40,448 nucleotides of DNA from Terriglobia bacterium (GTDB lineage: Bacteria > Acidobacteriota > Terriglobia > Terriglobales > Acidobacteriaceae), in contig JAIQFZ010000037.1 in the NCBI GenBank assembly GCA_020073015.1, forward strand, positions 1-40,448. Reading direction: 5' to 3'. Every line of letters starts with the position of its first letter. Position 1 is the first letter of the stretch. Shown piece by piece: positions 1 to 40,448 of the stretch. A program made the position numbers and the translations under genes. The notes under the pieces were generated by a model. It saw only the letters and a list, made by a program, of their open reading frames with translations. It searched no databases and was not told the DNA's origin.

Positions 1-806
1 AACAGCGGGTCGTTGCCGGAAATGTATTCGAATTCCTGAAACTTCACCGTGGGGCGCGACCACGCATTCCACGCATCCTTCGACACTGGATGCGTGGGCG
101 AACCCAGGGCCAGAAGGTAAATCATCATGAGCTCGCAATAGTGATCCCACCGGCTGTTTAGGAAGCCTCCCTCCGGTTTCCACCCCATGGAGAATGCCTT
201 GCCGCCGTTCAGCATCCACGGCCAGTCCACGCGCTCGTAGATCGCGGTCGCGAGATCCTGGATCTCCGCATCATGGAAGTGGGCGCGGGCGGTCAGCACC
301 CCGCAAAGCAGGAGCGACGTGTCGATCGACGAAAGTTCACAGTTAAAGGCCCTCTCCCCGGTTTGAAAATCGATGAAGTGGTAGAAGAAACCGTGTTCAT
401 GCGGCAAGCGCTGCCGCAGAAAGCGGAGTGTCTGCCGGACACGGTCCCGGATGGCACCACCCTTCCCGTAGCCCCGAGCGTCGGCGATGCAAAGGCCCGT
501 GAGTCCAAACCCCGTGGCCGCGATACTTGCAATCTCCTGATGATCGTTGCCATTCACCCGAGCCCGGTCCTTCACTTGTCCGGTTGTGCTGCTGGCCTCA
601 TTCCAAAAAAAGTCGAACGCAGCGCGCTCGATTTCATCCAGCAACGCGTCATCGGAGCCCTTGTAGGGAACCCGGTCTGGCTCATGAAACACTTCCCGGG
701 GCGAAGACGCACGCAAAGGCAAACTGGCAAGCGAAAGTAATCCCAGCGCGCTCGCCCGCAACATTTCGCGGCGCGTGAGATGCGTTCTTCCGGTGAATTC
801 AGCCAT
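1..806 (-). CDS. Glucoamylase-family secreted protein, N-terminal part (cut by window edge)
   Basis: The minus strand is open from an ATG at 806 to the window edge, giving about 268 residues of N-terminus. The start carries a twin-arginine-like signal (TRREMLR, residues 11-17) followed by a hydrophobic stretch (ALGLLSLASLPLRAS), so Tat export is likely. Downstream are blocks typical of the putative glucoamylase family (Pfam Glycoamylase type): SSIDTSLLLCGVL near residues 155-167, then WPWMLNGG, MGWKPEGG and SRWDHYCELMMIYLL. Members act on glucans in the periplasm or outside the cell; the exact substrate is not visible here. An in-frame ATG at 830 would add eight residues; 806 is chosen because it gives a normal Tat n-region, but no strong ribosome site decides it. 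The family call is fairly sure; the C-terminal half is outside the window. Confidence 0.8.
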   Translation of the reverse strand, partial: MAEFTGRTHLTRREMLRASALGLLSLASLPLRASSPREVFHEPDRVPYKGSDDALLDEIERAAFDFFWNEASSTTGQVKDRARVNGNDHQEIASIAATGFGLTGLCIADARGYGKGGAIRDRVRQTLRFLRQRLPHEHGFFYHFIDFQTGERAFNCELSSIDTSLLLCGVLTARAHFHDAEIQDLATAIYERVDWPWMLNGGKAFSMGWKPEGGFLNSRWDHYCELMMIYLLALGSPTHPVSKDAWNAWSRPTVKFQEFEYISGNDPL

Positions 807-956
807 CGAGACGTTGGCAGCCACTACCATGCCCCGAGGAAATTCTAAACGGCGACTACAGATTGAGCGACTAAAATCACACTGCCCTGGCTGTGGTTAC
901 GCCCCGTGTGTTCGTCCTGTGCTGCTGAGGCCCGGCGCTGTCCCCGCGCTCCAGAA

Positions 957-1991
957 CTACGGCCCCACGATGCTGGAAACCTTATTGTTCACGCCGACCG
1001 CGGTGCACAGCGCTTTCCCGCCGCCAAGAGTCGTACAACTTGGATTTCCAACTGTGGTCTGTCCCAAACGCGTGAAGCCAGTCCAGGAAGCCCCGTTGAA
1101 CTCATCCACCCACAGAGCGCTGTCAGTCACGCCAAAGACTCCGCAGACGATTTGGTTCGTCGTAATAACCGCACAATTTCCCTTCGGGCCAATCAGCCCG
1201 CCCAACCCGCCCCATCCTGACCAACTCCCGGAGACCCATGTGCCTCCGTTGAAGCGATTCCCGTTGAAGCTGCTGTCCGTTCCTCGCGCGAAACAAGCAA
1301 GCTGCCCGGTCACCTGAAGATTCGTGCAAGTAGGCTCGCCGGTTGCCCGCCCGCCAATGTTGATGAACCCATCCCAAGCCGTCCCGTTGTAACGGTTGAC
1401 GATGACGCTGCTCGTCGTATCGAGCATGGCGCAGACCACGCGCCCAGCATCGTCACTGCCACAACCCGGAGCCGAGGTCGAGGTCGCAGCCTGGCTGTCA
1501 AAAGCGCTCCATGTACTTCCGTTGAATACACTTGAATTGAGACCACCGGTCGCGCTGCGCGCCGCGCATAAGACCCGCCCGCTACCCATCGAGGCGCAAC
1601 TCGGTCCCGATGCCAGCGTCCCCTTTACCTTGACCTCGATGCTCCATGTGGTTCCGTTGAAGACTGTGGCCGCCAGGCCACCGGTCGAGGCGCGCGCCGC
1701 GCAGATTACGTTGCCATTTCCATCATTCGCGCAGCTCGGCGTCGACGTAATCGCTCCCGCCAGCTTCGTCCAGCCTGACCAGGTGGAGCCGTTGAACTGG
1801 TTCACCAGCAAGGTGTTGGTGAAGCCTCGGCCCGCGCATACCGCCTGTCCGGCTGTGGTCTCGGCACAAGACACATCAGAATTCACGGTTGTCGATCCTA
1901 ATGAAACGAACGAGCCCCAGGTGGCCGTTGCCGGGTATGCTTGCACAAGCAGCGACAGCAGGGTCAGAAAAACAGCACAACGGGTTTTCAT
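957..1991 (-). CDS. Secreted seven-repeat propeller protein with paired cysteines
   Basis: A 344-residue protein with a clear signal peptide (MKTRCAVFLTLLSLLVQAYPATA). The rest is built of seven repeats of about 45-50 residues, each holding a pair of cysteines about 9-13 residues apart and, in most, the motif FNGxTWSG. This layout resembles seven-bladed propeller lectins (PLL/fucolectin-like), but I do not see a family-specific sugar site, so lectin function is only a guess. The cysteine pairs could form one disulfide per blade, fitting an extracytoplasmic location. The start is well supported: a GAGGAGG ribosome site lies 7 bases before the ATG. It follows the small exported protein (2004-2534) by 12 bases, so it is probably the last gene of the same transcript. 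Confidence 0.7.
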   Translation of the reverse strand: MKTRCAVFLTLLSLLVQAYPATATWGSFVSLGSTTVNSDVSCAETTAGQAVCAGRGFTNTLLVNQFNGSTWSGWTKLAGAITSTPSCANDGNGNVICAARASTGGLAATVFNGTTWSIEVKVKGTLASGPSCASMGSGRVLCAARSATGGLNSSVFNGSTWSAFDSQAATSTSAPGCGSDDAGRVVCAMLDTTSSVIVNRYNGTAWDGFINIGGRATGEPTCTNLQVTGQLACFARGTDSSFNGNRFNGGTWVSGSWSGWGGLGGLIGPKGNCAVITTNQIVCGVFGVTDSALWVDEFNGASWTGFTRLGQTTVGNPSCTTLGGGKALCTAVGVNNKVSSIVGP

Positions 1992-2003
1992 TTCGAATCC
2001 TCC

Positions 2004-2534
2004 TCAGTTGGTAACAGTCTCACTCGCGTGAATTTTGGATGGACGCCGCCCGGCGTGAAGTGTAGGCCCAGTCCTTTCGTAAATACCGACCGCAGTCACC
2101 GCCTTGCCCGACTGGTCTCGCGATGTCGTGGTAACGGTCATGACTCTGCCATCCTGGGAAACGACCCGGCGGCTGGTGGCGACAATTTGTAAGGACTTTG
2201 TGTACGAAGCCACGACCGTGTTGGAACTGGTCCGCTTGAGCGACACTGGCAGCAGCATCCCATGCGCCCCCATGACGATCGCCTGTTTACCGTTGTAGTC
2301 AGCCGTGTAATCGGAGGATGTGAAACTGCCATTTGCAGACGTGGTCTCAGAGTGGTAGCGGATACCGTGGCCTGCCGGCTCGATCTCGATCACCATGTGC
2401 TTCGGACATGTGCCGGGTGGGTACTTGGATTTCTGCACGTTCAAGGTCCATTTGCCGACAAAGGGATCGGTGGCCCACAGGGCCGTAGAAACCAAGAGCA
2501 TGGCTGCAATCAGGAAATACTGAGTCGTTTTCAT
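2004..2534 (-). CDS. Small exported protein of unknown function
   Basis: A 176-residue protein beginning with a signal peptide (MKTTQYFLIAAMLLVSTALWA). The mature N-terminus reads DPFVGKWTLNVQKSKYPPGT, similar to a group of short exported acidobacterial proteins that start with a G-T/K-W-x-L-N block followed by K-S-K-[FY]; their function is unknown to me. The remainder is rich in beta-prone, Thr/Ser-rich sequence and could be a small barrel. The ATG at 2534 is preceded by AGGAG with six bases of spacing; the reading frame is open further upstream (to 2765), but that extension overlaps the upstream gene and is not needed. It sits 58 bases after the di-haem protein and 12 bases before the propeller gene, suggesting one operon. 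Confidence 0.7.
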   Translation of the reverse strand: MKTTQYFLIAAMLLVSTALWATDPFVGKWTLNVQKSKYPPGTCPKHMVIEIEPAGHGIRYHSETTSANGSFTSSDYTADYNGKQAIVMGAHGMLLPVSLKRTSSNTVVASYTKSLQIVATSRRVVSQDGRVMTVTTTSRDQSGKAVTAVGIYERTGPTLHAGRRPSKIHASETVTN

Positions 2535-2592
2535 ATTCAACTCCTGGATGTGGGGCCTCCGGCAAAGGAAGCCCCGGGCAAGGTCGTAACTT

Positions 2593-4131
2593 CTACAGCG
2601 ATCGCAGGAAATCGAGGATGGCCTGCTTGTCGGTCTCTGAAAGGGCATTGAACTTCTCAACCACGCCGTTGGCTTCCGATGGACCGTAGGTGTAGGAACG
2701 GAGGTCCTTCGACGGGTTGTCGCCTCCATCCGAGAAGCGACGCGAGAAGTGGTCTTGAATGGCAACCGTCAGATCTTTCGTGCGGCCGTCGTGCAGGAAG
2801 AAGAGGCGCTGTCCGAGTCCCCAAAGAGGTGTGGTGCGGAATTCATCCGGGCCGGCATTGCCCTGGATGACGTTGTCGGCCAGAGTCGCACCCATATGGT
2901 GCACGAGCAGATCAGAGTAGAGATTCACGGTCTTGCCGCGCAGAGCCACCACATGATGACCAATTTCTTCGGACGGCCTTGATGGGTTCGCGACCCCGGG
3001 CGTCTGAAAAGATGGGTTATGGCAGAGTGCGCAGCCGACTGCGCTGAAGAGTTCTTTCCCGTGCGTGGCGCTGGCTGACATGGGTGCAGGCTGAGGAGCA
3101 TCGACGAAGCGCATGAACTGGGTGAACATGAGCCAAGCCGGCATGATCTTCAGAGGGTTGTTGTAAAGTTCGGGTTGGGTACGCGGAATGTCGAATGGCT
3201 CGTACGCCAGAGTGCAGTTCGGGTCTTCACTTCGTCCGATGGGGAAAAGGTCGTTGCTGATGCCCATCTCCACGCTGTAGGCCTCACCGGCAAAAATATT
3301 GATCGAACCGTTCTGCGCCTTCCAGCCAAAACGGCTGATGGTGCCGTTGTTTGGGACCATGTTGGGATGGCCCTTGATCCCGAGTTGTTGTTTGCGGTCC
3401 TGGTTGGCGTTCAGGTTGGCGCGAATGGCGGAGTCTGGGATGGCCTCAAGCAAGCCGAGACCAAACAGCTGCAGCGGGATACGGAAGGCGATGTTGCGGT
3501 CCCGGACTGCCTTGGCGAAGTCCGGTTGCTGGAGTGTGCAGTCGGGCGCGTCGGAACGCCCCTGAAGCGTGAAGAGGCTGTGAACACCGCCGTCGCGAGT
3601 CCCGTCTTCGTTGAACTTGAAGCGGACTTCGCGGAAAGCTCCGTCGGGCAGCTCGAAGTCCGGGACGGTGTTGGTTCCGCCAAGACGGTGGGCAATCACG
3701 TGAGCCGGGTTTTGCGCAGTAGAGCTGCCACCAATCGCAGGTTGGAAGTGGCAGATGAAACATTGATCGGCATTGAATACCGGGCTCATGCCGGCCGAGT
3801 TGACCAACGCCAAAGGCGAGAATGGATTCTTCGGGTCGGGATCGATCGGAGGGACATTTTGCGGCTGCTGTGCACAGGTGTCGCAGGACCCTTCCAGCTC
3901 GGAAACCCGAAGAAGGCTCTCATTGAATAGAGCGGTCTCATTGTCGTTCAAGCCCGGGACGGGATTCGGAATGGTGGATGCAGGATTGGGACGCGGGCCT
4001 GGGTCCTTTGCTTTGAACCAGGCTCCGTTGGTTTGGGCGACGACCGCCGAAGCGATTGCTACACCCAATATGACAGTCCCGACGGCCAAACGTTTGATGG
4101 TGCTGGACGAACTTGGTTGATTCATCTTCAT
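2593..4131 (-). CDS. Di-haem oxidoreductase-like cytochrome (DUF1111/cytochrome c peroxidase-like)
   Basis: A 512-residue exported protein: N-terminal hydrophobic segment at residues 14-33, then a CDTC pair (83-86), a first haem-binding motif CFICH (124-128), and a second CALCH near residue 366. The block FLHDGRTKDLTVAIQDH near the C-terminus is typical of the di-haem c-type oxidoreductase group (DUF1111, relatives of MauG and cytochrome c peroxidases). Such proteins carry out redox chemistry in the periplasm; the substrate cannot be deduced. The ATG at 4131 (MKMNQ) lies 3 bases after AAGGAG, and an ATG two codons later (4125) has a better spacing of 9; either may be used. The longer open frame to 4284 adds no recognisable sequence. 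It appears to be the first gene of a three-gene minus-strand unit. Confidence 0.8.
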   Translation of the reverse strand: MKMNQPSSSSTIKRLAVGTVILGVAIASAVVAQTNGAWFKAKDPGPRPNPASTIPNPVPGLNDNETALFNESLLRVSELEGSCDTCAQQPQNVPPIDPDPKNPFSPLALVNSAGMSPVFNADQCFICHFQPAIGGSSTAQNPAHVIAHRLGGTNTVPDFELPDGAFREVRFKFNEDGTRDGGVHSLFTLQGRSDAPDCTLQQPDFAKAVRDRNIAFRIPLQLFGLGLLEAIPDSAIRANLNANQDRKQQLGIKGHPNMVPNNGTISRFGWKAQNGSINIFAGEAYSVEMGISNDLFPIGRSEDPNCTLAYEPFDIPRTQPELYNNPLKIMPAWLMFTQFMRFVDAPQPAPMSASATHGKELFSAVGCALCHNPSFQTPGVANPSRPSEEIGHHVVALRGKTVNLYSDLLVHHMGATLADNVIQGNAGPDEFRTTPLWGLGQRLFFLHDGRTKDLTVAIQDHFSRRFSDGGDNPSKDLRSYTYGPSEANGVVEKFNALSETDKQAILDFLRSL

Positions 4132-4353
4132 AGTCTCCTTGGTGGGCTCCTCGAGCAACGCGTAGCAACCGCGTTTCCGCCCCACTAACGCGTTGACAAG
4201 GGCCAGCGTCCGCGTTTCCCCGCGGCCCGAGTCTTTGCGCCTTACTAACAACTGCGGAAAATGAAGGAGAGATCGGGTCAACAATCTTTTTTGGGAGGCG
4301 GAAAAAACCGGCGGGAGGCCCTATCGGCGGGTGTTCTCGCGCCTTCCCAGGCA

Positions 4354-4382
4354 TTGACTGGACAGGGAGACGAGGCTATCGT
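4354..4382 (+). promoter_or_regulatory. Candidate sigma-70-type promoter for the sigma factor-kinase unit
   Basis: TTGACT (4354-4359), a 17-base spacer and TATCGT (4377-4382) match the housekeeping consensus at 5/6 and 4/6 positions. A start near 4389 would leave a leader of about 24 bases before the GTG of the sigma factor gene. Confidence 0.45.
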
Positions 4383-4412
4383 TACGACACGTTATTTACG
4401 CCCTAACTGCCT

Positions 4413-5012
4413 GTGTCTCAACAACCTTCGCAACCTGTAACCGAGCTACTCGTGCGCTGGAAGGCGGGCGACCAACAGGCGCTGGAAGCGCTGGTGCCGC
4501 TGGTCTATAAAGAGCTGCGCGACATCGCCCGGCGCCATCTGCGGCGCGAACGCCCCGAACACACCTTGCAGAGCGCGGCACTTGTACACGAGGCCTATCT
4601 GCGGCTGCTGGACCAACGACCCTTTGATACCGAGAATCGCGCGCATTTTCTTGCCGTTGCTTCCCGCCTGATGCGGCAGATTCTGGTGGATTACGCTCGC
4701 AGCCGTGGCGCGGCCAAGCGCGGTGCCGACCGTCGGGTCGAGCTCGACGCCTCGCTCGTCCTGCCTCAGGTGCGGAGTGCGGACGTGGTTGCCCTGGACG
4801 ACGCCCTCCACGCACTCGCCCGCCTGGATGAACAGCAAGGGCGCGTCGTTGAACTACGCTTCTTCGGCGGGTTGGCGACGGAAGAGATTGCAGAGGTCTT
4901 GGGCGTTTCTCCATCCACCGTGAAAAGGGATTGGAATGTCGCGAAGGCGTGGCTGACGAGGGAGATGAAGAGAGGGATTCGTGGGGAAACCGGAGCAGTG
5001 GCAGAAGATTAA
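4413..5012 (+). CDS. ECF-like RNA polymerase sigma factor (acidobacterial/planctomycetal type)
   Basis: A 199-residue sigma-70-family protein. Region 2 spans roughly residues 10-95 (AGDQQALEALVPLVYKELRD, then HTLQSAALVHEAYLRL and RLMRQILVDYAR), and region 4 lies at 135-190 with the helix-turn-helix EEIAEVLGVSPSTVKRDW. The RRHLRRERPEHTLQ block is typical of the ECF-like group common in acidobacteria and planctomycetes. These proteins redirect RNA polymerase and are often encoded beside Ser/Thr kinases, as here. The GTG start at 4413 has no clear ribosome site. The 3' end overlaps the first kinase gene by 32 bases, so translation is probably coupled and the kinases are likely its regulators. 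No anti-sigma factor is seen. Confidence 0.9.
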   Translation: MSQQPSQPVTELLVRWKAGDQQALEALVPLVYKELRDIARRHLRRERPEHTLQSAALVHEAYLRLLDQRPFDTENRAHFLAVASRLMRQILVDYARSRGAAKRGADRRVELDASLVLPQVRSADVVALDDALHALARLDEQQGRVVELRFFGGLATEEIAEVLGVSPSTVKRDWNVAKAWLTREMKRGIRGETGAVAED

Positions 5013-5529
5013 AGAGATTGTCGGAGGGGCACTCGACTGCGAACCAGCCGAACGGGGCGCATTCCTGGACTCGGCCTGTGCGCACGATGGGGAACTGCGG
5101 GCTGAGGTCGATTCCCTGCTCGCCGCGTACGCAGACGCGGACGGGCTCTCCGAGCATCCCTTGGCTATCCCAGCGGCCGAGACTCCGTCAGAATCCACAA
5201 CCATCGGACCCTACCGGCTGGTCCGCGAACTCGGCGTGGGCGGGATGGGGCAGGTCTGGTTGGCAGAGCAGATCGAGCCGGTGTACCGCCGAGTCGCTCT
5301 GAAGTTGATTAAGGCCGGGATGTACGACGCGGCGGTAATTCAGCGATTTCAAGCGGAGCGGCAATCGGTGGCCATCATGGACCACCCGGCGATCGCCAAG
5401 GTGTTCGACGCCGGCGCAACCCCCGCTGGTCAGCCCTACTTCGTGATGGAGTACGTGGATGGTCTCCCGATCACTGACTACTGCGATCAGAAGACGATCA
5501 GAAGAAGCTGGGGATCCGGGAGCGTTTGA
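4981..5529 (+). CDS. Ser/Thr kinase 1, N-terminal fragment (frameshifted gene)
   Basis: The open frame starts at GTG 4981 (AGAGGG just upstream) inside the end of the sigma factor gene. Residues 1-65 are the helical leader seen in acidobacterial kinases (PEQWQKIKEIV, AFLDSAC, AEVDSLLAAY). The kinase N-lobe follows: glycine loop GVGGMG (85-90) and the ATP lysine in VALK (K108), then the hinge FVMEYVDGLPITDYCDQK. After this the frame is wrong (TIRRSWGSGSV) and stops at 5529. The C-lobe continues in another frame from 5526. Alone this piece lacks HRD and DFG motifs and cannot be a working kinase. The second kinase at 7647 shows what the intact protein looks like. Confidence 0.75.
   Translation: MGKPEQWQKIKEIVGGALDCEPAERGAFLDSACAHDGELRAEVDSLLAAYADADGLSEHPLAIPAAETPSESTTIGPYRLVRELGVGGMGQVWLAEQIEPVYRRVALKLIKAGMYDAAVIQRFQAERQSVAIMDHPAIAKVFDAGATPAGQPYFVMEYVDGLPITDYCDQKTIRRSWGSGSV
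5485..5504 (+). other. Frameshift scar in kinase 1
   Basis: The sequence reads GATCAGAAG-AC-GATCAGAAG. Kinase 2 has at the same place two full copies of a 24-base unit (8133-8180). Removing 13 bases from the second copy gives exactly the kinase 1 sequence and shifts the frame. The stop TGA of the upstream frame (5527-5529) overlaps a TTG (5526-5528) that opens the downstream frame, so reinitiation is conceivable but unproven. An assembly error is also possible because the two genes are identical over about 139 bases here. Confidence 0.7.
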
Positions 5530-7559
5530 AGCTGTTTCTGCAGGTCTGCGAAGGGGTACAGCACGCTCACCAGAAAGCCGTCATTCATCGCGACCTGAAA
5601 CCTTCGAATATCTTGGTAGTCGAAGTCGATGGGAAACCGACGCCGCGCATCATCGACTTTGGGTTGGCGAAGGCGACGGCGCCGACGGTGCCCGGACCGA
5701 TGCTGTTCACTCAGTTGGGAGTTTTCCTGGGCACGCCCGGCTACATGAGCCCGGAGCAGGCTGATCCGGATGTACACGATGTCGATACGCGCACGGATGT
5801 TTATTCGCTGGGCGTGGTTCTGTACGAACTGCTGACCGGGTTCCTGCCGTTTGATACGACGCAGTGGAAGAAGCAGCGCCTCGATGAAGTGCTGCGGCAA
5901 TTGCGGGAGACGGATCCACAGCGTCCAAGCACGAAGGTCAGCACGGATCGTGACACGTCGACGGCTCGGGCCAAGGCGCGCGGCACAGAAGCCCGGCAGT
6001 TGGTGACGCTGCTGCGGGGTGATCTGGACTGGATCACGCTGAAGGCGCTGGAGAAGGATCGCGAGCGTAGGTATGGCACGCCCTCAGCCCTGGCTGCCGA
6101 CGTCGAACGCTACCTGCAGAACCGTCCAGTCGAAGCGCGCCCAGCTAGCGCGGGGTACCGTCTGCGGAAGTATGTCCGCAGAAATCGCGTGGCTGTAGCA
6201 GTGGCGGCGGGAGCGGCCGTACTGCTCATCGGGTTCGCTGTGACGCAGTCAATCGAATTGAGGCGCATCACGCGCGAGCGTGACCGCGCCGACCGCGAAG
6301 CCGTTGCCGCGAGAACGGTCTCCGACTTTCTGACCGGACTCTTTAGTGTCTCCAATCCAAGCGAAGCCCGGGGCAATAGCATCACGGCGCGTGAGGTTTT
6401 GGACAAGGGTAGCAAGCAGATTGAGGCTAGCCTGGCTGGCCAGCCTGAGGTGCAAGCCCGCCTGATGGGGACGATGGGAGAAGTGTACTGGTCGCTTGGT
6501 CTCTATCGCCAGGCTCAGCCTTTCCTGGAGAAGGCGCTGGATTCGCGCCGGCGTCTGCTTGGCCCGGATCATCCGGACACGCTGCGCTCGATGGACCAAA
6601 TGTCCAGAAACCTGGAACGGCAGGGACACTACCCGGAAGCAGAGAAGCTGGCTCGCGAAGCGCTCAACACCCGCCGCCGTTTGCTCCGGCCAGATGACCC
6701 GGAGATCCTTGCATCCATGCACAGCTTGGCTGGGGTCATTCTCGATGAAGGTCATTTCGCCGAAGCGGAGGATTTGAATCGACGTGTTCTCGACATGTCC
6801 CGTCGCGTCCTCGGACCAGAGCATCTCGACACTCTGAAGTCGATGGACGTCTTGGCGCTCACCCTTGCCGATGAGGGCCGCTACGCCGAGGCGGAGACAA
6901 TGTATCGCCAGGCACTGGACGTCGAGCGCCGCGTGCTGGGGCCGGAGCATCCAGAAACCCTGGTGACAATGACGACCCTGGCTCGCACCCTTAGTAGTCA
7001 GGGTAAATATGCCGAAGCGGAGCAGTTCCTGAATGAAACCCTCGACGTCAAGCGCCGCGTGTTGGGGCCGGAGCACTCCGAAACGCTGTGGTCCATGCAC
7101 GATCTCGGTATCAACCTCCGCAGCAGTGGGCGACTGGTCGAGGCGGAAAAAGTTGATCGTGAGACGCTGGAGGCCCGTCGCCGTGTACTTGGGCCAGAAC
7201 ACCCGGAAACACTGGTGTCCATGGCTGAGCTAGCGGAGACTCTGGATGACCTGCACCGCTACGCCGAGGCACAAAAGCTATATCGGGCGGCACTTGACAT
7301 CCAGCGCCGCGTGCTTGGGCCGGAACATCCAGGGACGGCTCTTACAAAATACAACTTAGCTTGCAACTTGGCCCTCAGCGGCCAGCGCGACGAGGCATTG
7401 GCACTCCTACGGGACTCGGTCGATCACGGCCTGCCTTATCGCTTTGCCTTGACCACGGAACAGGACACCGATCTCAAGTCGCTTCACAGTGACCCACGCT
7501 TCGCCAGCATAGTTGCGGACGTCCGGCGGCGCAGCGGCGCTGTGCAGACGCCGCGATAA
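5526..7559 (+). CDS. Ser/Thr kinase 1, C-lobe, transmembrane segment and TPR tail (frameshifted gene)
   Basis: 677 residues continuing kinase 1 in the shifted frame. It carries the catalytic loop HRDLKPSN, the metal-binding DFGLAKA, the P+1 segment GTPGYMSPEQA and the rest of the C-lobe. A hydrophobic segment (AVAVAAGAAVLLIGFAVTQ, near residues 220-240) is a likely transmembrane helix. The extracytoplasmic part contains about seven 42-residue TPR units with the signature RRVLGPEHPET, as in kinesin-light-chain-type TPRs. Intact relatives are membrane kinases that sense through the TPR region. The only start for this fragment is a TTG overlapping the upstream stop. In combination with 4981-5529 this is one gene broken by a single indel, or one needing reinitiation. 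Confidence 0.75.
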   Translation: MKLFLQVCEGVQHAHQKAVIHRDLKPSNILVVEVDGKPTPRIIDFGLAKATAPTVPGPMLFTQLGVFLGTPGYMSPEQADPDVHDVDTRTDVYSLGVVLYELLTGFLPFDTTQWKKQRLDEVLRQLRETDPQRPSTKVSTDRDTSTARAKARGTEARQLVTLLRGDLDWITLKALEKDRERRYGTPSALAADVERYLQNRPVEARPASAGYRLRKYVRRNRVAVAVAAGAAVLLIGFAVTQSIELRRITRERDRADREAVAARTVSDFLTGLFSVSNPSEARGNSITAREVLDKGSKQIEASLAGQPEVQARLMGTMGEVYWSLGLYRQAQPFLEKALDSRRRLLGPDHPDTLRSMDQMSRNLERQGHYPEAEKLAREALNTRRRLLRPDDPEILASMHSLAGVILDEGHFAEAEDLNRRVLDMSRRVLGPEHLDTLKSMDVLALTLADEGRYAEAETMYRQALDVERRVLGPEHPETLVTMTTLARTLSSQGKYAEAEQFLNETLDVKRRVLGPEHSETLWSMHDLGINLRSSGRLVEAEKVDRETLEARRRVLGPEHPETLVSMAELAETLDDLHRYAEAQKLYRAALDIQRRVLGPEHPGTALTKYNLACNLALSGQRDEALALLRDSVDHGLPYRFALTTEQDTDLKSLHSDPRFASIVADVRRRSGAVQTPR

Positions 7560-7646
7560 CCCGCGAGTTTCATCGCACCGGCAATGCAGGGGCCTTGCGG
7601 AATGTCTAGTCGGCTACTGTTGACCGGTGCTGGAAGGGGACGACTC

Positions 7647-10349
7647 ATGACGACACCGGAGCAGTGGCCAAAGATTAAGCAGATCGTCGGGGCGGCCCTG
7701 GAACGCGAACCGAGCGAGCGAAGCGCCTTTCTCGACCACGCCTGCTCGGACAATCGAGAGTTGCGGGCCGAGGTCGAATCGCTGCTGGCAGCGCACGCCG
7801 ACGCGGATGGACTGTCGGAACATCCGTGGGCGACTCCGAGCGAAACTGCGGAAGAGTGCAAGATCATCGGGCCGTACCGGTTGATCCGCGAACTCGGTGT
7901 TGGCGGGATGGGGCAGGTCTGGTTGGCAGAGCAGACCGAGCCGGTGCGCCGCAAGGTCGCGCTGAAGCTGATCAAGGCCGGGATGTTCGACGACGCCGTT
8001 GTGCAGCGCTTTCAATCCGAGCGGCAATCGGTGGCCATCATGGACCACCCGGCGATCGCCAAGGTGTTCGACGCCGGCGCAACCCCCGCTGGTCAGCCCT
8101 ACTTCGTGATGGAGTACGTGGATGGTCTCCCGATCACTGACTACTGCGATCAGAAGATCACTGACTACTGCGATCAGAAGAAGCTGGGGATCCGGGAGCG
8201 CTTGAAGCTGTTTCTGCAGGTCTGTGAAGGGGTGCAGCATGCCCATCAGAAAGCCATCGTTCATCGTGACCTGAAACCTTCGAACATTCTGGTAGTTGAG
8301 GTCGATGGGAAACCGATGCCGCGCATCATCGACTTTGGGTTGGCGAAGGCGACGGCGCCGACGGTGCCGGGACCGACGCTATTCACTCAGTTGGGAGTTT
8401 TCCTGGGCACGCCCGGCTACATGAGCCCGGAGCAGGCCGATCCGGATGTACACGATGTCGATACGCGCACGGATGTTTATTCGCTGGGCGTGGTTCTGTA
8501 CGAACTGCTAACCGGGTTCCTGCCGTTTGACACGACGCAGTGGAGGAAGCAACGGCTGGACGAAGTGCTGCGGCAGTTGCGCGACACGGATCCGCAGCGT
8601 CCGAGCACCAGGGTCAGCACGAGTCGCGATGCTTCGACAGCGCGGGCGGAAGCTCGCAGCGTCGCCGCCCGGCAACTGGTCACTTTGCTGCGCGGGGACC
8701 TGGACTGGATCACAATGAAGGCGCTCGAGAAAGAACGTGAGCGCAGGTATGGCACGCCCTCGGCACTCGCTGCTGACGTCGAGAACTACTTGCAGAACCG
8801 GCCGGTGGAAGCGCGCCCGGCCAGCGCCGGCTATCGCTTGCGGAAGTACGTGCGGCGGCACGGGGTGGGTGTTGGGGTAGCGTCGGGAGCCGCGATCCTG
8901 CTGATCGCGTTTGCGGTAATGCAGGCAGTGGAGTTGCGGCGGATCACGCGGGAACGCGATCGGGCGGATCGCATCACCGAGTTCATGACCAACATGTTCA
9001 AGGTGTCCGACCCAAGCGAAGCGCGCGGCAACAGCATTACGGCGCGCGAGATCCTCGACAAATCCTCCAAGGAAATCGATGCCGGACTTGCCAAAGACCC
9101 GGAACTGAAAGCACAGATGCTGTCGGTGATGGCGACGGTGTACCAGAAACTAGGGCTTTATACCCGTGCCGAACGGTTGCTCTCGGAGGCCCTCGACCTC
9201 CGCCGCCACGTTCTTGGAGCCGAGCACCTGGACACGCTGAAATTAAAGGACCAGCTGGGCCTGCTGCTCCACCAGCAAGGCCGCTACTCAGAAGCGGAAA
9301 AACTGGATCGCGAACTGTTGCAAGCCGAGCGCCGAGTCTTGGGGGCTGAGCATCGTGAGACACTCGCAACGCAAGGCAATCTGTTTTGGGCCTTGGATGC
9401 ACAGGGCCGTTTCGCGGAGGCCGAAAAGCTTGGCCGTACGACGGTTGATGTTCAGCGCCGCGTTCTCGGCAACGAGGATCCCGATACTTTGATGTCCATG
9501 CGCCGGCTGGGATCGGTCCTGGGATCGGCGGACCACTTTCAGGAAGCCGAGGCGCTAACTCGACAGATTATTGAGATCCGAAAGCGGGTCTCGGGACCGG
9601 AGCATCCGGAAACCCTTCTGGCCATGTCCGACCTGGGATGGGTACTCATCAACGAGGAGCGCCCGGCAGAGGGGGAGGAAGTTCTCCGCGAGACGCTGGA
9701 GATACAACGTCGGGTGTTGGGCTCGGACCATCAGAACTCGGTTTCCACCATGAGTGCACTTGCCGTCGCATTGCAGCACGAGCACAGGCTAGATGAGGCT
9801 GAAGGCTTGTATCGAGAGGCGATTGATACATCGCGCCGTGTCCTGGGCCCGGAGCATCCTGGAACGCTGATGGAGATGGGTAACCTGGCTACAGTTTTTC
9901 AAGACCGGGGACAATACCGCGAAGCGGAGAAAATGCAGCGGGAGGTGCTCGCGATCCGACGGCGCGTTCTCGGGCCGGATCATCCCGACACGGCCTTAGC
10001 TCTTTTCAACATTGCCGATCTTCTGTACCACGAACACCGCTACGCGGAGACAGCAACCCTTTATCGCGAGACTGTGGATATTCAGCGCCGTGCCCTCGGA
10101 GAAACTCACCCGGATACGCTCGATTCCTTGTTTCGTCTGGCCACTGTTTTGGCGGTCTTAGGCAAAAAAGACGAGGCGATTTCCACCCTTCGTGAGGCAG
10201 TCGAACACGGATTGGATGCTGAAACCGTAGCCAACCTCGATAAAAACGCGGACCTAAAATCGCTGCACGGCGACCCTCGCTTCGCTGCCCTCGTCAGTGA
10301 CGCCCAGAAACGGGCCGCATCCCCTAAGAAAACCGACGGGAAACTCTAA
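7647..10349 (+). CDS. Transmembrane Ser/Thr protein kinase with TPR tail (kinase 2)
   Basis: An intact 900-residue kinase. Residues 1-65 form a helical leader; the kinase domain covers about 74-340 with glycine loop GVGGMG (84-89), K107, HRD at 206-208, DFG at 229-231 and GTPGYMSPEQA (254-264). A hydrophobic segment (GVASGAAILLIAFAVMQ, near 408-426) should cross the membrane. The remainder holds about eight 42-residue TPR units marked by RRVLG-x-E/D-H. It probably phosphorylates cytoplasmic partners, perhaps the sigma factor at 4413, in response to a signal at the TPR part; this link is inferred from position. The ATG at 7647 is preceded by GGAAGGGGA; the open frame reaches 7584 but has no similarity upstream. 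Residues 163-178 contain an unusual exact tandem copy of ITDYCDQK. Confidence 0.9.
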   Translation: MTTPEQWPKIKQIVGAALEREPSERSAFLDHACSDNRELRAEVESLLAAHADADGLSEHPWATPSETAEECKIIGPYRLIRELGVGGMGQVWLAEQTEPVRRKVALKLIKAGMFDDAVVQRFQSERQSVAIMDHPAIAKVFDAGATPAGQPYFVMEYVDGLPITDYCDQKITDYCDQKKLGIRERLKLFLQVCEGVQHAHQKAIVHRDLKPSNILVVEVDGKPMPRIIDFGLAKATAPTVPGPTLFTQLGVFLGTPGYMSPEQADPDVHDVDTRTDVYSLGVVLYELLTGFLPFDTTQWRKQRLDEVLRQLRDTDPQRPSTRVSTSRDASTARAEARSVAARQLVTLLRGDLDWITMKALEKERERRYGTPSALAADVENYLQNRPVEARPASAGYRLRKYVRRHGVGVGVASGAAILLIAFAVMQAVELRRITRERDRADRITEFMTNMFKVSDPSEARGNSITAREILDKSSKEIDAGLAKDPELKAQMLSVMATVYQKLGLYTRAERLLSEALDLRRHVLGAEHLDTLKLKDQLGLLLHQQGRYSEAEKLDRELLQAERRVLGAEHRETLATQGNLFWALDAQGRFAEAEKLGRTTVDVQRRVLGNEDPDTLMSMRRLGSVLGSADHFQEAEALTRQIIEIRKRVSGPEHPETLLAMSDLGWVLINEERPAEGEEVLRETLEIQRRVLGSDHQNSVSTMSALAVALQHEHRLDEAEGLYREAIDTSRRVLGPEHPGTLMEMGNLATVFQDRGQYREAEKMQREVLAIRRRVLGPDHPDTALALFNIADLLYHEHRYAETATLYRETVDIQRRALGETHPDTLDSLFRLATVLAVLGKKDEAISTLREAVEHGLDAETVANLDKNADLKSLHGDPRFAALVSDAQKRAASPKKTDGKL
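8133..8180 (+). repeat. In-frame 24-base tandem duplication inside kinase 2
   Basis: Two identical 24-base units (8133-8156 and 8157-8180) encode ITDYCDQK twice, just after the hinge of the kinase domain. The first copy matches kinase 1; the second is reduced there to an 11-base remnant. Confidence 0.9.
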
Positions 10350-10386
10350 CTAGTGTCCTGTCACGACCGTTGGCTTGGCCTAGCCA

Positions 10387-10411
10387 GGGAGGGGACCAGC
10401 TGCGCCCTCCC
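10387..10411. terminator. Hairpin between convergent genes, possible terminator
   Basis: GGGAGGG (10387-10393) and CCCTCCC (10405-10411) can form a 7-bp stem with an 11-base loop between kinase 2 and the convergent SIS-domain gene. There is no T-run, so an intrinsic terminator is only a weak suggestion. Confidence 0.25.
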
Positions 10412-10440
10412 GATTCAAGATGGATTCCTTTCCGCTTTCG

Positions 10441-11490
10441 TTACTCCGTTGTCGTGACCTTGCTGGTGAACGCGAATCTTCCCGGTTCGCGTCTGGCTTG
10501 TGCCGCCAGGGCGAGCGTGATCATTTGCACCGGCAGGATTTCCAGGATCTGCTGAATCCCCGGACCGTGCTCTGGAATCCGGCAGCAAGATAGGGGCGCC
10601 TCTTGGCCCACCCATTCCGACCGCCCGTCCCGCCGCTGGATATCCAGGAGCAGCCGTTCATTCAAATCGCGGGTCCTAGTGTCCCCAGCGAACACCAGCA
10701 CGAAGGTCTGTTTCCCCAACATCTCGATGGGACCATGCCGGAACGCGGCGCTGCTCATGCCCTCCGCGGGAAAGTGAGCGGATTCTTTTGTGATGAGCGC
10801 ACCGGTACCCACACTGGCAAGGGATGCCCCGCGGCCAACCAGATAAAGATGCCGAATGCCAGTCAGAATCCCGGATAAGTTGCGTACGTGATCTTTCCAA
10901 TTCGCCAGATACGCAGCAGCAGCGGGAGCAGCGTGCTTCAACTCCCGGCCGGTGCGGCGGAGATCGCGTTCACACAAGACATCTCCCAGCCATTTCAAAG
11001 CCAGCAGGGCGGTCACATACGTCTTACAGGACACGGAAAACTCATGCCCCGCCTTTGTCAGCACTACTGCATTCGCATGTTTGGCGAGCGGACTATCCGG
11101 TGTGTTCGTTACCGCGATTACCGCGCAGCGCTTGCGGTTGGTTTGCGCCAACCGAACCATTTCCGCGCTTTGTCCGGATTGCGAGACCGCAATGATCAGA
11201 GTCTTCGGATCGAAGAATCTAGTATTGTGGTGCACGAGTTCGGACGTTTCGACCATCACGGCGGTGAATCCGTGACCGATTAGGTCCAGACTCAGCGGGT
11301 GCAGCGCATGAAACGACCCGCCCATGCCCGTGAGCACCACTTTCTGGAATCGGCCCTTGTTCAAGCGCGCAGCCAGGTCGAGCAGCGGTTTTGATGTCTT
11401 CAGAGTGGCAAGCGTGTTTTCGAGAGCCTGGGGCTGACGAAGAATGTCCCGCAGGTATTCGCCCTCGATCACCGCGAGATCGTCAGGCAC
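10441..11490 (-). CDS. SIS-domain sugar-phosphate isomerase/deaminase-like protein
   Basis: A 349-residue protein with two SIS (sugar isomerase) domains like the isomerase half of GlmS and AgaS-type deaminases. Visible marks are VVLTGMGGSFHAL and IIAVSQSGQSAEMVRL in the first domain, and LYLVGRGASLASV with ESAHFPAEGMSSAAFRHGP in the second. It probably isomerises or deaminates a hexosamine phosphate in the cytoplasm. The GTG at 11490 is chosen because GGGAGG lies 5 bases upstream; the longer frame to 11541 runs deep into the ROK gene. The start overlaps the end of the ROK kinase gene by 8 bases, so the two are translated together: the kinase would make the sugar phosphate that this protein converts. 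Exact substrate unknown. Confidence 0.85.
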   Translation of the reverse strand: MPDDLAVIEGEYLRDILRQPQALENTLATLKTSKPLLDLAARLNKGRFQKVVLTGMGGSFHALHPLSLDLIGHGFTAVMVETSELVHHNTRFFDPKTLIIAVSQSGQSAEMVRLAQTNRKRCAVIAVTNTPDSPLAKHANAVVLTKAGHEFSVSCKTYVTALLALKWLGDVLCERDLRRTGRELKHAAPAAAAYLANWKDHVRNLSGILTGIRHLYLVGRGASLASVGTGALITKESAHFPAEGMSSAAFRHGPIEMLGKQTFVLVFAGDTRTRDLNERLLLDIQRRDGRSEWVGQEAPLSCCRIPEHGPGIQQILEILPVQMITLALAAQARREPGRFAFTSKVTTTE

Positions 11491-12454
11491 GTGTTCCTCC
11501 CTCTTCCGCGAACCGGTGATACCACACCCGGGCGGCGCCAATGAGGTTGGCGTCTTCCCCCAGCGACGCGAGGGCTAGTTCTGTCTTCTCGTGCGGGACG
11601 AAGCGGCAACTGCCACGGATCATCTCGCGAATTCTGTCCAGGAAAAGGTCAGCGCCCCTCATCACACTGCCGCCCAGCACGATGGCATCAGGCGTAAACA
11701 GAGTCACCAGATTGGCTATGCCCAAACCGAGATAGTGGGCCTCTCGCTCGACGGCCTGCTGGGCCAGTGCATCGCCCGCACGCGCCAGTTCGCAAATGCG
11801 TTTCGCGGTCAGATTGGCTGCGTGCGGGTACTCTTTCGGCATCTGGCTCTCCAGCCACGCGACCATCGCGGGACCTGCTGCCAGCGACTCCCAGCATCCG
11901 TGAAAGCCGCACATACAGGCAGGACCGGAAGCGTCGATGACATGGTGCCCGATTTCCGGGTGAGCCCCATCCACACCGCGATACAGATGTCCGTCCAGAA
12001 TGACGCCGCCTCCGATGCCGGTGCCAACGGTGATGTAGATCAGTCGCTTTCTGTTCCTGCCCGCGCCCCACCCCGCCTCGGCGAGAGCGGCAGCATCGGC
12101 ATCGTTCTCGGTCGCCACACTCACAGCGAAAATGCGGGCAAGATCTTTTGCAGGATTCTCACCCCGCCACGTCGGGAAAAAACTCACGTCTCCGATCTCC
12201 CCGGTGAAGGGATCGATCGGCCCCGTGCTGCCAATCCCGATGCCGCTCAACTCTGCGCCGGTCGCCGTCCCTACAGCGCGCAACATGTGCTCGATTCGCC
12301 CCAGCGCCTCTCGATACCCGCGCTCCGCATCGGTTGGACACTCGACCCGGGACAGCACGCGGCCGCTGGCGTCCACCATGCCAACCGCGATCTTGGTTCC
12401 GCCGATATCAACCCCAGCAATCACGCCTGATCCCCCGGCCGGTTCTGATTCCAC
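11483..12454 (-). CDS. ROK-family sugar kinase (glucokinase/N-acetylhexosamine kinase-like)
   Basis: A 323-residue ROK kinase. The N-terminal phosphate loop reads VDIGGTKIAVGMVD, the middle has ATENDADAAALAE and VGTGIGGG, and the zinc site of the family is present: EIGHH followed by CMCGFHGCWE. A hydrophobic VTLFTPDAIVLGGSV block lies near the C-terminus. ROK kinases phosphorylate glucose, N-acetylglucosamine, N-acetylmannosamine and similar sugars with ATP; pairing with a SIS-domain protein favours an amino sugar. The GTG at 12454 has no good ribosome site; a GTG ten codons in (VIAGVDIGG) is an alternative and would fit the family N-terminus equally well. It is the first gene of a two-gene minus-strand operon. 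Confidence 0.88.
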   Translation of the reverse strand: MESEPAGGSGVIAGVDIGGTKIAVGMVDASGRVLSRVECPTDAERGYREALGRIEHMLRAVGTATGAELSGIGIGSTGPIDPFTGEIGDVSFFPTWRGENPAKDLARIFAVSVATENDADAAALAEAGWGAGRNRKRLIYITVGTGIGGGVILDGHLYRGVDGAHPEIGHHVIDASGPACMCGFHGCWESLAAGPAMVAWLESQMPKEYPHAANLTAKRICELARAGDALAQQAVEREAHYLGLGIANLVTLFTPDAIVLGGSVMRGADLFLDRIREMIRGSCRFVPHEKTELALASLGEDANLIGAARVWYHRFAEEGGTRA

Positions 12455-12778
12455 GAGTATTGCTTTGTACTAGCCGTTCCCACTTTCAATCTAACCTTGG
12501 CAGAATCTCACATCCCGTGGTGACGCCACTCACTGCCAGATCGTTCGGTTCCGCCGATACTGCAAGGTGTCCTCGCTGAACCCCTCAGTCATGGAGGGTA
12601 CGTACGAGGAGGGCAAACATTGTGTTGTCTCTCTCCTCCTCGGCCGCCGTCAATCTATCGCACGCGCCGGAGCGGCCGCAAATCACCCTGCGGGGCGAGC
12701 GAGTCCCAAGCCGCAGCGACTCCGGAAAGAAGCAGGGCCAATGGCCAATACTGGAGAGTTTAAAACAAGGATAGAAGT
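12455..12778. other. Intergenic region between divergent ROK kinase and adhE
   Basis: About 320 bases that must hold the promoters of both directions. I found no convincing sigma-70 pair. A short frame at 12741-12782 (MANTGEFKTRIEV, 13 residues) ends in a TGA overlapping the adhE start as ATGA; it could be a leader peptide but may be chance. The adhE ribosome site AAGGA lies at about 12767-12771. Confidence 0.4.
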
Positions 12779-15424
12779 ATGACAGACAATGCCTCACCCC
12801 TCAGTGAAGAACGGATTGCTTACCTGGAAGGGCTAGTCCGTCAAGCCAGAACCGCCGCGGCCGTCTTTACGCAATGCACGCAGGAAGACGTCGATCGCAT
12901 TGTCAAACCGATGGTCTTGGCTGGACTGGAGCAAGCGCAAAATCTAGCCCGCCTCGCGATAGAGGAAACCAAGCTCGGGGTTCTGGAAGACAAGGTTATC
13001 AAGAACATGGTGGCCACGGAGTTTGTCTACAACTACGTCAAGGATAAACGTACGGTAGGCACCATTCGCGAGTTTCCAGAAAGCGGTCTGGTGGAAGTGG
13101 CGGAACCGATCGGGGTCATCTTCTCACTCACTCCGATTACCAATCCCACGTCGACAGTCCTCTTCAAGTGCATCATGGCCATCAAGACCCGGAACGCGGT
13201 GATTTTCAGTCCCCACCCGAGTGCCTGGCGCTGCTGCTCTGAAGCGGTCAGGATCATGTATGAGACCGCGGTGAAGCACGGTGCGCCGGAAGGCGTATTT
13301 ACTTGCCTAGAATCGCACAGCCTGCAGGACAACGACTACCTCATGCACCACAAGGACGTCCGCCTGATTGATGCCACCGGCGGGCCGGGCGCGGTCAAAG
13401 CCGCCTATAGCTCGGGCAAGCCAGCCTTGGGTGTCGGGTCAGGGAATACGCCCGTCTACCTGGAAAAAACGGCGGATCTGAACATGGCCGTGGTGGACAT
13501 CATCATCTCCAAAACCTTCGACAATGGCACCATCTGTGCTTCCGAGCAGACGGTAGTGATCGATGATGAAATTTATGACTCGGTGCTGAAGAAATTCGCG
13601 GACCTGGGTGCGCACATCTGCAATGAGAAAGAGACCGAACTGCTGGCCCGCACCGTCATCGATCCCAACACCGGATTCATGCAGCCGATGGCCGTCGGCC
13701 AGAAAGCTACCACTATCGCTCGTTTCGTCGGTCTTTCCGTCAAGCCGAAAACCAAGCTCCTGATCGCACCCATTCAAGGAGTGGGTCGCGCATATCCCTT
13801 GTCGGTGGAGAAACTGTTCCCGGTGCTCGCGGTCTATCGGGCGAAGTCCGTCGATGAGGCGCTCAAGGTGTGCTTAGACGTGAATCATGCCGGCGGCCTC
13901 GGACATACGGCGGTCATTTTCTCGCGCAACGATGAAATCATCCAGAAATTCAGTGAAGTGATCAACGCGGGCCGGATCATTGTGAATTCGCCGGGATCCA
14001 TCGGTGCGCTCGGCGCCGTGTACAACGACCTCGTGCCGACCTTTTCTTTCGGGTGCGGGACCGGCGGCGGCAACAGCACGACCGACAACGTCAACATCTA
14101 TCACTACCTCAATATCAAACGCCTCGCTCGGCGGAGACAAGCCCATATGTGGTTCCGAGTTCCCAATCAAATCTACTTCAACATGAACGCTGTGGAGAAC
14201 CTGCGCCAGTTCCCATCGCGCTCCACCATCATCATTACCAGTCCGTTCCTGGAGCAGATCGGCCACGTCGACATCGTCCGGCGCAACCTTCCCCCGCAAA
14301 CTCCCGTCCATGTCATGGTCATTCCGGACGCGGAGCCCGAAGTCAAGGTGGTCATGCACGGAGTGGAAACGCTCAATTTCTACAAAGCGGACCAGATCAT
14401 CGCGCTGGGAGGCGGGTCGGTCATCGACGCGGCCAAGATCATGAAGCTCAAATACGAATCGCCGCAGGCGGATTTGGAAGAACTGGCCGCGCCGTTTCTG
14501 GATCTCCGCAAGCGTGTGGTTCAGTACCCCACCGAAAAAACGAACCGGGCGCAGTTGATTGCCATCTCGACCACCAGCGGAACGGGGAGCGAAGTCACTC
14601 CGTTTGCCGTGCTGATGGACAAAGAGCGCGGGCGCAAGGTGACCCTCGCTGACTATTCGTTGAGTCCGGATGTGGCGATCGTCGATCCGCAGTTCGTCAT
14701 GTCGATGCCGAAGGGCCTGACCGCGGATACCGGCATCGACTGCTTGACCCACGCGCTGGAAGCTGGAGTCTCGAGTTACGCTTCACCCTACACGGACTCC
14801 AACGCCATGCAGGCGATCCGGCTGGTGTTCAAGTACCTGCCCATTGCGTATGAGCACCCCCATGATGAAGAGGCCCGCAGCATGATGCACAATGCTGCCT
14901 GCATCGCGGCGCTGGCGTTTTCCAATGCGTCGGTGGGCGTGAACCATGCGCTGGCTCACGCCTTCGGCGCGCGCTTCGGCGTGGCGCATGGCCGGGCCAA
15001 CGCGCTCATGTTGCCGCACGTCATTGCGTATAACGCGGCAGTGCCCACCAAGTTCATGCCATCGCCCTATCAGCAGGCGTATGTCGCACACAAAAAATAC
15101 GCGACCATCGCCGATTTGCTGGGTCTGGGTGGTCATACGATCGAGGAGAAAGTTCAGAACCTGGTGGCAGCCACAGAACAACTCCTCGACCGGCTGGCCA
15201 TTCCGCGTTCGATCGCCGACCTAGGGATCTCGAAGGAGGAATTCGAACGGGCCATCCCCGATCTGGCCAAGATTGCCTTTGACGATCCTTCGTGGCGATC
15301 GAATCCGCGCATGCCGCTGGTGAACGAATTGGTCGAACTATTCTGGAGCGCTTATCGCGGGCGAGGTGTGACGAAGGTGGCCAGCACATCTCAGCAGCAA
15401 ACATCTCAGCTGCAAACAGTGTAA
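12779..15424 (+). CDS. adhE: Bifunctional aldehyde-alcohol dehydrogenase AdhE
   Basis: An 881-residue protein, the usual length of AdhE. The N-terminal half is a CoA-acylating acetaldehyde dehydrogenase with the catalytic cysteine in GTICASEQ (Cys253); the C-terminal half is an iron-dependent alcohol dehydrogenase with GGGSVIDAAK, STTSGTGSEVTPFAV and the metal-site histidines in NHALAHAFGARFGVAHGRAN. It reduces acetyl-CoA to acetaldehyde and then ethanol, recycling NADH during fermentation; in other bacteria it forms long spirosomes. The ATG at 12779 follows AAGGA with good spacing. A STAS-like gene starts 4 bases after the stop and is probably co-transcribed. Presence of AdhE suggests that the organism copes with low-oxygen periods. 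Confidence 0.95.
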   Translation: MTDNASPLSEERIAYLEGLVRQARTAAAVFTQCTQEDVDRIVKPMVLAGLEQAQNLARLAIEETKLGVLEDKVIKNMVATEFVYNYVKDKRTVGTIREFPESGLVEVAEPIGVIFSLTPITNPTSTVLFKCIMAIKTRNAVIFSPHPSAWRCCSEAVRIMYETAVKHGAPEGVFTCLESHSLQDNDYLMHHKDVRLIDATGGPGAVKAAYSSGKPALGVGSGNTPVYLEKTADLNMAVVDIIISKTFDNGTICASEQTVVIDDEIYDSVLKKFADLGAHICNEKETELLARTVIDPNTGFMQPMAVGQKATTIARFVGLSVKPKTKLLIAPIQGVGRAYPLSVEKLFPVLAVYRAKSVDEALKVCLDVNHAGGLGHTAVIFSRNDEIIQKFSEVINAGRIIVNSPGSIGALGAVYNDLVPTFSFGCGTGGGNSTTDNVNIYHYLNIKRLARRRQAHMWFRVPNQIYFNMNAVENLRQFPSRSTIIITSPFLEQIGHVDIVRRNLPPQTPVHVMVIPDAEPEVKVVMHGVETLNFYKADQIIALGGGSVIDAAKIMKLKYESPQADLEELAAPFLDLRKRVVQYPTEKTNRAQLIAISTTSGTGSEVTPFAVLMDKERGRKVTLADYSLSPDVAIVDPQFVMSMPKGLTADTGIDCLTHALEAGVSSYASPYTDSNAMQAIRLVFKYLPIAYEHPHDEEARSMMHNAACIAALAFSNASVGVNHALAHAFGARFGVAHGRANALMLPHVIAYNAAVPTKFMPSPYQQAYVAHKKYATIADLLGLGGHTIEEKVQNLVAATEQLLDRLAIPRSIADLGISKEEFERAIPDLAKIAFDDPSWRSNPRMPLVNELVELFWSAYRGRGVTKVASTSQQQTSQLQTV

Positions 15425-15427
15425 TGG

Positions 15428-15715
15428 ATGGTGGTGCGTATGGATTCGATTGCCGTGTTGCTGAAAATTGATGGAGAACGCGTGGCCGGTGCCTTGCAAG
15501 AGGTCCGTGAGAAGCTGGACGGAGCCCAGGGCGAAATAGTCTTGGATTTCTCTTCTGTGCGCCGGGTCGACCCCCATGCCCTCAGAGCGCTGGAAGACTT
15601 AGCCGGCAGCGCTGATGGAAAAGCCGTCAAGGTCGTGTTGCGCGGCGTCAACGTCGATATTTACAAAGTGCTCAAGCTGGCGCAGCTGGCATCGCGATTC
15701 TCTTTTCTGACCTGA
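15428..15715 (+). CDS. Small STAS-like (anti-anti-sigma-type) protein
   Basis: A 95-residue protein whose pattern fits a single STAS domain: an N-terminal strand (IAVLLKIDGE), a central strand and loop EIVLDFSSVRRVDPHALRAL where phosphorylatable Ser/Thr normally sits, a strand VKVVLRGV, and a final helix KVLKLAQLASRF. The usual DSSG-type loop is replaced by SVRRVDPHA, so regulation by Ser phosphorylation is doubtful. It starts 4 bases after adhE; ATG 15428 and an in-frame ATG at 15440 are both possible. The role may be scaffold or partner-switch; the link to AdhE is from position only. Its last 44 bases overlap the convergent regulator gene. Confidence 0.6.
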   Translation: MVVRMDSIAVLLKIDGERVAGALQEVREKLDGAQGEIVLDFSSVRRVDPHALRALEDLAGSADGKAVKVVLRGVNVDIYKVLKLAQLASRFSFLT

Positions 15716-17210
15716 GATGCGCGCCTTCATCACCTCCAGTTTGTGACGTTACGTTCTTCCGAATCGTTGAGGACCTGCTGCGGAAATTGAAGGCCGCGCA
15801 GCAACTTTCGAAGTCGCGGGTGGTTGCGGAGTGACTCACGAAGCGAACAGTACTGAGTTCTCTGGCTGACACCGCTCGACAATCTCCAGACGATCGTTTG
15901 CACCCACCTTCCGCAGAATGCGATGGACATGATCCCAGGTAGGCGACACCGTTGGCGACCGCAAATGCGTCGCCCTGCAGTTGACGACGTTCAGCATCGA
16001 AGCGCTGCGCCATCAGGGTTCGGTTGCGGGAAAAAAGCAGATAGCCCGGCAGGACGTAAGCCGCATTCGAACTGGAGGTCAGCAGGCGCTGGTGAACCGT
16101 GGAATCGAGTGACGCCAGGTAAATGGCGCTGCTTTCGCCCTGAAGATCGGCGCCGAAATCCACGGAAGTGTAGAGGAAATGTTTTCCATCGGGCTGAAAC
16201 ACCGGCCAGCGGTTGCTCCTGGTAGTGGCCAGGACTTGCTCGAACCCGGGGACTCGGGTCACCACTCCTCCTCCCGCTGAAACGCGGCTCAGGGCGACGC
16301 CGCTGTCGGGTGCGAACACAATTACGCCCTCGCGATTCCAGGTGCCACCGCGGCCGATAGTGGCAGCACAAAGGATTTGCACTGGTCCGCCTGCGCCATC
16401 GATCTTCTTCAACTTGCCGTCTGCAAAAAACCCGATTGTCTTGCTTTCAGGAGACCAGAAGGGATACGAGGCACCCTCGGTATCTGCCAGGGGATGCGCC
16501 TCATCCCCGCCGACCCGTTCCACCCAGAGCAAGGCTCCGCCCTGCTTGGGCTGCGGTGCAATGAACGCCAGCACCGTTCCGTCGGGAGAAAGCGCTAAAT
16601 CTCGAGTCGGCGACGGCAACGCAATCGAAAAGTGCATTGCCCGCAGCGTCTGACTCGACTGGCGGAAAGAAAACAAACCAAACGCAACCAGAGCGCACAA
16701 AAGCGACGCGAATCCCCACCCGATGCCGGATCGAGATCTGATCCAGCCGAGGGACACGACCGGCACTTCCACCCGTGAGCCGGCGGTGATTTCCCTCAGC
16801 GCCAACTCACGGTCGGCTTGCGCCTGGCCACGGCGCTCCAAATCCGCCTCCTCCAGCTGTCCCCCATTTTGCAAAGTTGTGACCGGCGCAATGAAGCAAT
16901 ACCCGTGGCGAGGAATGGTTTCAATGAATCTGGGATTCTCCGGCGAATCGCCCAGCGCATACCGCAGTTTCTTCATGGCTGTGTTCAGGCCTTCGTCGAA
17001 ATCGACGAAGGTGTCGCCCGGCCACAGCTTTTTTCTCAACTCTTCGCGAGTGATCACCTCTCCCGGCCGCTCAAGCAGCAGGCTGAGGATCCGAAAGGGC
17101 TGATCTTGCAGGTGAACTAGGAGTCCGCGTTTGTACAAATGTCCGGTCGTAAGATGGGCTTCGAACACGCCGAATGCCAGCCGACCGCGACTGTCCGGAG
17201 GGGTCTCCAT
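15672..17210 (-). CDS. Winged-helix (CadC/ToxR-like) membrane regulator with propeller, 3' end replaced
   Basis: A 512-residue frame. Residues 10-108 are an OmpR/CadC-type winged helix (VITREELRKKLWPGDTFVDF, then FIETIPRHGYCFIAPV). A transmembrane segment lies near 162-182 (WGFASLLCALVAFGLFSF), followed by a TolB/WD40-like propeller with DLALSPDGTVLAFIA, PFWSPESKTIGFFADGKLK and WPVFQPDGKHFLYTS. This build is common in acidobacteria and should be a membrane-bound DNA-binding protein. Family sequence stops near residue 426 (AVANGVAYLG); beyond this the DNA is the tail of a LuxR-type gene read in the wrong frame, then unrelated sequence. The protein is thus probably missing its last blades. ATG 17210 is preferred to GTG 17219, though neither has a strong ribosome site. 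Confidence 0.75.
   Translation of the reverse strand: METPPDSRGRLAFGVFEAHLTTGHLYKRGLLVHLQDQPFRILSLLLERPGEVITREELRKKLWPGDTFVDFDEGLNTAMKKLRYALGDSPENPRFIETIPRHGYCFIAPVTTLQNGGQLEEADLERRGQAQADRELALREITAGSRVEVPVVSLGWIRSRSGIGWGFASLLCALVAFGLFSFRQSSQTLRAMHFSIALPSPTRDLALSPDGTVLAFIAPQPKQGGALLWVERVGGDEAHPLADTEGASYPFWSPESKTIGFFADGKLKKIDGAGGPVQILCAATIGRGGTWNREGVIVFAPDSGVALSRVSAGGGVVTRVPGFEQVLATTRSNRWPVFQPDGKHFLYTSVDFGADLQGESSAIYLASLDSTVHQRLLTSSSNAAYVLPGYLLFSRNRTLMAQRFDAERRQLQGDAFAVANGVAYLGSCPSHSAEGGCKRSSGDCRAVSARELSTVRFVSHSATTRDFESCCAAFNFRSRSSTIRKNVTSQTGGDEGAHLRSEKRIAMPAAPA
15836..15931 (-). pseudogene. Relic of the 3' end of a LuxR-type response regulator gene
   Basis: In the frame shifted from the propeller gene, these 32 codons read HVHRILRKVGANDRLEIVER and on to a stop. 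They match the last HTH helix and tail of the regulator at 23801-24487 (HIHRILRKVGASDRLEIVER) at about 90% of bases. Similarity begins abruptly at 15931, inside the propeller gene, marking a deletion or recombination junction. Confidence 0.75.
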
Positions 17211-17277
17211 GAAACTCACTTAGAGCCTGTAACAAAACCCTCCTGAGCTCGCAAACGAGTCTCGCTAACCACAACAA

Positions 17278-17301
17278 AAGGCCGGCCCAAACCCCGGCCT
17301 T
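17278..17301 (-). terminator. Intrinsic terminator on the minus strand
   Basis: AAGGCCGG and CCGGCCTT form an 8-bp stem with an 8-base loop. On the minus strand the stem is followed by TTGTTGT after its final TT, giving TTTTGTTGT, a good intrinsic terminator. It sits immediately after the stop of a possible 20-residue frame (17301-17363). Confidence 0.55.
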
Positions 17302-17363
17302 CACTTATACCTTTTAGTGGTTGCGGCAGCCGTGTTCTTAGGGAACCCAAGCCGGGAACTCAT
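17301..17363 (-). CDS. Possible 20-residue small protein
   Basis: ATG at 17363 opens MSSRLGFPKNTAAATTKRYK, ending directly at the terminator hairpin at 17278-17301. It is basic and has no recognised family. No strong ribosome site is visible, and a non-coding transcript ending at the hairpin is an equal alternative. Confidence 0.25.
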   Translation of the reverse strand: MSSRLGFPKNTAAATTKRYK

Positions 17364-17387
17364 CACAGCCGTTGGTGACGGGAACGC

Positions 17388-17416
17388 TTGATCTCGGACT
17401 GTACCCGGCCTATAGT
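17388..17416 (+). promoter_or_regulatory. Candidate sigma-70 promoter of the subtilase gene
   Basis: TTGATC (17388-17393), 17 bases, then TATAGT (17411-17416), 4/6 and 5/6 consensus matches. The predicted transcript start near 17423 lies about 17 bases before the TTG start codon. Confidence 0.55.
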
Positions 17417-17439
17417 GTGAAGAAAGCAGAGAGGTCGGC

Positions 17440-20400
17440 TTGCGGTGCGCAGTCACCTTCCGTGGGCTGATGTGTCTCCTGACGCTGCTGGCTGCCACGA
17501 TCGCTGCTGCGCAGAGGCAAGGGGGGAAGCCAGACCTGCCCAACCTCGCCCCGAACAAACCCAGCTACGCAACTCCTTCACGGCCATACTTCGCGGCGGA
17601 CCGTTTGATCGTGCGCTTCCGCGCGGGCAAGAGCCCCTCGGCGCGCGCCGCAGTCCACGGGTTCGCCCGCGGCCGGACCAAGCGCCTCTTCAGAACACTC
17701 CGCGACATCGAGGTCGTGCAACTCGAATCAGGTCTCACCCTCTCTGAGGCGCTCCGCCGCTATCGCAGCCAGGCTGACGTGCTTTATGCCGAACCCGATT
17801 ACCGCCGCACCCTGTTCGACCTTGTCCCCAACGATCCCATGTTCACGGGACTGTGGGGGCTGCGCAATACCGGGCAAAGCGGTGGTCTTGCTGGCGCCGA
17901 CATCGACGCGGTGAAGGCGTGGGAACTCTCGACTGGCAGCAGCGACGTGGTGGTGGGCACGATCGACACAGGTGTGGATTGGAACCATCCGGACCTGGCC
18001 GCGAATATCTATCGTAACGACGCCGACTGCACTGACAATGGGATCGATGACGACGGCAATGGGGTCGTCGATGATTGCCACGGTTTTAATGCCGTCGCCG
18101 GTAGCGGCGATCCGATCGACACGTACAAGCACGGCACGCATGTCGCCGGCACGATCGGTGCGGTCGGAAACAACGGCCTGGGGGTGGTTGGGGTGAATTG
18201 GAAGGTGAAGATACTGGCCTGCAAGACCGACGATGAGAACGGCTATCTGTACGATTCCGCCATCCTCTCGTGCCTGGATTACATGGCAACGATGAAGGAC
18301 CGTGGCGTGAACATTGTCGCGACCAATAACAGTTACGGAGGGGCGTTTGAAAGCAAGGCGGTCACAGATGCCATCCGGGAGCAGATGAAGCGCGGCATCC
18401 TATTCGTGGCGGCGGCCGGCAACTACGGATTGGACAATGACACTATCCCGGCTTATCCCGCTAATACCGATCTCCCTAACGTATTGACGGTGGCGGCAAC
18501 GGACTACACCGACGGCCTTGCCTCTTTCTCCGATTATGGCCGTCACACCGTGCACCTGGGCGCGCCCGGGGTCGCGATCACGAGCACAGTACCGGGCGGC
18601 GGGTACGAGACCTGGGACGGCACCTCGATGGCCACGCCTCATGTCGTCGGTGCCGCGGCTCTGCTGAAGGCCTACGATCCCGCGCAGGACTGGGCGGCGA
18701 TCAAGAACCGCATACTGGCAGGCGGCGATCCCCTAGCCTCGATGACCGCGACCATCAGCGGCCGGCGCTTGAACGCGTACGGTGCGATGACCTGTGCCGG
18801 CCAGGAAGTCCTCGCTCGGCTCCAGCCCCAGCGGAACAATGTCTATGTGGCGATCGGTGAAACGGTCACTTTCAACATGCTCCACGTTGTCTGCGAGCAA
18901 CCGGCGGGAGAACTGACGTTGTCCATGGGCAATGGTCCTCCCCTCACGCTCCACGACGACGGCCAGAATGGCGATGAAGCCGCTGGTGACGGCGTGTACA
19001 CTGCCCGCTGGGTACCTCCGGCGGCCGGCCGCTACACGGCGACGTTCTCCAACGGAGAAGCGGTCACAGTCATTGTCCTCAAGCCCTACACCTTCTCGAA
19101 GACAGACTACAGCTGGCGAACGATTACCGGAACCTTTGTGCCTCTGGACTGGTTTTACGGCACGCCGATTGCAATCGTGCCGCCGTTTCCCGTCCGCTTC
19201 GGCGGGCTGACATTCGATTCGCTCGCAATCGACGCCTACGGAACCATTGAGATGCTTGGGGTGCAAGAAGACGTAGGCTGGGGGCTTCCCGAATGGGCAT
19301 TCCCTATTCCCACTGTTTTCGCCGACACCCTCGTGGCGCCCCTGTGGGACGACATCTTCGACAGACATGATCTGGACCCCGCCCAAGGCGTGTACTGGGA
19401 TGTTCTCGGCCAGGCGCCCAACCGGGAACTGGTCATTGAGTGGCGCGGGTTCCATCACTACACGGAGTACAGCTATCCCGGTGCCCCTAGCACCGTCACT
19501 TTCCAAGTGGTGCTCTCCGAGACCAGCGATGACATCGTTTTCAATTACGCCGACACCACGTTCGATAATGAATGGTACGACTTTGGCCGGAGTGCCAGTG
19601 TAGGTATCCAGGTTTCGCAGGGCGTGGGCATGCAGTTCAGCTGCTTTGCCCCCATGCTCTCCCCGGAGCTGGCGGTGCGCTGGAGTACCTCGGACAGTTT
19701 GCCAACCAGCATCGAGCTCCTGTGGCCGAATGGCGGAGAGGTTTGGCGCCCGGGAGAGAAGCACAACATCGCATGGAACGCCACTGGACCGGCGGCAACC
19801 GACTTTCGTATCGAACTGCTGAAAGCGGACGCGATCGATTCCGTCCCTACGACGTCGGTCCCCGCAGCGTCGGGTAGCTTTGCCTGGACGATGCCGCTCG
19901 ATAAGGTCCGGGGCAACGACTACAAGATCCGCCTGGTCAGCAACGCCGATTCCACCATCACCCACACCAGCGTCAGCAGCTTCATAATCGACAACGTGTA
20001 TGTGCTCGAAGTCTGGCCAGGCTACTGGGGCACGGGAACCGTCACATCATCACCCCCAGGCATCCAGTGCCATGAGGTCTGCCACGCGCCGTTCGCAGCA
20101 GGAACGACCCTCACGCTCACCGCTACGCCGGATCCTGGAAACCAGTTTAACGGTTGGGACGGCCCATGCACTGGGACGGGGCCTTGCGTGATCACGATGA
20201 CCAAAGATATCGTCGTGGCCGCCGACTTCGTTCCCCTTCCTCCCGATTTCTCCTTCACCGCGCCGCCTCCACCCCAGACCGTTGCCGCCGGCCAGCCCGC
20301 CCACTTCACCATCACCATCAGCGGCAACAACGGCTTCGCAGGAACCGTTTCCTTCGCCTGTACTGCCGGTGTGCCGCCGCAGGCCTCCTGCTCGTTCTCG

Positions 20401-20778
20401 CCGCCGACGGTAACGGCAGGCGCTAACCCGGTGAGCACCACCTTGACCACTACCACCACCGCGCGCAGCATGGCGTTGCTGCAGGCTCCGTCGCGGCGCG
20501 ACTACCGCCCGCTGCTGGCGTTGTGCCTGCCCGTCATCGGGCTCGTCCTGGCGCCGGTTGCCGGTAGGAAAAAGCTAGCTCGACGGTGGCATGTCGGAGT
20601 TGGCTTGCTGCTGCTCCTGCTGTTGGTAGCGGCGCTGGTTGGATGCGGAGGCGGCGTGGGTGCAACCTCTCCCCCTGGCTCCGCAACAGGGACTCCGGCG
20701 GGCAGTTACAGCATCACGGTAACGGCAACTTCGGGCAGCCTCTCGCACACCCAGACGGTCACCCTGGTTGTGAACTAA
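17440..20778 (+). CDS. Secreted subtilisin-like serine protease (S8) with membrane-tail domain
   Basis: An 1112-residue preproenzyme. Signal peptide (MCLLTLLAATIAAAQ), a propeptide with DRLIVRFRAGKS and VLYAEPDYRRTL, then the S8 domain with Asp176 (TIDTGVDWNHPDL), His231 (HGTHVAGTIGA) and Ser396 (GTSMATPHVVGAAAL). A calcium-type insert DNGIDDDGNGVVDD lies between Asp and His. Further on are a beta-rich region, an InlB-like B repeat (LTLTATPDPGNQFNGWDGPC, near 890-925) and a tail with two hydrophobic segments (about 1022-1040 and 1050-1070) split by GRKK, a cysteine in LVGCGGG, and a last stretch GTPAGSYSITVTATSG. It degrades proteins outside the cell. The TTG start has AGAGAGG upstream; ATG 17470 is an alternative. 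Confidence 0.9.
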   Translation: MRCAVTFRGLMCLLTLLAATIAAAQRQGGKPDLPNLAPNKPSYATPSRPYFAADRLIVRFRAGKSPSARAAVHGFARGRTKRLFRTLRDIEVVQLESGLTLSEALRRYRSQADVLYAEPDYRRTLFDLVPNDPMFTGLWGLRNTGQSGGLAGADIDAVKAWELSTGSSDVVVGTIDTGVDWNHPDLAANIYRNDADCTDNGIDDDGNGVVDDCHGFNAVAGSGDPIDTYKHGTHVAGTIGAVGNNGLGVVGVNWKVKILACKTDDENGYLYDSAILSCLDYMATMKDRGVNIVATNNSYGGAFESKAVTDAIREQMKRGILFVAAAGNYGLDNDTIPAYPANTDLPNVLTVAATDYTDGLASFSDYGRHTVHLGAPGVAITSTVPGGGYETWDGTSMATPHVVGAAALLKAYDPAQDWAAIKNRILAGGDPLASMTATISGRRLNAYGAMTCAGQEVLARLQPQRNNVYVAIGETVTFNMLHVVCEQPAGELTLSMGNGPPLTLHDDGQNGDEAAGDGVYTARWVPPAAGRYTATFSNGEAVTVIVLKPYTFSKTDYSWRTITGTFVPLDWFYGTPIAIVPPFPVRFGGLTFDSLAIDAYGTIEMLGVQEDVGWGLPEWAFPIPTVFADTLVAPLWDDIFDRHDLDPAQGVYWDVLGQAPNRELVIEWRGFHHYTEYSYPGAPSTVTFQVVLSETSDDIVFNYADTTFDNEWYDFGRSASVGIQVSQGVGMQFSCFAPMLSPELAVRWSTSDSLPTSIELLWPNGGEVWRPGEKHNIAWNATGPAATDFRIELLKADAIDSVPTTSVPAASGSFAWTMPLDKVRGNDYKIRLVSNADSTITHTSVSSFIIDNVYVLEVWPGYWGTGTVTSSPPGIQCHEVCHAPFAAGTTLTLTATPDPGNQFNGWDGPCTGTGPCVITMTKDIVVAADFVPLPPDFSFTAPPPPQTVAAGQPAHFTITISGNNGFAGTVSFACTAGVPPQASCSFSPPTVTAGANPVSTTLTTTTTARSMALLQAPSRRDYRPLLALCLPVIGLVLAPVAGRKKLARRWHVGVGLLLLLLLVAALVGCGGGVGATSPPGSATGTPAGSYSITVTATSGSLSHTQTVTLVVN

Positions 20779-20789
20779 CCCTGTGCTCC

Positions 20790-20819
20790 GGGCAGTGGCG
20801 CTTCCTGACGCCGCTGCCC
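20790..20819 (+). terminator. Hairpin after the subtilase gene
   Basis: GGGCAGTGGCG and CGCCGCTGCCC make an 11-bp stem (one G-T pair) with an 8-base loop, 12 bases after the subtilase stop. It lacks a T-run, so it may be a terminator or 3' stabiliser. Confidence 0.4.
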
Positions 20820-20914
20820 CTACTATCTCAGGTGGGTGAAGGATACCGCACGCTGAACGCCGCGGCTTGACTCCAGGTGGCGGCCTGCGCTCGGCAGAGA
20901 GGACACTTATCGGA

Positions 20915-21526
20915 TCAAGTATCACACTGCCGAAGGAAGCTCCAGCAGATCAGAATGCAGCCCAGCAGTAAGAAAGCTTCGTGGATGTCGGCCCGCTTCT
21001 CATAACGAATGCGCAGGCGGCGAAATTGGTTCAGCCAGGAGAAGGTTCTCTCCACAACCCAACGCCATCGACCCAACCCGCTGCCATGTCCTACATAGCG
21101 CCGCGCCAGCAGCGGCCGAATGCGACGGACGCGCAAACCTTGGCGGATGGCCTCCGCATCGTAAGCGCGATCCCCCAGAAGGCAGTCGGGACGACAGCGA
21201 GGGCGCCCCCGATCCGCTTTCAGTGGAGGGACCGCATCCACCAGCGGTAGAGCTTGCCGTGAGTCGTGAAGGTTGGCAGCTGTGAGCTGAATTGCGAGGG
21301 GAATCCCTTGGCCATCACAGATCAGATGGCGTTTGCTGCCCGGTTTGGCTCTGTCGGTAGGATTAGGGCCTGTTTGTGCCCCCCAAAAACCGCCCGCACG
21401 GAAGAACTGTCCACCACCGCTCGGGACCAATCGACCTGACCGTAGCGAGAAAGCCAGTTCAGGAGTACGAAGTGGATCAGATCCCAGATGCCAGCCTGTT
21501 GCCAATCGCGGAGACGCCTCCAGCAC
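20915..21526 (-). CDS. IS5-family transposase, second frame (OrfB)
   Basis: The frame is open from 21526, but only the part after about 21380 matches the family. It begins with [20 protein letters not shown] and contains the second Asp (GDRAYDAE), the Glu in [10 protein letters not shown] and the usual end [16 protein letters not shown]. It is expressed as a -1 frameshift fusion with OrfA (20915-21720), the active transposase. The part upstream of the slip site is out-of-frame reading of OrfA. Confidence 0.75.
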
Positions 21527-21720
21527 GTCATTCCCGAACCGCAGCCCATCTCTTGTGGCAACATCTCCCAGGGGATACCGCTGCGGAGTACGAATAGAAT
21601 GCCGCTGAGGCAGGCGCGATCAGATAACCGAGGTCTTCCGCCCTTTGGCTTGGGTGCCGGCGAAGGCAAGAGAGGGACGATCAACTCCCACAAGCCGTCG
21701 GGAATGAGCGCGGCAGCCAT
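21322..21720 (-). CDS. IS5-family transposase, first frame (OrfA)
   Basis: 132 residues: N-terminal DNA-binding part ([16 protein letters not shown], then [21 protein letters not shown]) and the first catalytic Asp in [17 protein letters not shown]. After GG the frame leaves the family sequence ([11 protein letters not shown]) and stops at 21322. A run of five T and six G on the minus strand (21389-21379) lies exactly where the family sequence switches frame; a -1 slip there continues as [18 protein letters not shown], the canonical sequence of IS427-type transposases. OrfA alone likely acts as a regulator or inactive product. Confidence 0.8.
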
Positions 21721-21986
21721 GAGCAGTACACCTCCTCCCGTTGAGGGATTGTACCGTGCCCATGATGCGGGTTGCAGGAATAGAGGGCTTTTGTTAGACG
21801 CTCTTAAGGAGTGCTGAAGAGTTCTATCACACTGTTACAACTCACTCTATGCTGAGTTCATTTCAAACGGTAAATAACTGTCCTATTGGTCCTTATGAGG
21901 TCAGTGTGAGATCGGCACTAGATCGGTTGACCGAGTCAGCTCAGCCAAGAGACACTCCCGCCCTAGTCGTGGAGTAGCACTCTTAG

Positions 21987-22001
21987 CAGGCTGCTGAAAA
22001 A
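21987..22001 (+). repeat. Left terminal inverted repeat of the 1287-bp IS
   Basis: CAGGCTGCTGAAAAA, matching the reverse complement of 23259-23273 at 14 of 15 bases; TTAG precedes it. Confidence 0.9.
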
Positions 22002-22039
22002 CTACTCCTAATCCACAGCCATGTATGGTACGAGAGGGC

Positions 22040-23134
22040 ATGCGAGGAGCCGATCATCAGCAGAGTCATAGGTTCAGTTATTTGTCGCCGGAGAAGCGCG
22101 TTCGGCAGGATCATCCGCTGCGGGCCATCCGGGCTATGGTGGATGAAGTACTCGGACAGCTGTCCCGGCGCTTCGACACGATGTACGCCGACGCGGGGCG
22201 TCCCTCGATTCCGCCGGAGAAACTGCTGCGCGCACAGTTGCTGCAGATGCTGTACTCGATCCGCAGTGAGCGGCTGCTGATGGAAGAGATCGATTACAGC
22301 ATGCTCTTCCGTTGGTTTGTGGGTTTGAATCTGGACGAGAACGTGTGGGACCCGACCACCTTCACCAAGAATCGCGACCGGTTGCTGGAGGCGGACGTGG
22401 CCAAGGAGTTCCTGACGCAGGTGATCGCGCAAGCAAAGGACCAAGGTCTGACCTCGGACGAGCACTTCACGGTGGACGGCACATTGCTAGAAGCCTGGGC
22501 GAGCGTGAAGAGTTTTCAACCGAAGGAAGGAAAGAAGAGGCTGCCTCCGGACGATCCCGGCAATCCGACGGTGAACTTTCGCGGCGAGAAGCGATCGAAC
22601 GAAACGCACGCATCGAAGACCGATCCCGAGGCGCAACTGGCGCGCAAAGGCGAGGGGAAGGAGTCCAAGTTGAGTTACAGCGGGAATCTGCTGGTGGAGA
22701 ATCGCAACGGGCTGATCGTGAACGCGGAAGTGTTCGAGGCCAACGGGACGGCGGAACGCGATGCGGCGCTGGTGATGCTGGAGCAGATTCCGGGAACCAA
22801 GCCGGTGACGGCGGGTGGAGACAAGGGCTTCGACACGCGGGATTTCGTGGCGGAGTGTCGGCATCTGGGAGTGACGCCGCATGTGGCGCAGAACCTGGGA
22901 CGGCGTGGCGGGAGCGCGATTGATGGACGGACGACGCATCATCCCGGCTATCGTCTCAGCCAGAAGAAGAGAAAGCGTATCGAAGAGTGTTTCGGCTGGC
23001 TGAAGACCATCGCGCTGCTGCGGAAGGTGCGGCATCGTGGAGTCTGCAAAGTGGATTGGATCTTTACCTTCGCCTGCGCGGCTTACAACTTGGTACGCAT
23101 GCGGAATCTGGCCGCCGCAGTTCCGACGGTGTAA
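22040..23134 (+). CDS. DDE transposase (IS5/IS1182-like)
   Basis: 364 residues from ATG 22040 (MRGADHQQ, the family's usual first residues, with GAGAGGG just upstream); an in-frame ATG at 22025 would add five residues. Blocks recognised: FSYLSPEKRVRQDHPLRAIR, RPSIPPEKLLRAQLLQMLYS, then the catalytic Asp in HFTVDGTLLEAW, Asp in GGDKGFDTRDF and Glu in KRIEECFGWLKT. It cuts and joins the ends of its own IS. There is no frameshift or truncation. A single-gene element typical of the group; family assignment between IS5 and IS1182 groups was not resolved by eye. Confidence 0.92.
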   Translation: MRGADHQQSHRFSYLSPEKRVRQDHPLRAIRAMVDEVLGQLSRRFDTMYADAGRPSIPPEKLLRAQLLQMLYSIRSERLLMEEIDYSMLFRWFVGLNLDENVWDPTTFTKNRDRLLEADVAKEFLTQVIAQAKDQGLTSDEHFTVDGTLLEAWASVKSFQPKEGKKRLPPDDPGNPTVNFRGEKRSNETHASKTDPEAQLARKGEGKESKLSYSGNLLVENRNGLIVNAEVFEANGTAERDAALVMLEQIPGTKPVTAGGDKGFDTRDFVAECRHLGVTPHVAQNLGRRGGSAIDGRTTHHPGYRLSQKKRKRIEECFGWLKTIALLRKVRHRGVCKVDWIFTFACAAYNLVRMRNLAAAVPTV

Positions 23135-23258
23135 GGTCGGGGCGAAAGTGTGTCTGGTTGAACCTGGATCCGACCAAGAGGCGCCCGAAAAACCAGAAAT
23201 CAACTCGCTTGACATCACCAACGATGAGAAACCAGAAGAGAAACCCCGAATCCATCAA

Positions 23259-23273
23259 TTTTTCCGCAGCCTG
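23259..23273 (-). repeat. Right terminal inverted repeat of the 1287-bp IS
   Basis: TTTTTCCGCAGCCTG, the partner of 21987-22001; TTAG follows it. Confidence 0.9.
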
Positions 23274-23277
23274 TTAG

Positions 23278-23800
23278 GGGCTCGCGAGGGAAGTGCTTGA
23301 GCCCGGAACGCGGTTGCTGTGTCCGAACGGTTCCTCGGACCGCCACGGTCACCCTTGAGGGACAACAGGGCGGGCAGCGGCAGTCGGTCGGGTTGACTGG
23401 GACCGCAGTGGTTTCGGGGCAAAGCGCTCCCCGGTCACCCGCGAGCCGGTCCATTTACTGCCACCGCACCTGCTTCAAAGGGTGCGATGTAGATGCCCTT
23501 ACACCCAGACCCCGGACGTCGACGTTGAGCAACTTTGGAAGCACAGACCTGATCATCCTGACCAGCGGGCCGGTCGGACACCTGTGACGCCCGCTTGGGA
23601 GTGCTAGAGTCTTGCACCGTTCGCGTCGGGGCTAGGACCTGTGCGGAGGGTGGCCACGACCGTGGACGACGCGGCCGTTCCTGCGTCAGCCGTGATGGCA
23701 AAGAAGTTGGAAATTAAGGAAGCAGGTTGTGCTATGCTGCTGTCTTACTCATGGCTCGAGGGGGCTCTGACAGCAGCAGGGGTTAGCTGGAGGAGGTGGT
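23278..23800. other. Gap downstream of the IS, mostly decayed sequence
   Basis: About 520 bases with no intact gene. The first 300 may be a remnant of a surface-protein domain (see 23297-23587). Near the end an extended -10-like TGCTATGCT (23730-23738) precedes the LuxR-type gene, but no well spaced -35 is seen. Confidence 0.5.
23297..23587 (+). pseudogene. Possible remnant of an ASH-type (immunoglobulin-like) repeat protein
   Basis: One frame reads RTATVTLEGQQGGQRQSVGL followed by TGTAVV, and later TSTLSNFGSTDLIILTSG. These resemble the end and beginning of consecutive ASH (ASPM-SPD-2-Hydin) repeats that are common in secreted acidobacterial proteins (pattern ATxTxxDNAxGSPQTVxLxGTG then TVTLTNTGSTxLxI). 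The connecting part is degenerate and no start or extra repeats are found, so this looks like a decayed fragment. The resemblance is by eye only. Confidence 0.3.
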
Positions 23801-24487
23801 ATGTCTCTCGAGCGTATTATCGTATTCCTTCTAGCGGAGAATTGTCTGCTCCGCGAAGCTTTGCTTCGAGTACTGCGCAAGAAAGAGGACATTGTCGTAG
23901 CCGGTGCAGCTCCTTTCTCGCCTTCTGCCTTGGAGAAAGTCTGGGCCGCGAATGCTGATGTGGTCCTGTTTGACTCCGCAAGCATCGCATTGACCGGTCC
24001 CCGCCTGGTTTCACGCTTGCGGCAGGCCGGAGAAAACCGCAAAGCCGTTATGGTCGGCATGGAAGAAGATGAGCCCACTTTCTTGCAGGCTGTGGGCGAG
24101 GGAGTGGTCGGCTACGTCCTGAAGGACGCGTCGGCCACTGAAATCGTTCGTGTGATCCGGGCAGTCGCAGCCGGCGAAGCGATTTGCCCACCGCGATTCT
24201 CGCTGTCGCTGTTCCAGTGTGCTGCCCGGGACGTATCCTTCTCGTTCAAATCGCCGCAGAAGATGAAATTCGGCTTGAGCCGGAGGGAGCAGCAACTGGT
24301 CGGCTTGATTCGCCTCGGACTCTCCAACAAGGAGATCGGAAACCGATTAAATCTATCGGAGCAAACCATCAAGAACCATATCCACCGCATTCTGCGGAAG
24401 GTTGGCGCCAGCGATCGTTTGGAGATTGTCGAGCGGTGTCAGTCAGAGAATCTCAGTACTGCTGGCCTCACGAATCTAGCAGTTTGA
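23801..24487 (+). CDS. NarL/LuxR-type response regulator with degenerate acidic pocket
   Basis: A 228-residue regulator: receiver domain at 5-120 and LuxR-type helix-turn-helix at 158-212 (LSRREQQLVGLIRLGLSNKE, then IKNHIHRILRKVGASDRLEI). The phospho-acceptor Asp58 (VVLFDSA) and the conserved lysine K108 (YVLKDAS) are present, but the usual pair of acidic residues after strand 1 is reduced to A-E-N (E13), so Mg2+ binding may be weak. It should bind DNA as a dimer. The start is firm: GGAGGAGG ends 5 bases before ATG 23801. No sensor kinase is next to it. A truncated copy of a close relative's tail is at 15836-15931. Its place at the head of the exopolysaccharide locus suggests that it controls it. 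Confidence 0.88.
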   Translation: MSLERIIVFLLAENCLLREALLRVLRKKEDIVVAGAAPFSPSALEKVWAANADVVLFDSASIALTGPRLVSRLRQAGENRKAVMVGMEEDEPTFLQAVGEGVVGYVLKDASATEIVRVIRAVAAGEAICPPRFSLSLFQCAARDVSFSFKSPQKMKFGLSRREQQLVGLIRLGLSNKEIGNRLNLSEQTIKNHIHRILRKVGASDRLEIVERCQSENLSTAGLTNLAV

Positions 24488-25138
24488 ACGGGACCACTGC
24501 AAACCTATCTCAGGGAGCACGAAGATTGGGCGCCAGCGCTCCTGGATCTTCGCCAGCCCGGATCGCCTACTACCAACATCGTATAGTGCACGCTCTGAAC
24601 TAAACAGTTAGAACCATCGGAAAGAGTCATGGTTTAGCGTGCCAAACGAACCTCGTCAGACTTGCTGTTTCCGATTCCACGATCTGTCCGTGTGATTGTA
24701 GGCTTGCGCCGATGTGGGCGACGCCGAGGCAGCCCAAGCGCATCGAAGAAGCGGGTCGAGGTTGAGCGGCGTGCGTGGTCAGCGGTCAGCGCGAGACCGA
24801 CCCTGCGGCTGGCTTGTGCGAGACGTTCCGGCGCACCGCCCGTTCGGGGGCAGTTCCTTCGTCGGTGCGGCAACGTGGCGACTAGCCCGGCATGAAATCT
24901 TGTGCGTGCTACAGGCGTAGACACTAGTACCATAATTAGAACTATGTTGGTACCGTATGCGAAATAATAAGTACTATTAATCTCGCAATCTTTAGTACTG
25001 CAGATTAGTACCACTACTAAGTGTAGATTGGTACCGCAATTGTGTACCCACGCAGTACATGTGTGCCCTCCTTTGAACATCCGCTTGAGTACGCAATTGA
25101 CTCTTGTCTGAGCTCTCCCAAGGAAGTAGAAGGGTTCG
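24488..25138. other. Long gap between the two receiver-type genes; A+T-rich regulatory segment
   Basis: 651 bases without a credible gene. The reading frames on either strand lack any recognisable protein pattern. The second half (about 24910-25060) is much richer in A+T than its surroundings and contains a dense set of GTAC sites described separately. Confidence 0.6.
24927..25092. repeat. Cluster of nine GTAC palindromes (putative operator array)
   Basis: GTAC occurs at 24927, 24950, 24971, 24995, 25008, 25031, 25044, 25055 and 25089. Nine sites in 166 bases is far above the chance value of under one. Most are preceded by TTA/CTA/TTG and followed by C or T (for example TTAGTACC, TTGGTACC). 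Intervals are 23, 21, 24, 13, 23, 13, 11 and 34 bases, near multiples of 11-12. The cluster ends about 47 bases before the pseudo-receiver gene. Confidence 0.6.
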
Positions 25139-25534
25139 GTGAGGATTACCCTCGTGAAACGTGTGCGAGTTTTGGTCGCAAACCGCCCCCGATTGATGCG
25201 GGAGCTCGTTTTGGCCGTGATCAGCGACCAACCCGACATTGAGGTCATTGGTGAAGTCCAGGATGAGAGCAAACTCGTAGAAGCAGTCGAGGAAGCCCAG
25301 CCCGACGTCTTGATTCTCACTCTCGACGATGCCGAAAAACGCATCGCCCAATGTGGCTTTCTCCTTGGCCAGCATCCGCACATGAGGATCCTTGCCCTCG
25401 CGCCGGAACAAAATCGCGGGCTGTTCTATTCGGCCATTGTAGACGTTCGCACCAAGCCGCTGGAGAGTTCCGAGGCCGGAATTCTGAGCGCCTTGCGGGA
25501 ACATCCATCGATCGTGGGCACGGTACGTAACTAG
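25139..25534 (+). CDS. Stand-alone receiver-like protein lacking the phospho-acceptor Asp
   Basis: A 131-residue protein with the alternating strand-helix pattern of a CheY-like receiver: VRVLVANRPRLMRELVLAVI, IEVIGEV, PDVLILTLDD, MRILALAPE and TKPLES. The acidic pair after strand 1 is A-N (14-15) and the phospho-acceptor position after strand 3 is T61 (LILTLDD), while the K-P pair (106-107) remains. It is therefore probably not phosphorylated in the normal way and may work as a protein-protein switch. No output domain follows. GTG 25139 has AGAAGG 5 bases upstream. It lies directly downstream of the GTAC cluster and upstream of the NusG-like gene. Confidence 0.65.
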   Translation: MRITLVKRVRVLVANRPRLMRELVLAVISDQPDIEVIGEVQDESKLVEAVEEAQPDVLILTLDDAEKRIAQCGFLLGQHPHMRILALAPEQNRGLFYSAIVDVRTKPLESSEAGILSALREHPSIVGTVRN

Positions 25535-25535
25535 C

Positions 25536-25551
25536 TGGCTGAAGGTTGGCA
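25536..25551 (+). promoter_or_regulatory. Candidate sigma-54-type promoter before the NusG-like gene
   Basis: TGGCTGAAGGTTGGCA has the GG and GC pairs 12 bases apart as in -24/-12 promoters (consensus TGGCAC-N5-TTGCA), with a mismatch at one base of the -12 core and at the AC after TGGC. It lies right after the stop of the pseudo-receiver gene and would leave a leader of about 78 bases. Confidence 0.35.
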
Positions 25552-25639
25552 ACTAGACTGAAAGTGATTGATAGGAAATGACTTATACCAATTCTTTGAA
25601 TGTAACTGAGATGGCGGAGCTGTAGTCAGGAACGGAACA

Positions 25640-26212
25640 GTGCTCGAGAACACACTTTCAAATTCCGAAGCGTCCGGGAGCCGTGCTGCTGAGGCTTTGG
25701 CGCCTAGCGAGAAGCTATTGCTGGCCGAGCGATGGTACGCGGTTTCCGTTCGTCCCAGGCACGAGAAGCTGGTTACACGGCATCTCGACCAGCAGGGATT
25801 GAACTGCTTTCTCCCGTTTTACCGCAGCGTGCGCCGCTGGAAGGATCGCCGCAAGGAACTGGATGTGGCCCTATTCCCAGGCTATGTCTTCGTGAGCCTG
25901 AACCTTCGCGACCGTTTGGGCGTTCTTAAGGCTCCCGGAGTCCAGCGATTCGTGACGTTTCAAGGCCAACCTGCCGCGGTCCCGGACTCCGAGATCCGAG
26001 CGCTCGCATCGAGCTTGTCCGCCGGGCTGCGGGCGCAACCTCATCCCTACCTGTGCCAAGGCAGGAAAGTCCGCGTAAAGCACGGGCCTCTCGTGGGTGC
26101 GGAAGGAATCATGATCCGCCGCAAGGAACGCTTCCGCCTCGTGCTCTCGATCGATCTGATCACACGATCGGTGATGTTTGAGGTGGATGAGGGCGACGTC
26201 GAGCCCCTCTGA
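25640..26212 (+). CDS. NusG-like transcription antitermination factor (UpxY/LoaP type)
   Basis: A 190-residue NusG paralogue. The NGN domain spans about 29-125 (RWYAVSVRPRHEKLVTRHLD, FLPFYRSVRRWKDRRKELDV, ALFPGYVFVSL) and a KOW region lies at 140-185 (GRKVRVKHGPLVGAEGI). Specialised NusG paralogues at the head of polysaccharide operons let RNA polymerase read through terminators inside the long transcript; this gene is the first before the export protein and fits that role. GTG 25640 is preceded by CAGGAACGGAACA. The N-terminal 28 residues are extra compared with NusG. It is followed 49 bases later by the export gene. Confidence 0.88.
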   Translation: MLENTLSNSEASGSRAAEALAPSEKLLLAERWYAVSVRPRHEKLVTRHLDQQGLNCFLPFYRSVRRWKDRRKELDVALFPGYVFVSLNLRDRLGVLKAPGVQRFVTFQGQPAAVPDSEIRALASSLSAGLRAQPHPYLCQGRKVRVKHGPLVGAEGIMIRRKERFRLVLSIDLITRSVMFEVDEGDVEPL

Positions 26213-26261
26213 AGACACTCGTCCGAAGTCAGCTCTCGCCGCCCGCTAAAGAGAGATTCCT

Positions 26262-29200
26262 ATGTTCGACCACAAACAATTGAAGAAGAGCATCTTGTGT
26301 CTGGCCTGGATTTTCTTGTTTTGCACGGCTGCCCATTCACAGCAGGAATCCCGGCAGGGTGTGGCGCAACGGTCCGGAACGGAAACTGCGGCGCGTGTCC
26401 CTGCCCGCCCTCCCGATATCATCTCGGACAATCTTGAGAGAGTGGCGGCTTCAGCTGATCAGATTCTCGAAGTCTTGTACAAAGAGGCTGGTCTGATGGT
26501 CGAGTTTAAGCGCCTTCTTGCCCAAGATGCGGGGGTGAGCGGGCAGATTCTGGAAGAGTCCGATCTGACTGATGTAGCGGTCGGCGAACGCCTGCGCTCG
26601 GACTTGCGTGCCCGTGTGCTCGCAACGCGGCTCCTGCAGCGGTATGGCTATCTCGTGCCTCGATTGAATCCGGATTCTGACCTCGAAGCCGAGCAAAAGC
26701 TTGTGCGGCAGGAGCGGGCGCAGATGCTCGCGCGCGCCGCCGAGCGCCGCGACACTCTGGTTGAAAATTCAAGCGCTGGCCCTAACGCTGCATGCGATCC
26801 GCGAACCATCCCGGAGTGTGCGCTCCCACCCTCTCTCCCGGAGGATCGTGAAAGTTTGCCGGTGGTCCCGACTGCACCAGGGCGTGCGCCGCGTTCGTCG
26901 GCGCCGTTGCTGCGGGCCGAGGATAATTCACCCAGCCAAATGACGCGTCCGGATGGCACAGGCTTTTCGCCGGATCAACGCTCAGGATATCCGGCCAGCC
27001 TGGCAGCGCCGGAGACCGTGCTCACGGCGGCACGCGTTGAGATTAATCCACCGCTGAACCAGTCGCGGCGCATGGCCGGGTACGGGAGCGGGGAGAATCC
27101 TTCGCTTCCATCCAGCGGCCAAGCAGATCTGCAGTCGCTGTCTCAGCCGGATCCATTATCAAGCGGCGCCGGGATGCCACGGACGGGGCGGGGCTCAGAG
27201 CGATATCCAGCGGGGCGCGATTCTGCTCCTGCGGGCACTACCGACGCGGAGCAAGTGAGGATGGTGCGTCGTCCGAATCCTTACGCAGATGTGCCTTCCT
27301 TATACGACCTCTATGTGCAAGCGGGGGCAACTAATCGGCCTGTCGAGAGGTTTGGTCTCGATGTCTTCCGCAAAGGAACAGCAAATCCGGATTATATTCC
27401 CATGGATCTTCCCGTCGGACCGAGCTATGTCGTCGGTCCCGGTGACAGCCTCTCGATTGATCTCTGGGGAGGGGTTTCACAGCGACTGCTCCGCACAGTG
27501 GACCGGGAGGGGCGCGTGGCTCTGCCGGAAGCGGGGCCGGTCCTTGTCTCCGGACGAACGCTTGGCGATGTGCAGGAAATGGTACAACACACCCTGAGAA
27601 CACAATTCCGCGATGTTTCTGCAGACGTTGCACTGCTTCGGCTGCGCTCGGTGCGTATGTATGTGGTTGGCGATGTCACTTCACCGGGAGCGTATGACGT
27701 GAGTTCGCTTTCCACTCCGTTGAATGCGCTGTTCGTGGCGGGTGGTGTGACATCGCAAGGCTCCCTCCGGCGCCTTCAACACTATCGAGGAAAGCAGTTG
27801 ATTGAAGAAGTAGACGCATATGACCTGCTGCTCCACGGTATTCGGGGGGATCTGCAGCGAATCGAGAACGGCGATTCCCTGATGGTCCCGCCGCTTGGTC
27901 CGGTGGTGACTGTAGACGGCATGGTGCGCCGCCCAGCAGTCTACGAGTTGCGCAATGAAAAGACACTCGTAGACGTACTCGATCTTGCTGGAGGAATTCT
28001 CCCCGCTGCGGCACTGCGGCACATTGAAGTCCAGCGCCTGGTAGCGCATGAAAAGCGCACGATGATGAGCGTCGAGATCAGCGACACCAGCGACTCCGAA
28101 GCGGTTCGCGCGCAAATGAGCGGGTTCGAAGTACAGGATGGTGACGAGATCCACATCTTTCCGATCGCGCCTTATAACTCGGAGTCGATCTATCTCGTAG
28201 GGCATGTCTTGCGTCCAGGCCGGTATTCCTACAAGCCGGAGATGAAGCTCACCGACCTCGTGACTTCCTATGCTGACCTGCTTCCGGAACCTTCGACCCG
28301 TTATGCCGAGATCATCCGGCTGCATGCGCCAGACTACCATCCGGTTGTCGAGACCTTTGATCTAGCCACCGCTCTCGAACATCCCGATAAGGCCCCTAAG
28401 CTAGAGCCGCTCGATACTGTGCACATTTTTGGACGGTACGACTTCGAGTCGGATCCAGAAGTGCTCATCACCGGTGAGGTCCGCGCGCCGGGACGATATC
28501 GCACGTCTGGCCAGCAGCATTTACGAGATGCGATTTATCAGGCTGGAGGCGTGACACCGGATGCCTGGCTTGATTCGGCACAGCTATTCCGCCGGCAGCC
28601 AGACGGGACCACCAGAGTCTTTAGCATCAATTTGAGCGACGCACTCGCGGGAGATCCTTTGAATGATGTTTTGGTCGAGCCGCGCGATCGGATCCTAGTG
28701 CATCGCCAACCGGAACAAGTTTCGCCACGCAGCGTGTACGTAAGAGGTGATGTCGCGCGGCCGGGCCGCTATCCTCTCGCTGCCAATATGAGCGTCTCGG
28801 ACCTGGTGCGCTCTGCTGGCGGATTGCTACGCAGCGCGAATCCCGAGGGCGGTGACCTCACGCATTATGCGATCTCTAATTCGTCCGGGGAGCGCGTGCC
28901 CGCCGGACACCAGGACCTAAGTCTGGTTGCCGCTCTCGCCGGAAAGGAAGACCAGAATTTGCCGCTCCGCGACGGCGATGTGTTGACCGTGCCCCAGCAG
29001 GCTAACTGGAACGATATCGGCGCGACGGTCACTCTGCGCGGGGAGGTCAGAAAACCAGGTGTTTATGGCATCTGGCCTGGCGAACGCCTTAGTTCGTTAC
29101 TGAAGCGAGCTGGCGGTTTCCTGCCAACAGCATATCCGCGCGCAGCGGTATTCGAACGAATCGAAGTTCGTGAACTTCAGCAGAAGAGTCGCCAGGAACT

Positions 29201-29777
29201 GATCCAGCGGCTCGAGCAGGAGTCCACGGTGGTAAAGACTTCGGTATCGACGTCCGGAACCGAGGAAGCTGCCTTGCAACAGGCGGCTATGCTGCAGCGC
29301 CAGCGCGTATTGGATGCACTGCGAAAAGCTCCTGTATCGGGGCGGCTTGTCATCCATCTTCGCCCGGACCGCAAAGACTATGCGGGATCGCTTGAGGATA
29401 TCGAGCTTCGCGCGGGCGATTCGCTCACGATCCCCAAGGAGCCCGGAGGAGTGCTGGTCATCGGGCAAGTGTATAACGCTAACGCTCTTACTTATGTGCC
29501 AGGGAGGAATGCTGGCTGGTATCTGTCCCGTGCGGGAGGCGCGACACACCTCGGAGACAAAAATGCAATCTTCATCGTCCGCGCGGACGGTTCGGTCACG
29601 TCCGGTAAGCAGGGCAGCCTTTGGTCCGGAGGCGTGCTCTCGGCGACAACGGGTCCGGGTGACACGATTGTGGTACCGGAGAAGCCGATTCTGGGCAGTA
29701 GCGCTATGAAAAACTTTGTAGCCATCGCGCAGATCGCGTCGTCTGCCGCATTGGTTGCGGCAGTTGCAATTCCCTAA
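26262..29777 (+). CDS. Large polysaccharide export protein with multiple SLBB domains
   Basis: A 1171-residue protein with a signal peptide (SILCLAWIFLFCTAAHS) and a Pro/Ser/Arg-rich stretch of about 300 residues. The Poly_export domain begins near 388 (YVVGPGDSLSIDLWGG), followed by seven SLBB-like units starting near residues 463, 546, 640, 731, 823, 919 and 1063 (for example VYVRGDVARPGRYPL, VTLRGEVRKPGVYGI). The C-terminus is hydrophobic (AIAQIASSAALVAAVAI). It should form the periplasmic/outer-membrane export channel, like Wza but far larger. I see no lipobox cysteine at the signal peptide end (the cleavage region reads AAHSQQ), so it is probably not a lipoprotein. ATG 26262 follows AAGAGAG. 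Confidence 0.88.
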   Translation: MFDHKQLKKSILCLAWIFLFCTAAHSQQESRQGVAQRSGTETAARVPARPPDIISDNLERVAASADQILEVLYKEAGLMVEFKRLLAQDAGVSGQILEESDLTDVAVGERLRSDLRARVLATRLLQRYGYLVPRLNPDSDLEAEQKLVRQERAQMLARAAERRDTLVENSSAGPNAACDPRTIPECALPPSLPEDRESLPVVPTAPGRAPRSSAPLLRAEDNSPSQMTRPDGTGFSPDQRSGYPASLAAPETVLTAARVEINPPLNQSRRMAGYGSGENPSLPSSGQADLQSLSQPDPLSSGAGMPRTGRGSERYPAGRDSAPAGTTDAEQVRMVRRPNPYADVPSLYDLYVQAGATNRPVERFGLDVFRKGTANPDYIPMDLPVGPSYVVGPGDSLSIDLWGGVSQRLLRTVDREGRVALPEAGPVLVSGRTLGDVQEMVQHTLRTQFRDVSADVALLRLRSVRMYVVGDVTSPGAYDVSSLSTPLNALFVAGGVTSQGSLRRLQHYRGKQLIEEVDAYDLLLHGIRGDLQRIENGDSLMVPPLGPVVTVDGMVRRPAVYELRNEKTLVDVLDLAGGILPAAALRHIEVQRLVAHEKRTMMSVEISDTSDSEAVRAQMSGFEVQDGDEIHIFPIAPYNSESIYLVGHVLRPGRYSYKPEMKLTDLVTSYADLLPEPSTRYAEIIRLHAPDYHPVVETFDLATALEHPDKAPKLEPLDTVHIFGRYDFESDPEVLITGEVRAPGRYRTSGQQHLRDAIYQAGGVTPDAWLDSAQLFRRQPDGTTRVFSINLSDALAGDPLNDVLVEPRDRILVHRQPEQVSPRSVYVRGDVARPGRYPLAANMSVSDLVRSAGGLLRSANPEGGDLTHYAISNSSGERVPAGHQDLSLVAALAGKEDQNLPLRDGDVLTVPQQANWNDIGATVTLRGEVRKPGVYGIWPGERLSSLLKRAGGFLPTAYPRAAVFERIEVRELQQKSRQELIQRLEQESTVVKTSVSTSGTEEAALQQAAMLQRQRVLDALRKAPVSGRLVIHLRPDRKDYAGSLEDIELRAGDSLTIPKEPGGVLVIGQVYNANALTYVPGRNAGWYLSRAGGATHLGDKNAIFIVRADGSVTSGKQGSLWSGGVLSATTGPGDTIVVPEKPILGSSAMKNFVAIAQIASSAALVAAVAIP

Positions 29778-29783
29778 GCGCAC

Positions 29784-32339
29784 ATGACGATGCGACTTCA
29801 GGTGGGGACCCTCGGAGCGATGCTGTTGTTCAACGTTTGCTTGGCGAGGGTGTCTTTCGCACAGGCGCAGGGAGTGGAAACCGCCGCGCCGGAAACGACA
29901 CCGGAGGCGAAAGACCGTTCTTCATCGAATGATCTACCGGATGGACCTATACAAGCAGGTGGGGTGGCGAAAACAACCGGGGGGTCAGACCTGGGATTGA
30001 TGCAAAGGTTCGAGGGCGACCAGAGAGAAATTTGGACGAGTCCCGGACGACTTCGGTTTTCCGATACGGTATGGCTTGTTCCGCTCAGTGGTATCACGGC
30101 GGGCCTCTTCGTGACGGATAGCGATTTCAGCAAGCACCTGTCCCAGAATCCGACAACCATCAGTCACTACAACACGCTCTCAAACGCCGGAGTAGCGGCA
30201 CTCGTGGGCGGTGCCGGAGGAATGTGGTTCTTGGGACAAGTCAGGCACAACGAGCACTGGAGTGAGACTGGATTCCTCGCCGGCGAAGCGGTGCTGAACA
30301 GTCTGGTAATGGTCGAGGGATTGAAGTACTCACTGCGTCGCGAACGACCGAATCAGGGCGATGGCAGCGGTCCATTTTTTCAGAGTGGGGGCACTTCCTT
30401 TCCATCGGAACACGCCGCTGCGGCATGGTCGGTGGCCGGCGTCATCGCGCACGAATACCCTGGCCCGCTCACCAAGATCATGGCCTACGGTTTGGCATCT
30501 CTGGTCTCTGTTTCCCGGGTAGGGGCTCATCAACATTTTCCCTCCGACGTGCTCATCGGCAGCGTAATCGGTAACCTTGTCGCGCAGAGCATTTACAGCC
30601 GTCACTACAATCCCGATCTTGGCGGCGGGGAATGGAGATCGATTAGCCAACTCTTTCGTGGCGATGGTACGTACTCTCCAGGGAATCAGGGGTCCCCGTA
30701 CGTTCCGCTCGATAGCTGGGTGTACCCCGCGATGGAGCGCTTGGTAGCACTGGGCTACATTCGGTCGGGGTTTTTGGGAATGCGCCCGTGGACGCGCATG
30801 GAATGCGCACGGCTGCTGGATGAGGCCGACGAGGGGATGCAGTACGACAGCAGCGAAGAGGGTAGTGAACCGCAGAAGATATACTCAGCTCTAGCGGGAG
30901 AATTTAAAGACGAAACCGCGCGTTTAGGCGGCGCTGCCAATCTCGGCTTAAGCCTAGATTCGGTTTACACCCGCTTTACCGGGATCTCGGGCACGACGCT
31001 GCAGGATGGGTTGCACTTCGGACAGACCGTGATCAACGATTACGGGCGACCGTATGGAGAGGGCTTCAACAATGTGACCGGATTCACCAGTCACGGGGTG
31101 GCCGGGCCGTTCTCATTCTACGTGCAAGGCGAGTACCAGCACGCACCCTCTGTTCCCGCACTTCCTCTTCAAGCGCGGCAGGTTATCCAAACTGTTGACT
31201 TCAACCTTCCGTCAGCGCCACCAGGTACCCCCGTCCCAGTCGTGAATCAGATGGACTTGCTTGTGGGCTACGTAGGATTGCAACTGGAGAACTGGCAGAT
31301 CACTTTCGGCAAGCAGCCGCTTTGGTGGGGAGAAGATACGAGTGGGCCAATGTTGTCGAGTACAAATGCTGCGTCTATCCCAATGCTCCAAATCAATCGT
31401 GTGAAACCTCTCAATCTACCTAGCATCTTTGGGCGTCTTGGGCCGATCCGATTTGATTACATCCTGGGGAGGCTCAGCGGCCAACACTGGGTGAATGGGC
31501 CAAACGGCTTCACAGGCTCGTGGACGAAGACTCTGAGTGATCAGCCATTCATCGTAGGGCAGAAGATCAGCTTCAAACCGTCGCCTAACCTTGAACTGGG
31601 TGTTAGCTACACGGCTCTTTTCGCTGGCAGCGGAGCTCCATTCACGACTCATACGCTTCTAAAAGCCATGTTCTCAAGCGGAAATGGCAATCCGGGAACT
31701 GCATCAGACCCCGGTGACCGACGAGGCGGGTTCGACTTTGCTTATCGAATTCCCAAGATGCGAGATTGGCTCACATTTTATGCGGATGCCTTTACAGATG
31801 ATCAAGTAAATCCTTGGTTTGCTTGGGATAAGACCGCGCTTACTTCTGGTCTTTACATGTCTCGAGTGCCAGGGATTCCCAAACTCGACTTCCGAGTGGA
31901 GGGGGTTTACACAGATCTGCCAGGAGGGACGGCAACCGTACAACACGGATTTTTTTACATCAACGACCGCTACGTGAGCGGCTACACGAACAACGGAGAT
32001 CTGATTGGAAGTTGGATTGGGAGGCAGGGGCAAGGCGCTCAGGCGTGGACCACCTACTGGTTCGGCCCGAAGAACAAAGTGCAGTTGCACTTCAGGCATC
32101 AGAAGGTCAGCCGAGAGTTCATCCCCGACGGTGGATCACTGACCGACCTCGGCGTATCAACTGATATCTGGGTGCGTTCCAACCTCGCCCTTTCCGCTTG
32201 GGTGCAACACGAACGCTGGCTGTTTCCTGTGATTCAGTCGAATGCTTCCAGAAACGTGACGGCAGCGGTGCAAATTCTGTTTGAGCCGCGTAAATTGTTC
32301 CAGCATTCTGCCGCGAATGCGCCGGGAGACCAGCCATGA
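29784..32339 (+). CDS. PAP2 phosphatase fused to a Wzi-like capsule assembly domain
   Basis: An 851-residue exported protein. After a signal peptide (GAMLLFNVCLARVSFAQA), residues 150-270 form a PAP2 phosphatase with all three motifs: KYSLRRERP (K-x6-RP), SFPSEHAAAAW and SRVGAHQHFPSD. From about 300 it matches Wzi-type capsule assembly proteins: VYPAMERLVALGYIRSGF, then WQITFGKQPLWWGEDTSGPM and a beta-rich barrel to the end. Wzi proteins attach or organise polymer at the outer membrane; the PAP2 part might act on lipid phosphates such as undecaprenyl diphosphate. Having both on one chain is unusual. It starts 6 bases after the export gene; the ribosome site is weak. Both domains look complete. 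Confidence 0.85.
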   Translation: MTMRLQVGTLGAMLLFNVCLARVSFAQAQGVETAAPETTPEAKDRSSSNDLPDGPIQAGGVAKTTGGSDLGLMQRFEGDQREIWTSPGRLRFSDTVWLVPLSGITAGLFVTDSDFSKHLSQNPTTISHYNTLSNAGVAALVGGAGGMWFLGQVRHNEHWSETGFLAGEAVLNSLVMVEGLKYSLRRERPNQGDGSGPFFQSGGTSFPSEHAAAAWSVAGVIAHEYPGPLTKIMAYGLASLVSVSRVGAHQHFPSDVLIGSVIGNLVAQSIYSRHYNPDLGGGEWRSISQLFRGDGTYSPGNQGSPYVPLDSWVYPAMERLVALGYIRSGFLGMRPWTRMECARLLDEADEGMQYDSSEEGSEPQKIYSALAGEFKDETARLGGAANLGLSLDSVYTRFTGISGTTLQDGLHFGQTVINDYGRPYGEGFNNVTGFTSHGVAGPFSFYVQGEYQHAPSVPALPLQARQVIQTVDFNLPSAPPGTPVPVVNQMDLLVGYVGLQLENWQITFGKQPLWWGEDTSGPMLSSTNAASIPMLQINRVKPLNLPSIFGRLGPIRFDYILGRLSGQHWVNGPNGFTGSWTKTLSDQPFIVGQKISFKPSPNLELGVSYTALFAGSGAPFTTHTLLKAMFSSGNGNPGTASDPGDRRGGFDFAYRIPKMRDWLTFYADAFTDDQVNPWFAWDKTALTSGLYMSRVPGIPKLDFRVEGVYTDLPGGTATVQHGFFYINDRYVSGYTNNGDLIGSWIGRQGQGAQAWTTYWFGPKNKVQLHFRHQKVSREFIPDGGSLTDLGVSTDIWVRSNLALSAWVQHERWLFPVIQSNASRNVTAAVQILFEPRKLFQHSAANAPGDQP

Positions 32340-32397
32340 ATTGCACAAGTCGAGCTCCTATTCGCCAGCCTGTGCCGAGTTGCAGGAACATGACATC

Positions 32398-32613
32398 GTG
32401 GCGCCCACACTACAACGAGCGCTGGAATCAGGCGAAGACTCAATTGTCTATCTCCGGCAGCTCTGGGGGCACCGCAGGATGCTGTCCCGCGTCGCGGTAG
32501 GCGCGCTACTCACCAGCATGCTGATCGCTTTCCTTATTGCTGCACGATACGAATCCACGTTACCGTTTGAATCCTCCGCAAGTAGGGACAGACAGCGCCA
32601 AAGATTAAGATGA
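32398..32613 (+). pseudogene. Truncated duplicate of a Wzz N-terminal segment
   Basis: The frame reads LRQLWGHRRMLSRVAVGALL, then TSMLIAFLIAARYEST, and matches the first transmembrane region of the Wzz protein at 34303 (LLWKHRRLLSRVAVYALL and on). Bases 32461-32560 equal 34435-34534 at 90 of 100 positions. After YEST the similarity ends and a 17-residue tail follows, so only the first membrane helix remains. The frame is open from 32281; GTG 32398 is a possible start giving 71 residues. Its TGA overlaps the ATG of the sugar transferase as ATGA, so it may still be translated and coupled. Interpretation: a partial duplication, either a relic or a small membrane protein. Confidence 0.6.
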
Positions 32614-34094
32614 ACCCCTCGATCGGTCTGACAAGTTTACCGAAAGCACAATCCAGTCCCGCTTCGGATCTGGCCCTGGTTACGCCAATCGCGCGCCGTA
32701 CGTCCGCTGCTCGCTTCCGAAGTTACCTGACGAAGTTGGAAGTGGTGGCTGACTTCGTCACTGTGATTGGCGCCGTCATGTCCGGCTATTTCATGTACTA
32801 CTTCTTCGGGTTAGGAAAGCAACTTTTCTATCCCAGATCGGTCGCTCTGGGTATCTCGGCTACCTTCGCGGCAATTATCGTGCTGATGCTGGACCGCGTC
32901 GGTGCATACTCGAGCGGAACCAGTTTGTTGCGCGTCCGCGAAACTGAGCACGTGCTCCGCGTGTCGATGCAGGCGCTCGGTTTCGCCTTTGCCGTGAGCT
33001 TCTTCACGAGCTTCCTGTTTTCGCGCTGGTTGCTCATCATGGCGCTGGGGCTCGTGCCACTGTTCCTCTTTGTGCAGAAGCACCTTGTGTATTTGCTCGT
33101 GCAGTCCCTCCACTCAATGGGCTATGGCATGGAGCGAGTACTGATCTACGGTTCGGGGTCAACCGGACGGCGAGTGTACTCGGTTCTGCGCCGTTCTCCA
33201 AAGCTTGGCTTGGAACCGGTGGCTTTTGTGGATGACAACGCGGCCAAAGTCGGCTGCGCCATTTTTGAGTTGGGATACGAGAATCGGCGTTCAGCGTCCG
33301 TGATGCGGGGTCCAATTTCCCGACACTTGGTTACGCAGTGCGCCGCCGACCTGGTGGTTATCGCCATCCCCTCCCTTCAACGTGAGAAGTTTCAACAGGC
33401 AATCGAGGAAGCTCTGGCAGCAAACGCGCGCGTGTCATTCGTCCCCAGCCACTTCCTTCACTCAGATCCATGGGTTGGCTTTCAGGACATCGATGGTGTT
33501 CTGCTGGCTTCCTTCAGCCCCCACCCGAGGCGCTTCACCTACGAGTGGGCCAAGCGAATCTGCGATTTCGGCGGCGCTGCGATTCTTCTGACTCTCGGGT
33601 CGCCGCTGTTCCTTTTGCTTGCCATTCTCATCAAGCTCGATTCCAAGGGGCCAGCGCTGTTTCGCCAGGAGCGTGTGGGTCTGAACGGGCGCCGCTTCCG
33701 CATGTTCAAGTTTCGCACGATGTACACCGACACGCCCAGCTACGCCTTTTCGCCGAAGAAATCCGACGATATCCGCATTACCCGTGTGGGCCGTTTTCTT
33801 CGCCGCACGAGTCTGGATGAGCTCCCCCAGCTACTGAATGTGCTCGTGGGCGATATGTCGCTGGTCGGACCTCGTCCGGAGATGCCCTTCATTGTCGAGA
33901 CCTACGCCGAACGCCATTTTCAGCGTCTGCAGGTAGAGCCAGGAATCACTGGACTCTGGCAACTCAGCGGTGACCGCAGCTACCTCATTCATGAAAACAT
34001 TGAATACGACCTTTATTACATCCAGCACCGAAACTTTTTCATGGATCTGGCGATCTTGCTGCACACCACGATCTTTGCGATGCGGGGAGTTTGA
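32610..34094 (+). CDS. Polyprenyl-phosphate sugar phosphotransferase (WbaP/WcaJ type)
   Basis: 494 residues. The N-terminal part has several membrane helices ([64 protein letters not shown]), followed by a Rossmann-like region ([16 protein letters not shown], near 174) and a final membrane helix. The catalytic sugar transferase domain begins near 307 ([17 protein letters not shown]) and includes [40 protein letters not shown] and GLWQLSGD. The enzyme moves a sugar phosphate from a nucleotide sugar to undecaprenyl phosphate, the first step of repeat-unit synthesis at the inner membrane. The sugar cannot be told. The start overlaps the preceding frame. Confidence 0.93.
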
Positions 34095-34111
34095 CCGCGA
34101 ATTAGAAGTTG

Positions 34112-34306
34112 ATGTCGGTTAACACTCAGCTAGGAACACGAGAACCGTTAGTGAAGAGTCCGAGACAAGACGCAGTGATCCACGAGATCCAGTTTCCTCT
34201 CCCCGCAACTGCTGGTCCAAGGCGGCGCAGTCGGTCGCGCAGCGGGTCACCGCATATGATGGCAACAGCCAATAGAGCCGGCCAAGTGTCCAGGAAGAGT
34301 TTGTGA
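34112..34306 (+). CDS. Possible short frame between sugar transferase and Wzz
   Basis: A 64-residue frame from ATG 34112 fills the 208-base gap and ends in TGA overlapping the GTG of wzz-like 34303. It is rich in Arg and Ser (GPRRRSRSRSGSPH) and matches no family that I know. Overlap with the next start could mean coupling, but chance is quite possible. Confidence 0.2.
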   Translation: MSVNTQLGTREPLVKSPRQDAVIHEIQFPLPATAGPRRRSRSRSGSPHMMATANRAGQVSRKSL

Positions 34307-35700
34307 AGCAAACGAGGGAATCCACAGCCCGCTTGGTTGAAAACCCGCCGGAAATCGAGCCGGCCACCACCAGTTGCCTGGACGAAGGGCACGCCCCGGG
34401 TCGGGCCTGCGACGGCGTGGAATGGCTCTGGCTGCTCTGGAAGCACCGGCGGTTGCTGTCCCGCGTCGCGGTATACGCGCTACTCACCAGCACGCTGATC
34501 GCTTTCCTCATTCCTGCACGATACGAATCCACGTCACAGCTTATGCCACCAGATAGCCAGTCCACCTCCGGCCTTGCCAGCGCTGTTGCCTCGATGTCGG
34601 GCGGTGCTGGCGGGCTTGGGGGAATCGCCGGCGAACTCCTCGGCCTGAAGAGCACCAGCGACACATTTGTTGGAATCCTCTCGAGCCGCACGGTGCAGGA
34701 CAAACTGATTCAGCAGTTCGATTTGAAGAAACTCTATTCCGACCGCCGGATGGAAGATGCGCGCAAGGACGTGGCAGAACATACCGCCATCTCCGTGGAT
34801 AGGAAGAGCCAGATCATAAGTATCACTGTGACGGACAAGAGCCCGCAACGGGCAGCCGCAATGACTCAAGCCTACGTCGAAGAATTGAATCACCTTGTGG
34901 CTGAATTAAGCACGTCATCCGCACGTCGCGAACGCATCTTCCTCGAGGGGCGGTTGCAGGCTGTCAGTCATGACCTGGAAGAGTCAGAGAAAGACTTCAG
35001 CCAGTTCGCAAGCAAAAACACGGCGATCGATATCAAAGAGCAAGGGAAAGCCATGGTCGAAGCAGCAGCGACGCTGCAGGGCCAGTTGATTGCCGCTCAG
35101 TCCGAATATGAGGGACTCAAACAGATCTATACCGACAACAATGTGCGCGTACGTTCCGTGAAAGCACGAATTGATGAACTCAGGCATCAACTTGAGAAAC
35201 TGGGCGGCAAGGGCGAAAGTGTGACGAGTGTGTCCGACCAGCCAGGCGACTCCATGTATCCCTCGATCCGGAAACTGCCCCTGCTGGGCGTCCAGTACGC
35301 GGATCTATACCGGCGGACAAGGATTCAGGAAACCGTGCTCGAAACGCTCACGAAAGAGTACGAACTGGCAAAGGTCGAGGAAGCCAAAGAAATTCCTACG
35401 GTAAAGGTGCTCGACGTGGCCAACATCCCGGATAAGAAATCCTCTCCGCACCGATTGCTAATCACTCTTCTCGGTACAGCTTTGGCATTTTCCGGCGCCG
35501 TAACATGGGTATTTGGGAGCACTGTATGGCAAGAAACCGACTCTAGGGATCCGAGAAAGGTATTTGCCCGTGAGGTTTTGTCGACGGTTTCGGCGCGGTT
35601 GCCCCTGCTCTTGCGAAACCACTCGGAACACCATTTGCCCCCCAAGAGCTTCTGGAGAGGGGTGCGCAAAGACCTGGTGAAACCGGAAGATTCGGAATAG
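34303..35700 (+). CDS. Wzz-type chain-length determinant protein
   Basis: 465 residues with the Wzz layout: first membrane helix at 51-71 (LLSRVAVYALLTSTLIAFLI), a large periplasmic part with coiled-coil character (about 200-330), and a second helix near 385-405 (LLITLLGTALAFSGAVTWVF) after the proline-rich block NIPDKKSSPHR. It controls length of the polymer and bridges polymerase and export channel. The GTG start has AGGAAGAG 5 bases upstream. The C-terminal tail of about 60 residues has no Walker motifs, so no tyrosine-kinase domain is fused, and none is encoded elsewhere in the window. A piece of this gene is duplicated at 32461-32560. Confidence 0.9.
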   Translation: MKQTRESTARLVENPPEIEPATTSCLDEGHAPGRACDGVEWLWLLWKHRRLLSRVAVYALLTSTLIAFLIPARYESTSQLMPPDSQSTSGLASAVASMSGGAGGLGGIAGELLGLKSTSDTFVGILSSRTVQDKLIQQFDLKKLYSDRRMEDARKDVAEHTAISVDRKSQIISITVTDKSPQRAAAMTQAYVEELNHLVAELSTSSARRERIFLEGRLQAVSHDLEESEKDFSQFASKNTAIDIKEQGKAMVEAAATLQGQLIAAQSEYEGLKQIYTDNNVRVRSVKARIDELRHQLEKLGGKGESVTSVSDQPGDSMYPSIRKLPLLGVQYADLYRRTRIQETVLETLTKEYELAKVEEAKEIPTVKVLDVANIPDKKSSPHRLLITLLGTALAFSGAVTWVFGSTVWQETDSRDPRKVFAREVLSTVSARLPLLLRNHSEHHLPPKSFWRGVRKDLVKPEDSE

Positions 35701-35743
35701 AGCCAGAATTTCGCAACGAACAACTGGGTGATCACGGTGATCA

Positions 35744-37363
35744 GTGTTACAAAGATTCTTTAGAACGGAACGAGTTCCGCTTGGAACACAATTAACTCGG
35801 AACGTCTTATACAACGGCGCACGTCTCTTGGTTCTGGCGCCGCTGCCGTTCGTCCTCATTCCTTTTTTCTTGAGGAAACTTGGAACATCAGGCTACGGGA
35901 CCTGGGCCATGTTTCTCGCCGTAAGTGGCGCTACCTCTCTTGCCGACGTTGGGCTGGTCACGACGCTGAGCAAACACGTGGCTGAGTTTTATGCGCTCAA
36001 GGACTTCCGGTCCTTGAGCCGATTCATTAATACAGGTTTTGTTCTTTATCTAGGACTCGCTTGCCTGCTTGCTGGAACACTCTGGGTCAGTTCTCCCTTT
36101 CTGCTCAGGACGTTGTTTCGCACCAGTTCAGTTCCAACTCCGGAACTACGAATTCTATGGCGTTACTTAATATTGTTGGTATTCGCGAATACCATCACCT
36201 TGCTGTTTTCTTCGGTTGTGACCGGCCTGCAGCGCATGGACTTGAGTACCTGCATCGGATCGATAAACCTCTTGTTGAGCGCTAGCCTGAGTGTGATGTT
36301 TCTCAACTGGAGTTTAAGCCTTCGAGGCATCCTTTATGCGTACGTGATCGCTGCCTGGTTTACCTCGCTGGCCTACATCTACGTCGTGCACCACCTGTTG
36401 CCTGAGATAAAGCTCAACCCGGCAGCTTGCCGCTGGACGGTGGCCAGAGAGATTCTAAGTTTCAGCATGAAGACGTACATCACACAAGTCGCTGTAGTGA
36501 TCCACAATCAAACCGAAAAGATCTATCTTGCGAACTTTGTCGGCGTAGCGTCGGTGGGGTGGTACGACATTGCCAGCGATCTAGCGCTCAAGCTCCGCGG
36601 AATCCCGGGCTTGGTCTTGGCGCCCGTCATGCCTGCAGCTTCTGAATTGCATGCTCTCACTGATCGAAGCAGGCTCGCTCATCTTTACTACCGAGCCCAT
36701 AAGTATCTGGCTTTTATCGGGGTGCCCTTGGTGGTCTATGTTGTTTTCGTTTCTAGAGGCTTCGTGCAGCTCTGGGTTGGTCCTACTTTGAGCGTCATTG
36801 CGGTGCCGCTAAGTGTCCTGCTGGTCGTCAATTTTATCAACTTGACTACTGGCCCGGGTCTCCAAATTCTGGTCGGAGGCGCAAGGTTGAGGCCTGGTGT
36901 GTATAGCGCTCTTCTCGGAATCGTGTTGAACCTGACATTGAGTCTGTTCTTGATCCGAGCCTATGGCTTCCAGGGCGCCGTCATAGGGACGTCGCTCTCC
37001 ATGGTGATCGCATCCGTCTTCTTCCTGTACATGTTCCATTGCGAAACTGCTGGATCGTACTCCAACTTAATTCGGAGCGTCTACGCAAAGCCGATCCTTT
37101 GTTCTTTGCTGATCGTTGGTCTCCTCTGGGCAGTGACGCGTGTCGCACAACCATCCTGGCGGAGACTAGCGACCGAAGGTGTTATCTTCGGCGTGGCGTA
37201 TCTCGTTCTGCTCCTGGTATTTCGATTTTTCGACAGGCTTGACTTAGAAATCGCAGAGAGGTTTCTTCCCATCCCTGGCATGGCAAGGAGATTGATTCCG
37301 GATGTTGAACTGGGCAGCACGCTACTTCCCGATTCTGAGAGTACTCAAACAACAATTGGCTGA
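35744..37363 (+). CDS. Wzx-type flippase (oligosaccharide repeat-unit transporter)
   Basis: A 539-residue membrane protein with about 12-14 hydrophobic segments and the usual start of the polysaccharide-synthesis (MOP) family: NVLYNGARLLVLAPLPFVLI, then FLRKLGTSGYGTWAMFLA and LADVGLVTTLSKHVAEF. It should flip the undecaprenyl-linked repeat unit to the periplasm. Start GTG 35744 is inside GTGATCACGGTGATCAGTG, which has two direct GTGATCA copies; ribosome site weak. The 3' end overlaps the methyltransferase gene by 62 bases, showing tight coupling. Confidence 0.9.
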   Translation: MLQRFFRTERVPLGTQLTRNVLYNGARLLVLAPLPFVLIPFFLRKLGTSGYGTWAMFLAVSGATSLADVGLVTTLSKHVAEFYALKDFRSLSRFINTGFVLYLGLACLLAGTLWVSSPFLLRTLFRTSSVPTPELRILWRYLILLVFANTITLLFSSVVTGLQRMDLSTCIGSINLLLSASLSVMFLNWSLSLRGILYAYVIAAWFTSLAYIYVVHHLLPEIKLNPAACRWTVAREILSFSMKTYITQVAVVIHNQTEKIYLANFVGVASVGWYDIASDLALKLRGIPGLVLAPVMPAASELHALTDRSRLAHLYYRAHKYLAFIGVPLVVYVVFVSRGFVQLWVGPTLSVIAVPLSVLLVVNFINLTTGPGLQILVGGARLRPGVYSALLGIVLNLTLSLFLIRAYGFQGAVIGTSLSMVIASVFFLYMFHCETAGSYSNLIRSVYAKPILCSLLIVGLLWAVTRVAQPSWRRLATEGVIFGVAYLVLLLVFRFFDRLDLEIAERFLPIPGMARRLIPDVELGSTLLPDSESTQTTIG

Positions 37364-38000
37364 AACGGACTCGCTCTTGGAGATTGGTTCGGGAAGTGTT
37401 GGTATCGGAAAGTTCCGTCACGCTCCCTTTGTCGGGTGCGATATCAGTTTCCCCTTTCGTCCAAAAGCACCCATGCGTCCGGTGGTTGCTAGTGGGACGA
37501 TGCTGCCCTTTGGCGATCGATCCTTCGATGCCGTGGTGGCGTCAGATGTGTTGGAGCATGTTCCACCTGATCGAAGGGGCGCCCTGATCCAGGAAGTGTT
37601 ACGAGTGACGCGTAAAGTTGCAATCTTCGGATTTCCTTGTGGTCCGCGGGCCTTTGCCTATGACCAGATGCTCGCGGACGCTTATGACAAGATCTGGCAA
37701 GATAGGCCGGTCTGGCTGCAAGAGCATATGCTTCATCCGTTCCCCACCGAAAGCATGTTTGACGGTCTAAACCAAGATTGGATCGTGAAGAGCTTTGGAA
37801 ACGAGAGCTTAGATTTTCATTACTGGGTCATGCGGAAAGAGATGTATCGCCTTTGGAATTATGTCTTCCGCGTCCTGCTGTCTGCGTTGCCTCGACTGAT
37901 CGAAGGCCTTCTCCGGCGCGCCGACCGTGAGCCCTTTTATCGCAAGATCGTACTGGTCCGTCGGCGGTCGAATTCCGAGTTGTTAGCGGTGAATCCGTGA
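37302..38000 (+). CDS. SAM-dependent methyltransferase (class I)
   Basis: 232 residues with the class I fold: motif I LLEIGSGSVGIGKF (25-38), acidic end of strand 2 in GCDIS (D47), and the motif FDAVVASDVLEHVPP (75-89). C-terminal sequence ADAYDKIWQDRPVWLQEH resembles sugar-linked methyltransferases of polysaccharide loci. Likely methylates a sugar or lipid-linked intermediate, but the substrate is unknown. ATG 37302 lies inside the flippase gene (62-base overlap) and the TGA overlaps the next GTG, so all three are translated together. Confidence 0.85.
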   Translation: MLNWAARYFPILRVLKQQLAETDSLLEIGSGSVGIGKFRHAPFVGCDISFPFRPKAPMRPVVASGTMLPFGDRSFDAVVASDVLEHVPPDRRGALIQEVLRVTRKVAIFGFPCGPRAFAYDQMLADAYDKIWQDRPVWLQEHMLHPFPTESMFDGLNQDWIVKSFGNESLDFHYWVMRKEMYRLWNYVFRVLLSALPRLIEGLLRRADREPFYRKIVLVRRRSNSELLAVNP

Positions 38001-38866
38001 AGCCGATTAGTGTTGTCATCCCGACATACAACCGGTGTGACACACTGAAAAAGGCGCTTGTTGCCTACCTGGATCAGACTGCCTTGCAGAGTATTGCCGA
38101 GATCCTGGTGGTGGATGACGGCTCAACCGATTCCACGGGCGGCGTTGTCGAGCTCATGGCGCGGGAGTCCGTCGTTCCTATCCGGTACCTTCTGCAGGAA
38201 AACAAAGGGCCGGCCGCAGCTCGCAACGTAGGAATCAGAGAAGCTGCCGGTGAGCTCATCCTGTTTACGGACGACGACATAATTCCACAGCGCGATCTTG
38301 TTGCCCAGCACCTCGAGTGGCACAGAAACTTCCCCGGTGAGGAGACTGCAGTCCTGGGGTATGTGACGTGGGCGCCCGAAATAAGCTCTACGCCCTTTAT
38401 GAAGTGGTACGGTTTGGAGGCGCTTTTTTCTTATGCTGAATTAGCGGGCCGGAGCAAGATCGATTACCGATATTTCTATACGTGTAATATCAGTCTGGGC
38501 AAGTACTTTCTCCATAGGAATGGCATTTTCGATGAAGACTTCAAAGTAGCCGCTTGGGAGGACATAGAGCTCGGCTTCAGGTTGGATAGAGCGGGGATGC
38601 GGCTCCTGTACAACCCTAACGCGATGGCATATCATCACCAACACATTTCATTTGAAGACGCATGTCGTCGGGCCAGGAAGTCAGCAGTCGCCGCAGAAGT
38701 CTTCAAAAGGAAAGAAGCTGGGCAGCGACTACGCACAACGTCAAGTCTGAAACGGTATGTCAAGAAACAGCTTGCGCTGCCCCTCTCACCACTCAAAAGC
38801 TTCATGGATTCCGCACTGCCTTTACCGTGGATAATCTACAGAATGATGTTTCGGATCTACCGGTAG
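37997..38866 (+). CDS. Family 2 glycosyltransferase
   Basis: A 289-residue GT-A enzyme. The N-terminus ISVVIPTYNRCDTLKKAL, the VVDDGSTD nucleotide motif (38-45), the metal motif TDDD (91-94) and the catalytic-type WEDIELGFRLDRAG (187-200) are all present. It should transfer a sugar from a nucleotide donor to the lipid-linked repeat at the cytoplasmic face. Start GTG 37997 overlaps the TGA of the methyltransferase gene. Donor and linkage cannot be predicted. Confidence 0.93.
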   Translation: MKPISVVIPTYNRCDTLKKALVAYLDQTALQSIAEILVVDDGSTDSTGGVVELMARESVVPIRYLLQENKGPAAARNVGIREAAGELILFTDDDIIPQRDLVAQHLEWHRNFPGEETAVLGYVTWAPEISSTPFMKWYGLEALFSYAELAGRSKIDYRYFYTCNISLGKYFLHRNGIFDEDFKVAAWEDIELGFRLDRAGMRLLYNPNAMAYHHQHISFEDACRRARKSAVAAEVFKRKEAGQRLRTTSSLKRYVKKQLALPLSPLKSFMDSALPLPWIIYRMMFRIYR

Positions 38867-38958
38867 GTCAGGACCGCACGTGGATCCGCTCTCTCCTGTA
38901 GTTTTCGGCGGGGGTAAAAGTTATATTGCGCCATCGGACGTGACTGTCGTTGACGTCT

Positions 38959-40344
38959 ATGAGTGTTCGGCAGCTAGAAAATCCGTTCGCGTCACCATTT
39001 CGCGCCAGCTGTATAGTGTTCGTCCTCATACTCGCTGCTTCGTTATCTATCTTCGCGTCGCCGCTGCTGGTGCTTGTGCCACTTGTGGGAGCAGTGTTGC
39101 TCTGGGCAATCGTTCGTCATCCTACCGCCGCGGCTGGAGCTGTTCTGGCCTTCATGCCGTTTGACTTCATGGTCATCGCACTTGGCAAGTTTTTTGGTTT
39201 TCCCCACATGACGCTAATCTCGGCGTGCGACAAGGAAGTCGTATGGCTGTTGCTAGCCTTCCTTCTGTGGCGGCGGAACGGGTTCATGCTGGCAACACCC
39301 GACTTATTCATGTTGGCATGCTTTATGCTTGCCGTCATCAGGACGGCCTTTGGCGGTACACTGGCTGGTTTGGTACTAGATTTTGCTTTCGTCATCCCGT
39401 ATTTCGTTGGAAGGATGACCGTCTTAACCACAAAACAGGAACATCTCTGGGCAAGTTGCGCTGTGTGGATAGTCGGTGTTTTGTCCGTGCTTGGTTTGAC
39501 CGAAATTTTCATTTTCGGAGAGGGTCCAAGAACCCTGCTGTACTTGGCTATAGACTCGGAAACGGAGGCAGGCCAACTAACTGCATCCTTTCACGGTGTC
39601 GGATTTGGGGGACTCCGGGAAGCCGCCACGATGGTTGGACCGAATGATTTTGGCGTTCTATGCATGGTTGCGTTGATTATTTGGTGGGTATATTACCGAA
39701 ATCCGCTGCCTGCGGCCATGATTGCCGTGGGCCTCATCTGTTCTGTAACACGCGCAGCTTGGTTGGGCACGGCAGTGGCGATTCCGCTTTTGGCGCTGAT
39801 AATGCAGCAGGGGAAAAAATTGGTCCTTTATGCCGCACTAGCCCTCGCGCTATTTGCAGCCGCAGTCCCCGTTCTCGGCCTCGGCGATTACCTCTTCGCC
39901 ACCAAAACGGGACAGGATACCTCCATGGATTGGCATCGAGATTCAATTCTAAACGGACTGAAGTATGCCGCCGACCATCCATTCGGCTCGGGCAACACCA
40001 GGTTAAATCCACAAAATCTGAAGCGGGACACCAATCTAACTATTTTTGAGACTACTTATCCATATGTTGCGGCGGAGTACGGAATCGCAGCGTCACTGTG
40101 TCTTGTTGGTTTCTTCTTCAGCGCACTATTCCTCCTGTGGCGCAAGCAGTCCCAGTTGGGGTATGCGGTTTCTGGAATACTAGTTGGTATGAGCGTAGTT
40201 ATGGTCATTACCCTCCCTCTTAGGGACCGCCGATTGTCGGCTTGGGCTCTGTTGCCAATCGGCATGGCCGTGCAATCCGCCATTTGCCGGGTTACTCCAC
40301 GCGTAGCGGCGACGCCGGAACCGCTTAACGGGGAGACAGCTTGA
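38959..40344 (+). CDS. Wzy/O-antigen ligase-like polymerase
   Basis: A 461-residue protein with about ten to twelve membrane helices. The segment SVTRAAWLGTAVAIPLLAL near the middle resembles the S-x-SRxA/G block at the start of the Wzy_C region, and a large loop follows (LGDYLFATKTGQDTSMDWHR, HPFGSG) before the last helices. These features fit a polymerase that joins repeat units on the periplasmic side, though O-antigen ligase is an alternative. ATG 38959 is preferred to TTG 38950 as the longer start adds only three residues. The TGA overlaps the next start. Confidence 0.75.
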   Translation: MSVRQLENPFASPFRASCIVFVLILAASLSIFASPLLVLVPLVGAVLLWAIVRHPTAAAGAVLAFMPFDFMVIALGKFFGFPHMTLISACDKEVVWLLLAFLLWRRNGFMLATPDLFMLACFMLAVIRTAFGGTLAGLVLDFAFVIPYFVGRMTVLTTKQEHLWASCAVWIVGVLSVLGLTEIFIFGEGPRTLLYLAIDSETEAGQLTASFHGVGFGGLREAATMVGPNDFGVLCMVALIIWWVYYRNPLPAAMIAVGLICSVTRAAWLGTAVAIPLLALIMQQGKKLVLYAALALALFAAAVPVLGLGDYLFATKTGQDTSMDWHRDSILNGLKYAADHPFGSGNTRLNPQNLKRDTNLTIFETTYPYVAAEYGIAASLCLVGFFFSALFLLWRKQSQLGYAVSGILVGMSVVMVITLPLRDRRLSAWALLPIGMAVQSAICRVTPRVAATPEPLNGETA

Positions 40345-40448
40345 GTGTATCGGTCGCGAGCGTCACGGTGACCTGCAATGCAGCGCATGTGTTGCACCGC
40401 CAGATGGAGACCCTTATGCGACAAACCCGGCCGCTCGAGGAGATCATT
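40341..40448 (+). CDS. Family 2 glycosyltransferase, N-terminal part (cut by window edge)
   Basis: 36 codons at the right edge read VSVASVTVTCNAAHVLHRQM and RQTRPLEEII, the start of a rhamnosyltransferase-like GT2 enzyme. The TTG start at 40341 overlaps the preceding TGA and has GGGGAG 5 bases upstream. The rest, including the DxD motif, is beyond the window. Confidence 0.75.
   Translation, partial: MSVSVASVTVTCNAAHVLHRQMETLMRQTRPLEEII

Follow-up and report, generated by a model that had tools for sequence, protein, structure and literature searches.

A phased array of GTAC sites as a putative multi-site operator upstream of an acidobacterial exopolysaccharide operon

The window analyzed here, a stretch of 40,448 nucleotides from a Terriglobia bacterium, contains an exopolysaccharide locus downstream of a dense array of GTAC palindromes, with a gene for a LuxR-type regulator on the other side of the array (Table 1). 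An earlier note, made from the letters of this DNA alone, had placed nine GTAC sites in 166 bases within an A+T-rich island of a 651-bp region between two open reading frames, and this description is borne out. The nine sites stand where they had been reported, the GC content at 24920-25096 is 0.407 against 0.584 for the window (and 0.687 at 24700-24900), and the gap holding the array spans 24488-25138, the minus-strand open reading frames listed across it being taken as spurious. The receiver-like gene that follows can be read from either of two GTG codons. The one at 25154, preceded by TGAGGA and opening a reading in which VKR is common to the relatives, is probably the true start, since the one at 25139 coincides with the predicted start of transcription.

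Table 1. Features of the array, its promoter and the flanking genes (window coordinates).
Feature	Position	Strand	Basis and remarks
NarL/FixJ (LuxR-type) atypical response regulator with pseudo-receiver and GerE HTH; candidate binder	23801..24487	+	Pfam GerE 2.3e-14, Response_reg 9.2e-11
Array of nine GTAC sites	24927..25092	.	Starts 24927, 24950, 24971, 24995, 25008, 25031, 25044, 25055, 25089
Promoter-proximal site: GTAC at 25089, followed after four bases by the TTGAAYCTT-like element TTGACTCTT (25097-25105)	25089..25105	+	Logo of 44 anchored loci and alignment
Putative weak -35, TTGTCT, overlapping end of proximal element	25104..25109	+	17-bp spacing to -10
Putative -10, TAGAAG (many relatives have an ATACT-like sequence)	25127..25132	+	Comparison with relatives
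Aspartate-less receiver-only protein	25154..25534 (ORF can start at GTG 25139)	+	No Pfam match; AlphaFold/Foldseek receiver fold
NusG-like protein	25640..26212	+	Pfam NusG 5.5e-21
SLBB / Poly_export polysaccharide export protein	26262..29777	+	Pfam
PAP2-Wzi capsule assembly protein	29784..32339	+	Pfam
Sugar transferase (Bac_transf)	32610..34094	+	Pfam
Wzz, flippase-type, methyltransferase, glycosyltransferase and Wzy_C genes	34303..40344	+	Pfam

Two DDE transposase reading frames lie upstream of the regulator gene (both within 20915-24487, a span that ends with this gene), and the gene is codirectional with the operon in the window and divergent in four relatives (G002, G006, G012 and G017); taken together, the transposases and the switch in orientation make a local rearrangement upstream of the array likely. 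Some 93 bp of the 3' end of the regulator gene (24377-24468, plus strand) are repeated at about 15840-15931 on the minus strand, where the repeat overlaps a reading frame (15672-17219, minus strand) in another frame and still reads HVHRILRKVGANDRLEIVERCQPEN. The same genome also carries a second copy of the module with GTAC sites of its own (G000:C191; L077, 1-7852), in which the regulator is 83% identical over its first 138 residues, where the contig ends, and the receiver-like, NusG-like and SLBB proteins are 67%, 59% and 48% identical, respectively.

The density of the array is, as the earlier note had held, far above chance. In 20,000 dinucleotide shuffles of 24890-25138 (249 bp) nine GTAC sites never occurred, and the maximum of eight was reached three times. 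GTAC is in general excess over the window as a whole (117 occurrences against 67 expected from shuffles). With the array excluded, at most four are counted in any 166-bp stretch that begins with a GTAC. Among the other 4-mers, GCGC matches the count of nine at some point of the window. The context [TC]T[AG]GTAC[CT], which had been attributed to most of the sites, is matched by five of the nine (24927, 24950, 24995, 25008 and 25031), and the consensus over all loci is TTRGTACY. Across the 5.5-Mb genome to which the window belongs we found ten RGTACY-type triples with short gaps, five of them in the array, and 82 loose GTAC triples, the reversed-pattern controls being higher (45 and 393, respectively) because their composition differs. 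Pairs of the form RGTACY-N5-RGTACY number 19 across 31 genomes, against 111 for a reversed pattern of other composition, and the single such pair in the genome of the window falls outside the array. This genome is thus devoid of any other comparable set of RGTACY triples, and the similar density at unrelated places against which the earlier note had cautioned is absent from it. Single GTAC triples do occur elsewhere in the genome in 69 of 81 relatives, and it is therefore density and phase, rather than triples, that mark the array. Microrepeats of 7 bp of the GTACTGG type (G012:C194:130086-130180 and similar) inflate GTAC cluster counts in several genomes of the genus. A genome lacking the module carries three RGTACY-type sites together with a promoter-like TTGACT...ATACAAT pair (L055, G066:C3:150879-150944).

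A main result of the comparative analysis is the persistence of GTAC sites upstream of the receiver-like gene in related genomes. Homologues of the receiver-like protein were collected, regardless of GTAC, from 81 relatives, from named GTDB genomes and from 399 genomes of the class; the closest 30 GTDB matches include Acidobacteriaceae, Candidatus Sulfotelmatobacter, gp1, gp2, Terriglobia and other acidobacterial metagenome-assembled genomes. Removal of 11 duplicates left 59 loci, and a further four were set aside (L198, at a contig end, and L092, L099 and L104, which equal L083, L085 and L086) to give a set of 55. The 300 bp upstream of these genes contain 220 GTAC sites against 62.5 expected from base composition (z 19.9), a count in which the loci are not independent because they share descent. 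At least one, two, three and four sites are present in 53, 48, 43 and 35 of the 55 loci, respectively, so that the conservation in related acidobacterial loci for which the earlier note had proposed to search is indeed found; the nine sites of the window are the highest count in the set, the other loci ranging from 0 to 7. GTAC is also the most enriched 4-mer, followed by AGTA and GGTA, which overlap it, and by AAAA (z 7.1). The next palindrome with at least three copies, AATT, reaches that number in 10 of the 55 loci, against 43 for GTAC, and the leading 6-mers are AGTACC/GGTACT (90 against 7.7 expected) and GTACCA/TGGTAC (75 against 7.7). Compared with the rest of the same loci, which is largely coding, GTAC is about six-fold enriched; CTAG and TTAA are enriched three- to four-fold as well, and part of this contrast with coding DNA is therefore general. 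In a held-out set of 34 loci (40 less six duplicates) the signal recurs, with 92 sites against 38 expected and at least one, two and three sites in 32, 25 and 17 loci.

No GTAC is present upstream in two loci, L087 (G032, which has both the regulator and the receiver gene) and L197, and a single one is present in five (L086, L111, L112, L115 and L175). In L197 and L111 the upstream 300 bp correspond to the coding end of a tandem copy of the receiver gene, and the first copies in these genomes have three GTAC sites each, including an 11-bp pair. Such tandem duplications, with the GTAC sites upstream of the first copy, were observed in G216:C71 and G343:C416 (L197, L111, L294 and L327). The second receiver promoter of G350 has a perfect proximal element (9 of 9, see below), yet a single GTAC occurs in its 300 bp upstream, and the nearest 165 bp are free of them. 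A search for a variant motif in 12 gp2-like loci with few GTAC sites yielded none, TGGTAC/GTACCA being their top 6-mer.

The conservation of the sites is not accompanied by conservation of the sequence around them. When the intergenic region of the window was compared by blastn with the other 54 upstream regions, matches were obtained in five only, all of them within 25039-25149. Outside the proximal promoter the sequence thus turns over while the motif and its phase persist, a pattern that is the mark of selection on putative binding sites. Judged by this conservation, the array region is a real control region.

The arrangement of the sites adds to this picture. The gaps between successive starts in the window are 23, 21, 24, 13, 23, 13, 11 and 34 bp. 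Over the 55 loci, 33 of 167 nearest-neighbor gaps are exactly 11 bp and 61 fall at 10-13 bp; elsewhere in these loci no such peak is seen. Relative to a promoter-proximal element that could be anchored with a score of 8 or 9 out of 9 in 44 of the 55 loci, GTAC positions cluster near -8, -31, -43, -54, -65, -87 and -98. The 162 sites located from -130 to -5 in these loci show a period of 11.3 bp with a power of 40.3, a value that 5000 random shifts of entire arrays (maximum 18.3) and 5000 random placements all failed to reach. The anchor element was derived from the same discovery loci as this first test, and the clean test is the one on held-out loci: with period and phase fixed beforehand, the 42 sites of the 20 anchored loci (out of 34) give a component of 0.47, and none of 20,000 random sets did as well. 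The outer sites of the window (-170, -147, -126 and -102) are off the strict phase. Repeated sites, helical phase with a promoter element and conservation across species, the held-out loci included, come together here, and they support the multi-site operator that the earlier note had offered as one reading of the array. We refine that reading by assigning the array to the promoter of the downstream operon, which comprises the receiver-like, (NusG-like) and SLBB exopolysaccharide genes.

The element to which the array is phased has the consensus TRGNNC-N4-TTGAAYCTT in the relatives. A putative -10 of the ATACT or TAGAAG type follows at a distance of about 22 bp, and a poor -35 begins where the element ends. 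A spacing of 17 bp between this -35 and a TAGAAG- or TAAAAA-type -10 is seen in the window and in five relatives, both boxes are weak, and a stricter sigma-70 promoter scan found no canonical promoter. Recognition of TTGAAYCTT by an ECF sigma factor was set aside on the grounds that its distance to the -10 seems to exceed the spacing typical of ECF promoters. For each of ten module-bearing genomes, all of them represented in its training set, a 60-nt model of the proximal promoter (R1) ranked the receiver promoter first (E 4e-5 to 0.037); other matches begin at E 0.25, and the best in four genomes without the module has E 0.37. The ten top-match promoters carry 3-8 GTAC sites in 165 bp and the ten weaker matches examined, out of 13, carry 0-1, counts that may be out of register in L345 and L350, which are near contig ends; one weaker match (L346) corresponds to the second G350 receiver promoter mentioned above. 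R1 missed the C191 copy of the genome of the window although it was in the training set, and hence the sensitivity of this test is limited. Since the top matches of R1 are receiver promoters and the weaker ones are poor in GTAC, the 23801-type regulator appears to be dedicated to the receiver-like/SLBB type of exopolysaccharide operon.

The two proteins encoded on either side of the array are both pseudo-receivers. Pfam, PDB sequence matches and an AlphaFold model (mean pLDDT 82.5) searched with Foldseek agree in giving the 23801 protein the N-terminal receiver fold and C-terminal GerE/LuxR helix-turn-helix of the NarL/FixJ family, with DevR, NarL and LiaR/VraR as the nearest solved structures and a LiaR/VraR/NarL architecture in Foldseek. 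Nevertheless, its family does not retain the full set of five phosphotransfer residues (acidic pair, Asp, T/S and Lys). With the receiver columns placed by alignment to NarL, the phospho-Asp is kept in 30 of 31 aligned regulators and the Lys in 29, whereas the first residue of the acidic pair is A, S, T, M or I in all 31 and the T/S position is G, D or A in 30. VpsT likewise has an atypical receiver, and c-di-GMP is bound in VpsT/CsgD-like regulators through the motif W[FLM][TS]R; this motif is present in 0 of the 31 regulators. The receiver-like protein read from 25139 or 25154 has no Pfam match, and its AlphaFold model (mean pLDDT 72.8) finds the receivers of NarL, CheB, CheY and RcsB as best PDB matches in Foldseek (E about 1e-4, TM about 0.55). 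In all 11 sequences the acidic pair reads A-N and the phospho-Asp is replaced by A or T, which leaves a receiver fold without the phospho-Asp. By the definition given in PMC12632262, the 23801-type protein is a pseudo-receiver or atypical response regulator.

The earlier note had named both of these proteins as candidates for binding the array. The 25139 protein seems to consist of a receiver only, with no recognized DNA-binding domain, and of the two the likely candidate is the 23801 regulator. Its gene lies at most 1.6 kb upstream in 45 of the 55 loci (19 codirectional and 26 divergent), a lower bound given that several stretches reach only about 1.5 kb upstream. In the other ten (L081, L085, L088, L091, L094, L100, L115, L116, L172 and L192) the cognate regulator is found elsewhere in the genome, 2.8 kb away in G010 (L085) and perhaps on the same contig in G447 (L115). 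Search models were built from the adjacent regulators, and the best 7, 11 or 37 first-look candidates per genome were scored. The scores of the cognate group run from 190 to 330 bits, and those of the LuxR-type proteins that come next do not exceed about 130. Of the 81 relatives, 12 carry the regulator (E <=1e-45), and these are exactly the genomes that carry the receiver gene (E <=2e-31); the 24 genomes of the genus account for 8 of them. The next genome matches the receiver gene at 1.2e-9, and general receivers match 70 of the 81 at E 1e-3. Among the 399 genomes of the class, 61 have both genes, ten the regulator only and one (G135) the receiver gene only, the genomes being mutually related and the counts ignoring kinship. 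G135 has an array-like GTAC cluster and no regulator at E 1e-45. In 11 of 11 regulator genes located away from any array, the 320 bp upstream contain 0-1 GTAC sites, and autoregulation is therefore unsupported. Neighborhood and co-occurrence thus point to the adjacent NarL/LuxR-type regulator as the likely binder.

In light of these results, we consider it probable that the array is a helically phased multi-site operator of the exopolysaccharide operon promoter, most likely bound by the 23801 regulator and acting through cooperative activation. Transcription of the receiver-like, NusG-like and SLBB genes would start at about 25139, from the promoter of the array. Dimers of the regulator would line up along one side of the helix at TTRGTACY sites spaced by about 11 bp, or two to three times 11 bp, and contacts between neighboring dimers would result in a cooperative switch-on of the operon. 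The last and degenerate site (TRGNNC-N4-TTGAAYCTT) touches the poor -35 in what would be the geometry of a class II activator: the last dimer, sitting on the proximal element with its center near -41 if the -10 is right, would contact RNA polymerase and thereby offset the poor -35. The product of the receiver-only gene, expressed from this same promoter, may in turn bind the receiver of the regulator and close a feedback loop. A bolder extension of this scheme, which we regard as speculative and rather unlikely, is a phosphorylation-independent switch made of two pseudo-receivers, in which the number of sites bound by the regulator would set a tunable threshold and the Asp-less receiver would provide feedback. 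If true, array, regulator and receiver would constitute a self-contained control cassette for exopolysaccharide loci of acidobacteria, with a patchy distribution among close relatives.

The sign of the regulation could also be the opposite, with a bound protein or filament silencing the A+T-rich promoter until a signal releases it. The low local GC content (0.407) and the many upstream sites would suit a silencing nucleoprotein, and VpsT inhibits as well as activates according to PMC8754643. On the other hand, the proximal site abuts the -35 instead of covering the start, the -35 is poor as in activated promoters, and only 6 of the 55 loci have a GTAC that overlaps or follows the proximal element. 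It is the location of the proximal site beside a poor -35 that leads us to favor activation, and we deem repression unlikely. Nucleation of a nucleoprotein at the array, the other option entertained in the earlier note, stands as an alternative.

The binder might likewise be some other DNA-binding protein, such as a global regulator or a nucleoid protein, with the LuxR-type neighbor acting elsewhere. The ten loci of 55 without a full regulator gene within 1.6 kb, the array-like cluster of G135 and the lack of arrays at displaced regulator genes speak for it, and a third protein may be compatible with the co-occurrence of regulator and receiver. Yet the motif is not genome-wide (19 RGTACY-N5-RGTACY pairs in 31 genomes; ten triples in the genome of the window, five of them here), and both genes share the same 12 of 81 genomes in a distribution that is patchy within the genus. 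We hence hold another binder to be quite improbable, and a genome-wide nucleoid site was set aside in view of the rarity of RGTACY pairs and triples elsewhere in the genome of the window.

Reading the GTAC pairs as RNA structure elements of a leader or riboswitch has in its favor that GTAC is self-complementary and that two GTACs lie four bases apart upstream of luxR in four receiver-less genomes. This reading is nonetheless highly implausible and was rejected for the position of the array, its folding and the Rfam results: the putative start lies downstream of the array, the folding of 24915-25138 is unremarkable (z -1.41, with 17 of 200 shuffles as good), no Rfam match attains the gathering score and the only one below it is chance-like, and an 11-bp phase with the promoter is a property of the DNA helix. 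Chance or a local simple-sequence artefact, which the excess of GTAC across the window and the 7-bp GTACTGG microrepeats of some relatives might evoke, is contradicted by the shuffles, the enrichment over 55 loci, the phase and the held-out loci, and its probability is negligible.

The operator model proposed here, with the 23801 regulator as activator, has counterparts in known systems, of which VpsT at the vps promoters of Vibrio cholerae is the nearest functional analogue. As described in PMC8754643, VpsT is a LuxR-type regulator of exopolysaccharide genes whose site of action, the T-box (W-R-[CG]-Y-W-W-R-[GC]-Y-W), is a short and degenerate palindrome centered on W-W, and some of its targets have more than one bound section; the array shares this setting, with binding predicted. 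The GTAC sites are not T-boxes, however, since their center has G/C at -2/+2 (TTRGTACY) where the T-box of that source has Y/R, and they are more numerous and helically phased. The 23801 regulator shares domain order, fold and helix-turn-helix with NarL, DevR/DosR, LiaR/VraR and RcsB, and departs from them in a receiver without the first acidic residue and the T/S residue and in the motif and layout of its proposed operator. For comparison, the NarL heptamer is TACYYMT, and RcsB is a regulator of capsule genes. A dimer of RcsB binds two half-sites, as stated in PMC5829831.

Precedent for the proposed pairing of regulator and receiver may be found in BldM/WhiI of Streptomyces, a heterodimer of regulators, one of them atypical, that serves as a coincidence detector (PMC12632262); by analogy, two phosphotransfer-independent receivers may pair in one pathway here as well. 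In contrast to BldM/WhiI, the second protein is here a receiver alone with no recognized DNA-binding domain, and the interaction is hypothetical. The abstract of PMC12632262 describes as a mystery how pseudo-receivers are switched between their states, and a conserved pair of them around one putative operator offers a tractable case. The downstream genes lend themselves to a further comparison, in that the NusG-like gene stands early in a polysaccharide operon and may be akin to the RfaH/UpxY/LoaP-type NusG paralogues of such operons. Unlike in the RfaH/UpxY/LoaP setting, many array-bearing relatives have no NusG-like match in the stretches examined, some of which are short.

Acidobacteria are common soil bacteria, and in the open-access literature we found nothing on what turns on the expression of their exopolysaccharide loci, nor any description of a GTAC array of this kind. 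The operator, promoter and candidate regulator put forward here thus form a directly testable set for exopolysaccharide control in this group. Some 70 arrays with at least two sites (48 of the 55 loci and 25 of the 34 held-out ones) provide, in addition, a natural series of varying site number and spacing. GTAC sites near luxR in four receiver-less genomes (G165, G316, G360 and G372) have another layout, far upstream, and were not counted as support for the array. In the corresponding stretches (L282, 4950-5460; L281, 5130-5560; L279, 5920-6500; L280, 1925-2560), which have no Rfam match, the GTACs are similarly placed upstream of luxR, and two of them stand four bases apart in what is possibly a short hairpin.
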